DNA from: Asterias amurensis
Taxonomy: Eukaryota; Echinodermata; Asteroidea; Forcipulatida; Asteriidae
Assembly (NCBI RefSeq): GCF_032118995.1
Contig: NC_092659.1
Location: 13,262,177-13,326,176, forward strand
Direction of reading: 5' to 3'
Length of the DNA stretch: 64,000 nucleotides
The notes beneath the pieces were generated by a model. The model worked only from the letters and a program-made list of their open reading frames with translations, was not told the DNA's origin and did no database searches. Of this stretch, positions 1-64,000 are shown in pieces; the stretch's first letter is position 1, and each line of letters begins with the position of its first letter. The position numbers and the translations under genes were made by a program.

Positions 1-171
1 GCTGTGGCACTGTTTGCACCATTAAAAAACTTCCTTCCGTCTTTGGGGGGGGGGGGGGGGGGGGCAGCCGATGACAATCATGAAAGTGTCTAAACATTTT
101 TTTAAAAAACAAAATTTTGAGGAAAAAATCACGTCATCAAGGGAGGCTAGCTATTTTTATTTATTTTTGGG
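1..171. other. No gene recognised; poly-G run
   Basis: A homopolymer of G sits near positions 43-64, followed by AT-rich sequence. I see no exon, RNA or mobile-element signature. Confidence 0.5.
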
Positions 172-240
172 GGGCGTATATTACGCCCTAATTAGGGCGT
201 TATAACGCCGTAAAATTAGGGCGTTATAACGCCCTATTAC
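172..240. repeat. Palindromic tandem repeat, left block
   Basis: Iterations of a self-complementary unit of the form TTAGGGCGTTATAACGCC, joined by CTAAT or GTAAAA. The same units resume at 629, so the two blocks are one array split by the MITE between them. Confidence 0.75.
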
Positions 241-628
241 TTAAAGGAACACGTTGCCTTGGATCGGTCGAGTTGGTCTTTGAAAAGCGTTGTAACCGTT
301 TTTTATAAAATGCATATGGGTAGAAAGATGTTGTAAAAGTAGAATACAATGATCCACACAAACATGCCTCGAAATTGCGTGGTTTTCCTTTTACCTCGTC
401 GACTAACACGTCGGCCATTTATGGGGGTCAAAATTTTGACTCCCATAAATGGCCGACCATGTTAGTTCGCACAGTAGAAGGAAAACCACGCAATTTCGAG
501 GCAAACTTGAGTGGATCATTGTATTCTACTTTTAAAACATCTTTCCAACCATATGCATTTTATAAAAACGGTTACAAACGCTTTTGTTTTGACCAACTCG
601 TCCGATCCAAGGCAACGTGTTCCTTTAA
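241..628. mobile_element. MITE family C, copy 1 (TTAA-AGGAACACG ends)
   Basis: Both ends are inverted copies of AGGAACACGTTGCCTTGGATC, each bordered by TTAA. The element is close to self-complementary overall, with a central inverted match around TGGGGGTCAAAATTTTGAC at about 423-441. It carries no protein. Related copies occur at 31301, 38844, 40254, 48600 and 58976; this copy and the one at 48600 look nearly identical, suggesting recent activity. TTAA borders suggest piggyBac-type mobilisation (inference). Confidence 0.85.
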
Positions 629-738
629 TTAGGGCGTTATAACGCCGTAAATTTGGGCGTTATAACGCCGTATAGGGCGTTATTACGCCCTAATAGGGCG
701 TTATAACGCCGTAAAATAGGGCGTTATAAACGCCCTTT
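629..738. repeat. Palindromic tandem repeat, right block
   Basis: Further iterations of the GGCGTTATAACGCC palindrome unit, continuing the array interrupted by the MITE at 241-628. Confidence 0.75.
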
Positions 739-849
739 TGAAAAAGTGTTTATTTGTTGGCGGAGATCAGCCACCGTAGGTTTGGGAGTGGATTATGGTG
801 GTCCGTGCAGGCATGGTTTCTCTTTATGCGTCGTGAGCTGGCGTGGTCT

Positions 850-1049
850 GCCATTTTGTGGAGTCAAAGTGGCCGACCGTGTTTGTTCGCGACGTGGGGG
901 AAGATCGAGCAGTTTCGGGGGGTGTTTGTGTGGATTATTCTGCTCTACTCTCGTATTGTCTATCCGGCCGCATGCAGTCTAAAGTAGGGGACGGTCTCGG
1001 GTGCTTTTTGGTGATCAACTCGACCGATCCGGGGCAACTTGCTCTTTAA
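850..1049. mobile_element. Diverged partial MITE family C
   Basis: Resembles the right half of family C: GGCCGACCGTG, TGTGTGGATTATT, CTCGACCGATCC and a TTTAA end. It is GC-enriched and degenerate, and the left end is not recognisable. Confidence 0.55.
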
Positions 1050-1229
1050 TGTGTTTCTGTCACAAATTTGTTGCCTGTGTGGTTATACATCAATATTTTT
1101 TTTATTTTTTTTATTTTTATTTTTTTATATAATAGTATAATGTTTTTAATGACTATTTTGTAAACTGTGCATTTCGGCTTTTTAGCCGCTGTATTGCAGT
1201 GTTTTAATAAATAAACCATGAATAATAAT

Positions 1230-1526
1230 AATAACAAAAATCTTTTTCGTCAACTATTCGTTAATAATTTTCTGATTTTTTTTTTTTTAATTTGGCTAAG
1301 TATGTTACTTTTAGACGGCTGGAAGTAAAACTAGCCGGAAGGTCACGTGATTGTTTGTACCACTTTTTGGTTAGAAAATCACGCGACCTGCGTTTTTGTC
1401 TTAAACAGCTAAATTTGACGGGGGTTTTTAGGGACTGTTCTTCTTCATTCCTGGAATACCGTTGAATTCATTTCTTAGTCTATTTTGTAGCCCAAATAGC
1501 CCGATTCGGCCGGTGTGCCCCTTTAA
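1230..1526. mobile_element. MITE family D, truncated copy
   Basis: This is the reverse complement of much of the element at 57040-57584, including the end CCGGTGTGCCCCTTTAA and the internal segment TGTACCACTTTTTGGTTAGA. Homology to the second ApeC gene resumes directly after it, so it sits about 50 bp before an ApeC exon, where the second gene has its linker exon. Confidence 0.7.
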
Positions 1527-1578
1527 CAAACTCGGGACACTTTTACCAGACAATAAATGAAATTGTTTTATAATTCAG

Positions 1579-1881
1579 ATTTCACTCTTGTGACAGATCG
1601 TATAAATTGGCCCTCTGGTGTTTACGGTTTACCAACGCCTACAAGTGGTTGCCCAACTGGAGTCATCTGGGAAACTGGTTCCCGTTATCAAGACACGGAA
1701 GACACAGGATCGTATAACTACTGGTACCCATCCACTGGCATTCATCTCCTTGGACCGTATGGGAAGGATGACATGACACAGAACTTCTGCATGAAGACAC
1801 GTGATCATACGGACGAGGCTGAGGGTGACTGGCCGCAGGGGAGATACTGTGTGTTCAAGTACGGACCAAACTGTCCAAAAA
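1579..1881 (+). CDS. ApeC exon a, copy 1
   Basis: 100 complete codons plus split codons at both edges. Carries the N-terminal half of ApeC (WPSGVYGLPTP, GSRYQDTED, MTQNFCMKTRD, GRYCVFKYG). Confidence 0.85.
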
Positions 1882-2521
1882 GTAAGGCTTGATTTCCTAT
1901 AAGAACAACGCATCAAACACTGAATCAATTTTTTTGTATTGTTTTGTCTGTGCGTCGAAAGTTTCATGTTTTACTACACAGAGAAGACAATAAAAAGTTT
2001 AATGGTGAAAGGTCCCCTTTTTCTTTTATTAAAAACCTGTGATTATAGGGCAGTTAGACTTTAGGTCTTACTTATAAAAACATTTTGTATTGAGAAAAGT
2101 AATAGAAAATAATGTTATTGTTACCCTTTTAACAGTGATGTCGTCTGGTTTCATCTTTTGGGATGACGAAGACAGCAACAACCACAACGAAGTGCAAGGC
2201 ACCGTACCATCAGGAGTGTACGACCAGGATACCCTCATCTACTACTGCTGCATGACCGATGGTGACGTATCCCAGCCGATCAGCTTGCCTACTCAGAATC
2301 CTTTCTACCTGTTCCCGTATAACTCGGAGCAGTGCCAGACCGTCCAAGGCATGGAAGCGACTCAGGAGTATTTTCGATGGGACGAACAAGACTACCAATT
2401 AAGGGAAGACAAATCTGGGGGATCCCATCCGTACCTCACAGCGAGATCTACGGATACGTCGCCAAGAGACAACATTGTACACTACTGTTACTATGAAGCC
2501 ATCGAATCCTTGATTCGTTAA
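1579..2521 (+). CDS. Apextrin-like ApeC protein, 3' exons (partial gene)
   Basis: Two exons, 1579-1881 and 2136-2521, encode a complete ApeC domain of about 230 residues. ApeC proteins are secreted or cytoplasmic; amphioxus family members bind bacterial peptidoglycan (family knowledge). Visible hallmarks are WPSGVYGLP, DTEDTGS, WDDEDSNN, SGVYDQDT, YCC and HYCYY, with regular cysteines. The acceptor is TTCAG at 1574-1578, the donor A|GTAAGG at 1881/1882 and the second acceptor AACAG at 2131-2135. Exon phases (2 nt in, 1 nt out, 2 nt in) match the second copy, and the frame stays open to TAA. No signal-peptide, PAN or linker exon is visible upstream in the window: either they lie left of position 1 or this copy is 5'-truncated. 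The intron is only 254 bp. Confidence 0.85.
2136..2521 (+). CDS. ApeC terminal exon b, copy 1
   Basis: 128 codons including the stop. Carries the C-terminal half of ApeC (MSSGFIFWDDED, YYCCMTDGD, QEYFRWDEQDY, HYCYYEAIES) and ends at TAA 2519-2521. Confidence 0.87.
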
Positions 2522-3400
2522 GTTCACTGCAAAATAATGAATTTCCCCATGTTAGTTGGGATTTGTTGGACTGATATTCCTTGTGTTTATTTGGGTGGTT
2601 TTAATTCCGTACGCGAAAATATTGTTTCATTTCAAATCATATCTGCATTCACAACAGTTCCGTCGTATGGTTTATTTGTAGTATGCGCACTATTTTGGCA
2701 TTGTAAGATATTTTGTAGTGGAAGACTTTTTTGCAAAGAATCTCGTAAGCGTTTTATTTAACTTTAAGCAGTTCTGAGTTACCTATATGATTTGTATTTT
2801 GTAGACGTTTGGAATCTAATTAACGGCAGACGTTCTGAGTAACTAAATATCGATCATTCGTTAATTATAAAATCAGTTATATATTGAACCAGTGCACATT
2901 ACTAACAACACCTGGCAAGTCTGCTTCCACCAATAAGCGTCATTAGGGTTGCAATAGTCAGACTAGATGTCTGTTAAATCGGTCAGGAGATAACTTCAGT
3001 TGCTGTTATATAACATCATTTGACCCAAATACGTGTTTGTAGAGTACTCGTCTGGTGGAGTGTTGTTTTAATGATAGTGAAAATGTGTTTTGTAACATTA
3101 TGGGTGTCGCACGCGTGCACCATAATATGCAAACAATCACGTGCCAAGCTAATTATCGTTTGTTAATTAGCCCATACTTTTGAATAATCAATCAATCAAA
3201 TCAATCTATCAGATTGTTGCCAAAATCAACAAAAACTGTTTAGAGGCACATGTTATTGGGAACAACAACATTTCCCCCCAGGTAGACTTGGTTTCAAGTC
3301 TGTAATCGTGGTTTTTAGTCGTCCTGATATAACCACAGACTATTCTGTGGATTGTGAATAAACCTCCGTCATCATAATGCGGGATTCTGTGTAGCTTGAA
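2522..3400 (+). repeat. 3' flank of ApeC copy 1, duplicated downstream
   Basis: Segments such as CCCATGTTAGT, TTAATTCCG-ACGCGA, AGTAT, TTTTTTGCAAA and GCGTCATTAGGGTTG recur in order at about 15175-15300 and 16125-16800, where two insertions separate them. The segmental duplication therefore extends beyond the coding exons. I see no gene here. Confidence 0.6.
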
Positions 3401-3440
3401 CATCTGACGTCACACTTCGAGGATTGTCATTCAGCATTCC

Positions 3441-3958
3441 ACTATGGGTGCGTTTGATTAGCTTCCCTGGGTCGACCCCGGTCTGCTCATCCAAGTGGCG
3501 TATTTTATTTTTTCCAGGACGAACGTGGGCACTGATAATTACCTCGCGTTCGTCCTTGAAAAGTCGCCTATTTTTTCAGGACGAACGTGTGCCTATATTT
3601 ACCCACGTTCCACCTGGAATAAATATGCATCATCACGTGACCCTTCTGGTGGTGACGTCAGTGCACCTCGGGTCAGTCCCCAAGTGCCCCGCTTGTGGAT
3701 AGGGTCACTTGGGGGCTGACCCGAAGTACACTGACGTCACCACCAGAACGGTCACGTGATGATGCGGTTTTTTTCCCAGGTGGAACGTGGGTAAATATCT
3801 GCACACGTTCGTCCTAAAAAAAAAAAATAGGCGACTTTTCCAGGACGAACGTGGGGTAATTATCAGTGCCCACATTCGTCCTGGGCAAAAAATAAAATAC
3901 GCTACTTGGATGAGCACACCGGGGTCGACCCAGGGAAGCTAATCGAACGCACCCATAT
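3441..3958. mobile_element. Large inverted repeat (~255 bp arms)
   Basis: The left arm starts TATGGGTGCGTTTGATTAGC and is mirrored at the right end as GCTAATCGAACGCACCCATA. The arms meet near 3700 around GTCACTTGGGG. ORFs in it are shadows. TA borders both ends. Non-autonomous foldback/MITE; superfamily not determined. Confidence 0.8.
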
Positions 3959-4486
3959 AGATACGCAGTCAAATTCTACTCCAACATACTCGGCCCCAGA
4001 CGTACGTGGACACAGCATGCAGATGCCCGAAAGAATTGGTCGTCCGAGATGACCTCAAACCAATCAAAACAAACCCAGCTACTGTAGCTTTTAGTCACTG
4101 CATTTATCCAATGGTATCATTGTATCCAATGGAATCACTGGATCTGAGTAGCAGAAGCCAATTGTCTCTATCCTTGCGGATAAAGACAGGGGGGCCCAAT
4201 CTAGATTCTGCGTGGCTGATGCATAGAATAAACCGCAGTCTCAGACTTAAATTCAAGTCTATCCCCAAGGTTGTGTTAAACCCCCCCCCCCCCCCCCCCC
4301 CCAATTATACAACATTAGCAGAAAGTCCATTCTACAAAAAAAGAAATACTTTGCGTTTTGACGAGAACAGCATTTAGATTTGCCATATTTTACATTGAAG
4401 TACATTGCGCTGACGGAGCCTAAATGACTACTTTTATATTTTTCACAATGGGGCAACTCATTTGTGTGAATATTAATTTTGGTTTT

Positions 4487-4615
4487 TACCCATACACCGA
4501 TGTGTGTTAGCACTGTATACTCAGTACTTTCCCGAGTCCTGTGAAAAAAAAATATCACAGGCATGTTACTCGGGTGGGATTCGAACCCACGACCCTTGCA
4601 ATTCTAGAGCAGTGT
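4487..4615 (-). mobile_element. tRNA-derived SINE
   Basis: On the - strand a B-box-like GGGTTCGAATCCCACCC is followed by GAGTAACATGCCTGTGAT and a tail shared with copies at 28030-28122 and 33740-33865 (CGGGAAAGTACTGAGTATAC). There is no complete tRNA fold, so it is a SINE rather than a tRNA gene. A poly-C run lies upstream at about 4279-4302. Confidence 0.65.
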
Positions 4616-4914
4616 CTTATGTCATTTGTATGACATAAAGTAAATAATTAATTGGTTTTCATATCAGGCACACTCGTCGTTTACACATTGGTTTGTACAT
4701 GCACAAATTTACCTCATTCGCCCAGTGCTCACGAAGAGGAACTTGTGGTATACTAGTCATTTACTCATTATTTGACTTAAAGTCACATGGAAATAGAATT
4801 GTTTTTCTTTCAAACATAAGAGTATATGCTTAGAACAATAAAACAATTTTTTTAGTAATTGTTTGTCACGATTTATATGTTTAAAAAGTATATAAAGTTG
4901 TTTGGGGGGCTGAC

Positions 4915-5100
4915 TCCGCCTACCCCTTTTGTGACGTAAATCGAGGCAGACTTTGCCTGCAATGCGTATAGTAAACACACGTTTTTTTGAAATGTACAAA
5001 CTCACGATTTGGTCCGTACATGTACTTTGCAATTGTGTTTACTCTACGCATTACAGGCAAAGTCTGCCTCGATTGACGTCACGAACAGCGCCCCCTCGGG
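4915..5100. repeat. Inverted repeat
   Basis: TCGAGGCAGACTTTGCCTG at about 4939 is mirrored by CAGGCAAAGTCTGCCTCGA at about 5055, with a spacer of roughly 100 bp. Likely a small inverted-repeat transposable element. Confidence 0.65.
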
Positions 5101-5247
5101 TCGGGGTCTACTCTTAAATTTGTAAATAACATAAGAACTGATTTTTTTAAAACCTTAGCTAACTGTTTATTCACATTCCACTCATCAAAACACATATATT
5201 AGTGACAAAAGCTTTATTTTGAAAAAATACCACTTCCAGGTGACTTT

Positions 5248-7310
5248 AAAGCCGTTATACACTTTCGGCACAGAAAAAAAAAATCACAGATTTACAAATA
5301 ACTTACATGGTTTACAGAAGGTAGTGGTGAAAGGCTTCTCTTAAATTATTATTCCATGAAATGCTTTACTTTTTGAGAAAACAGTAAAACATTTATCAAT
5401 TCTCGATATCGAGAATAACAGATTTATTTTAAACACATGTCATGACACGGCGAAACGTGCGGAAACAAGGCTGGGTTTTCCTCGTTATTTTCTCACGACT
5501 CAGATGACCGATTGAGCCTAAATTATTACAGGTTTGTTATTGTTTATATCAGTTGTGATACACGAAGTGTGGGCCTTTGGACAATACTGTTTTCCGAAAG
5601 TGTCCATTAACTGGGACTAAACTAACAACATAACAGTTTGCATGGCTTAGGATCTCTACGTTCATTCTTGAAAAAGTGTCGACGTTTCGGGCAAACCGTG
5701 TACGAAACGTGACACTTTGAATGCATGGGGCTTAAATTGCCCCTTTGTGTAAACAGTGACGAAGTTTTGTGTTTTTCACATACGATTCTTTTGTTGGAAC
5801 AGCGACAAATATGTCAAAAGAAATTGTTTAAAATGTATGCGTATTGGGGTTTAATAATTTGCAGTTTCCCCTCATTTCCACTCTGCTCCGATACTCAATT
5901 GCTGGATATGCAATAACAAATGAATGGATAATTAATTACAAACCGGGCCCAAGTAGGCATTGTTCTGGTCTGAGAGCGAAAATGCGGTCAAATCGAGCGA
6001 ACATTCTGACATGAATCATTCTGAACAAAATTGGTTTTCTACTACGTGTTGTTATGCCTAATTAGACACAATCTTCCATCGTTTAAATTTAAAGTCATTG
6101 GACACTTTCTGAACAGAACAAAAATTAAAAGTTTTACCAACATATTTACAAATAACTTACAGGATTTACAGAAGGTAATGGTGAAAGACTTCCCTTGAAA
6201 TACTATTCAATGAAATGCTTTACTTTTTGAGAAAACAGTAAAACATTTATCAATTCTCGATATCGAGAATAACAGATTTATTTTAAACACATGTCATGAC
6301 ACGGCGAAACGTGCGGAAACAAGGCTGGGTTTTCCCCGTTATTTTCTCACGACTCAGATGACCGATTGAGCCTAAATTATTACAGGTTTGTTATTGTTTA
6401 TATCAGTTGCGATACACGAAGTGTGGGCCTTTGGACAATACTGTTTTCCGAAAGTGGCCATTAACTGGGACTAAACTAACAACATAACAGTTTGCATGGC
6501 TTAGGATCTCTACGTTCATTCTTGAAAAAGTGTCGACGTTTCGGGCAAACCGTGTACGAAACGTGACACTTTGAATGCATGGGGCTTAATTTGCCCCTTT
6601 GTGTAAACAGTGACGAAGTTTTGTGTTTTTCACATACGATTCTTTTGTTGGAACAGCGACAAATATGTCAAAAGAAATTGTTTAAAATGTATGCGTATTT
6701 GGGTTTAATAAATTATTTGCAGTTTCCCCTCATTTCCACTCTGCTCCGATACTCAATTGCTGGATATGCAATAACAAATGAATGGATAATTAATTACAAA
6801 CCGGGCCCAAGTAGGCATTGTTCTGGTCTGAGAGCGAAAATGCGGTCAAATCGAGCGAACATTCTGACATGAATCATTCTGAACAAAATTGGTTTTCTAC
6901 TACGTGTTGTTATGCCTAATTAGACACAATCTTCCATCGTTTAAATTTAAAGTCATTGGACACTTTCTGAACAGAACAAAAATTAAAAGTTTTACAAACA
7001 TATTTACAAATAACTTACAGGATTTACAGAAGGTAATGGTGAAAGACTTCCCTTGAAATACTATTCAATGAAATGCTTTACTTTTTGAGAAAACAGTAAA
7101 ACATTTATCAATTCTCGATATCAAGAATAACAGATTTATTTTAAACACATGTCATGACACGGCGAAACGTGCGGAAACAAGGCTGGGTTTTCCCCGTTAT
7201 TTTCTCCCGACTCCGATGACCGATTGAGCCTAAATTTTCACAGGTTTGTTATTTTATATATAAGTTGTGATACACGAAGGGTGAGCCTTTGGACAATACT
7301 GTTTACCGAT
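5248..7310. repeat. Tandem repeat, ~850-bp unit, about 2.4 copies
   Basis: Units begin near 5248, 6091 and 6949 and share long near-identical blocks, such as AATTCTCGATATCGAGAATAA and GACACGGCGAAACGTGCGG. The third unit is partial. Part of the unit resembles the right half of MITE family A (GACCGATTGAGCC, AGGTTTGTTATT, GATACACGAAGTG). The short ORFs at 5725-5916 and 6579-6872 fall inside repeats and lack coding features. Confidence 0.85.
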
Positions 7311-7897
7311 GTTGTGCGATTGTTTTAACCTAAACGGCATAACTTTAAAGAGACATTTATCACTGAAATAATTTGTTATTGTTTGTTTTTAATTAACAAG
7401 TGCACAAACAATGAATGGTCCTTATTTATGTATTTTGTGTGCTTTTATACATGGTTAAAAACGAAAAGAAATTGTATTCATTTAGTCTAGTTGTTCTGCA
7501 CACTCGCAGTTTCATTATTATTATCTCAAAGTTTTTTTTGTCTGTCGAAAACAAACAAAATTTTAGTTGATATCTCTCACGAAGCATGATCTGTTTATAA
7601 AATAATTTATTGTCAGGAACGTTCAGTTACAACGATTATTCAAGTAAAATACGGCAATGTTTTCACCTTTAAGAATGCAAGCCCCCCCCCCCCCCACGCA
7701 CACATTTTCATATTTCCATACCCATTTGGCTGCAAGCATTCATTAATATTTAGCGAGTAGTGACTCAGTTGATTTGACTGTGTGGATATGTAGTTGACAA
7801 GATTCCCTTCGCCTGAGTCTCCTGTGCCATTGCCATCCTTTACTGAAACGATTTATTAATATCTTAGGAATTACAACACACAAACTTCGACAAAATA
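7311..7897. other. 5' region of the apextrin-like gene
   Basis: AT-rich upstream region with a poly-C run near 7681-7695. I do not see a convincing TATA or initiator. Confidence 0.4.
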
Positions 7898-8230
7898 ATG
7901 GCGGGTTGTTTGAGTCTCGCTTTACTTTTTACACTTGTGATAATATCAGTTTCAAATGGCACATTTGATGGGTTGGTAAAGCATACCATTGAGTACACAC
8001 CGTTTTGGTGTGTCGTTATTGATTCCATCTTAACCGGAAATGTCTACAAGAACGAAACCTTCCCGAGACAGAAGATCTGCAAAAGGGCATGTCACACCGA
8101 CCCGAAATGTGTCTCTATAAATTTCCAACTGAAAGGAGGGCAGTGTGAGTTTAGCAGCGCTAACCACGCTAACAGCTCTGGTGGATTGAGTGAAAAGAAA
8201 GGGTGGATCTACATTTACAATTCATACAAG
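7898..8230 (+). CDS. Exon 1: signal peptide and PAN/Apple-like domain
   Basis: 111 codons, phase 0 donor AAG|GTAGGT. MAGCLSLALLFTLVIIS is the secretory leader. Cysteines in CKRACHTDPKC and GGQCEF follow the PAN/Apple pattern. The apparent continuation to 8248 is intron. Confidence 0.85.
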
Positions 8231-11200
8231 GTAGGTCGAAGTTTTTAACAATAAAATTAAAACAATGTCACAGTGTTAACAATTTCTGAGTTTACCGGAT
8301 AATTTACCGCTCAAGAACATCACTAAGGGAAGCAATGTGTGGTAAAGAGGTTTTCAACTAGTGGTGTAAACCCAACGAGGCCTGGCTCGATAATTTTACC
8401 GAGACGAAGTCGAGGTAAATTATCAAGAACCAGGCATCGGCGGGTTTAAACCACTAGTTTAAAACCGATTCAACACACTTTGATTCCCATTCATGTACCT
8501 TTTCGGTCAAAAAATATCACGCTTTTTGGTCAAAAAGTAAAATAAATGCAACAATTATAATTGTTCAATGATTTCTTCCAACACAACACCCCTCCACCTA
8601 GCCTTTGAAATGGTAAGGCCCTCGGGTAAACAACTTCTTATAAAGAAATGCTGTGCGCGTCGCGCTTATCGCGTGATGTGGCACAACCAAAGATATAGAA
8701 TAGAATAATAATAATTCTATATCTATGGGCCTTTGACGCGCTTAATGTCACGTGCTGACGGCAAAAAGTCACGTGCTGACGGCAACGCACAGAAAATGTG
8801 TTCATTTTCGCGCGTCGCCTTTCGAACGTGAAATTTTTACCGCGTCCGTGGCGAACAAAAACTTTTTCTACACAGGCAATGGCGCGTATGTACGCGCGGC
8901 CGATCTAGTTATTATAATTCTATATCTATGGTCTGCGCCCAGGGTGGCTTCAAAACGCAGAGCAAGTTAGCGCTCTAGTCAATATATATTTAGGGAATAA
9001 CAGTGAGAGTACCCGGTCTTCACTGCGTGGTAATGACCGGGTTGGTGGCTGGCGCTGTTAACGGACCGAGCCGGAGGCGAGGTCCGTTAACAGCGCCAGC
9101 CACCAACCAATGTCACTACCACGCAGTGAAGACCGGGTACGAAAACTGTTATTCCCATTAATAAATACCATTTTTAGCGAATTAAACGGCTAAAATTGTC
9201 AAAATTTTGTGACTTTTCTCTCGGCGGTACTTCCAGACATGTTTAGGGGCCATATTTGAGCTTTTGATGGTTCCCATCTCTTTCGTGCGTTAATCACATT
9301 ACTGATCTTTGAGACCAGTGACTCTTTGAAATAATGATCTGTTCAGCGCCTTCACTGGGGTCAAAGGAGGCAAATGATTGGACGATAGCTGTTCCTTGTG
9401 CATTAAAACGCGCGCATGAGCTCGGCGTCAGTTTATACGCGCGCACATATTACACGCGCACACTCAAAATTGATACATTTTCAGCTCGCGTACGCGTAAG
9501 TGCGCGAAGTTGCAATAAACTAACAGGGATAAAAATAAGCGTGCGATACAGTGCAACGCGCAAGGTTTACACAATGTATGCTGATTTAGTGGCCACTTAT
9601 TCGCTATTTTCCAAAGCCGGTCTTTATACTACCGTTAACACTCCCACACGTGACCGGGTTTTGACCAATCAGAGACTTGAAACCGTCCAAGGTATTTATT
9701 AATATAAGTTATTACACAAGCGAGAGTGGAATACGGAAAAATATAGCGCTTCTGCGTCCCATATCCAACGAGGCACAAAGTTTAAAATGTAATTTTTGCA
9801 CTGTCCGTATACGGAGCGTGGCAAAATGACATTTCACACTACGCACTGTGTAATAAAAACAGAGGAAGTATGATATAAAACAGAGGTCGTAGCAGTAGTA
9901 ATGATGAAGGAACGCACACCTAATCGCAGTCCGGCAAGCAAATATGGCTTGTTTTCAATGTTGTTTTGCCGGACTGGAAGTGAGGTGTGTCGACCCTGGC
10001 AGAGGTGGGCTAATGCAATTAGGGCGAGCCACGCAGTGGTGAGGGGTTTGGCTCACGGCAGTGTTCGGGAGACCCGAAGGGCCGAAACGTGGGGGGGGGG
10101 TAATATGATGCATGGCGTTATGTTGAGTGGTAGTTGTCTCACGACAGTGTAACTTAGCAAACCGTTATTGTTTGCACTCGGTTGGCGGTGCGTTAGTGAT
10201 TTTTTAAAATCACGTAGCGCCGCATCACAAAACCACGCAGCACAAACGAGACGTGTACGTCTCGGTTGTATTTTCACGAAGTGAAAACAAAGCGGTTGAT
10301 TCCACGACGTCTGACAAACCGTCGTGGAATATAAAAAGGGTTGGTCGAGGATCAGAATGTGTTTATGTATATACGTGTTTGCAGAATCAAATTTATTTAT
10401 CTCGCCCTTTGTCTCTAGTGCTACCCCGTCTATGTAGGCCGGTGTCACCCTTGCATTTGGTGTTATGTATTATGAAGGAAGTCATTCATGTCTGCACTTA
10501 TTAAGTGATTAAATTCAACGGATGTAGGGGGGAGGGGGGGGGGGCGTTTGAAAAACACCGCAAGTAGTTGTCTCACGACAGTGTAACTGAGTGTAAACCG
10601 TTATTGTTTGCACTCAGTTGGCGGTGCGTTAGTGATTTTTTAAAATCACGAAGCGCCGTAGAGTAAACCACGCAGTACAAACGAGACGTGTACGTCTCGG
10701 TTGTATTTTCACGAAGTGAAAACAAAGCAGTTGATTCCACGACGTCTGGTCAGCCGTCGTGGAAGAACAAAAAGGATTGGTCGAGGATTAGAATTTGTTT
10801 ATGTATATGTGTGCATGCAGATTCAGATTTATTTATTCCGCCCCTTTGTCTGTGGTGCTACCCCGTCTATGTAGGCCGGGGTCACCCTTGAATTTTGTGT
10901 TATTTTAATTACGAAGGAAGACGCTTATGTTTGCACTTATTTAAGGCAGTAGACACTATTGGTAATTGTCAAAGACTAGCCTTCGCAGCTGGTGTATCTC
11001 AACATATGCATAAAATAACAAACCTGTGGAAATTTGAGCTCAATCGGTCATCGAACTTGCGAGATAATAATGAAAGAAAAAAACACCCTTGTCACCTGAA
11101 GTTGTGTGTTCGTGGAAAATTACTTCTTTCTCGAAAACTATGGCACTTCAGAGGGAGCCGTTTCTCACTATGTTTTATACCATCAACCTCTCCCCATTAC

Positions 11201-14200
11201 TCGTCACCAAGAAAGGTTTTATGCTCATAATTATGTTGAGTAATTACCAATAGTGTCCACTGCCTTTAAGTGATTTAAAATTCAAGGGATGTGTTACACG
11301 GTGGACGGAGTAGTTTTTATGACGTTTACATTCCATTCCCGAACACGTCTGGACAAGTTTCTCATACGTACCCGTATACTCGTTCTGATTGGTTGATTGG
11401 TCTATGACGTCACATCACAATCCCGAACACGTCTGGACATGTTTCTCCTACGGCCCCGTATTCATTCTGATTGGTTCATTGGTCTATGATGTCACATCCC
11501 AATACCGAACACGTCTGAACAAGTTTCTCATACGTGCCCGTATACTCGTTTTGATTGGTTGATTGGTCTATTTATGACGTCACATCCCCCCTACCGAACA
11601 CGTCAGGACATGTTTCTCATACGAGCCCATGTTAATTCTGATTGGTTGATTGGTCTATGATGTCACATCCCAATACCGAACACGTCTGGACAAAAAGCTC
11701 AATTTTAAAAGAAACTGATTTTCAAAGTAATCGTCTTTACTGTTCAAATTAAAAACACTTCATTTGTTTAGGCAAATGCTTTACAGACCATAGAATGTAC
11801 ACTATAATAATTGCTTAACAAAGCTTGATCTCAACCAGGGTACTTTTTTGTAATATTATTATTAACTGATGTGACCTTAATATTAATCAAATCATCAAAG
11901 CGTTTGACCACTTAAAACGCATCAATATGTACGATAAATTATTTGTATAATATGATTTAAATATTATTAATTAATTTATATAGTTTCTAGAGGAAAATAA
12001 AAAAGAGAAAAAAAGAACACAGTGCCCTCGTTGTAGTAATTTTGCTGGCAATATTTTCAATAAAAATCTCATTAAGAAGCTGTAAATCCCTTTATTTTCA
12101 TCCTCAAAATGTTTGATTAGAAGGGGGAGCTGTTAGCTATGAGTAGGACAACTTCGCGATTTCCCTTGTCACAGCCCAACTTCACGCCGTGCACAACGAA
12201 AAATCCACGGCGCGCGTGAGCTCGCTCTAGCCTCAGTAATTTACGTAGTCTAACCATACTCTCAAAAGAAACCTCTTTTGTAGTAAAATACTTGGAACAT
12301 CAAACAGCAAATGTGATTTAAATCATTGTCATAATATTCAACTTTATAAAAAGGGCTCCGTTTTTAGTTGTAAGTGTTATTTATTGAAAATACAGCCAAT
12401 TATGGTCCATCGGTACGAGTCTTTACTGTGTATCTGTGTTTCTCTATACCCACTATAGGTCACGTGACCACATGTAAACATTGGTAGCGCAATCGGTCTA
12501 TAGGAATGAAGAAACTGTCTTACAAGCACAGGTGCAAACTCGCGTGTCACGCCCATGTTTCAACTGGTCAACTTTTTACTGGTCATTAACAAATGTTTAT
12601 ACACACCCACGTGACGCGCTCTCCACCAATAGGAATAGCGAAACTGTCTGATGTATTTATGAATGTCATTTAAAGACACAGGCTCGTCATTTTATGACCA
12701 AACTATAAACTAGCGCCACGAAAAGTGACCTAGCCTTGGATGCACCCCACTAAACCAACGCCAATGGCAAACAGTGCAATATTATACATATTGAAAAATT
12801 ATTTAGAATTATCAGAGCTTTTTACTGAAAGAAATAATACACTGACTCTTGATTGGGAGTCACTTGGCCATCGAGTAAACCCCTTCAAATACAAACACTC
12901 CCAGCATCTCAGCGCAAAAATATAGTTAATATTATTATAATTATAATTTATAATTTAGTATTTTATTTTAATAAAAAAACAACCAAAAGGTTGACAACAT
13001 TCAAGTGTACAAAGTTAAGTTAAATGGAATTAACAATAAACGGATAAATCCATACACAAACACAAGAGAATTTATAAGAAAATGTTAAACAGTACAAAAT
13101 TGTACGGGCTCTCTTTTTCCATGACTGAGTATAGTGCTCAACTAAATCCAAAGAGTTATGCTGCGTTGTGTAATCTTCACCGAACAAATCTTTTCTTGTT
13201 TTTCATTAACAGGAAAAAAGCTGTGCCGGGGTTAGTCTAGAAAAGGGAAGCGCCTGTAAAGGCAAAGGTATGTTTTTTATCATGTCTTAGTTGTGTGAAG
13301 AAACGAGCACTTTATACTCCTAAAGTCCCGAAACACGATTCCAAACAATAAATGAAATCGTTTTATAATTCAGATTTTACTCTTGTGACAGATCGTACAA
13401 TTTGGCCCTCTGGTGTTTACGGTTTACCAACGCCTACAAGTGGTTGCCAAAATAACTCCGGAGTCATCTGGGAAACTGGTTCCCGTTATCAAGACACGGA
13501 AGACACAAGATCGAGTAACTACTGGTACCCATCCACTGGCATTCATCTCCTTGGACCGTATGAGAAGAACGACATGACACAGAACTTCTGCATGAAGACA
13601 CGTGATCATACGGACGAGGCTGAGGGTGACTGGCCGCAGGGGAGATACTGTGTGTTCAAATACGGAGAAAGCTGTCCGAGAAGTGAGGCTTGCTTTTCTT
13701 TTTATTGCACTAATTTAGACAGGACGCAGGGTGAGGGACAGGAAGAGGATGAATTTGGGTCAATCTGTGTCATTTGTTTTGTTTCTGTGCGTCTGAACAT
13801 AAAGCATCATCATCTTCATGTTTCCCCACAGTACATAGTAGAGTTGTAAATTCGGGACTTTTAAAGCTGGTAAAAAAATAAGTTCCAAACCTTGAGTAAT
13901 ACATGCAGTTTAAAAGAATCTGATACGCCAATGTCTTGTAAGTGAATTTATTAAGTATTACCCACATCCAAAAGGCCCATATCTAAAACTTTGAAGGCTT
14001 GCAAAGCCTCAAGTTGTTCTGTTTCCTTATATGCCTCATGGCCTTAAATTGCACCACAGTGCATTAATGACAGTGGACACTATTGGTAGTTGTCAAAAGA
14101 CCAGTCTTCTCACTTGGTGTATCTCAACAAATGCATGCAATAACAAACCTGGTGAAAATTTGAGCCCAATTGGTCGTCGAAGTTTGAAGACAATAATGAA

Positions 14201-15072
14201 AGAAAAAACACCCTTGTCACACGAAGTTGTGTGCCTTCAGATGCTTGATTTCGAGACCTCAAATTCTAAATCTGAGGTCTCGAAATCAAATTCATTGAAA
14301 ACTACATCTTTCTCGAAAACTACGTTACTTCAGAGGAAGCCGCTCGTTTCTCACAATGTTTTATACTATCAACAGCTCTCCATTGCTTGTTACCAAGCAA
14401 GTTTTTATGTAAAAAAATATGTTGAGTGATTACCAATAGTGTCCACTGCCTTTAAGAACGCAAAATTGTCGGTCCCCCATAAGCGGGCCCGGACCCCAAG
14501 CCGTAAAGGCTTCGCGCTACGCGCTCGCATATTTCATCTTTGTTCTGAAGTGCCCCCTAGTTAAAAGTACGCCACTGCTTGTGATACAATCCTTCTGCAC
14601 CCCAACAATCTTCTTACGGACCTGTTGGATTAATGTATTGAGAAAGGTAATAGAAAATAATGTTATTGTCATCCTTTTGACAGTAATGTCGTCTGGTTTC
14701 ATCGTTTGGGATGACGAAGACGACAACAACGCAAACGAAGTGCAAGGCACCGTACCATCAGGAGTGTACGACCAGGATACCCGTATCGACTACTGCTGCA
14801 TGACCGATGGTGACGTATCCCAGCCGATCAGCTTGCCTACTCAGAATCCTTTCTATCTGTTCCCGTATAACTCGGAGCAGTGCCAGGCCGTCAAAGGCAT
14901 GAATGCGACTCAGGAGTATTTTCGATGGGACGAGCAAGACTACCCGACAGGTATTCAAGACGAATCTGGAGGATCCCATCCGTACCTCATAGCGAGATCT
15001 TCGTCTGTGTTGCCAAGAGACAACATTGTACACTACTGTTACTATGAAGCCATCGAATCCTTGAACCGTTGA
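7898..15072 (+). CDS. Apextrin-like protein: signal peptide + PAN/Apple-like + ApeC
   Basis: Four exons, 7898-8230, 13213-13267, 13374-13682 and 14684-15072, give an in-phase 361-residue protein. Residues 1-21 are a signal peptide (hydrophobic LALLFTLVIISV core). Residues about 22-111 resemble a PAN/Apple module (CKRACHTDPKCVSINF, then QCEFSSANHA). Residues 112-129 are a Cys-containing linker. Residues about 130-361 are ApeC. It should be secreted. Family knowledge: amphioxus apextrin-like proteins bind peptidoglycan in antibacterial defence, and sea urchin apextrin is extracellular. The substrate of this protein is not shown by sequence. Intron 1 is about 5 kb and repeat-rich; intron 3 holds a MITE. 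All splice sites are GT-AG. The 7898 ATG is chosen because it directly precedes the signal peptide. The ApeC block is duplicated at 1.6-2.5 kb. Confidence 0.85.
8349..8466. repeat. Palindrome P1 with CGAG..GAAG.CGAG apex
   Basis: Arms of about 50 bp (GGTTTTCAACTAGTGGTGT mirrored by ACCACTAGTTTAAAACC) flank the 15-nt apex CGAGACGAAGTCGAG at 8400-8414. A partial relative occurs at 21743-21836. Confidence 0.85.
8994..9156. repeat. Palindrome P2 with CGAG..GGAG.CGAG apex
   Basis: Arms of about 72 bp (GGGAATAACAGT...GTTAACGGAC mirrored) flank CGAGCCGGAGGCGAG at 9067-9081. The arms are unrelated to P1 but the apex has the same pattern. Confidence 0.85.
9157..10126. other. Intronic, CG-rich stretch, no gene seen
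   Basis: Part of intron 1 of the apextrin-like gene. Contains runs of CGCGC and a hairpin at about 9932-9974 (CAGTCCGGCAA mirrored by TTGCCGGACTG). The ORF at 9334-9702 has no recognisable protein. Confidence 0.45.
10127..10530 (+). repeat. Hairpin-string cassette, copy 1
   Basis: Several successive stem-loops: about 10155-10178 (GCAAAC/GTTTGC), 10185-10222 (GTGATTTT/AAAATCAC core), 10248-10263 (GAGACGT/ACGTCTC), 10266-10290 (TTTTCAC GAA GTGAAAA) and 10300-10329 (perfect 10-bp stem TTCCACGACG). These are followed by a conserved tail with GTGCTACCCCGTCTATGTAGG. Short ORFs inside are unlikely to be coding. No known RNA family recognised. Confidence 0.75.
10563..11292 (+). repeat. Hairpin-string cassette, copy 2 (with MITE insertion)
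   Basis: Second copy of the 10127-10530 cassette. Stem-loops at 10589-10615, 10620-10657, 10683-10698, 10701-10725 and 10735-10764 are all retained. Differences fall in loops or flanks, or lengthen a stem: the first stem here reaches 10 positions with one G-U type pair. A family A MITE sits in the TTAA of its tail. Confidence 0.75.
10941..11269. mobile_element. MITE family A, copy 1
   Basis: Ends are inverted copies of GGCAGT-GACACTATTGGTAATT next to TTAA. It is inserted in cassette copy 2. Cassette copy 1 shows the empty site CACTTATTAAGTGATT at about 10494-10509. Confidence 0.85.
11327..11695 (+). repeat. ~84-bp minisatellite with ATTGG and CRE-like motifs
   Basis: Units start at CCGAACACGTC near 11339, 11423, 11503, 11593 and 11675. 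The first four each contain GATTGGTTGATTGG or a close variant (inverted CCAAT pair) and TGACGTCA or TGATGTCA. Units alternate, so the array behaves as an AB dimer. Any enhancer role is speculative. Confidence 0.8.
11700..13212. other. End of intron 1, AT-rich, nothing recognised
   Basis: No exon, RNA or clear transposon signature. The short ORF at 12740-12925 has no recognisable features. Confidence 0.4.
13213..13267 (+). CDS. Exon 2: short linker
   Basis: Acceptor AACAG before 13213 and donor G|GTATGT after 13267. Encodes EKSCAGVSLEKGSACKGK plus one base, which joins AT of exon 3 to make Asp. Phases fit on both sides. Confidence 0.75.
13374..13682 (+). CDS. Exon 3: ApeC N-terminal half, copy 2
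   Basis: 102 full codons plus split codons. Relative to copy 1 it has two extra residues around GCQNNSGV. Donor A|GTGAGG. Reading past the donor (to 13849) is intron. Confidence 0.85.
14064..14455. mobile_element. MITE family A, copy 2
   Basis: In intron 3 of the apextrin-like gene. CAGTGGACACTATTGGTAGT at the left end is mirrored by TACCAATAGTGTCCACTG at the right, with TTAA at both borders. It accounts for part of the intron length difference from copy 1 (1001 versus 254 bp). Confidence 0.85.
14684..15072 (+). CDS. Exon 4: ApeC C-terminal half, copy 2
   Basis: Acceptor GACAG before 14684; stop TGA at 15070-15072. Carries MSSGFIVWDDED, YCCMTDGDV, QEYFRWDEQDYP and HYCYYEA. One residue longer than copy 1. 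Confidence 0.87.
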
Positions 15073-15299
15073 GCAGGAAACCGATTCGTAACGTGGTGTA
15101 TGGTGAATTATAATATAATTATATGTCTTTGTTGGTGTAAAAAAAAATGTACACTGCTAAATTACTGCATAAATTAATTTTCCCATGTTAGTGTTGGAAT
15201 CGGTTACTTTTTAATTCCGCACGCGATAACATTATTTCATTTAAAATCATAATATTATATTATGATTTTACATTGGTATGGTTTCTTTGTAGTATCGGT

Positions 15300-16116
15300 C
15301 CACTACTTGCCGTCCAACTCGCCGTCAACTCGCTTGTGCCGTCAACTCGCCGTCAACTCGCGTGTGCCGTCAAGGTGCCGTCAAGTCGTCGTCAACTCAA
15401 CCACTACACAGATGGCATGTATGGATAGTCTTGACCCCGGACGTCAGTGATCAGTTTACAAGACGCACAGTACATGATATACGATACCGATATTTGGATA
15501 TAGACTTGGGCCAAGACTTGGGCCAAGACTTGGGCCAAGACTATTCCATATACCGGAAATGCTGTCCAAAGCTCTGTGAAAAAGCAAGTCGGCGGCCGAC
15601 GGCTTTGCTGCGTATTACTATTAGAAGAAGAAAAAAAATCACGAGAAAAAAAAAACCTCAATGTTTATAACCTTAAACCTTAAACTTATGAAAACTTCTC
15701 TTTTAGCTAATACTTTACACAGTACTATGCCTCTTTTGTGGATTTAAGAGGCACTGGACACTATTGGTAACTACTCAAATTAATTATTAGCATAAAACCT
15801 TACTTGGTAACGAGTAATTGGGGAGCGGTTGATAGATAAAACATTGTAAGGCAGGCTCCCTCTGAAGTAACGTAGTTTTCGAGAAATTCGAGAAAGAACT
15901 AGTTTTCCACGAATTTGATTTCGAGACCTCAGAATTAGATTTTGAGGTCTCGAAATCAATCATCTGAATGCACACATTTTCGTGTGACAAGGGTGTGTGA
16001 GAAGACAGGTCTTTGACAAATTATCAATAGTGTCCAGTGTCTTTAAATATTTAAAGAGTTGACGATGAGTTGACGGCACCTAGCGAGTCGACGGCGATTT
16101 GACGGCAAGTAGTAGG
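15300..16116. mobile_element. Foldback-like element with iterated terminal repeats
   Basis: The left end iterates CGTCAACTCGC-type units after CACTACTTGCCGTC. The right end carries the inverse (GACGGC...GACGGCAAGTAGT). It interrupts the duplicated ApeC 3' flank, whose homology to 2.6-2.7 kb resumes after it. A threefold direct repeat of ACTTGGGCCAAG lies at about 15505-15541. Confidence 0.65.
15744..16046. mobile_element. MITE family A, copy 3 (nested)
   Basis: GCACTGGACACTATTGGTAA and its inverse, both bordered by TTAA. It lies inside the foldback-like element. Confidence 0.82.
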
Positions 16117-16317
16117 ACCCAAGATTTGTAGAGGAATGCTTTTTTGCAAAAGAAATTCGTAAGCAATTTATATAACTCATAGCATGTATGAGTTGATGTC
16201 ACGATTAGTTGTTAACTTATTATTTTAACATTGATTTTGTGTACAATAATAACGTGTTGAACATTACCTGCCTGCTGTCACCTGGCGTCATTAGGGTTGT
16301 ACCATATAGGCGTACTT

Positions 16318-16699
16318 TTAATATTTTGCACTGGACACATTAATTGGTTGTCAAGGACCAGTCTTTCACTTTTATGCATAAAATAACAAACATGTGAAAA
16401 CTTGAACTCAATTTGGTCGTCGAAATTGCGAGAGGATGGCGGAAGAAAAACAACACCCTTGTCACACAAGTTGTGTGCTTTCAGATGCCCTGAATTCGAG
16501 ACCCCATTTTCTGAGGTTTTGAATTCAAATACTATTTTAGTGAAAAAAAAATTTCTTCTCAAAAACTAAGTTACTTCAGAGGGAGCAGTTTCTCACAATG
16601 TTTTATACTATCAAAGCTCTCCATTGCTCGTTACCAAGTACGTTTTTATAACATGCTAACAATTATTTTGAGTAATTACCAATAGTTTCCAGTGTCTAG
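16318..16699. mobile_element. MITE family A, copy 4 (degenerate)
   Basis: Ends GCACTGGACAC and CAATAGTTTCCAGTG with internal family A blocks (CCCTTGTCACAC, AGAGGGAGC, TTTTATACTATCAA). The second insertion in the duplicated ApeC flank. Confidence 0.72.
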
Positions 16700-17116
16700 T
16701 CGGTCAGTGGAATAAACCTCACTTGCTGTTATAAAATCATTGAACCCAACTTGCCAAATATCGTGATGTTAGAGAACTCGTCTGCATAATGTTGTATTGA
16801 AAAGGAAATGTATACACTTTAATAGGAAAATATGGCCACGCATCTAACACTAGCAAAGTACCGAGTAATTTATTGCCAGCTAACTCGGGGAGCCATAACT
16901 CGTGTTTATAACCACAAAAAAAAAATGCATGCCTCAACAAGCAACAAAATCATGTGTGAATCGATTATCTTAATTTAATCCCATCACTTTTAAAAACAGT
17001 ACAAATTCAACTTATGAATGTTCAAACCTATTCCCGGCAGAAATTAGCCGGGAAACCTGACTGTAATACAAGTTGCGTTTTTGTTATTGATCAACTATTG
17101 ATAATTTGCGAAAATA

Positions 17117-17275
17117 ACTTGTCGGAACATAGGGGTGTCGGAACATAGGGGTGTCGGAATATAAGATGAGTTGTCGGAACATAGGGGTGTCGGAACATAG
17201 GGGTGTCGGAATATAGGCTGAGTTGTCGGAACATAGGGGTGTCGGAACATAGGGGTGTCGGAATATAGGTGTGTA
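17117..17275. repeat. Minisatellite, 16-bp unit in ~52-bp higher-order repeat
   Basis: GTCGGAACATAGGGGT occurs in pairs followed by a variant GTCGGAATATA-x; the triplet repeats three times. ORFs across it are repeat artefacts. Confidence 0.88.
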
Positions 17276-18754
17276 ACCGTTGTCATATGTTGGCAAGGTG
17301 AGGCCTAGAGAGCGCTGGGCCCTTTTACCGTCGCGCTCAAACCGTTCCCTATTTTTCTTTGAATGTGAACCATACATACTATATTTAAATTAACAATAGC
17401 CTATACTCTGTATTACATGTTGATAAAATAAGTGTAAAATCGTTTTGTCAACATTGAACTGCTTCAGCTTTCGAATGAAAAACATCCGTTGCATATAGCC
17501 TTGCTGAGATTGCGTGTTTTTATCAGTTGTGAGTTTAAATTTTATCATAATAATAATCTTTAAATTAAATAATAATCTTTAAATTTTATCATAATAATTA
17601 TCATCGATTACGGTACCAAGGTATTTGTACTCATTCACACGTTCTATAGGCCTATATGCACTGGTTCATGGACCCCAGTGATGCGACGAAAATCTATAAC
17701 CATCTCCTTTGGTTTTCTTCACACGTTGTACGTTGTACTACGTAACCACCGCTTTAGATTTTCCATTACTTTAGTACAGTCATGAAAAAGAAATTGATTG
17801 GATTCACGGCAAAAATACTGCCGTTGAAGAAGATCTTTAACCCATGTGCATTCTTTATACCATTGTTAATACAATCCAGGTTTACTAACCATCGAACAGC
17901 CCAAGTTTGCTGAAAACCAAAATAATATTAAAGATTCTTGAATTAAATTTCTAAAATCGTATTAACATTTTCAAATAGCCAAGGCTTATGCTATTGGTGA
18001 CCTTTCGGTAATACTTGTTCAATGACTGGAAGTACAAGTCTATGCCTCTCGTTAACGACTCACCTCACTTGTAATTTTATTACAATTAATTTGTCCTAAC
18101 AATAAAAATTACCACAATAGCTCTTCGAGGCTTTCTCTGTAAAGTTTTTGACAATCATCATGATTTAAAAAAAAAAATCCTTTGTACACAAAACGACGTG
18201 TTTTTTGTTTCGGTGGTGGTGGCAGCTAATTAGTATTTCATCATCATAAGCGTCGACATTTTACAAGACAACTGTGCAGGGGAGAGTTAATTATCCATGA
18301 ACAATTAAATTGATTGACCAATTATGCGTATGGATTTCAAGTTTTATTTTCATGTTTATTACTTGTTTTCTACAAACACTAGCTAACCAGCTAGCGAGGT
18401 TTCCTCATGTTACAGTGTAATTGCTTTACAGGCGGCTGCGCTGTCCATTGCCGTTTTAACGGTGCACAAATCTATAGTGTCACGTTAAAGCATGATAAAA
18501 ATAAAATTGATGTAGTCCTTCATAAAACCATTATGAATTGTGTTGCGAAGTCTCTGCTTTTAAAGTCACTAACACTGTACACGTATTGGTAGTCACTAAA
18601 TATATATAGCATAAAACCTCGCGCGCGCTTGTTTTGCGGGAATAGTACCCGAGCGGGCACTGGTCTTTGCCCGCGGTAACAGCGCCCTCTCTTGACTTGA
18701 ACCGTGAACAACAACTACAAAACTCCTTTTTAGTAGCCCAAAATTAGTGATAAT
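17276..18754. other. Intergenic, nothing recognised
   Basis: AT-rich sequence without a supported exon, RNA gene or complete repeat. Confidence 0.4.
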
Positions 18755-21680
18755 TGCAGCAAATCTGAGAAAAAATTGGAAAGAAGCTGATTTCAGCTGA
18801 TAATGGTAGGTATGGGTGTCAGTTACCACAAAAAAAAGTAAGGACCAATTAGGGTTGGGGAAATCGTTTCCCCGGGGGGTAATTAAAACCCGGGGGTTAA
18901 TTACCCAAAATTTACCCAGAGTATGTTGTGTTTGGTATCAAATGAAAGGAAATTTAATTTTAAACCAAGTAAGTGATGTTCATTTTGTCATTTTATCATC
19001 CTGTGAAAAGTTACACTTGATTTAAGACGTGGCACTTGCTAACACAGGATCAACAAGGTTATTACACACATTCTAATGTAAACACCTTAAAACTATTATT
19101 TTACAATACTTTGTGTCTATCAAAGTGTACCACACTTTTTGAGGGTTCAAATTAACTTGGTTTAAGACATTTTAAGTGGATACTACTGGAACTGACAAGC
19201 CAAACGTGACAGAAAGCTCATTAAAGACCCTTTTTACACACATTTTGGTCAAAACGGCTTGATTGGCAGTTTCCTCTACATCGCTCAGTTATTCAGTGTC
19301 TGTAACATCAAAATGTCTGCAGCACACTCATACATGCAAACACACATGACATGCCAGCTTTGATGCTGCTACATTTCATGGTTTGGTACTGCCTCTCCCC
19401 TTCCTTGCAGTTGCAGCAAATTGTTGTTAAAAGATTTCTGGGGTGATACTCCGACATCTTGAGCATCTTGAGTCCCAATTTATTGTTGGTATCCAACTCC
19501 CAGCCTCTTCCAAGGAGCTCAAAGAGAGGTTTTGAGATGCTTCAACATCACAACTTGGAGGTGTTCACGAAGGGAGTGTTGTGCTGTTGCATTTGGTGTT
19601 GGTGGTACACGATCGGGATCAATTTTTTCCTTGGCCGCTTGCTTATGGCAACCTTGCCAGGACGTAATGTGGTCAGTGCATTGTCACATAGCTAACTTCG
19701 AAGAACGTCCCATCAGTAGTATCATGAAGGCACCTCTATGGTAGTATGCGGTAGTTAACAGCCGTAGGCAGTGAGGGAAGCTGGAGGGAGAGTTTAAAGT
19801 GGATGAAGACATTTTTTGCATGGTTTTTCTAAGAAAATAAATCCTTTTTGAGGATCTTCAGAGTTTTGCTGGCCAGATCGGTTCCCTGAGGGAAGGACAA
19901 CAGCAGGTATGCCGGCAGTTGGAGTGGACCAGACAACCCCTACCCAAGAAAGCACTCCCCTCGTAACCTGACATCTCAACATCGATAGGATATAGGAAAA
20001 TGAAGATAAAAGTCAGAAAGATTTAAAGATCTTGACAGCTTTCTCAACAGCATGTGACACCAGGGAGGACACTGTACAAAATTCTTTTTAAAAAAAGCTA
20101 GGGTGCCTGTTAAATCACCGTAAACTTTACTGTGGGAGTTTTGTAAATTGTGCCTTGAAGGGGTAGTTTACAAAACCTCCACAGTAAAATTTACGGTGCT
20201 TTACCTGGCAGCATAGGGCGCCAGGTATAAGAACCGTAAAGCAAGCTCACAACAGCGACCCAAGATGCCCCAAAAATGCCCCCATAGACACACTAGCAGC
20301 TCAAGGGCCACGATACCGGTAAACCAAATGGTCGGTTTACTGATGAAGAAGGAGTTTTGCATTATCAGCCAGTTCGGTGAATCATGTCACGATAAAACCT
20401 TGTTCCAGCATCTCAAAATTGCCGAGGGAAGAGAGATACATGTTGTTCGTTTAGCCACGCAGAAAAAAAACAGCAAGCTTTAAGAGTGCAGGAGGTGAGT
20501 GCCGTCAAGACCAACCTGATGAAGCAGCTCAAACAAATTCAAGCTGACTTGGCTGCTCTCAAAGCTTCCACCTTAACCATAACAGCAGAGAGACCCAAAT
20601 GCTCCAAAAACACTGTCCTCTCATGAATGTGGCTGTAACGCAACGACAAGCCAGTAAACGACCTGAATATGATCACTGCTTCACCTGTGGTAGCTCTAAG
20701 CACTTCAGGAGAGGCTGCAAACAGCGACGACGACCCAAGCAGGCAGGAGACGTGGCGAACGGAGGGATGAGTAGCCGTCCTGACATCCAATCAGTCTCAA
20801 CTACCACAAGGTTAAAAAATGACCAACTTAGTTGGCCCGAAGTACACTACGTGTGTAATCTAGGAAGAAGACCAACCTTTGTGTGATACTGGTGCCCAGG
20901 TTTCCCTAATGTCTACATCATGGCTTATAACCAGAACATGTTCAACCAGTGACTGACTTGCTAGCCAAGGGAAAAATAGATCCTCATCGCCTACCACCAA
21001 CAACGCTCCCTTCGTGTTCACCTCTAAGTTAGGGTATGGCAGTATCTCAAAACCTCCATACTTGGGCCCCTTGAAAGAGGCTGCATGTGGAGTGGCTGTG
21101 AACATTGCTCCAATGGAGCAAGTATTACAAACACCGAAAAATGAGCAATGTAGAGGAACTTTGCTATTCAAGCCATGGTGGCCCATGAATGTGTTTAGGG
21201 TCTTTAATGAGCTTTCTGTCACGTTTGGCTTGTCAGTACCAGTAGTATCCACTTAAAATATCTTGAACCAAGTTAATTTGAACCCTCATACAGTGTGGTA
21301 CACTTTGATAGATACAAAGTAATGTAAAATAATAGTTTTAAAGTTTTTACATTAGAATGTGTGTAATGACCTTGTTGATCCGGTGTTAGCAAGTGCCACA
21401 TCTTAAATCAAGTGTAACTTTTCACAGGATGATAACGTGACAAAATGAGCATCACATTCTTGGTTTAAAATTAAATTTCCTTTCATTTGATACTAAACAC
21501 AACATATTTTGGGTAAATTTTGGGTAATTAACCCCCGGGTTATAATTACCCCCCTGGGAAACGATTTCCCCAACCCCAAAGTGGTCCTTACTTTTTTTTG
21601 GGTGGTAACTGACACCCATACCTACATGTACCATTATCAGTTGTATCAGCTTCTTCCCAATTTTTTCCCAGATGAATCCT
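18755..21680. mobile_element. ~2.9-kb foldback element with ~0.8-0.95-kb arms
   Basis: Sequence from GAGAAAAAATTGG and GGTATGGGTGTCAGTTACCA (about 18770-18830) rightwards recurs in inverse from about 21650 leftwards. Correspondence continues to about 19700 on the left and 20930 on the right, for example GAGGTG-TCACGAAGGGAG. The unpaired centre holds a CCHC-encoding stretch. Confidence 0.75.
20265..20886 (+). pseudogene. Degenerate Gag-like fragment with CCHC zinc knuckle
   Basis: CFTCGSSKHFRRGC at 20677-20718 fits C-X2-C-X4-H-X4-C. Just upstream another frame encodes a Lys/Gln/Leu-rich, coiled-coil-like stretch (SAVKTNLMKQLKQIQADLAA). The pieces are in different frames, so this looks like a broken Gag-like protein of a retroelement. 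A cellular zinc-knuckle relic is possible. Confidence 0.5.
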
Positions 21681-21742
21681 AATATAGGGATACTACTTAC
21701 TAAAAATCTTAGTGAAGTCTTACTTAGAGCCACGTGAATAGG

Positions 21743-21836
21743 GGCCCCTGGTTCTTGATAATATTTTTACCAAGACGAAGTCGAGGTAAATTATCAAGAA
21801 CCATGCCTCGGCGGGTTTAAACCACTAGTGTGAAAA
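21743..21836. repeat. Palindrome P4, truncated relative of P1
   Basis: The right arm GTAAATTATCAAGAACCA...GGCGGGTTTAAACCACTAG matches P1, with apex CAAGACGAAGTCGAG at 21771-21785. The left arm is only about 28 bp (CTGGTTCTTGATAATATTTTTAC). Confidence 0.75.
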
Positions 21837-22752
21837 CCAATCCAACACACATTGATTCATAAAATAAAAATACCTTTTTGGTCAAAAACATCAACACTTA
21901 GTTTTTGGTCAAAAATTTAAATAAATGCAAAACGGTAACACACGTTTCAATGCATGTTATTTCAATTGTTGAGTAAACTTATCAACCAATATCAGTTGCA
22001 CATCATGACATTATGTTGAGCAAAACAGTAGCTATAGACATGTTTCTTTATTTATTGTTTCAGTTGCTGTACAAAAATATGTAGTGCATGCAATTGATCA
22101 AGGGCATCCAGTTTCCTAATAATAATCTTAAAATAAAATGTTTCCTCTTCATTACTTCCCAACTCATTACGCCCAACTTCCAATTCCTTCTAGCAGGGTG
22201 CGTCCCCTAAACAAAAGTCATCTTCTTCACCTACTTGCACTACTTCACCGTGGAAGTAGTCCCCATCATATACCGCAAGACACTAACTCCACATGGCCGC
22301 TTATGAATCGCTTGTGACATTGTATGGAGGGCTAAAAGTGGACAACGCAATTTTCTAGTTGTTTGATAGTAGAAAATGGGAATTTAATTAGAATTAGATA
22401 TAATTGGATTTATTTATTTGTCCATATAAAAACTAATAGAATATCCATGCACTGGCCAAATACAAGTATACACAGTCAATATAAAAACTGTTACATAAAT
22501 AACAAAATAAGTAAAATTACTTTCAGGCAAAACCATTTTTTTAAAACCTCCATTTTTTGCTAGCAGAAAATTGGAATTTGACATGGTTTCTACACCTGAA
22601 ACTAACCGCGCGGACCCACACATCAATTTATTCAGGGACAATTTTTTCCCACAACTTAAAACTTAATTGCGGCTAATGTAGTAGTCTGGTAACCAACCAC
22701 AGCTGCGTGAAAATACACCATCAAATTTACCAGGTACCATACAGTTGTCAAA
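21837..22752. other. Intergenic and FBXO36 5' region
   Basis: No repeat or exon recognised. The last few hundred bases must include the FBXO36 promoter and 5' UTR, but I see no decisive TATA or initiator. Confidence 0.4.
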
Positions 22753-22854
22753 ATGGCGTCTTTACTGCCAGCCGACGGCGTCTTGTTTGAGGCTAGCAAC
22801 CAAGCTCCTCCGCCTTCAAAAGACTTCAATCAGCTCATCATCCAGCGACAAGAG
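22753..22854 (+). CDS. FBXO36: FBXO36 exon 1
   Basis: 34 codons from ATG 22753, ending GAG|GTGAAC, phase 0. The start is fixed by alignment to the vertebrate N-terminus (MAS-LP). Confidence 0.9.
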
Positions 22855-25800
22855 GTGAACATTTGGTGAAAATAATTGTTACTGTGTATTGTTTGGGAAC
22901 GTAACTAAACTATTGCTAACTAGCGATGTGTATACCTTCATGACCCTTGTTCGGGTTGCGAAGCCCCCGCCCTGGTCATGCTGGTCCGTGTATACAGTGT
23001 AATGTGCGAGCTGACATTCTTGTGCGAGAGGGATTTTTGGGGGATGTCTGTATCTTTGCACTCTTTGCACACCACACAGAACGACATTAGGAACGGGTGG
23101 GAGAGAGAGAGGGTAGACGTAATTTAACTGGATATCTTGTCAGACAACTCGTCCTTCGGACAACTCGCCTGTTGGAGTGTTGAGACAACTCGACGGTTCA
23201 GAAAAATCAGACAACTCGACGTTGAGACAACTCGACGGTTCAGAAAAATCAGACAACTCGACTTTGAGTTTGAGACAACTTGACGGTTGGAAAAGTTTCC
23301 GGATGGCGCCACCACTTTTTCATTCGATATTAAATAATAAAGTATCTAGTTTACCTCAATGAGATATCCCTGTTTGTAAAAATTAGTGAATAATTGGTGG
23401 CGCTATAGTCCCATACGGAAAGTTATCCCATCCTATAACCCTAACCTTAACCCAAACCCTAATCCTAACCCTAACCCCCCCCCTTCCCTACCCTAAGGCT
23501 TTTGACAAGGTCTCTTTCTACTACTCTCACAATAAATTAATTTCTAAACTTATTAACACTACCAAGGAATTCATAAGAACCTCTATGCAAACCTTCTTAA
23601 CAAAAAGATCCCAGTCATTGGTCCCCTCCTGTTCCTTACTTTCATAAATGACCTCCCAGACTCCATTCAATCTAACATCCGTCTCTTCGCAGATGACTGT
23701 TTGATTTACAGATCAATCTCCAAAGCAGAAGACCAAACCATTCTCCAAAGAGATCTTAACAGTTTAAAATCCTGGGCTGATAAGTGGCATATATGCAATT
23801 TAATGTCTGACAGTTGAAAAAAACGTCCGTTGAGTTATCCGAACGATCGAGCTGTCTGAACTGTCAAGTTGTTTGACGGACGAGTTGTCTGAATACCATG
23901 TAACTGGTTGTGTTTATATGAGGAGAGAGGATGGCAGAAAACCAGTCAAATCGCCAAGAGCAATGTCGACTCTGCTTTTTTTTTTTTACTTTGGTTACCA
24001 GTTACGGGGAAAAGGGATTTGGGATGGTTAGGGCTATTTACTTAATTTACATTCAATTTCAAAATTAAGCAAGCCCTGCTTAAAGGGAGGTACACTATTG
24101 GTAATTTTCAAAGGTCAGTCTACTCACGTGATGTATCTCAACATATGCATAAAATAACAAACCTGTGGAAATTTGAGCTCAATTCATCATCGGAGTTGGG
24201 AGAAAATGATGAAAGAAAAAACACCCTTGTTGGACGAATTTGTGTGCTTTCAGATAGGAATAAAAGACTTCTAGCTAGAAGTCTTTTATTTTTTTAGTGA
24301 GAAATAACGTCTATTTCAAAAGCTATATGCTACTTCATAGGCAGCCGTTTCTCATAATGTTTTATACTATCAACAGCTCTCCAATGCTTGTTACCAAGTC
24401 AGTTTTTAAGTCAATATTTGTTTTGAGTAATTACCAAACGTGTACCTTCCCTTTAAACAAAATTTTTTTACTTTACTTCTTGTATTTCATTTGGGTTTCT
24501 GATTATCAGAGTCTAGGTTTGAGTCACGGTCTTTACACTTCAAGGTTCTTATCCTAACCTTGATGCTTGATGAATATGCACCTAGAAAGCTAACTGCTTA
24601 CAGTCCAGGGTGTGGTATAGGGGTGCTCGTGTTGTGCGACCGTGAAGGTGCCGTATTTTACAAGGTGCGAGTAAAACCATCTATCACTCTCACTATTAGA
24701 AAGTGCTACATGCTTTTAAAACTCAAAACCTCTGCTGCTCCCGCTGTAAATAACAAATAGTGAAAGCTTTGATACACCCCTAGGGGTGTGATAGGAAGCC
24801 ATCCCTTTTGCAATTATTACATTTGTCAGAAAGGATTCTTGAATTTATTTTATTTGTTTCACAGGTTATTTGGCGGACATGGAAGATCACGCTAAGGAAC
24901 GACTACAGGAGACTGGCCCCCGGAGAAGTCAAAGAATCTCATGAAGACTTCACATTTGATGATCGCATGCAGTGTAGGTTTGAAACACAGATAACAGTAC
25001 TTAAAAAAAACCTCAATTTGCTTAGTAAAAAATCCAAAAAACAGCAGGGATTAAGTCATGAGAAGTGTAGATTAGTATACAAATAATAAATGTTTATGAG
25101 TGCAATGGTGCGAATATGTTCATGAGTTGAAAGATGGAATGTTCTATTCAACGAGGTGGAGCCGAGTTGAGTGGAACATTCCATCTTTCAACGAATGAAA
25201 ATATTCGCACTATTGCACGAATGAAAAACATTCATTATTTGTTTTATATAACATCCAAGTAGATATTCATGTCATTTGATTGGAGGATACAACTTTCAAA
25301 ACAAACCAAGCTTAGGCCTACAATTTTTTATTGTGAAATTACACCTGTTTCTTTTGGGTCGGCATGTTGGATTCAACAGTCGCAATGAGCGTTCTGTACA
25401 GCTATTTAGAGACACGCAGACGCCGAATGTATGTGCCTTGCAGTAACACTGCTGCGTTACCAAAGATACGCGCACGTGGATGTTTTTACTCGGCGTGCAA
25501 TAGTATTTTTCGGATGGAACGAAAAATGCACGGTGAGTGACTCGGCATTCAATAGTACTTTTATTTGCTATCACGTGACGGACAATCCTCCAATCAAATG
25601 GCAAGGATCTGCTTAGGTGTTATATCAATGGTTTTATTGTCTGTTAACCAATTTCTGCTGAACAGTAATTTTCTGTGCTGAACCTTTCTCCTCCCCCCCT
25701 CTGCTTTAACCCATTTAGCACTTAGCGCTCAAAATCAACGTTTGTCATTCACTCACTCACTAAACAGGGCAAGAAAAAGTCACAAGATTATTGCATAATC

Positions 25801-28800
25801 TAGAAATCATGTGTTACTCGTTTGGTTTATTTAGTAGAGGATGACATATGACCTTTAAAATGATTTATATCTTGTATTCTATTTTGGTTTATCTTATTTC
25901 AATGTATTTTATCCTGTTGTTGTGCATGTATTTGGGGCATGTTCTTGCTGTATTTTTATCCGAATAAATTCAATCAGTTAATCAATCAGGATTCAATGGA
26001 AAGTTGTACACAAAAGTTTTCAACTGTACTGTCATTTCAAATCAGAACAATTTGTACACAAAGTGATTCAATCAGATTCAAGTATATCAAAATATAGTCT
26101 ATCGTATGTCTAATATTTTAAAGGGTCTATGTACTTTTTGTTGGACAAAAAAACACAATGTCTACAGATTTACATTAAACTAACACAGTTCGAAGTTAAT
26201 TATAGTAGAAAGCTTCCCTGAAAATACTACTTGCTGAGGTGCTGTAGTTTTTGAGAAATGAGTAAAACAATGTCATGAAAATAATTTTCGTCTCAGTGAT
26301 CATGAGAGGAAATTAATTTAGCATGTAAAAACGTATTTTCATGACATTTTTTTTACTCATTTCTCGAAAACTACAGCACTTCAGCAACTAATATTTTAAG
26401 GTACACTTTCTACTATCATTATCTTCAAATGGTGTAAGTTTAATGTAAATCTGTAGACATTGTGTTTTGTGTTACAACAAGTACCCAAATCCTTTAAGGT
26501 GACAGTTGCTTTCATACGGTCATTTCCCCTCTTTTAAATTTTGCTGTATCTTCCCGATGTAGTTGACGTTGGTAGAGTGTTTGATGAGTGTACATTGAAC
26601 TATGCCCTGGAGTTATGCAGAGGGAACATTGACTACCTAGTGAGGATGCCACGCCCGCTCCTCATCTACATGGTGTCTTATCTAGAGCTTGAAGACATTG
26701 CTGCTCTCTCACAGACCTCCAAGCTCATGTATGATGTAAGTTTACTGACAACAAGGACTAGAGCAAGCTGGTCCAAACGTTGAAACCAATTAAGAACTCA
26801 CTCCGCGGTAGTGAAGTTAATAACGATCCACTATAAGCTAAAATAGAAGTCTACCTTGCACCCATGTAGTATTTAAAAAGCAGGACGGTTCTTTTCAGAA
26901 ATGAGAAGTCTCCTGAATTCAGAAAATATACTCCGCGGTAGTAGAATATAAAGCAAGACAGTTCTCAAACAGAAACAGCATCAACTGTTGAAAATCTGTC
27001 TGAAAAATAAAACTCTTAATTCCATCGTGTCAGTGTAAAAATGCTGTTTCTCTTAAAATAGCATTACATGCAAGTTTGAAACGGTCAAAATGTAATGAGT
27101 ATGGTAGATGGCCTTATATAGCTTTCGATCCAAACCGGACCTTCTTCAGAGGCAAAAACAAGTACAAACAGACACATATCCATTTATAGAAAAAAAGAGG
27201 GAAAAGTGATTAAGGGAAGGATCCAGAAGAGCAGGAGAATTATAGCCAATCAAAGTTTCTATTTCAGTAACAATTGGTGGCTATAAACTAATGTGATATA
27301 CACTCAAAATCATTGCGACTGTATGCAACATTTCTTGCTCTAATTTTGACAATCTTTTTGGCGAAGTATCAGGCAATGTACAGTGAGACTGATTTGATAT
27401 CAAACCTTTATTTTGTTCCTGGTTATTTTTGACATCCAGATATGCAATACTGAAGCTCTTTGGGAACAAATTTATCAGAATCATTGTGATACAGTGACGG
27501 ATGAGATGCGATCTTTGGCTCATGAGATGGGATGGAAACGAATGTTCTTCACCAATAAGTTGCAACTTCAGGTAAATAAACTAATTGGCCTTTTTCTTAA
27601 TCACGACTCCGTTTTAGGCTACGACTTGGGTGTTGGCTTGCACTTCAGCTTGGGCTTTGGATTGGGTTTTGCTTGAGCTACAGCTTAGGCTCCTGCTTGG
27701 GGTCCGGCTTTGGCTTGGGCTCCGGCTTTGGCTTTGGCTTTGGCTCCAGCATGGGCTTTGGCTTGGGTTCCGGCTTTGGCTTTGGCTTGGGTTCCGGCTT
27801 TAGCTTTGGCTTTGGCTTGGGCTCCTGCTTTGGCTTTGGCTTGGGATTTGGCTCCAGCTTGGGGTTTGGCTTGGGATTTGGCCTGAGATTTGGCTTGGGA
27901 TTTGGCTTGGGATTTGGCTTGGGCTCCGGCTGAAGCTAAGCATGAGCAATCAGACCTTAATAAAGTCATATTGTTGTTAACTCGTTTGACATTATAGATG
28001 CTGAATTGAGGATACAGATTCCTAGTTGGTTTTACCCTTACACTGATGTTTGTATGCATTGTCTGTATACTCGGTACTTTCACAAGTTCTGTGGAAAAAA
28101 ATCACAGGCATGTTACTTGAGGAACCAATCTCTCCCCAAATTAAAGACTGTGTTGAACACTTTTTTTCTGCAGTTACAGCTTTCTGAAGAGGAGGCTTTT
28201 TAAGTTTTATAAAGCTGCTAAGAGTACAAACATGCTCAAATAGGTTTCCAGCCAAAATAATAGTTGCGTTTGCCTGGTTTTGAGTCTGATGAATTTGTTG
28301 TGCACTCATTACTCTTTGATTAATCTAATCTAGAGCGTTTTCTTGTAAACTGAGCTACATTATTTAAGGAATATTTTTAAGAGTACATGTAAAGCCTAAG
28401 GGGCTTTGTGTACTATTTATTATGTGTCTGCACACAATATACATTGGCAGTTGCAGTGCTGGTGGTGAATCCCCTAACAACGCATTGTGTGGTTAAACTG
28501 GTCCAGTAGACCAACCAAGCTGCCTTTGTGTAAATATGACCGTTTGGTTGCTGTAGCAACAGTACACAAAATTAGCCTGGGAAGCGCTTTCTTGATATTT
28601 GTCTTTTTTGCTGTGTTTGTTTTTGGGTGTTTGTAATGTGATTCAGCATGCAAAGTAAATAGATTGGTCCAAAATGTTTTTGTGGGGCCATGTTAATGTG
28701 TACAATGACGTCAACTAATCAACAGGATAAATGATGCCTCTCTAGCGTACACCGGTCCTTAAGAGGTCATTCATTTCTCTATAATCATAACATACATGTA

Positions 28801-29887
28801 ATGCCCAGACATTGCAAATATTATTGTTGATTTCTTTCATCAAATTTTGGCAGTAAAAATGTCAACAGAATTAACTTGAAACAGAAAATTGTGTGTTGTG
28901 TATGGGATACTACGTTGTCAACATTATTTCAATGAAAACGTTCATATCTGGCAGAAGCTTAGTGAAAAACAGCTCCCTCTTCCCTTTTATCATTACCTTT
29001 CTTGTTAAAAACATCCATAAACCTTTTTAATTTGAAGACAAACTTTACAGTTTAGCCTCAGCTCTCCTCAACTACATGATGAAATTTTATATTCATGTGG
29101 AACACCATGGGAACACTAACTCTCATGAATTACAAAAACGAATAACCAAGAATGATTAATTAGTTAGCTGTGTCAGGGGTAAATAAAAATAAATCACCCG
29201 CTAGCCAATTTATACAAATAAAACCTCCATAAACTCCAGTATAAAGCCCTGAACATAGTGAGAGGAGAGCAAGGCTGATGACTACACCATACAGAAAGTA
29301 CATGTAGTTACAGAAAGTTATTCTTCAAAGTTTCTAAAAAAGACTTTAAAACAAACATAGTTCCGTTGAAAACTCAAAATGTGTGCACCTTTCTTGAATG
29401 ATGATGAAGATCTTTTCTGTATTAAAGGATTTGGGTACTTTTTCAAAATGTCCATAGATTTACATTAAACATACAGGCTACAGATAATGATAGTGGAAAG
29501 CTTCCCTTCAAATATTACTTACTGAGGTGCTGTAGTTTTTGAGAAATTAGTAAAAAAATGTCATGAAAATACGTTTGTAAATGATTAAAATAATTTTCGT
29601 CTCATGAGACGAAAATTATTTTCATGACATTGTTTTACTCATTTCCCAAAAACTACAGCACCTCAGCACGTAATTGTTTCAGGGAAGCTTTCTACTATCA
29701 TTATCTTCAAACTGTGTAAGTTTAGTGTAAATCTGTGGACATTGTTTTTTTTTTTCCTACAAAAGTTACATAGACCCTTTAAAAAACTAATAATTGATGT
29801 AAAATTGACTTGCAGGTGAAACTGCGACGCCATCAGAACAAGCAAGAAACTCCAGAGGGCGGTACAACATTCCTGACTGACGCATAG
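22753..29887 (+). CDS. FBXO36: F-box only protein 36
   Basis: Five exons, 22753-22854, 24865-24973, 26563-26735, 27440-27571 and 29816-29887, form a phase-consistent 195-residue protein (human FBXO36 is about 188). The N-terminus [61 protein letters not shown] and [14 protein letters not shown] align along the length of vertebrate FBXO36. The F-box lies at about residues 95-130; in the family it recruits the protein to SKP1-CUL1 ubiquitin ligases, and substrates are not established here. All introns are GT-AG. AATAAA lies at 29925-29930. The introns contain a LINE relic, MITEs and a palindrome. Confidence 0.93.
23145..23300. repeat. Minisatellite with GACAACTCGACGGTTCAG units
   Basis: Several imperfect direct copies; diverged inverse matches (GTTGTCTGA, AACTGTC) lie at about 23810-23905, bracketing the telomere-like and LINE sequences. 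Confidence 0.7.
23434..23490. repeat. Interstitial telomere-like CCCTAA repeats
   Basis: Imperfect CCCTAA/CCTAAC units followed by a poly-C run. Too short and internal to be a chromosome end. Confidence 0.7.
23495..23806 (+). pseudogene. Non-LTR retrotransposon reverse transcriptase fragment
   Basis: KAFDKVS in one frame and, after a frame change, [27 protein letters not shown] (FADD active-site motif) and [10 protein letters not shown]. These are typical of CR1/Jockey-type LINE RTs. 5'-truncated, frameshifted and internally deleted. Confidence 0.85.
24080..24456. mobile_element. MITE family A, copy 5
   Basis: TTAA-AGGGAGGTACACTATTGGTAATT with the inverse end TTACC...GTGTACCTTCCCTTTAA. In FBXO36 intron 1. 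Confidence 0.82.
24865..24973 (+). CDS. FBXO36: FBXO36 exon 2
   Basis: Acceptor TTTCACAG; encodes [15 protein letters not shown] through DDRMQ plus one base. Donor T|GTAGGT, phase 1. Confidence 0.88.
25080..25243. repeat. Palindrome P3 with CGAG..GGAG.CGAG apex
   Basis: Arms of about 72 bp (GTTGAAAGATGGAATGTTC and its inverse GAACATTCCATCTTTCAAC) flank the apex CGAGGTGGAGCCGAG at 25152-25166. In FBXO36 intron 2; arms unrelated to P1 and P2. Confidence 0.87.
26118..26497. mobile_element. MITE family B, copy 1
   Basis: TTAAAGGGTCTATGTACTTTT at the left; GTACCCAAATCCTTTAA at the right. The centre is self-complementary (ATTTTCGTCTCA, CTACAGCACTTCAG). Second copy at 29422. Confidence 0.82.
26563..26735 (+). 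CDS. FBXO36: FBXO36 exon 3 (F-box)
   Basis: Acceptor GATGTAG; two bases complete a Phe codon, then 57 codons including the F-box core [20 protein letters not shown]. Donor GAT|GTAAGT. Confidence 0.9.
27440..27571 (+). CDS. FBXO36: FBXO36 exon 4
   Basis: Acceptor CATCCAG, 44 codons ([12 protein letters not shown] to FFTNKLQLQ), donor CAG|GTAAAT, phase 0. Confidence 0.9.
27640..27935. repeat. GGCTTG/GGCTTT hexamer array
   Basis: Continuous degenerate hexanucleotide repeat. The Gly/Phe-rich and Ala/Lys-rich ORFs on either strand are repeat artefacts. In FBXO36 intron 4. Confidence 0.88.
28030..28122 (-). mobile_element. SINE fragment
   Basis: Shares GTCTGTATACTCGGTACTTTC and ATCACAGGCATGTTACT with the SINEs at 4487 and 33740; the tRNA-like part is missing. 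Confidence 0.6.
29422..29782. mobile_element. MITE family B, copy 2
   Basis: TTAAAGGATTTGGGTAC at the left and ACATAGACCCTTTAA at the right, opposite in orientation to copy 1. It ends only about 30 bp before the FBXO36 exon 5 acceptor. Confidence 0.82.
29816..29887 (+). CDS. FBXO36: FBXO36 terminal exon 5
   Basis: Acceptor TTGCAG; encodes [16 protein letters not shown] and ends at TAG. Basic, like the vertebrate C-terminus. A second candidate terminal exon with the same GTGAAAC start lies at 32209. Confidence 0.8.
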   Translation: MKLRRHQNKQETPEGGTTFLTDA

Positions 29888-29924
29888 AGGGACTATCCAT
29901 GCCCACTGCATACTCCGTCCACCA

Positions 29925-29930
29925 AATAAA
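29925..29930 (+). terminator. FBXO36 polyadenylation signal
   Basis: Canonical AATAAA 38 bp after the stop codon. Confidence 0.65.
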
Positions 29931-30159
29931 TTAAAAAGATATTTCATTCCACTTGAAGTCCGTCCCCTTCTTGTAATATATACTTAAAATTGAAATTTTT
30001 GTGATTGTGTTGATATAAATATGAAAATTGTTGAAAAATGTTTGAACTTCCATGTGTCTTGGAGAAAATGAATACCTCAGTGCAGAGACCCTTGCAAATG
30101 ATGATGTAACTGCAATATTGCATCAACTATTCTCGTATCTGAGCAGGGACCAAATTCAT

Positions 30160-30350
30160 TGAGCTGCTTAAGCACAAACAGAAGCTAAGCAAAACAAAAT
30201 TATGCTAACCAGAATGTAGGTTAGCAGTCACAAAAACATGTCACATGTACAATTTTTGGCTGGTATCCTGCCCATTATTGCTAAGCAGTGTTGTATTAAG
30301 TAGTATTTTCTGCTTAAGCAGCTTTATGAAATTTGGCCCTGTGTGTAAAG
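30160..30350. mobile_element. MITE family E, copy 1
   Basis: Ends GAGCTGCTTAAGCACA and GCTTAAGCAGCTTTATGAAA are inverted. Related copies at 33508, 36955 and around 49690. Confidence 0.7.
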
Positions 30351-30403
30351 TTTAAATGAGTGTGATTGACATTGACCTTAGTTCCATTGCCCATTGCAAT
30401 GCG

Positions 30404-30526
30404 AGGCAACTTATACGACCGATTGAGTTAAAATTTTCATAGGTTTGTTATTTTATGCATATGTTGAGATACAGCAAGTGAGAAGACTGGTCTTTGACAA
30501 TTAACAATAGTGTTCAGTGTCTTTAA
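30404..30526. mobile_element. MITE family A, right-end fragment
   Basis: CGACCGATTGAG, CATAGGTTTGTTATTTTATG and TAGTGTTCAGTGTCTTTAA match one half of family A. Confidence 0.75.
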
Positions 30527-30845
30527 GGGAAAATGCTAATCAGGTTCGTTTTGTGTGTGTCAGCTTTTTCCTTAATCTGTATGTATCATAAGCTCACAAC
30601 ATGTAGATGGATATCATTGCGCATTTGTATGAGGGCAGCATTCTTGTTAATTAGTCAACTTTTCAACCAATAGGACTGCTTAAACTGTCTGGGGTGTATA
30701 CTGAATGAGTGTTGAAACATTGAAATTATATTTTAATGGACAAACAACTCGCAAATGGCTAATTGCGTGAGCATAAATATTAGTGTGAGAAAGTTGCACT
30801 GTGTGACACAGACAAATTTCACTATTTCGTTATTTTTTATGTGAT

Positions 30846-31230
30846 TTAAAGACAATAGACACTCTTGGTTATTGTCAAAATCCAGTCTTCTCACTTGGTG
30901 TATTTCAACATATGCATAAAATAACAAACCTGTGAAAATTTGAGCTCGATCGGTTGTCGAAGTTGCGAGATATCTATGAAAGAAAAAACACCCTTGTCAC
31001 ACAAAGTTGTGTGCTTTCAGATGCTTGATTTCGAGACCTCAAATTCTAAACTTGAAGTCTCAAAATCAAATTCGTGGAAAATTACTTCTTTCTCGAAAAC
31101 TACGTCACTTAAGAGGGAGCCGTTTATCACAATGTTTTATACTATCAACCTCTCCCCGTTACTCGTTACCTAGTGAGGTTTTATGCTGATAATTATTTTG
31201 AGTAATACCAATAGTGTCCACTGCCTTTAA
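30846..31230. mobile_element. MITE family A, copy 6
   Basis: Full-length with TTAA at both borders and family blocks such as CCCTTGTCACAC and TTTCGAGACCTC. Confidence 0.85.
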
Positions 31231-31300
31231 AAAGAAAAAAGGCAGAGAGCCCCTTTTCACATGGCTTATTAATTGCAGTGAGAACAAAAACAACATTCCC

Positions 31301-31691
31301 TTAAAGGAACACGTTGCCTTGGATCGGTCGAGTTGGTCTTTGAAAATCGTTCTGTAACCGTTTGTTGTAAAATGTATATGGTTAGAAAGATATTGTAAAA
31401 GTAGAATACAATGATCTACACAAATATGCCTCGAATTTGCGTGGTTTTATTTTTACCCTGTCGACTAACACTGTCGGCCATTTATGGGAGTCAAAATTTT
31501 GACTCCCATAAATGGCCGACCGTGATAGTTCGCGACGTAAAAGGGAAACCGTGCAGTTTCGAGTGATACTTGTGTGGATCATTATATTCTACTTTTAAAA
31601 CTCCTTTCTAACCATATGCATTTCATAACAAACGGTTTCAAACGCTTTTAATAGACCAACTCGTCCGATCCAAGGCAACGTGTTCCTTTAA
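31301..31691. mobile_element. MITE family C, copy 2
   Basis: TTAAAGGAACACGTTGCC and its inverse, with the central GGGAGTCAAAATTTTGACTCCC palindrome block at about 31485-31506. Confidence 0.88.
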
Positions 31692-32208
31692 GTATTTGCT
31701 TTTGATCAGTTAATGTATCTTCAATCCCAAGGTAGAACTTGAGTTTCATGTACTGTTTAAAAAGACTTCACTATAACTGGTAAAATGCAACTTTTGAACA
31801 AGATTTTAGGACCAACATGACCAAGGCTGCTTTGTTCGGGAGTAGATTTAACTTGCCAGATCCTGTGTAATTTGGGTATTTTTTAAGGTAATTTTTGTTT
31901 TACTTTGTTTGAATGTTATTAGAGAGTTTGGAATTTTTTTGAAAAAATAGATTGTATGTTGTTTAGGATCTTACCATTCACCAACGTTTGATTGGCAGTG
32001 TATGCCGATTCATTTCTGGCACTGGATATTAAGAGGGATTTGAACCCACAATATATTTGTAACTGCAGATCTAATGGAGTCATGTCCTCCGGTGGGATTT
32101 GAACAACAGGACAAAGGTCTGGAATCAGGGCTTACTCAACAACCCCAAGAAAGGGATTTTACAAAGCACCTTTTCTATAAGCCATTGTAACTCTTAGTCT
32201 TTGCACAG

Positions 32209-32544
32209 GTGAAACAGAAGCGAATCATAGAAGGTTGCCTGCATGTGCACATTGGAAAGTCAGGGGTGATAAAAATGTCAGCCTTCCAGTTGCAAGCAAA
32301 ACAAATGGAGGAAAGTCCAAAGCTGTTCTGGGCGTTAAAAAATGCCCGCCGTAAGTTTGTCCGAAAAGCTCTGCAGATGAACCTGTCACCCAATAAGAAA
32401 TTTAACCAGGTCCTGTCCTCTGCCGGGTCCTGTCCTCTGCGTTGGACTCAAGTTGGACTCAAGTGGGATTTGAACCCACGACCCTCACATCCAAGTCCAG
32501 ATTTTGGAAGTGCTAGATTTAACCATATTATTAAACTACTGTAA
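32209..32544 (+). CDS. Possible alternative terminal exon (uncertain)
   Basis: An acceptor-like TTTGCACAG precedes an open phase-0 frame, VKQKRIIEGCLHVHIGKSG, then SPKLFWALKNARRKFVRKAL. Spliced after FBXO36 exon 4 it would give an in-frame alternative C-terminus. The last third (KWDLNPRPS) is translated SINE/tRNA-like sequence, so the frame may be fortuitous. I recognise no family. Confidence 0.25.
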   Translation: MKQKRIIEGCLHVHIGKSGVIKMSAFQLQAKQMEESPKLFWALKNARRKFVRKALQMNLSPNKKFNQVLSSAGSCPLRWTQVGLKWDLNPRPSHPSPDFGSARFNHIIKLL

Positions 32545-33034
32545 GTTTAATAGATTTCTGTTTTCACACATTATCTGTAAAGATTTTAATTATTTGCATG
32601 CGTGTATATATAAATTTTATAATTTTTTTTTTTATGTTGAAGCAGTGCATATAGTTCATGTGCTTTATGTATATTTACTATATTATATCTAGCTTTAATT
32701 TCTGAGCAAAACCTTTTGGCCAAAATATTATTCAAAACAAGGTGCACAATTCTCAGGAAATTGATGGGAATTTTTGCAGCTTGTTGCACAATTGTTATAA
32801 CTAGGAAAGAAAGAAGTACACCAAGGGCATCCTGATTACATGTCCATCTTTTTGCAGACTCAAATTGATTATTTTTTACGGAAAACCATAATTTTTCTCA
32901 AACAACGTGTGCCGCACTGCATGTACTCTACCTTTTTGTAGGGTCTATGTAACATGAAAGTATGTAATTAATATTGAGTAAACTGTAGATATACCTGTCA
33001 CCATCCCCCTATATTTGTAGATTGATTTTACTTA

Positions 33035-33409
33035 CACAGGCAGTGGACACTATTGGTAATTACTCAAAATAATTATTAGCACAAAACCTTCCTTGGTAAC
33101 GAGTAATGGGGAGCTGTTGACAGTTTAAAACATTGTGAAAAAACGGCTCCCTCTGAGTTTTCGAGAAAGAAGTAATTTTCCACGAGTTTAACTTTGAAAC
33201 CTCAGATTTAGAATTTCAGGTCTCGAAATCAAGCGTCTGAAAGCACACAACTTGTGTGACAAGGGTGTTTTTTTCTTTTATTATCTCGCAACTTTGAATG
33301 ATCAATTGAGCTCAAATTTTCACAGGTTTGTTATTTTATGCTTATGTTGAGATACACCAAGTGAGAACATTGGTCTTTGACAATTACCAATAGTGTCCAC
33401 TGTCTTCAA
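33035..33409. mobile_element. MITE family A, copy 7
   Basis: GCAGTGGACACTATTGGTAAT and the inverse end CCAATAGTGTCCACTG; the TTAA borders are mutated. Confidence 0.8.
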
Positions 33410-33507
33410 AACAATGCTTTCGGTGAAAGCCCGCAAAAAAACATGCTTTGCTCATGCCACAAAGTAGCATATCCAAATTGGACATTGTTTTGGTGGATGC
33501 CAGTGCC

Positions 33508-33705
33508 TTATTTCATAGAGCTGCTTAAGCAGAAAATATTGCTGTAACAGTTTTCTGCTCAGCAGAAATGACCAGGATACCAGTCAATAAATTGTACTTG
33601 TGACATGGTAGTTTGACTGGTAACCTTTTTCTAGTAATCATAATTTTGTTGTGTATGTGTACTTTTTGTGCCTAAGCAGCTCTATGAAATTTGGCCATTG
33701 AATTT
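33508..33705. mobile_element. MITE family E, copy 2 (uninterrupted)
   Basis: TAGAGCTGCTTAAGCAGAAA and the inverse end CTAAGCAGCTCTATGAAATT. It shows the intact TTAA site that is filled by a family A MITE in the copy at 49690. Confidence 0.72.
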
Positions 33706-33739
33706 TAATGGAAATGTTTTATGTAATAGATTGTTTTGG

Positions 33740-33865
33740 TTTTTACCCATACACCAATAGATGTGTGTTAGCACTGTATACTCAGTACTTTCCCCGAGTC
33801 CTGTGATAACATATCACAGGCATGTTACTCGAGTGGGGTTCGAACCCACGACCCTTGCAATTAAA
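33740..33865 (-). mobile_element. tRNA-derived SINE
   Basis: The - strand carries a B-box-like GTGGGTTCGAACCCCAC; the + strand GTATACTCAGTACTTTCC block is shared with the 4487 copy. Confidence 0.65.
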
Positions 33866-33869
33866 AGCT

Positions 33870-36800
33870 TGTTATAAATTGTATTCTGCATTGTGTTTTT
33901 CTTTAATTCCCATTATATTGATGTGTAAATGTAAACAGATTTTCTGAAATAAAGTTTTACCATTGAGGAGAAAAATCTAGGCTCATCTGTGTCAACGTGA
34001 ATGTTCTTGAAATGCCTTAAAATTACTTCTTGACAAAAGAACTTCTGATTTGCTTAAAAATGTCCAAGGGGTAAGCCTAGTCATTTATCTATTGTGTAAT
34101 TTATTTGTCGACTATTGCACAAAGTTGGACCAAACCACAAGTTGTCTCCAAATGATCTCAAATAAAATGAGTTATTCTTTGTGGATTTTTCACCCAATTT
34201 CTCAGACTTGCCCAAGTAATGGCTTTGATTTGCCCTGAAAATCATTGTGTTCATCCAAACATCTCCAAATTTGTTTTCATAATTTATTATTATTAGCCTT
34301 GTTGATTTTTCTCCCGGTTTCTCAGATTTGTATAAGTTTATATGCCTTTGATTTTAGGGGCAAGTCTTTTCATTTTATGACACAACCCTCTCCAAACTTG
34401 TGTATAAGTACTCTTATTACAAACGAGACAACATTTTCCACTTTGTTCATAATTGACAGGGGAAAGCTTCGATGTTGGAAATAAAATTCTCTGTTTTCTT
34501 TTTTGAACAAAACCCACAAGGCCTTACCCCAGACCCTAAAACTTAAAATTTGTTTAAGTTTGCCTTATAAAGTACATGGGGTAAGCCTTGTGGAATGTTT
34601 GATGCAACAAAAATTATAATAAACAAAAGTTAAAGGTTTATAATACAAGCCTTTGGTTTTTTGACCAAATCTCGGCCCTTTCACAGCAAAACAGCAATCA
34701 CATCAAGTAATACAGCATGCCTTTCAAACTTTGAAATGGGAAAAAACACCCTCAATTCACCCGGAAATGGTCTTTTATAGGAAACCAACTATTTCTTTGT
34801 GGCTGATTCACCAAAGAAGGGCCGATCTGTTGTCTTCCTTTTAAAACATGACAATTAAACACAGTGGGGAAATTTGACTCTTAGTGTTGGGGGGCTTAAG
34901 CCTTGAGTTCCATTAAATTTACCTGTTAAAAAAGTGACGTCGGGCTGGTATTGTGGAATGTTTGATGCCACAACAACTAGCAAACATTTTTGAAGGGTAT
35001 GATTCTTTTATCAAATCTTTTGTACAATATACCTTTTAAAAAATGACAGTTTTGTATGTGGTTTTTTGTTTTTTTTGGGGGGGGGGGGGTGGGGGCTGGA
35101 GCACAAAGTTTCCTTAAATTACATAAAGTTTAAGGGTCAGCCTTATCATTTCTTTGACAGATAGAACTCCTACATTAATGAGAGTCAAGACAACATCGCA
35201 TTCAAGTGTTTGCTTTTGCAATAAATATGTATTTCATAAATAAAGTGACAATGTACAATTATACCAAATTGAGAGGAAAAAAGTCAGAAACTACTTTCAA
35301 TATTATTCAATTCATGAAAAAATGAAATGTGCAAACCTCCTTATTACTTGTATAAATCAATCCAAAAAACTATGGTAAAAACAGGAAAAGATAGACCACT
35401 ACGCTCTCCATCTGTTTGTGTTGACCGTCTAAAACAACCCTTTTTTTTCTTCTTTAAACAGTAATCTATTCCTAACCGGATACAATCTAAACACTATGCA
35501 CACAGAGGAATGACTTATTATCGTCGTCTTCAAACGTTCCACTCAAGAGTCACACATTTTGAGACTTGAGCAATAAAAAAACAACAAAATGCAACCAAAA
35601 ATTATCCGCACAGAAATTGTCTGAATTTCCTATGACTGCATCAGATTCAAATAAATCACTTCTGTTTCAGCAGTTTTAACAGAAAAGAAAATTGCAGCTA
35701 TAACCTCTGTGACAATTCACAGAAACAAAAATATTACATCTTCTTTTTAATACAACATCTGACTTTAGATACACAATATTCTACCATCTTAATGTTTCGT
35801 CTAAAACATCAGAAAAAAAATTAGGTCTTTTTTTACAATATACAAAGTTCAACCTGGCTACTTCAATGGAGCCAAGCTGAAACAAGTAAATACAATTTGT
35901 GAGTACAAAATGTTCTGTCATTCAGTCTTCGTAAAATGTTTTTTCTTCTTTTTTTCGTTTTTTTTTTATACATTTTTTGTTTGGTTTTCTGCTAAATGTT
36001 GGTCACAAATTTATTATATATTGTATAAACATAGTTCTAAACTTACAGTGTGATGGAGTGAGACCAATTATTGTGAAACATTATAGCAATGTCATGACAA
36101 CAGATTAGGGAAACGGCACAAAGTTATAAATTAAAAAAACAAAACAATTAGTGGTGGAAAACACAACATGATACTAAGATGAAAACCTAGACCATGGTAG
36201 AAACTTGACCCGACGACGGGAAGTGTCTAAAGCCTCTCATTATAATTCAGTTCAAATGATTTTTTTTTAGTAACACTGGACAGCACGAAGTGCCATCATA
36301 CTTTCATTCCATAAACTTTGGTATAAAAGTATGATGCTACACTTTAATAAGAAACAATAGAGCAATGTAACCGATGGAGGCAGGTCGGGCAAATAGACTG
36401 GTTCCTTTTTTTTTTTTTTAAGGATGAAAAATGAAAATTTGCATTAAATGATTGCTGTCTTTGATTCATGGCTTGACTTGAATCATAAAAATGTCATCTA
36501 CATGTGAATTCCTATTTAACTAATGATTCCGTAGGTTTGTGCTTTGTCAACGAGGTTGCTATGAAACACTCCCCTTAATAAGGCCCAACACTCCTTTTCG
36601 TCACTAATGACACATACAACACCCAGCATTTACATTTCATGATTACACGTGTCAACAAGTGGAGAACTACAGTGTACATGAAATACCCAATCTAGTAACA
36701 CATCTTCATCCTACTCGTAATGTATTCTAGTCACCAGTCCACAATGTAGGCGTCACAGACTGACAAGTTCTTAACCTAAGAAATCTTTCCTTCTATCCAC

Positions 36801-36950
36801 ACATTCACCTTCAATCATCACCTCCACGACAATTGGTTGCACCATTTTTCGTGTTAGAAATGTTTGTTACTATGGAGTGGACATCATAATCAACTAATTC
36901 ATTCTATATTTTATTCAAATGTGAAATTTTAAAAAGCAACCAGAAAAGGG
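33870..36950. other. Gene-free unique AT-rich sequence
   Basis: No supported exon or transposon; poly-G run near 35076-35088. Isolated AATAAA motifs on the + strand (about 33948, 35220, 35239) are not tied to any gene. Confidence 0.4.
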
Positions 36951-36954
36951 AGAA

Positions 36955-37105
36955 AATGGGCCCAATTGCATAAACTTTGCTTGCAAGTTTTCTGCTAAGC
37001 AAAGGTAAGCAGGATGGTATGCCACAGATTGTAGGTGACGTTTGACAGCTGTTTTGAGCTTAGCTACTTTTTGTTGCTTTAGCAGCTCTATGCAACTGGG
37101 CCATG
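36955..37105. mobile_element. MITE family E, copy 3
   Basis: GGGCCCAATTGCATAAA at the left and TTTAGCAGCTCTATGCAACTGGGCC at the right are inverted; TTCTGCTAAGCAAAG inside. Confidence 0.65.
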
Positions 37106-37711
37106 GAATCAGTTGATTCAATATGTGTCTATTATTTTTTTTCTCAGTTTTAAGTTTTGACGTTTTGGATTTGAGATTCAATAACAAGTTTTTTTTTTAC
37201 CTTAAAAAAGTTAAATAAACTAGGCACTCACAGTAACACCAAACTGCAAAGTCGTATTACATCGAAACAATGATTTTAACATAAATCTGGTATTTTTTGT
37301 TCCAACTCATAAGAGACACTTCCGGACAAATTTCCTGGATTTGAATTCATTCATTTCTAAACCAGGCCACACATTTTGTCTTCATATCCTATGACTGTGA
37401 TTTGTACTTAATGTGCAGGAACACAAACTGCATTAAAACCAACACTCCTTGTGGGGAACGAAGAAACAAACATTCCACACAAAGATCACACTGATATCAA
37501 GGTAAATCTCATCTTACAAAAAAAAATTGCAATTGTTAACATGATTTGATCAGGTATAAAACGTATGCAAACTAATGTGAAGTTGATATGTACACCACAA
37601 GCTAATTGGTTGTTTTGGCATATTTTTCTCCAATACAGATTTCATATAACAAAGCAATGTTACAAAAAGATACCGCCTTCCATGCAATAGATTTTGACCA
37701 TCATAAAGCCA

Positions 37712-37717
37712 TTTATT
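37712..37717 (-). terminator. AATAAA downstream of candidate exon
   Basis: Canonical signal on the - strand, about 100 nt past the stop codon of the weak exon at 37819-37891. Confidence 0.3.
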
Positions 37718-37818
37718 CATAGTTCTTCAATTAAATCTGGCATGACAACACCAAGGTTGGGGTTAATGGTCGGGTCCCCCATTTTTATGAGACTGACATG
37801 ACTGAAGCACAATCATTG

Positions 37819-37891
37819 TCACAGGCCATTCAGGGTGCCAAGGGCACCGGACATGGTGCCGACAATGCCATTATCCAATCCAATTTCCATT
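37819..37891 (-). CDS. Possible terminal exon of an unidentified gene (uncertain)
   Basis: A strong-looking acceptor (pyrimidine tract, CACTAAG branch-like site, GTGTTTCAG) precedes a frame encoding MEIGLDNGIVGTMSGALG and ending TGA. Local composition is less AT-rich than its surroundings. No upstream partner exon is identified; joining it to KDM6 exon 14 would read a different, quickly terminated frame. Confidence 0.25.
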
Positions 37892-38843
37892 CTGAAACAC
37901 AGTAAGGTCTTAGTGACAAAGAAGAAAAGACCCAGCCCTATGTCCTAATGTGCAACCTTCCCAAAGCGTTTATACAAATTGTGTTGACCTAATTCTGAAA
38001 TGAAACTTCAAGATAAGCCAGAGAGCAGGTTACAAATTGAAAGGCAATATCCAGCTCATACAAGATGAGATTTGTTCAAACTCAAAACACACTTTTGAAT
38101 GGAATCGGGGGACACAAAACAAACATAAAAAACAGCCCCCCCCCCCTCCACACCAAACAAACAATTATGTAACAAACCAAGTAGCTTTAGTAAAACATAC
38201 AGGATTCTCTTACAATTAAATCTATGCATAGAAATTAAAAAACTTAATATTTGCCTTTCTTTCATGTCTCAAAATTGGTTAACATAATATGTGCATTCAA
38301 ATCCATCTCTTCCACTATCTTTAAAGAATTCCAAAATTCGAACTTAAATTGCGATATTTCTATCTACGCTACGTCCTCTTGACTAAACTGGGCTCAAAGA
38401 AAAATCACATAACATAATATGGCAATCCCTGAGATAATTGGTGTCAAGTTTACAAGACAAAATAATAATAACTAGTTGATACTATCTACTGCACGATCAA
38501 TATTATACAGCAGTCTGTTAATATTGCTGTTCACTGGAATAACTCAATACTCAAGTTCAAACCTAAGTTTGTATCTTTGACAGGTTTTATGACGCAAGGC
38601 CTTTGAAAATGGCTTCTTCATGAAAACGTTGGCTGGGATTTCATGTCAGCCACACATTTATTTATTGATTTTTCAAACAAGAAAACAAAAAAGATTCACC
38701 GTTTTGTTTCCATATGTTGATAAATAGACCGTTTTCTCATTTATTGGAATTTTTGTGAAATTCGACGACAGGGGAAGGGGGACTTTGGGATTTCTGATGG
38801 ACACTTTTGGTGTACATGTAGTATGACTAAGAATTGAGAAGAT

Positions 38844-39187
38844 TTAAAGGGACACGTTGCCTTGGATCGGGCGAGTTGGTCTATGAGATGCGTATGGAAA
38901 CTGTTTGTTATAAAATGCATAAAGTTCAAAAGATGTTTTAAAATTAGAATATGATTCCACACAAACATGCCTCGAAATTGCATGGTTTTCCTTAAACGTC
39001 GTCAATAAAATGGCTGACCGTGTTAGTTAGCAAAGTAAAAGGAAAACCACACAACCTCGAGGCATATTTGTGTGGATCATTATATTCTACTTTTAAAACA
39101 TCTCTCTAACCATGCATATTTTAACAAACGGTTTCAAACGCTTTTCATAGACCAACTCGCCCGATCCAAGGCAATGCATCCTTTTAA
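38844..39187. mobile_element. MITE family C, copy 3
   Basis: TTAAAGGGACACGTTGCCTT with a degenerate right end GGCAATGCATCCTTTTAA. The central palindrome block is deleted. Confidence 0.8.
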
Positions 39188-39471
39188 CTTCAGTTTCAGT
39201 TTGTGTTACTGACAAACAGAGATATCAAGAACATGTCCATTGAAAACAATAACAAGTGACTCCTTCATCGCAACCAGCTTTTGCTTTTGAAAAGCAAGAC
39301 AATATTATTGGTGTGCAGTTTGTTACATTGTCTTCTGTAAATGACCTTTAAGAGATTTTTAATTTCCCCGAAAATACGTGGAATAAATTTAAGCCATGTG
39401 CCCAAATTACGGCTCTGCTTACTGAGGAATTCTGTGCTCGTCTTCTGGCCACCATTCTTTACATGCAGGGT

Positions 39472-39596
39472 CTGCACCAAAATTATAAGTCTTGTGTGCG
39501 CAAGGAAAGCGCTTGGGTCACAAGCGCACTAGTCTGCACCAAAATTATAAGTCCTGTGTGCGCAAGAAAAGCGCTTGGGTCACAAGCGCTCTAGTA
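39472..39596. repeat. 62-bp direct repeat, two copies
   Basis: GTCTGCACCAAAATTATAAG occurs at about 39471 and 39533; each copy contains the hairpin AGCGCTTGGGTCACAAGCGC. Confidence 0.85.
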
Positions 39597-40253
39597 ACCT
39601 ATGACATACGCTTACTTGAAAAGTGAGTTGTAAAAGGTTTTTTCCTGATGCCTGAGAAACGATCCTGTTTAAGTCATCTGCTTTGCAAGATTCTTTCTAA
39701 CTGCTTGAAGGGGGGAGAGTGGGGTTTGTGTTTGATTCACAAGGAGTCCTTACAACCACACACTAACATTAGGTGTTACTGCAACATCTTTATCCAATAT
39801 GAATATTCAACAGAAGACTTACACTGTGACAATTAACATAAAATTTGCATAGTTGAAAGTTGACGAAGGGGATTGGGGAACACTGTACTAATACTAGCAT
39901 GACTGAAACAGGTGGCAAAGAATAGATGTGTTGCATCCACAGTAAGCAACTTTGTGATGTCTTTTGAAAATGCACAACTTAGTGACCATCTATTTTTGTA
40001 TTGCATTCTGGAATGCCAAAACCCAGACACTTCCTGCAAAAACTCAAGACTAGGACTATTTTCTCATCAAGTGACCAATGACAACCGATATAATCACAAC
40101 AATCTTGGTTGCGCCATTTTGGGAGTCAACGTCTGTTTGTGTTATAAAGTGCAGTGGGCATTTTAGGCTACACAGCATTTGACGAGCTAATAAATTTGTA
40201 CATGCAATTTGACCCCCAAAATGACACCTCGATGCAAGGTGTTTATTAGAATG

Positions 40254-40644
40254 TTAAAGGAACACGTTGCCTTGGATCGGACGAGTTGGTCTATAAAAAG
40301 CGTTTGAAACCGTTTGTTATGAACCGTATATGGTTAGAAAGATGTTTTAAAAGTAGAACATAATGATCCACACAAGTATCTCTCAAAATTGACCGGTTTT
40401 CTTTTTACGTCGCGAACTATCACGGTCGGCCATTTATGGGGGTCAAAATTTTGACCCCCCATAAATGGCCGACCGTGTTATTGGACGAGGTAAAAAGAAA
40501 ACCACGCAATTTCGAGGCATATTTGTGTAGATCATTGTATTCTACTTTTACATCATCTTTCTAACCATATGCATTTTATAATAAACGGTAAAAAACGCTT
40601 TTCAAAGACCAACTCTACCGATCCAAGGCAACGTGTTCCTTTAA
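40254..40644. mobile_element. MITE family C, copy 4
   Basis: TTAA-AGGAACACGTTGCC ends in inverse, with central GGGGTCAAAATTTTGACCCC. Confidence 0.88.
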
Positions 40645-42706
40645 TGACATGACATCACATGGATATCCAGACTAGTGGTTTCAGTGTTTTCACTTTGCAG
40701 ATGTGTCTGATTGTGGCTTTGGGTTTGGCATTATGAGTCCTGCAAGAGACAGTCCTTGGTCTTTCTTAACTCAGATGAATATGTGTCTGTGGCTACCGGT
40801 GGCATAAAAACAGCATTTAAAACCAACGTTGCCAAATGCCAACCAAACGTTAGTTGATGGGCATTTATTTTGAAGAGTGTCAAAATTTGATAAAAAAGTG
40901 ATTTTAGTTGGCTTTACTTAATACAAACTAGGTTTGTTTCTCGTTTCAATGTGACACTAGATGATTGTGTCCTTTTGAAAACCTTTCAAACATTAATCAA
41001 ATCAAAGCCTCAAATTAATGTGTGAAAAAACAACAAATACAAATCGGCACATCAAAACTTTAAATAGGCCTTCCATACGGAAATAACACACAACCTGTTT
41101 CTGAAAATACAAGCTAAATATACAAATTACCAACAAAAACCCAAAATGGCACAAAAAACATTGAATCGGGTGTTAAACACGTCCAAACTTTAGGATGACA
41201 GTCGTAATGGAGAGGAGATGGAAAACAAAGAAAACTCCACAAACGTTGTGTAGAAAAAGGAAAAACATCACAGTTTCTCATTCGACGGGCATCTGACAAA
41301 ATGCAGCATTGTTTTGTTTTTGTTTTTAATTTGTTTAGTAGTAACAAAAGATATTCTTGTTTAAAATGTGGGACAGGCATCAATTGAGAAAAACCTGGCC
41401 ATCTCCTCTATGCTGTTGGGAGTCCAAAGGTCAATACCTCTCAACGTCTTAACATGTTCCCATCCTCAAAACGCGTTAGCTCTGTTCTGAAGGTATATCA
41501 ACGCAAAATCTTCTCTGTGGCAGTTTTTTTAAATGAGTGCATACTACGGAAACATCTTGATCTGAATCACACCTGCGTGTTAAACACTGTCCGCCTTAAA
41601 TCAGCTTCGGATGCGCTTTATTAGTATCAGGGAAATGGGGGGGGGGGGGGCTTCATTGCCCAAGAGATCGATGTTTCTTCTAAGCTTTACTTGTTCTTTT
41701 TCCCGAGCAATAAGCAGGAACAGTTCCAACTGACTACATTGCAGATCCTGGAAACTGTCACTGGTATACGTCACAATATTGACTGGTGATCCTGTGCCCT
41801 ACCATACCATGTGATGAAGTCCACGCCGACATGAAATAGCCAGGTTCCCTAGATGCCATGCAGTATTAGTATTGTCGGATACGGGAGATCAGACCAAGGT
41901 GGCAGTTGTTTTATGATGAAGAACTTAAGTATTTAATGTAGGATGACTTGTGCCTTGATGGTGTAGATGTGTGTGTGTACATAACTCAACAACTTTGGCC
42001 AAACTTAAAAAGCTGCTCAACGAGATGAGCCTGTCTGATAATCCCATTCAATGATCATTGAGTGTAAATTTGATGATGGTGAGATTCCACACACCATATG
42101 TCCAAAGAATGAGGTAGTCATCTATCTTGATAAGATGCGGCCTTATGGACTTATTACAGGTTGACTCCATCCTAACAAACTTGTGGACCTATTTGTCTTT
42201 TCTTCTCAATAATTCACAGTCTGGTGAGTTGTAGTGATATGAGCAACTCTAGATGGGTGTTTCTGCTGAGCAACAAATGGTTTGCACTCGGGGGGAGGAC
42301 CAACAGAGATTACTCTCCAGCTAATTTCTTCTGCGGAATATTACTTCCATCATCATGGAGACTGAGTGTTAATAGACGGGGACAGTTATTTTATTGGCTT
42401 ATTTTCTTGTGATGCTGTGACTTTGCAGTTCATTTCTATCAAATCTTGAGAGGGTAAAATCCCCTTTGCAGAGAGGAGCTATCCATGCTGGCTTCTTGAA
42501 ATAAACATTCAACATGAATGACAATGACTCGGAGGTTACTTTAGGATGTTTCCTTCCTGCGCATTTCATCCTTCTCGGGTCGTTTCTTTGGTTCACGTCT
42601 GCGATTTCTTTGTTTAGTTTCTTCACTGCTGTGTCATCGTCGTTTATGTTAAGATTGTAGACCATAGCTGGTACTCCGCAGCAGCTTAGTGGCTGCTGGG
42701 CCTCCG
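40645..42706 (-). other. Sequence beyond the KDM6 stop (likely includes 3' UTR)
   Basis: No coding exon seen. The first few hundred bases left of 42707 should be 3' UTR; an AATAAA on the - strand lies at 42390-42395. The ORF at 42399-42710 starts inside the stop codon region and matches no family I know. A poly-G run lies at about 41637-41650. Confidence 0.4.
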
Positions 42707-42733
42707 TCATGTTGAACTTTTGTTCTCATCTTT
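42707..42733 (-). CDS. KDM6A: KDM6 terminal coding exon
   Basis: Acceptor ATTTCAG before 42733; encodes KDENKSST and TGA. The tail differs from vertebrates, where it is also short and poorly conserved. Confidence 0.75.
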   Translation of the reverse strand, partial: KDENKSST

Positions 42734-43477
42734 CTGAAATGAAAAAGAGGAGGGGAATGTTGGTGGATTTCTGTTAGCGTTAGTTGTTTACAGCATTTCA
42801 TAGGAAAATAGAATCAAGGGGGTGCATGGATGCTATGATCCTATAACGAATTGACAACCTGTGTATTGCTTTCACCTTTTGAGGACTCGGAATGGACTAA
42901 AAAAAAAATTCTTTCTCCCTTTTTTTTCTCCTCTATTTTTACAAGCACACAAGTTTGTATCTGCCTGCAACCGTGGACCTCCTTTTCTCCCTCTTATGTT
43001 TATACTCTCAACTTTTTTTACACGTTTTCCGAACCGTGGACTCTATTGTCTGCTTTTGTTATAGGTCCCAGCCAACTCAAAGAATATTGTGCCTTCAGAG
43101 GCACCAACATTTGCATCTTGCAATCAGGGAAACCAACAACCAGGGAGATTTGTAGAACTACATTCAACAAACGGGGGAAAGTTTCCATAATCAGGGACAT
43201 GGTTAAAATTTGATCACAAGCACTCGAAAAGAGAAGGATATTTTTAGGGAACATTCTGCAGAATTAGGGAGAGTTTGCAGCTCTGTGGCTTTAAGATTGT
43301 CGGGACCCTGACTCTGGAATAAACTTCCCAATCACATCAGGGACACAACATCCTCCAACACATCCAAGGAACTTCTGAAAGCCCACTTGTTTCAGGAGGC
43401 CTACCATCAATGACTATTTCTTCCATGCCTCAGCGCCTTTGAGCAAACCTATGATTTAGGCGCTATATAAACGGTTT

Positions 43478-43521
<44 letters not shown>

Positions 43522-46500
43522 GATCAACATACCTCTGAAGGTACATGAATGGTGAAGTTGTCGTATGCTTCCATAAGATCTTCTAGTTTGTACTGCTGTA
43601 AGACCACAAAGCCTTCAAGGTTATGGCTAGCCTTCCTGGTGCAGTCTTGGCAGTGTACCTCGTACTTACGATCCTTCTCCGTCGTGAATAGAATATTAAA
43701 CACCTCCACCTGAAATACAGACAAGGGATCAAACAAGTTAGACCTCTGGAAGAACATCAATCTTGGTGCAAAGTCTACAAGAAATACTCCAGTATCCTAT
43801 CTACATTTTCAAAGATGATTTCAGAACGTTTCAAGATTGTAAAGGTAGGGTCATAGATGGATAAACACCAACAATTACTGACCAAAAAAACTGACTTTGT
43901 GAGCAGCTGTTGACCGTGAACTATTTTGAGAAAGGATTCACTATGAAATAATATGGTTATGGAAAATTTTTCACTCCAAAACATTATGTTATCAAGAATC
44001 AAGAATTTATGCATGAAATGTTTCTCAGATTTCTGAGGGTAAGTGTCAGTTTGCGAATGCTGCGGCCAGAGATGTGGTTGGTACCAATTGTCACTTGCTA
44101 AATATGGATGGATTTGACATTCTGTTTTCTCAGCAAGTAGACACTGTATTCAGCTAAATCTTTCACATTTGAATTTTATTGTATCTTTCTTTACATTTTC
44201 CCCCATAAATCAGCATTAAATTGACAAAAAGTAATCTACAACCCTACCTTTATCTCATCATAAGTTGACGCAGTATTGCGCCGTTTCATTCTTGGCTCAC
44301 CTGTGCACCTATACACGATTTCAAACATCACAATCCTACATGATTCTAAAGATCAAGACGCTACAAGATGCGTTCCTTACTGATTATAAACTCACCTCAC
44401 AGTTGACGCAGTAATGCGCCGTTTCATTCTTGGCTCTGCCGTGCCAGTGCACCTCCACCCCGATCTCATGAAGGAAATCTAACGTCATCTGAGTCTGCTT
44501 CAGTGTCCTCAGTAAGCAGTATCTAGACAAAATAACGACGAGTGTAACACATAAGTGATTATGGGATTTGAGGCATTGCATGGTGAGTAGTGCTGGGCGA
44601 ATAGTGAAATTTTGTTATTCGGATACCGCTGGCCAACTATCCGAAATTAACCGGATATTCGAATGAGGGCGCTGTTCGTTTGTGAATGGGATTTTATGGG
44701 CGGATTGATATTAGTTTTGGACCAGTGTCACTCGGTTCATTCATAAAAATGACCGGATCTAATTTTAAGATGGCGACTTGCTTTTTCTTTTGATCGTAAT
44801 TGACTCTACGTGAAGGAAAACTTTTGTAATCTTTGAACAAATTACTTCAGAAATGTCATCGTTTTATCTCTTCAAGGAGGTGAGCATAGTTAAATACTTA
44901 ATATATGCTTTTTTATGCTGTTTTAATAGAAGTTTCATACGGATTCCGACAAAACAATTCATGTCAGTTGTCGACCGACGTCCGCGGATATTCGGATATT
45001 AAAGAATATCCGGTTTCTCGGTTGTAATTACAGAATTATCCGGTTTGTAAATAGGTATTTGGGCCCTATGAGGATATCCGGTTAAGAAAAAAAAGGCATT
45101 CGCGGTTACGGATAGGAAAACCTATTCGCCATTAACCGGATATTCGAATTATTCGCCCAGGCCTAATGGTGAGGTACAAATACATATTTGGTTTGCGGTA
45201 ACACCATGCGTGTATCTACTTGCCAGGTATATTATGTTCTTTTAGAACTTGTTATGCTTTATATTCTACGACCGCAGAGTAGACTTTTTAGAATTTGGGA
45301 GACATGAGTGATTGTTTTAAATGTTGCTCAATATCCCCTCCCCTTGAGACCCTTTCTGAATTAGTTCAGTTTATTACCTCTATGGCACAAACATCTAAGT
45401 ACAATGTGGTGCAAAAGTTAACCCTGCTGCATGCCCACTAAATGGGGACCTTTGATCACACTAAATACATGAATATTACAGGGAAATAAATACAGACTGA
45501 TAGCCCTGGAACTTCATTTTGAGAGGACAAGGCCATTTTCAATTTAAGGGCACTTCCACTGGAGAATCTTAAAGTCTATGGGAAACTTCTATAAGGGCAC
45601 CAAGGCCAAGACTAGGGGCAACAGAGCCTCTGTGCCCTCAATGTAATCCCAGGCCTGGACTGATAATTTTATTAGCTGCGGGCATTTGGGGATCAGGTTC
45701 GTTCAGCGGTTTCTTTCCCTGCCTTTCACCTATGTGGATTCTGGTTCGAATCTCATTTCAGACCAAAGCCTTTCTTGTGGATTAGGTTTTCAGTCCCTAC
45801 CTGATTGCATTGGTTTCCGCCACTTCTGAAATATGAAATTTCTCTTAATTTCCTATTCATCCCAGTTCTCTGTTGTTGGATGTGAAATGAAATAAATACA
45901 TAAATAAATAACCAAGTGACTAGACTTACTTGATCATCTCAAAGAGTCTAGGCTCTGTGATCTTGATATGTCTGGCCATGTTCCATGAGAGATGGACCAT
46001 GGGAACAATGGACTTATATCCCTGCAGCTTGTTCCACTCGTAGCGCTCCACTGATAACTTGTACTGATTGTTGATCAGCGGCCCTACATTCCACGCTATG
46101 TTATTGCACCATCCCTAAACAAAAAACAAAAAAAACAATTACACATCCATTACACATCCATTTAGATTAATCGGTTGTACATTAGTTACGGTGGGCGGTG
46201 CTGGGTGGGCCTGCCCGGGGTCGATTTCACAAAGAGTTAGGACTAGTCCTAACTTAGGACTAGTCCTAGGAGATATACAAATTGCATGGATAGTCCTAAG
46301 TTAGGACGAGTAACTGGTCCTTACTCGAGATAAGGCTAGTCCTAACTGTGAAATTCACACCAGGACTCGCAATTTTGCACAGCACTCTGAGCAGAATACA
46401 CGGTGCTGCCTGGCACAGATTTCCCGTAGTGCTCAGATTACTTACAAAATATTGTCCACTGTGCTCTGATCTGAGACACAGCTAATGATAAGGAGTATCA

Positions 46501-49500
46501 AATGTCACAGAGAAAGAACAGAGTCAAAAGGCCATTCAACTTGTTGCATGGCCCCTAGATGAACAGTTTGGATACCTGGCATTATTCCTTAAAGCACTTC
46601 AGCAATGATTGCCCCATAATCAAACATGCATAATTTTGTTCATCTGCTCACCCTTGGTGAAAATGAATTTATAGCCCACAACTATCTAGCTGCAAACCTG
46701 AAAGGGAGCATCTCAAAAGTTACATAGAATGGTAGAAAAGTTTCTAATTGGTTTTGGTTGAGGATTCTAGCTGGCATGCTTGAAATGCAGGTCCGTCTTA
46801 TGACTCAACAATTTGCTTAAAGCTACAAATGTATATTGAAAGCTTTTTCAAGAAACTATTTATCTCAATATTCTGGATCAGAAGTGGGTTACCAGTGAGT
46901 TTTGCTTCAACGCTGAAGTGTTACACCTCGGCTCAAGAATACCACTACTCATTAAACACAAATCATCATATCCAGACACACTGTCAAGGAAATTCCTCTT
47001 CATCAAAGTGATTTCAATGAAGTAGGATTTTAACCTTTGCAGGGTGGAAGCATAACTAAGAGATGTTTGCAGTAACACCATGTGAATACCTCTTTTGAGA
47101 AGTGTTGGTTCTAAAATAAAATAAAAATGGTGGTTGACAACTCCTAAAGAGTCAGTAACGACTCCTTAAGAACCTTTAGCGAGTCGTCATCCACCGGTTC
47201 TTTTCAAAACCAACACGATTCACCAGAGATATTTACATGGTGTTATCGCAAACCTCTCTTAACGATTTCATATAAACTCCTCCATGTATGGATTGCTCTT
47301 TGAGCAGAAATGTCCGCTTATGAAATTGGCCCTTCTGCAATATTTTTAAAGGCACTGGACACTATTGTTAGTTACTCAAAATAATGGTTAGCTTTAAAAC
47401 TTACTTGGTAACGAGCAATGGAGAGCTGTTGATAGTATAAAACATTGTGAGAAACAGCTCCCCCTGAATTAACATAGTTTTTGAGAAAGAGGTAATTTCT
47501 CATTCAAATAATAAAAGACTTAAGCTGAAGCCTTTTATTATGCTTCTAAAAGCAAAGTAATGCAACAAGGTTGTGTTTTCTTTCATTATTCTCTCGCAAA
47601 GTTTATGACAAATTTTCACAGTCTTAGACCAGTCTTCTCACTTGTGTTGTATTTCAACATATGCACAAAACAACAAACCTGTGAAAATTTGAACTCAATT
47701 GGTCTTCGAAGTTGCGAAATAATAATGGAAGAAAAAACAACCTTGTCACACAAAGTTGTGTGCTTTCGGATGCTTGATTTCGAGACCTCAAAATCTAATT
47801 CTGAGGTCTCAAAATCAAATTCAAATATTTTAGTGAAAAATTACTTCTTTCTCAAAAACTACTTAAATTCAGAGGGAGTCGTTTCTCACAATGTTTTATT
47901 GTATCAACAGCTCTCCATTGATCAATAACATATTTAAAGTTGTTATGCTAACAGTGATTTAAAAAAGTGTCCAGTGCCTCTAAAAGGATTGTTCACATTG
48001 ACTTGAGCCATATTCTAATGTACATGTACATGATGTACTTACCACAGCCTGTACCCAATGCACAGCCCCAGCATTAACCCATACTAAGTCTCCTGGTCTC
48101 TGGATGAATCTATACACAGGTACATTCTCTTCATATAAATCCTCCAATACTGGCCACCATGACCCTTTCAAGAAGTTGATGTTATATCTGTTGAAGAAAT
48201 ACACAAAAACTTGGTAATTTGACATATTTTCCATTGAGTTCCTTTTTCTGTTTCAATTCAATACTTTACAGACATTCAACTTTAAAAATAAATAAATAAC
48301 AAGGAAAAGGCTAGCATACATCTTTGATCATAGTTTTACATTTTTTGATGTTTCTTTTTCTTAGCTCAGTATAAACCACAGGGGAAACTGACTGGGTAAA
48401 TTTGATAAATGATTTTTGGGGTTAAACAAAGCATGGACTAGTTGGATCTGACCAAAGACCTCCTGATTAACATGTTGGCGCTCAGTTTTTTTTCCGTTTT
48501 GTATTTGAAAAGAGAGGGAAAAACCTGTTAGCAGCAAAGTTGCCTATGTCACATTGTTATTCACCGGTTTTCAACATTTGAATGAGATTGCTCTTGTCCT
48601 TAAAGGAACACGTTGCCTTGGATCGGTCGAGTTGGTCTTTAAAAAGCGTTTGTAACCGTTTTGTATAAAATGCATATGGGTAGAAAGATGTTGTAAAAGT
48701 AGAATACAATGATCCACACAAACATGCCTCGAAATTGCGTGGTTTTCATTTTACTTTGTCGACTAACACGTCGGCCATTTATGGGGGTCAAAATTTTGAC
48801 TTCCATAAATGGCCGACCATGTTAGTTCGCACAGTAGAAGGAAAACCACGCAATTTCGAGGAAAACTTGTGTGGATCATTGTATTCTACTTTTAAAACAT
48901 CTTTCCAACCATATGCATTTTATAAAAAACGGTTACAAATGCTTTTGTTTTGACCAACTCGTCCGATCCAAGGCAACGTGTTCCTTTAATAGGATTTGAG
49001 ATTCAGGATTGAGGATTTGAAGAATGTGTAGATTCCTGAAAATGGATTGAGGGGCCTAGGTTCTCCCTCCAACAGGAACCTCACATATTCAGGGACTCGG
49101 TGCATCACCAGGAATACATCAATACAGATTTATAACCCCAACAGATTTATTTCTCCCCTTAGTGACTGATTCTCGCCTTTCATTTATATTTGGAGTCTCA
49201 AGGAAGTTTGAAGAACCGGAAAAACCGGTACAATTGTCAAGTGTGTTTCAGGATACTTGCTAAACTTGTGCCCTTAAAAAACATAAAATCATTTTATAAT
49301 CAGTCCCAGAGTGTCTTGTGTTTTGGATCAGAAGTGGGTTACCAGTGAGTTTTGCTTCAACGCTGAAGTGTTTCACCTCGGCTCAAGAATACCACTACTC
49401 ATTAAACACAAATCATCATATCCAGACACACTGCCCATGGCAAAAAAACTTGCTAAAGTATTGACAATACTTGTTCAGCAAAACTAGGTTACCATTCACA

Positions 49501-52500
49501 CTACCATAGTTACCATTGCTGCAACTGGTACCCTTCTCACTTCTTTACTTAGCAAGTACATTTGCTAAGCAGATTTTTCTGCATAACAGCTTTGTGTTGA
49601 TTGAAATATTGCATAAGACCATCTAAATTCCATCACTACATCCAACTTCAAGCTGGGGGGGGGGGGGTGAGTAGTGCAATATCTGATAAGTGGTCCCATT
49701 TTCATAGAGCTGCTTAAAGGCAGTGGACACTATTGGTAAATACTCAATATAATTATTAGCGTAAAACCTTACTTGGTAGCGAGTAATGGGGAACTGTTCA
49801 TAGTATAGAACATTGTGAGAAACGGCTCCCTCTGAAGTGACGTAGTTTTCGAGAAAGAAGTAATTTTCCATGAATTTGATTTCGAGACCTCAGAATTTTG
49901 AGGTCTCCGATATCAAATATCTGAAAGCACACAACTTCGTGTGATAAGGGCGTTTTTTCTTTCAGTATTATCTCGCAACTTTAACGACCAATTGAGCTCA
50001 AATTTTCACGGGTTTGTTATTTTATGCATATGTTGAGATACACCAAGTGAGAAGACTGGTCTTTGACTATTACCAATAGTGCCCAGTTCTTTTAAGCAGA
50101 AAATACCGTTTAAACAATTTCTGCTTAGCAAAAATTAAGCAGGATACCAGTCACATATAGCTTATATGAGAGAGTATTTTGGCTGGTAACCTTATTCTGG
50201 TTAGCTTAATTTTATTGTGCTTAAGCAGCTCTATTAACTTTGGCCCAGAACATGCAACATGTACTCACCTCTCAGTTAGACTGCAGATGGCGCCCCAGTA
50301 CGCATTGGGCACTGCAAACCACTCACAGTCTCCCGGTCCGATGTTAACATTGACTGAACACATGTTGTTGTTCTCTTGATGCCCTACAATCAACAATCAA
50401 CAATAACTCAGATTAAGAGAGAAAACACAAAGAAGATTTTCAGATAATTAGGAGTATGACTGACAAGTTAACCACTGAATGTTTGTTTTAAAGGTCACCA
50501 CAAATGCATGTTATTTGTTCAGAGGAAAAACATTGAAACTAAATTCCTTGATACGTACGTTATCACTATGGTAAATTAATTTACTGACAGGCAATGAGTT
50601 TTTGTGTATACTGTTAAGAAGAAATTTACATTAAAACGAGCACAGGCTTTGAACTTCGCTCTTGAAGGGGTACGGCAAATTCCCTCTGGAAAGGGGCACC
50701 GCTATGAAGAAAATGTAAATTTGTATTGGAACTTTGCACAGGGCACCGTGGCAACTGCTGTGGGTGCCAAAGGTTGTTTCGAGGCCTGAAGGGTACCTCA
50801 AAGTAACTCAAGGATGAACCATGGAAAACCTAAAAAAACACATGCAGGTACCCTCCATAACTAGAGGTTGTACCCTTCATAACTAGAGGTTGTACCCTCC
50901 ATAACTAGAGGTTGTACCCTCCATAACTAGAGGTTGTTCCCTCCATAACTAGAGGTTGTACCCTCCATAACTAGAGGTTGTACCCTCCATAACTAGAGGT
51001 TGTACCCTCCATAACTAGAGGTTGTACCCTCCATAACTAGAGGTTGTACCCTTCATAACTAGAGGTTGTACCCTCCATAACTAGAGGTTGTTACCCTCCA
51101 TAACTAGAGGTTGTTACCCTCCATAACTAGAGGTTGTACCCTCCATAACTAGAGGTTGTACCCTCCATAACTAGAGGTTGTACCCTCCATAACTAGAGGT
51201 TGTACCCTCCATAACTAGAGGTTGTACCCTCCATAACTAGAGGTTGTACCCTCCATAACTAGAGGTTGTACCCTGGAAAATCCAGGAGAACCCAGCCAAA
51301 CCTCACAGCTAACCCATCTGTAACTCAAAATTGAACCATGGATAACCCCTGGAAAACCTTTAAGTGCAATATACCTTGTTTAATTTTGCATTCCTCACTT
51401 AGCATTGACTGCCCATGAAGTTAACCATAAGCCTTTTTGAGGTATGGCGGACGTGATATGAGTGTACTGTTTGGTTTTTGTGTATACACACAAATTTACC
51501 CCAACCTTATAGTGTTGTAACATTGTGTCCGCCATATCTCAAAAAGGCTTATGGGGACAAGATGCAGTTACACGTTTTTTTGTGTCCACGTTTCACACCC
51601 AATACGACATTGCGTCTCGCAACTCATTGCAATTGTCAGTAATAGGCAGGTTTGAAATTCTGGATCAGAAGTGGGTTACCAGTGAGTTTTGCTTCAACGC
51701 TGAAGTGTTACACCTCGGCTCAAGAATACCACTACTCATTAAACACAAATCATCATATCCAGAAAATAAATAAAGCAAAGATGGGGTGAGTGGGTTACTG
51801 TATTTAATTCATTCGGTTTTGGACTCGCAAGACCAAAACTAATTGTCAACTCATTTGTCAAAACTATAGCATTCCAATCAACACATCTCAAGGGAAGTTT
51901 TCTCCCAATAATAATCTTTGTACCATGTCAGTTATGCGTGAATCTGTAAACACTAAGTCTTTAAACCATATCATAGTTGGGACTTGCTATTGATGTTCTA
52001 TTGTTGTTCTTTTCTGAAGAATTCCTACGTTGAACAAAGAAAAAAACATTATGCAGACCTTCATTCCATTGTGTTTAAGTCCCCACACCAGTGTGTGTGC
52101 CTACCCATCCATATCTAACCCATGTTGCGCACACTCAATTATCAACTAGAAATACAAAGTAATGTTCACACTTGCTTACCAGGCGTTCTGCTTCCCGGTA
52201 CCTTCATATAGAGCTGGACTGTATTCATTCCCAGTATGGAGTGACCCACATGACTCAGGATGTTACCTGGTGAAACGATGCGTGTAAATGATGGCAGCTT
52301 CGTCAACTCATGTAACTGCTTCTTCCATCTACAGGCAAACCATACATTCAATAAGATTTAAAGCATTGACGAAGATGCTCACTTAATAGGGACCTTGGCA
52401 AAATTAGTCCAGGACAACCAGCGGATAAGTACCATACGGGACAAGGTTTTTTACTTGCTGTTAATTCACCTTGTTTGAAATCGGGTGTTTTGGAGAAAAC

Positions 52501-55500
52501 GTGGGAGGGAAAACCTGCAGGGATCTCTACATCTCTACATTACTACTCTTAATTATATACAACAGCCTTCAAGCCGTTTAGATCACTCAAAAACCACTAG
52601 TTTGTTCGTACTACATTTAAACAGCCAGTGGAAAGAAGTGAGATGAATCTTCTCATAACACTATGTCAAATCCTTACTTGTGTACACGTAGGTTTTTTCT
52701 CATTTAATTTCTGGCCATCTGATCAGGAAAAACAAATTTTGGTCCAGTGAACATTCTGAGCTACAAGCCCTTCCCTGTGGTCTTGCAGACATCTCCTCCC
52801 AACTTCGATCCCTGGAGAGTGTCCAACATCTCTCAAAGCATTTTTGAAATGTGGACTCCCTTTTTTCTTAAAGTACAGTGTCTTAAGCTAGACATCATTG
52901 ATGTACACGTACTGACAATCCAAATTAAATTTGACGTCAACAAAAAAGGGTATATGGAAAAAGTACTCACTTCCGCTCATCGGACAGATCAACATTGGTT
53001 CCAAATTTGAGCATTTTAAATTCTCGACCGCCTCCTTCCCGTAGAGTTGTAGTCGTCGGCGCTCCGTTTGTCTTCTTTTTCCTGTTAAAACCACAAAACC
53101 CAAGTTGTTAGGTACTTCATGTAAGTAGCTGAGTGATGTAACACACACTGTCAAAATTTTCTTGATTTTTGATGAAAGACACATTTACGCATATTTTTCT
53201 GCCAAAGTGATCACAGAAATTCCCTGTTCTATTAGCGATCATTCTTTACGGCAAGTTTGATATTTCGGGATAAGGACATCTGAGGAGTGTTTGGCACTTT
53301 ACTAGACTTGTGAACAAGTCGTTTTAGCCTATACACTTAGTAGCTCCCCCCCCCCTCTGGCCACGACAAAAGACTGCTCTCTCACAAGATCTCTTTAGCC
53401 CTGTTCACAAATTCTTCCTGTGTAATGCCTTTGCAGTATTTTTACCCAAAGGTTTCCCACAGAAAAAAATTGTTTCACCTGGAGTTACCAATTGTTTAAT
53501 TTTGAATTTCTCCCTAACTTCAGTCTGTCAGTAATCATTTTAAAAAATATCTTCACATTGTAAAAACCTTACTCCAAAGTTTTCCGAGGTAAAACGAGGT
53601 AACATAACGATTCACTGTGTGCAACCGCTCATTGTTCCGTAGAACCCTCTCCAACTTTCTTTCTAAAATGCATAACTTATCCCCTACACAAACCCCAAGT
53701 AATTCATACCTTTTCGCTGAGAATGGGTCGTCTGAATTAAGTCTGGAGTTCTTCTCGGCTTCCTCCTGTACACAGAAAAATTCAAATAAATGCACTATTT
53801 ATGCAAATTGTTTAGTTACCTTTCAACTATTTTGAAAAATAAAAGTTTTATCTAGATCAGAAGTGGGTTACCAGTGAGTTTTGCTTCAACGCTGAAGTGT
53901 TACACCTCGGCTCAAGAATACCACTACTCATTAAACACAAATCATCATATCCAGAAAACATCCTGAAAGTAAACATAACCTATCCCATGCCTTATGCCAA
54001 GTATGATATTTGAGACTCTACAAAATTAAAAAAGCCAAAAAAGCTTGTCGTATGAACAATCTGTGACTGGTACAGCCAAACATTTACTGGCTATAGCAAG
54101 AAAACTGTACTTGCTTGCAAATAAAATGTCAGCTTTTTTTCTGACATAATTAACCAATATCTTAAATTATAAACCAATTTGAACAAGGTGGTAAGCTTGG
54201 GCGATATCAAATTATTTTATTCACGATATATCGCCGATAACATACCGCGATATTCGATATAATCGCGATTAATTAAATTTGACATCATCAGTCTTCAAAC
54301 TCCCAGTGAAAGTTGTAGAAGAGACAGTCATAGCATAAGAGAGGTAATATAATGACCTATTCTTCTGGTTTTACTCCAAACCTATGGGGTGCAAGATGTC
54401 TCAGCTAGGAAATACATCGCGATATATCGCGATACATCGTTATTTCGATTAAAACCAAATCGAACCGATATCAAAATCGTTTCCAAATTAATATCGCGAT
54501 ATACGATAATATCATGATATCGCCCAAGCTTACAAGGTGGATCACTCAGAAGGCTTTTTTTTTTTAGCCCAATTTAATGATATCTTACCCTAAGGCTTTC
54601 CTGGAACGATGAGGCTTGATACTGAGCGTATCTTGTGATAGTAGAGAAGGATCTACTACTCTCACATTTCCAAACCTTCTTCAAACCGGCCTGATCCCAA
54701 TTCTCATCTGGTGGTTGTTGTCTCTGTAAAGGCAAATCAGAAAATGTTAGAATAAGCAAATCTACGATTTGATCAATACATGACACATATAGACCTTTCT
54801 ATTGCAACATCACAGCCCCAAGTTATTGCAACCTAGGATGGAAAGCCATCAAAGCAAAGTATAAACAGACAGCTACAGTTTGTAACAATGTCACACAAAT
54901 ATTCATATATAGGGTTGGATTTGTAGGAAACAAAGCAACCAGTCATGGGAGGTATCTTATTTAACTGAAAGTTTGCAGGAAATATTGAATTTGGGCACAA
55001 CATCTGTTGCTAACATTTGGCCATCCAAGCCAACCGGTGCAGATTCTTTATCAACAAAAGATAGGTCAAATTCAGACACATCCTTAGTTGAAACATCAAA
55101 AACAGACACTTTGTAAAATGAAATCATTGCACTCGGCAGTCCCAAGCGGTCTATTTACATAAAAATGTTCTGGATCAGAAGTGGGTTACCAGTGAGTTTT
55201 GCTTCAACGCTAAAGTGTTACACCTCGGCTCAAGAATACCACTACTCATTAAACACAAATCATCATATCCAGACTTGCTGCATATGTTATTCACCCCACT
55301 AATGCTATACAAGCAGCATAATAATAACAAAAATAGCAGTTTTAAAAACAATTTCTTCCCTTGTTTCTATCTTCATTATTTTTAAGGAAAGTTTTAAAAG
55401 CAAAGCCAAGTCTTACTGCTTTAAATGCAGTGGACACTATTGGTAAACGGCTCCCTCTGAAGTGATGTAGTTTTCGAGAAAAAAAAGGAATTTTCCACGA

Positions 55501-58500
55501 ATTTGATTTCATGACCTCAGACTTAGAAATTGAGGTCTCGAAATAAAGCATCTGAAAGCACACAACTTTGCGTGACAAGGGTGTTTTTCTTTCATAGTTA
55601 TCTTGGAACTTGAACAACCAATTTAGCTCAAATTTTCAAAGGTTTGTTATTTTATGCATGTGTTGAGATACACCAAGTGAGAAGACTGGTCTTTGAAAAG
55701 TACCAAAGGTGTCTAGTGTCTTTAAGAATCCTGGTACATTACTCAAGGGAGCTAGGGTAAGAGTGCTAGGGTAAGAGTACCAGGCCTAAACTAGTACAAA
55801 GGCCATGGCCTCTGTTGCCCGCCTTGGTGCCCCTTCAAAACTTTCCCATAGGTTTAAAGATTTCCCAGTGGAAGTGCCCTTTTCAAAATGAAAATGGCCA
55901 GGGCCCCTCAAAGATGAAAGTCCAGGCCTGGAGTAAAGCTTACTCAAAATAAAATCTGCAGTTTTTTCTATTATACCTGTGTTCTGACTTCCACCGGATG
56001 ATCACCGTGCGTTTCTACAAGCGTCTTTGTTGAGAAGAGGCCCAGATCCAACTTGAGGGCAGCAGCCAGGCCACGGATTACCGTGATTGGCTGATTGTGA
56101 GATTTGCAGTACTCTGCTAGGGCTGGCGAATAAGCATCATCTTTCGTCTCCACCTGTCAACATAAACACCACACAGGGCTCGATAAAAACACACAATATA
56201 TTGCAGAACAAAATATAAAATAGTAACTTCCCTTGGGTAAACCAAGTTCAAATCTCCTGGCCAAGTACACATCTCTTGGGTCTACCCTGAAAGTATCTGG
56301 TTGGTTTGTTCCAGGCATGGTATTTGTCCCTTAGAAAAAAATTAGGAAAAAATGACTGTCTATTGTCAAGTAAGACCTACATGAACATACAATATGGGAT
56401 TTTATAAAAATTGGGGCTATAAAAAAACATTTTTGCTGATTTTTTTTTTGAGAGCCAATTAGAATCAGAATTGGTCTGAAGTACATATAGTAGAATGCTT
56501 GGTTGTTCTGAACATTTCGACTAGTTCCCTAGTCACTATCAGGAGACTGTAGTACGCACCAGCCACAACAATGAATGTTTCATCTGGTACACTGTTATTA
56601 CCAAGCTCAGTAACTTTTAGCAAAGTCTTTAAAGGCAGTAGACACTATTGGTAATTACTCAAAATAATTATTAGCACAAAACCTTACTTGGTAACAAGTA
56701 ATGGGGAGAGGTTGATGGTATAAAACATTGTGAGAAACAGCTCCTTCTGAAGTGATGTAGTTTTCGAGAAAGAAGTAATTTTCCACGAATTTGATTTCAA
56801 GACCTCAAGTTTAGTATTTGAGGTCTCGAAATCAAGCATCTGAAAGCACACAATGTTGTGTGACAAGGTGTTTTTTTCTTTTCTTTTATTATTATCTCGC
56901 AACTTCGACAACCAATTTAGCTCAAATTTTCACAGGTTTGTTATTGTACAGGTATGCATATGTTGAGATATGCATATATGTTGAGATACACCAAGTGAGA
57001 AGACTGGTCTTTAAAAATTACCAATAGTGTCCAGGGTCTTTAAAGGGACACACCGGCCGAATTGGGCTGTTTGGGCTACAAAATAGACTAAGATATGACT
57101 TCAACGGTCTTACAGGAATGAAGAAGAACAGTCCTTAAAAAAAATCATCAAATTTAGCCGTTTTTGAGCATTTTAAGACAAAAACGCAGGTCGCGTGATT
57201 GTTCTAACCAAAAAGTGGTACAAACAATCACATGAACTTCCGGGCTAGTTTTACTTTCAGCCGTCTATCGAAACTTACATGTACTTAACCAAATTTAAAT
57301 CTTTTTTTTTTACAAAATTATTAACGCATAACTGACGAAAAAGATCATGTATTCAAATTATCGCTACAAAATGTAAATAATGGTGAAAAATCTAACGTAA
57401 GATTCACATTCAAAGAGTCCGTGTAACGGAAGCTTGTTATATGGCCGCTTTGGTTTTTTTAAATCATTTTTCGCTAAGTACGTGACATTTTGATGATTTT
57501 TTTTACAGCAACCATCTATAAAAACATTATTTATGATTCTACACCCCTAAATTGCGTAAACGGTGAGCCGGTGTGTCCCTTTAAGGGCAGAAATCTGCTG
57601 TAAGCAAGGCAATGAAATTACGCCCAGATTGGTTTACTTTTACTTTCAGACAACATTTGTAAACCCTATCAATGTTGTCCTCAACAAAACACTTTAGACA
57701 GCCATTGTTTTACTTGAAATGAATTGCTGCACTCGGCAGTCCCAATATTTATCATAATGTTCTAGATCAGACGTGGGTCACCAGTGAGTTTTGCTTCAAC
57801 GCTGAAGTGTTACACCTCGGCTCAAGAATACCACTACTCATTAAACACAAATCATCATGTCCAGAGTTGCTGCTTATGTCCATTACTCCACTTATGCTCA
57901 CAACTTGGAGTCAAAATGTCATTAACAAATGCACGACCCACTTTGTATTCCCAGAGCTCTCAAGCATGACAAACAACCTAAGAAATAACATGTTATCAAG
58001 GTCAAGGGCTGACCTATTTATGATTCAGGCCTTTTAACACCTTTTAGCAAGAATTCGTCTTATTTTCTAAAAAGGAAAAAATATCATGCCTGACACTGCT
58101 CACTGCAGTCTGTAAAACAAACAACAATCTAAAAAAGAAGACTAAATTTAGCTCCATAATTCAAAAACCCTGACCTGAATAAATGTAGGTCTCCTGATGG
58201 CTCAAATATTTGTACAGTCAAGTGTAGCAACTTGCTACTGTATATTTACTCATATTTAACCTGACCTCTTGAGCTCTTTTAAGGACGCCACTATCTTTGA
58301 TGGCGGACATGTTTTAAAAATATTAACACTTTTACATGGATTTTATGACATTCCATGGTGAGGTATCAATGTAGATTAGTTTCATTTTGTTCATTTATAA
58401 ACCTGAACCTGAACCGGAGTAGATTTTGGAATTTGGGGATACCACATAGTTTTAAAAAGAACTGTCTGGCATGTTAATTACTATCTGGGTGGTAGGAAAC

Positions 58501-61500
58501 AGGCCAGAACTACTACTTTTACTAAGTGAATCAAGGAGACTTCTCGTTATTAACTTAAATGCAGCAGAGTGAGTTTTTAATTATTACTCTCGTAACTTTC
58601 AGGTTTTAAAATGCCAATTCAAAATAAACTTTTGACGGCTTTGCTCCTTTTGAATTTCTACTCACATAAACACTAGGCGTTGCTGGGTTGAGCTGGTCTT
58701 TTGGAAGGGGTGGGTACGGGGGCTCTGGGGGAGCTGGTGGGGGCATCTTCTCCAGTAGGATGCTGTTGTTCCTCAGGCCATTCTTGCCCAGCTTCCGGCA
58801 CGCCTCTAGGACCTTCGCTGAGCTGGAGTAGATTGAGAGGCCAGATGGAGACAGACAGGGGGAAGTTGAATGGCCACCTGGACCCCCCGCGTTAGATGTG
58901 TTTATTGAGAGGTGCTGTAACAAGAATGAATAGAATTAAAATAAATCTGTACTAGGAAGTAGTTGCATCCTTTCATTAAAGGAACACGTTGCCTTGGATC
59001 GGACGAGTTGGTCTTTGAAAATCGGTTGTAACCGTTTGCTCAGAAAGATATTTTAAAAGTAGAATATAATGATCCACACAAGTATCACTAGAAATTGCGT
59101 GGTTTTCCTTTTACCTCGTTGACTAACACGGTCGGCCATTTATGGGAGTCAAATTTTTGACTACCATAAATGGCCGACAGTGTTAGTTTGCAAAGTAAAA
59201 TGAAAACCACGCAATTTTGAGGCAAATGTGTGTGGATCATTGTATTCTACTTTTAAAACATCTTTCTAACCATATGTATTTTATAACAAACGGTTACGAA
59301 CGCTTTTCAAATACCAACTCGACCGATCCAAGGCAACGTGTTCCTTTAAGCCTTGTGAAAAAGCACAATAAAAGGATACCGATAACTTAACTTTTTCTTC
59401 TAGACTAAAGTTGAGGTGCTGAAATCTTCTAAACACTTCGCTCGTTCAAACTTTATCACAAATTTGTTTACATACCTGATCATATTGACCAGTTCCCATT
59501 CCATTAACATGATTCTGTACACAGGTGTCTAACCCACTACTCCTTCTAAGAGACGGGATACCAGACGGCGATCCAATGCCAGATATAGAGTTTAAACCAA
59601 ACTCTTTGGGTGCATTCTCTAACTGTGACAAGCGGCTTGCTACACTACCGGATGAGGTAGTGCTTTGCGACCCCCCATGAATGGGAGAGGAGGACATAGA
59701 GTTTGAGACAGGGCTACTCAGACCCGAAATGACATTGTTCAGTCCATCCAGTGAGGAGTGGTGATGGACAGAGCTTGGGGGGTGCATACCCGATGAACCA
59801 AGCCCAGCAGTTCGGTGCTCTGGAGTCTTCGGCTTGCTGTCGACGTTGCCAGAGTGGAATGTTTGCGAGAGGATGCTCTCATATGAGTTGATGCTGGAGG
59901 TGACTGGCGGTGGAGTCTTGAAGATCCCACTGCTGCCACCGTCTTGCTTGATGGAGCTAATTGAATCATGCACTGTCCCTGTCCCCATGCCATGTGGCAT
60001 AGTACTGAAGAATGCATTGCCTGCGCTACTGTGTTGTCTTAAACCTGCAGGGTTCTCACCAGACAAGGCATTGTTAACACTGGGGGAGCTAGCCCCACCT
60101 ATAAAGGAGGTCCCACTGCTTTTGCTTGTGGCAGTGTCTGTGTGGGAGAGCTGCGCCAGCATGGAATCAGCTATTTCCTGAGGGGACATGAGACTTGGGG
60201 CCTCCACGCCACCAGTCCTGGATTTGAACTCAGCCAGTTTCTGATTCATGTCCACATTTTGTGGGGCAACCACATTTGGTGCCGGGAAGTCCATGGTCTT
60301 CTGGAGTGGGGTCTGGGAGTGCCCAGGGCTGCCAGCAGACCCCGGTGGAGTTACAATCCTCTTTGGCACATGAAGAGGGGAGGCTGTACCAGAGCGACTC
60401 TGCAGTGAGACCCCGGGTACAGCCTGATTATTGAATAACTCCTGGAGTTTCGGTGTGCTGGCAGGGGAAGGGTGCCGTGCAAAGTTCACTCCTTGCGCAT
60501 GTGACACTGCACTGGACACAACAATGCCTAGGTTTCCAAATCCGGCTACACTGGTGACGGCATTTCCTGAGGGTACAAATGCTCCACCTGTGCACACCAC
60601 CTGCCCTCCCCCGTTGGCTGTTGTGACGACACTCCCGCCTGGTGCTACCATATTCCTTCCTGCAGATGTCCGACTTAGTAAATCAAAGTTCATGTTTCCG
60701 TTTGAAGTAGGTAGCGCGTCCGTTGGGGTTCCTACCGTGGCAGCCCGGGACTGAGTGTTCGAGGGACTTGGATCCCCAAGTTGGTTTAAACTAGGAAGGC
60801 TTCCAAGTTGGGGTTGTCCACCATTTGCACCGTTTGTTGGGAGTTGCTGGTGCCCACCTTGCTGCTGCTGTTGCTGCTGCTGCATCTGTTGATGCATTTT
60901 CAACATCTGGGAGGAAACAAAGTAAGACAAAAAATTGCTAAGGTGAAAGAGATACTGAAAAATGGCTTCAGCGAATGGCTTCTTGGTCAGGTACCCTGTA
61001 TTAACATCATACCGTACATTGATTATTGTAGCAAGAAAAGGTAGTCGGTCTGCATTCCCTCCAAGTCTAAGTTAAGCAACTTGGGGCCTTTTCCAAGCCT
61101 AGGCTCACAGCTAAGTCTCTGCCATTTGTAGCAGTGTGCATGTTGTGCTCCAACATTAAACAGAGTCTGGGACATAATCCATGGTTTGGAAAAGGCCGCT
61201 GGTTTTGATCCTAGATGGTTACTTAGTGATAAGTATCTGCCACATGGGGTATGGATACTGACTTCATCTCCAGTTAGAAAACTTCCCCTGATGGTTTCAA
61301 AAGAAAGGCGTATCTAGTAAACAATCCCCACTCCCCCCCCCCTCCCCACCCGTAAAAAATAAAATACAAAAATCACAACCATCCATATGGATATTAAAGA
61401 AATGGTGGTATCCAATATTAGAAAACATGGAATCTATGAAAATATGAGTTAAGTTCAAAACGTGAAGACTGAATGTGTTAAGTTCAAAACGTGAAGACTG

Positions 61501-63607
61501 AATGTGTTCAGTATGAAACGTGAAGTCAGAATAGTGATATATTTCTACCTGCTGATGGTGTTGCTGCATGAGCCACAGACTGTGCTGCAGATGCTGCATG
61601 ACGACTGTCTGCTCTGGGTTCAGGTTGGCCTGGTTCTGCTGCAACTGCTGCAACAATGCCACCTGCTGTGGCGTAAGGTAGAACAGCGGCGGTGAGGGCG
61701 CCTGCTGCTGTTGAGAAGGTGCCGGCGGTGTAGGGGCTGGCGCAGGCTGTTGTTGCTGTTGCTGTGGCGGCTGGTTGGGTGCACTGCTGGTCTGCTGATT
61801 GAGAACCTGCTGTTGCTGCTGTTGCTGCAGCAGCTGCTGTTGTTGCTGCTGTATACTCAGGAGCTCAGCTACTGAGGTGGAAGACTGTTGCCATACACGG
61901 AAAGAAACACACACACAGTGAGAAACTTTATTTTGTAATTTTGACAAGAACATAACATGCTAAAAAAAAAAAAGTGACATATGGCGAAACTTTACAAGAA
62001 TAAAACCCCCAGCTAGCTACAACCAAGTCATTTGTTCTATTTGTTAATGTTAAATCTAAACAGCCCATGCTCAAAATCAATCTATGGGCAATTCAATAGT
62101 TACATTACATTGACAGCACATAAAAGATATCCAGGCCCCGTTTCACGTCATTACCTACCACAGAATGTTGAGGATGTAAGCACAAATACAAGTGTAGAAT
62201 TGCGTGGTGAACAGCATTATGTAATGAAGGATGCCCCTAAACATGCTGAATTTGTTTCCAGGGGGGACTGTCATCAAGAGCAAAGCAGGCCTTTGGCTGT
62301 ACATGGAATTATGACTTCTGACCCAGTTACTGCACGCACCGCTGGCCGTCACATTACCATCGCCATTGATGTCATCATATTGTAACATGACGACAATCAC
62401 ATGCGCATGCAGTACCTTGGTTAAAGTTCATAGTTCCATGTACAGCCACAAGTCTGCTTTGATCATGACAACACCTATCCTTTATACCTAATCTTACCTA
62501 TCCTTTATATTGTTCAACATCAAAAAATGGTATCAATAATGGTACAACCAAGTATTCGGTTAATGTAACAAGCGCAACGCACTCTTGGGGCAATGGAGCA
62601 AAAATTCTCATTCCTGTGTTTAAAAATCTCTATTAAAGATGGTGACAGCAAAAACCCATGATGGCTTTATAAAAAAACAATCTTACTTTTAGTCTTTGAA
62701 TTTTCTATTGACTCAAAACACTTGTACCAAAAAAGTAAATAAATAAATAAAGTAAAATCAACAGACTCAAGAGAGCATGAACCTTGAACCTCTTGTTGGA
62801 ACCCTGGCTTCAGCTCCAGGCTCCAGGCTCTGTTCAAACCCATGCAAAATACACACTGCTCCAAAGTTGATACCAGTGGGACAGGAGATTCTACAGACAA
62901 TGTGACCTATGTTTACATTTAAACCGCCCTCTGTTGACAAAACACTGTATATGTCATGTTTCGCCGGGCAAAAAGACGCGTAGTCATGATAAGATTGCAT
63001 ACTCTTTCTAGCCGTCTGCCAAAACACAATGGTTTTGCCCGGCGGTATGCGTGTGAATCATGTTATGGTTTTCGAGTGACGTCAGAGGTCACATCGTCTA
63101 TACCCCAGGAGATTCGTCCCCCTATTATGGCAATTTGTGTATAAACTTCTTCTAATAGCGCCCTCTTTTGAATCCTCCTCCTTTCGTTCACGTTAATTTA
63201 CCATAGGGGGGACAGAATCTCTGGGGAAAACATTTCCCCAGGACACCGAGACCAAGGCAGAAAAAAAGCCAAAGCCAAAAAAAACTTAGTTATTAAAATT
63301 ACCTTTTTTTCAAATGATTTACCAGCAAAGCAAGGATCATAAAAACTAACTGACTAACAGGGGAACTAACCTTCTTCTTTTGTGAAGCAGAGTTTTTTCG
63401 GCGCTTGGGTGCATTGCCGGGCTGAGGGGTGGATGAGGTGGTACTCTGCCCACCCATTGAGACGGGCGTCTGGAGGCAATTGGGTGCAACAGCAGCAGCA
63501 GCAGTAGCAGCGGTATTGGGCACAGTGAGTTGATTGGTTAGTTGGTTTGGGTAGGGAGGGGGAGGCATGGCTTTGGTGACAGCCACTGAGGGTGGAATCA
63601 TGCGAGC
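42707..63607 (-). CDS. KDM6A: KDM6/UTX-type H3K27 demethylase, C-terminal 1218 residues (partial)
   Basis: Fifteen exons, all GT-AG with compatible phases, total 3657 nt. Family role: Fe(II)/2-oxoglutarate JmjC enzyme removing methyl groups from H3K27me2/3 within MLL3/4 (COMPASS-like) complexes in the nucleus. Residues here 1-668 are low-complexity (Ser/Pro/Gln-rich, poly-Q). About 700-751 is the conserved [20 protein letters not shown] and [12 protein letters not shown] block. About 752-910 precedes the JmjC domain. The JmjC iron ligands are H962, E964 and H1042 (HQEN and AVHWV); zinc ligands C1147, C1150, C1171 and C1174 (YCVNC, HCQDC). The N-terminal TPR repeats are missing because those exons lie right of the window. 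Invertebrates usually have one UTX gene; the symbol could equally be Utx or KDM6B-like, but the sequence is closer to what I know of UTX. Six introns each host a C/D snoRNA candidate. Confidence 0.93.
43312..43521 (+). mobile_element. 3' end of a CR1/L2-like LINE with ATTG tail
   Basis: [13 protein letters not shown] and [14 protein letters not shown] followed by TGA (43411-43413) match the C-terminus of LINE ORF2 proteins. The 3' UTR GGCGCTATATAAACGG leads into an (ATTG)n tail at about 43479-43520. 5'-truncated, in a KDM6 intron, antisense to the gene. Confidence 0.8.
43533..43709 (-). CDS. KDM6A: KDM6 exon, second zinc cysteine pair
   Basis: Acceptor TTTCAG, donor GAG|GTATGT. Carries [43 protein letters not shown]. 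The apparent stop after VPSEVC is intronic. Confidence 0.94.
44396..44522 (-). CDS. KDM6A: KDM6 exon, first zinc cysteine pair
   Basis: Acceptor GTCTAG, donor GAG|GTGAGT. Carries [30 protein letters not shown]; the two Cys of YCVNC are zinc ligands. Confidence 0.94.
44588..45165. mobile_element. hAT-like MITE, 578 bp
   Basis: Inverted ends TAGTGCTGGGCGAATA and TATTCGCCCAGGCCTA, flanked by an exact 8-bp duplication ATGGTGAG (44580-44587 and 45166-45173). Eight-bp target duplication is the hAT hallmark. Confidence 0.87.
45510..45665. repeat. Dispersed repeat (CCAGGCCTGG ends), copy 1
   Basis: Shares AAGGGCACTTCCACTGG and GGCACCAAGGC blocks, in inverse orientation, with 55740-55932. Confidence 0.6.
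45930..46114 (-). CDS. KDM6A: KDM6 exon, JmjC C-terminal part
   Basis: Acceptor TTTAG, donor AA|GTAAGT. Carries [44 protein letters not shown] and FEMI. Confidence 0.94.
46221..46366. mobile_element. Short palindromic MITE (TTAGGACTAGTCC)
   Basis: TCGATTTCACAAAGAGTTAGG at the left and CCTAACTGTGAAATTCACA at the right, with repeated GGACTAGTCCTA palindromes inside. Confidence 0.72.
46872..46976 (-). ncRNA. C/D box snoRNA candidate, copy 6
   Basis: 105 nt in the KDM6 intron between exons 48043-48187 and 45930-46114, same strand as the host. Read on the - strand: terminal stem TCTGGAT paired with ATCCAGA, box C ATGATGA at 46963-46969, box D CTGA at 46878-46881. The internal GAGTAGTGGTATT can pair with AATACCACTACTC, which I recall as conserved in LSU rRNA, followed by a weak D'-like TTGA. 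Confidence 0.82.
47346..47984. mobile_element. MITE family A, compound copy
   Basis: A left-half copy (TTAA-AGGCACTGGACACTATTG) runs into a second, inverse copy (CTTCTCACTTG-TGTATTTCAAC ... GTGTCCAGTGCC). Looks like two overlapping insertions. Confidence 0.7.
48043..48187 (-). CDS. KDM6A: KDM6 exon, JmjC third iron ligand H1042
   Basis: Acceptor CAACAG, donor GTG|GTAAGT. Carries [40 protein letters not shown] and VQAV. Confidence 0.94.
48600..48989. mobile_element. MITE family C, copy 5
   Basis: TTAA at both borders. Near-identical to copy 1 at 241-628, including the same central GGGGGTCAAAATTTTGACT variant block. Confidence 0.9.
49322..49426 (-). ncRNA. C/D box snoRNA candidate, copy 5
   Basis: 105 nt in the intron between exons 50269-50383 and 48043-48187. 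Box C at 49413-49419, box D at 49328-49331. The stem's 3' strand is ATCCAAA, giving one mismatch against TCTGGAT. Confidence 0.78.
49690..50245. mobile_element. MITE family E, copy 4, split by family A MITE
   Basis: CATAGAGCTGCTTAA ends at the left of the insertion and TTAAGCAGAAAATA resumes at its right, closing with CTTAAGCAGCTCTAT at about 50220-50234. The uninterrupted site is seen at 33520-33540. Confidence 0.75.
49714..50095. mobile_element. MITE family A, copy 8 (nested in family E)
   Basis: TTAA-AGGCAGTGGACAC to the inverse end, TTAA duplicated on both sides of the insertion. Confidence 0.88.
50269..50383 (-). CDS. KDM6A: KDM6 exon, JmjC iron ligands H962/E964
   Basis: Acceptor TTGTAG, donor AG|GTGAGT. 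Carries [20 protein letters not shown] and [17 protein letters not shown]. His and Glu of HQE are the first two Fe(II) ligands. Confidence 0.94.
50849..51274. repeat. 22-bp minisatellite, 19 copies
   Basis: TACCCTCCATAACTAGAGGTTG repeated head to tail with very few substitutions and two 1-bp insertions. In a KDM6 intron. Confidence 0.95.
51426..51553. mobile_element. Short inverted-repeat element
   Basis: AGCCTTTTTGAGGTATGGCG near the left end is mirrored by CGCCATATCTCAAAAAGGCT; spacer about 70 bp. Confidence 0.7.
51659..51763 (-). ncRNA. C/D box snoRNA candidate, copy 4
   Basis: 105 nt in the intron between exons 52180-52328 and 50269-50383. Box C at 51750-51756, box D at 51665-51668, perfect TCTGGAT/ATCCAGA stem. 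It sits next to a SINE-like-free, MITE-rich segment but is not part of any MITE family. Confidence 0.82.
52180..52328 (-). CDS. KDM6A: KDM6 exon, JmjC start (residues 911-961)
   Basis: Acceptor CTGTAG, donor G|GTAAGC. Carries [40 protein letters not shown] and SRTPG. Confidence 0.94.
52971..53081 (-). CDS. KDM6A: KDM6 exon (residues 874-911)
   Basis: Acceptor TTAACAG, donor AA|GTGAGT. The correct frame reads [20 protein letters not shown] then [17 protein letters not shown] (family KFGTNIDLSD). The longer open frame across it is a shadow. Confidence 0.92.
53710..53765 (-). CDS. KDM6A: KDM6 short exon (residues 856-874)
   Basis: Acceptor GTACAG, donor AG|GTATGA. Encodes [19 protein letters not shown], split in the last Arg codon; the acidic/Ser linker of the family. 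Confidence 0.87.
53851..53955 (-). ncRNA. C/D box snoRNA candidate, copy 3
   Basis: 105 nt in the intron between exons 54589-54723 and 53710-53765; box D lies about 85 nt upstream of the next acceptor, a spacing common for intronic C/D snoRNAs. Box C at 53942-53948, box D at 53857-53860. The stem 3' strand is ATCTAGA, replacing a G-C by a G-U pair. Confidence 0.82.
54192..54532. mobile_element. hAT-like MITE, 341 bp
   Basis: Perfect ends TAAGCTTGGGCGATATCA and its inverse, flanked by an exact 8-bp duplication CAAGGTGG (54184-54191 and 54533-54540). Confidence 0.9.
54589..54723 (-). CDS. KDM6A: KDM6 exon (residues 811-855)
   Basis: Acceptor TTTACAG, donor AGG|GTAAGA. Carries [24 protein letters not shown] and [14 protein letters not shown]. 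Confidence 0.93.
55169..55273 (-). ncRNA. C/D box snoRNA candidate, copy 2
   Basis: 105 nt in the intron between exons 55977-56153 and 54589-54723. Box C at 55260-55266, box D at 55175-55178, perfect terminal stem. Flanks (GCACTCGGCAGTCCCAA and TTGCTGC) are shared with copy 1. Confidence 0.82.
55421..55725. mobile_element. MITE family A, copy 9 (internal deletion)
   Basis: TTAAATGCAGTGGACACTATT jumps straight to GGCTCCCTCTGAAG, so one arm is shortened; right end GTGTCTAGTGTCTTTAA. Confidence 0.8.
55740..55932. repeat. Dispersed repeat (CCAGGCCTGG ends), copy 2
   Basis: Inverse of 45510-45665, with CCCAGTGGAAGTGCCCTTTT and GCCTTGGTGCC. Confidence 0.6.
55977..56153 (-). CDS. KDM6A: KDM6 exon (residues 752-810)
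   Basis: Acceptor TTGACAG, donor CAG|GTATAA. Carries [28 protein letters not shown] and HPVEVRTQ, as in UTX/JMJD3. Confidence 0.93.
56629..57043. mobile_element. MITE family A, copy 10
   Basis: TTAA-AGGCAGTAGACACTATTG to the inverse end; its right TTAA (57040-57043) is also the left TTAA of the adjoining family D element. Confidence 0.87.
57040..57584. mobile_element. MITE family D, full-length copy
   Basis: TTAA-AGGGACACACCGGC at the left and GCCGGTGTGTCCCTTTAA at the right; 545 bp, no coding. A truncated copy is at 1230-1526. Confidence 0.85.
57761..57865 (-). ncRNA. C/D box snoRNA candidate, copy 1
   Basis: 105 nt in the intron between exons 58666-58914 and 55977-56153. Box C at 57852-57858, box D at 57767-57770. 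Slightly diverged; the stem retains pairing through a G-U (TCTGGA with TCTAGA). Confidence 0.8.
58666..58914 (-). CDS. KDM6A: KDM6 exon (residues 669-751)
   Basis: Acceptor TTACAG, donor TAT|GTGAGT. Carries [40 protein letters not shown] and NPATPSVY, a block well conserved in vertebrate UTX. Confidence 0.92.
58976..59349. mobile_element. MITE family C, copy 6
   Basis: TTAA at both borders, GGAACACGTTGCCTTGGATC and inverse; lies between two KDM6 exons. Confidence 0.88.
59476..60906 (-). CDS. KDM6A: KDM6 large exon (residues 192-668)
   Basis: 1431 nt uninterrupted, phase 0 both sides, acceptor CTCCCAG, donor CAG|GTATGT. Encodes a disordered Ser/Gly/Pro/Asn-rich central region starting [12 protein letters not shown]. 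ORFs on the other strand here are shadows. Confidence 0.88.
61549..61884 (-). CDS. KDM6A: KDM6 exon (residues 80-191), Gln-rich
   Basis: Acceptor GCAACAG, donor CAG|GTAGAA. Poly-Q runs, a [11 protein letters not shown] stretch, then [14 protein letters not shown] and [12 protein letters not shown]. Phase 0 both sides. The acceptor is the least certain boundary. Confidence 0.78.
61885..63370 (-). other. KDM6 intron, no feature recognised
   Basis: The phase-0 junctions on both sides fit direct splicing. No additional exon, snoRNA copy or named MITE is seen. Confidence 0.5.
63371..63607 (-). CDS. KDM6A: KDM6 exon (window residues 1-79)
   Basis: Acceptor TCTGCAG, donor AAG|GTTAGT. Encodes [20 protein letters not shown], an Ala/Thr-rich stretch and a basic [12 protein letters not shown] end. 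Phase 0 both sides. Confidence 0.8.
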
Positions 63608-64000
63608 CTGCAGAAAAAGTTACACAGGGGGAAAAGAACAACTTTTGAGTTGAATTCACACTTAACAGGGTTTAGAATTCCTCAACATTAGACAAGTTAT
63701 AGATAAGCCCCTTCTTTTCAAATTCGGTTCATACTTCCTGTGAATGCAAATGCGATGCGTATGTTATCTTCGCAAATTCGCAACGAACAATTCGCAAGGA
63801 AAACAGAGTTGTGATGTCAAATTCACGCCAAATTCGCATCGCATTCGCATTTGCATTTGTAGCAAGTATGAAGTCTTTAAGTCTATCATAGCATTGATAA
63901 TATGAACGACATCAACTACTCTGTCCAACACGACTCAAACAAGAAAACGTTTTGATTATTCGTTTCTGACTTAAACCGGGTTACATCAGGGAAGCTATTC
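63608..64000 (-). other. KDM6 intron to window edge
   Basis: No coding sequence. Short inverse matches of ATTCGCA-type words occur at about 63720-63870 and may be the core of another palindromic element. Confidence 0.4.

Follow-up and report, generated by a model that had tools for sequence, protein, structure and literature searches.

A putative box C/D snoRNA duplicated among introns of a sea star KDM6 gene, with a probable target in 28S rRNA

The human box C/D snoRNA U75/SNORD75 guides the methylation of 28S C4032. Its chicken equivalent, GGgCD60, directs 28S-C-3514 by a D' element of 13 nt and is present as one copy in the host transcript CR387333, as described in excerpts of the comparative snoRNA literature (PMC2653536, PMC2832892, PMC3412847, PMC6856654). 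According to these excerpts, cis- and trans-duplicated intronic snoRNAs occur in vertebrates, nematodes and sponges, snoRNAs are known to expand by being copied both inside a host and from one host to another, and there are good descriptions of multi-copy snoRNAs in separate introns of a single gene. In chicken, GGgCD57 occupies four introns of one host and GGgCD61 has five copies in two hosts. The share of ribosome-related snoRNA hosts is given there as more than 80% in medaka and only 30% in rhesus monkey.

We analysed a stretch of 64,000 nucleotides from Asterias amurensis, which as a whole is called the window here, and in which a unit of 105 nt recurs in the introns of a KDM6A/UTX-like gene. 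KDM6/UTX is a histone (H3K27) demethylase. Judged from the sequence, we consider it likely that one intron-encoded C/D snoRNA was duplicated at the DNA level, reaching nine KDM6 introns and an intron of RPB1, and guides a methylation of 28S rRNA. The array adds a case to a well-known type of arrangement; for its host gene no earlier report was found. Literature searches covering titles and the beginnings of abstracts gave no report on snoRNA arrays in KDM6A/UTX introns, and no host-gene survey among those on echinoderm C/D snoRNAs.

Copies in KDM6 and in the genome

The preliminary description had listed six copies of exactly 105 nt in the window, in host-gene orientation and in six different introns. 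All six were recovered where they had been placed, on the minus strand. The exon map is based on KDM6A structures and on the annotated protein of Asterias amurensis, which is the KDM6A-like match of the host, and it bears out both the orientation and the separate introns. The exons for host residues 385-414 and 1226-1268, which are short, were placed by eye, and residues 1-189 are unplaced. KDM6 proteins are on record also for Patiria miniata, Acanthaster planci and Strongylocentrotus. The features are the following.

43533..64000, minus strand: KDM6A/UTX-like host gene, with linker, JmjC, KDM6_C-hel and GATA-like exons; the TPR exons lie past the window end
46872..46976, minus strand: predicted C/D snoRNA copy in intron g/h of KDM6; distance to the 3' splice site 757 nt
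49322..49426, minus strand: predicted C/D snoRNA copy in KDM6 intron f/g; the terminal-stem pair C2-A104 is broken
51659..51763, minus strand: predicted C/D snoRNA copy in KDM6 intron e/f, identical in sequence to copy 46872
53851..53955, minus strand: predicted C/D snoRNA copy in intron c/c2 of KDM6; distance to the 3' splice site 85 nt
55169..55273, minus strand: predicted C/D snoRNA copy in KDM6 intron b/c
57761..57865, minus strand: predicted C/D snoRNA copy in KDM6 intron a/b; it has two D-side spacer changes and is the most divergent of the six

A 29-nt core, searched with up to three mismatches, matches the window six times, always on the minus strand (0.00 expected from 100 shuffles). 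The array itself is larger than had been described. The whole-genome search (491.5 Mb, E <= 0.001) revealed 10 copies: the six of the window, three more beyond it in upstream introns of KDM6, and one in an intron of RPB1, the gene of the RNA polymerase II large subunit, at a distance of 5.4 Mb from the KDM6 array. A single contig carries all 10, and all are in host sense, nine of them in KDM6. Many genome-wide copies in both orientations had been named as the pattern that would speak against an intron-encoded snoRNA; this pattern was looked for, and the 10 matches, obtained at a threshold that diverged copies could escape, do not show it.

One copy each is found in nine of the 18 KDM6 introns examined and two copies in none, which is only suggestive because the chance of this pattern at random is 0.048. 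The nine KDM6 introns and the RPB1 intron show the features of intron-encoded snoRNAs, i.e. an intronic position, host sense and at most one copy per intron. The distances to the 3' splice site, which use intron borders that were in part set by eye with a precision of tens of bases, are 85-144 nt in four of the 10 copies and 445-1607 nt in five of the nine KDM6 copies. The latter range is beyond the usual spacing of vertebrate intronic snoRNAs.

An independent genome-wide pattern of C box, 9-nt guide core and D box gave 13 places, the 10 known copies and three others; the pattern is strict, and a diverged paralogue could escape it. As candidates for a second snoRNA for the U75 site elsewhere in the genome the three were rejected, since inspection by eye showed no stem where it usually lies.

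RNA anatomy and the putative 28S guide

In the six window copies the box C sequence ATGATGA is preceded by 7 nt and the box D sequence CTGA is followed by 6 nt, as was noted before. Both boxes are found in all 10 copies; box C reads AUGAUGA in nine and GUGAUGA in the RPB1 copy, and box D reads CUGA. The terminal stem of 6 bp is paired in 45 of 48 cells (93.8%) across the eight distinct rows, and one pair is broken in four of the 10 copies (three of the eight rows). The C-to-T change in the stem is present in copies 53851 and 57761 and preserves pairing as G-U, as reported; the pair-breaking change in copy 49322 had gone unmentioned.

An internal hairpin of eight pairs, with 98.4% of cells paired, lies between a D'-like CUUGA (nt 40-44) and a C'-like GUUGA (nt 66-70). 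Two elements are located here for copy 51659 as an example.

51699..51719, minus strand: internal hairpin (RNA nt 45-65); the variable columns 54-56 are in the loop
51725..51737, minus strand: D' guide (RNA nt 27-39, GAGUAGUGGUAUU), complementary to 28S AAUACCACUACUC

The folding of the whole RNA is ordinary (z -1.29; 22 of 200 shuffles fold as well), that of the hairpin alone modestly unusual (z -0.79 to -2.18 for the four loop variants). No compensatory double changes were found in the stems, and covariation support is absent, with 500 of 500 shuffles being equal. Mean pairwise identity is 96.5% in the unit versus 52% and 54% over the flanking 80 nt, where random pairs would give about 50%. 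Variable are 14 of the 105 columns, none of them within nt 15-52 (P = 0.0011 under random placement, for a stretch chosen post hoc). The changes cluster in or by the terminal stem, in the hairpin loop and in the D-side spacer (nt 71-95), which is altered in only two of the 10 copies.

In the comparison with Rfam, which had been proposed as a check, no family reaches its gathering score anywhere in the window, while the weak matches listed for one copy (six, E up to 10) are all to C/D snoRNA families; the best one, snoZ119, has 23.1 bits versus a gathering score of 70. SNORD75, which presumably has a family in Rfam, is not among these six matches. The box C/D class as such is not defined by a family cut-off of Rfam. 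The repeated unit is most likely a C/D snoRNA, as predicted.

The 13-nt D' guide is situated directly 5' of CUUGA and is invariant in all 10 copies. It is exactly complementary over 13 nt to the printed human 28S C4032 site, the letters compared being those of human and not of Asterias. One of 20,000 dinucleotide shuffles matches the C4032 stretch equally well, this stretch having been picked by a wider search. In a set of rRNA and snRNA sequences it is the best complement by score, with 26 versus 19 for the next. The complementarity exceeds the 10 nt next to D or D' by which a guide to rRNA or snRNA is recognized; the D' and C' boxes are degenerate, and the exact methylated nucleotide is therefore uncertain by one position. 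A search of the same set for a further guide ahead of box D found none.

We also looked for the 28S sequence of Asterias in its own assembly, where neither the exact pattern nor the pattern with up to three mismatches had any match; the rDNA is likely absent from this assembly. Viral contigs were scanned for eukaryotic rRNA and gave nothing. The array RNA is called here a putative functional counterpart of U75/SNORD75, without being assigned to that family. A guide role towards 28S had not been proposed in the preliminary description.

In the mechanism we favour, the KDM6 pre-mRNA would be spliced and each intron debranched and then trimmed. The 6-bp stem would hold box C next to box D, the C/D snoRNP proteins would bind to both, and a stable RNA some 100 nt long would be left. 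Its D' guide would pair with 28S rRNA over 13 nt and direct fibrillarin to 2'-O-methylate a nucleotide in AAUACCACUACUC, probably a C, with human C4032 as counterpart. Several copies would keep up the dosage because each spliced intron gives at most one snoRNA. A further-reaching proposal is that KDM6/UTX serves sea stars as the main high-copy snoRNA host for this conserved 28S methylation, with RPB1 second, and that splicing couples the demethylase mRNA to the dosage of the rRNA mark. We regard this as doubtful; if true, chromatin and polymerase genes would be coupled to ribosome modification.

Alternative readings of the array

The best surviving alternative is a C/D snoRNA array which does not methylate the U75 site, so that the 13-nt match would be due to chance and the RNA would be an orphan or act through its D-side spacer. 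That spacer is well kept too, and the 28S letters were human. The match, however, has the highest score in the set compared, lies immediately 5' of the D'-like box and coincides with a known U75-guided site, whose chicken guide is a 13-nt D' element as well. Together with the constancy of the element in all copies this makes the alternative rather unlikely.

Decayed or non-functional intron duplicates that yield no RNA product would explain the broken stem pair in four copies. Such duplicates are very improbable with an almost constant unit between near-random flanks and with changes confined mainly to stem, loop and D-side spacer, since recent duplication by itself would leave the flanks similar.

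The near identity of the units, their sharp edges and the mostly unrelated sequence around them are also in keeping with a SINE, or with a retroposon derived from a snoRNA (snoRT), copies of which happen to be visible in KDM6. In two copies the two 40-nt flanks have an exact match to each other that is longer than in most shuffles, 7 nt in copy 57761 (equalled by 40 of 500 shuffles) and 9 nt, TTATTATTA, in copy 66233 (5 of 500). The latter, however, is a simple repeat, and the flank matches of eight of the 10 copies are 5 nt or shorter, the same as in shuffles. No poly(A) follows the unit, the longest A run within 30 nt after it being 5. Just outside the unit some of the copies still have sequence in common, at most 7 nt preceding it and 10 nt following it, so the copied piece exceeded the mature RNA. 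With 10 copies found in 491.5 Mb at E <= 0.001, nearly all in one gene and all in host sense, and with no both-orientation dispersal, tails or convincing target-site duplications found, a SINE or retroposon was rejected and is scarcely credible.

Comparison with described snoRNA systems

The mammalian snoRNA retroposons (snoRTs/snoRTEs) resemble the array in their multiple snoRNA copies with divergent surroundings. In contrast to them, the Asterias array is without poly(A), convincing target-site duplication or visible dispersal.

In human the host of U75/SNORD75 is GAS5. The array RNA and U75/SNORD75, as far as the latter is described in the excerpts, have in common the 28S target stretch, which for the array RNA is a predicted one, a guide before D' and the intronic encoding. 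They differ in host, which is CR387333 in chicken and KDM6 or RPB1 in Asterias, and in copy number, with ten copies found in Asterias versus one U75 in chicken.

The array offers a direct test of whether the level of a single rRNA methylation is determined by intronic copy number. It is a clean case of the spread of a snoRNA inside one gene, in which one assembly shows the likely target as well as the copies, one of which has escaped to a second host. Like the cis- and trans-duplicated snoRNAs of the excerpts, it comprises one snoRNA in several introns of one gene and in an intron of a second gene. Its host, a histone demethylase, is unlike the ribosome-related snoRNA hosts, but a non-ribosomal host is not strange in itself because of the low ribosome-related share in rhesus monkey. 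Nine introns of one gene are more than in any chicken case described in the excerpts.

Distribution of the unit in the genome

The preliminary description had located six copies of a 105-nt C/D snoRNA-like unit at 46872, 49322, 51659, 53851, 55169 and 57761, which was confirmed by direct reading of all six places; every copy is on the minus strand. The commonest minus-strand form is TCTGGAT-ATGATGA ... CTGA-TCCAGA. When up to three mismatches are allowed, a 29-nt core of the unit has six matches in the window, always on the minus strand, versus no match in 100 shuffles. The genome of Asterias amurensis (491.5 Mb, 23 contigs) contains at least ten copies, as the genome-wide counts are lower bounds. 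All ten match at E <= 0.001 and are located on the contig carrying the window (C12), six within the window, three in further introns of the same KDM6 gene and one in an intron of RPB1, the largest subunit of RNA polymerase II.

Copies outside the window revealed by genome search
Window-equivalent 66233, host sense: copy in a further KDM6 intron
Window-equivalent 69360, host sense: copy in a further KDM6 intron
Window-equivalent 70399, host sense: copy in a further KDM6 intron
C12:7928828-7928932 (1501-1605 of L008, the surrounding stretch), host sense: copy in an RPB1 intron

An independent pattern, made up of the C box, nine letters of the guide and the D box, found the same ten copies and three other places; inspection by eye showed no stem in its usual position at these three. 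The RPB1-intron copy lies 5.4 Mb away between exons whose best PDB match is RPB1 (E 1.7e-113), and its 3' end is 136 nt ahead of the next exon, counted on the letters. Three changes are its own, namely box C GTGATGA, which still fits RUGAUGA, and hairpin nt 53 and nt 55, the former of which breaks the hairpin closing pair.

The assignment of the host to KDM6 is borne out by the translated host exons, which match the domains KDM6_C-hel, KDM6_GATAL and JmjC, the PDB entry 3avr of human KDM6A (E 2.3e-179) and, at 98% identity across 73% of a long host query, an annotated Asterias amurensis protein, 'lysine-specific demethylase 6A-like isoform X4'. When this annotated protein is mapped from host residue 190 onward to the window and the stretch upstream of it, the gene lies on the minus strand and extends past the window end. 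Nine of its 18 introns, counted from the exon of host residues 190-222 to the last exon, contain one copy each and none contains two. Nine copies dropped at random by intron length would all fall into different introns with a probability of 0.048, and therefore the one-per-intron pattern by itself is only suggestive. The stronger sign is the host-sense orientation of all ten copies; with none in the opposite orientation, they do not resemble the scatter of a SINE. The distances to the 3' splice site in KDM6, for which some intron borders were set by eye, are 85, 122, 144, 352, 445, 757, 1134, 1275 and 1607 nt.

The intron of copy 51659 also harbors a 22-bp minisatellite (50848-51274, 19.3 copies, 98% matches). 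A diverged interspersed repeat starting with about TTAAAGGCAGTGGACACTATTGG is found at 47346, 49714, 55421 and 56629 in four snoRNA-bearing introns, and only that at 56629 separates a snoRNA copy, the one at 57761, from its 3' splice site.

Structure and putative target of the unit

The ten-copy alignment has 14 variable columns out of 105. Six are in or beside the terminal stem (1, 5, 7, 102, 104 and also 8, where box C opens with A or G). The internal hairpin has five, of which four belong to its loop and closing pair (53-56) and one to its stem (62, C to T with a G-U pair kept). The other three are in the spacer ahead of box D (87, 93, 94). No variable column is present in nt 15-52 (P = 0.0011, for a stretch picked after the columns were seen). 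In the terminal stem 93.8% of the cells are paired (eight distinct rows); three pairs are broken, each in one row, which concerns four of the ten copies because two copies have one row in common. For the internal hairpin (nt 45-65) 98.4% of the cells are paired, and its four loop variants have folding energies between -6.0 and -8.3 kcal/mol, with z between -0.79 and -2.18. Compensatory double changes were found in neither stem of the ten-copy alignment, hence neither has covariation support. CUUGA and GUUGA border the hairpin on its two sides, and we read them as putative degenerate D' and C' boxes.

Nucleotides 27-39 of the unit, GAGUAGUGGUAUU, complement AAUACCACUACUC of 28S rRNA with 13/13 Watson-Crick pairs, the top complement (score 26 vs 19 for the next) among human rRNA and snRNA letters. 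Two patterns gave no match to a 28S gene in the Asterias amurensis assembly, and identity to human at the target is assumed. In C/D snoRNAs the marked nucleotide is the fifth before D'. The predicted mark would be the first C of AAUACC if the D' box is at nt 40, and the preceding A if it is one base later. A 13-nt complement to the printed C4032 stretch, which came from the wider search, is reached by one of 20,000 shuffles. According to PMC6856654, the letters of AAUACCACUACUC are also in the primer for human 28S C4032, the methylation site guided by U75 (SNORD75), and in a SNORD75 mutant clone this methylation is down about 42% by one method and not abolished per another. Chicken U75 (GGgCD60) is described in PMC2653536 as targeting 28S-C-3514 through an antisense element of 13 nt at D'.

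As the preliminary description had proposed, orientation, intron placement, boxes and stem make it most likely that the copies form a genuine array of C/D snoRNA genes encoded in introns, and judged from the guide letters the array is most likely the sea-star functional counterpart of U75/SNORD75. The suggested Rfam check gave no family match at its cut-off; we therefore speak of a counterpart and not of a family member. The novelty lies in the host gene, in how many introns of one gene carry a copy and in the copy that escaped to RPB1.

Other features of the window

2078-2518, plus strand: apextrin-like exon (ApeC domain, PF16977)
13352-13846, plus strand: apextrin-like exon (ApeC domain, PF16977)
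14440-15069, plus strand: apextrin-like exon (ApeC domain, PF16977)
27614-27931: tandemly repeated units of 12, 18 and 54 bp

The exon at 13352 encodes the first half of ApeC, and those at 2078 and 14440 each encode the second half; these plus-strand exons probably represent two neighbouring genes or exon sets. One minus-strand frame of the tandem repeats would encode Ala-Lys/Ala-Gln-rich repeats, for which no Pfam match was found.

Spread of the unit

Mean identity is 96.5% among the units versus 52% and 54% in the 80-nt flanks (random pairs 50%). Two motifs, chosen by eye from the flanks, are partly kept: CAGCAAC ahead of the unit (at least five of seven letters in five of the ten copies) and ACATTNTGAT after it (at least six of nine fixed letters in seven of ten). 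No poly(A) was found at the ten copies. In eight copies the 40-nt flanks on either side of the unit share exact matches of 4-5 nt, the same as in shuffles; copy 57761 has a 7-nt match (as long in 40 of 500 shuffles) and copy 66233 the simple repeat TTATTATTA (5 of 500). These observations are consistent with duplicated DNA pieces that extended slightly beyond the RNA; selection on the RNA genes, or conversion among them, would have come afterwards. Such copying of snoRNAs has been reported for chicken, nematodes, platypus and sponges, as cis-duplication when the host stays the same and as trans-duplication when it is a new one, and the spread of the Asterias unit matches that description.
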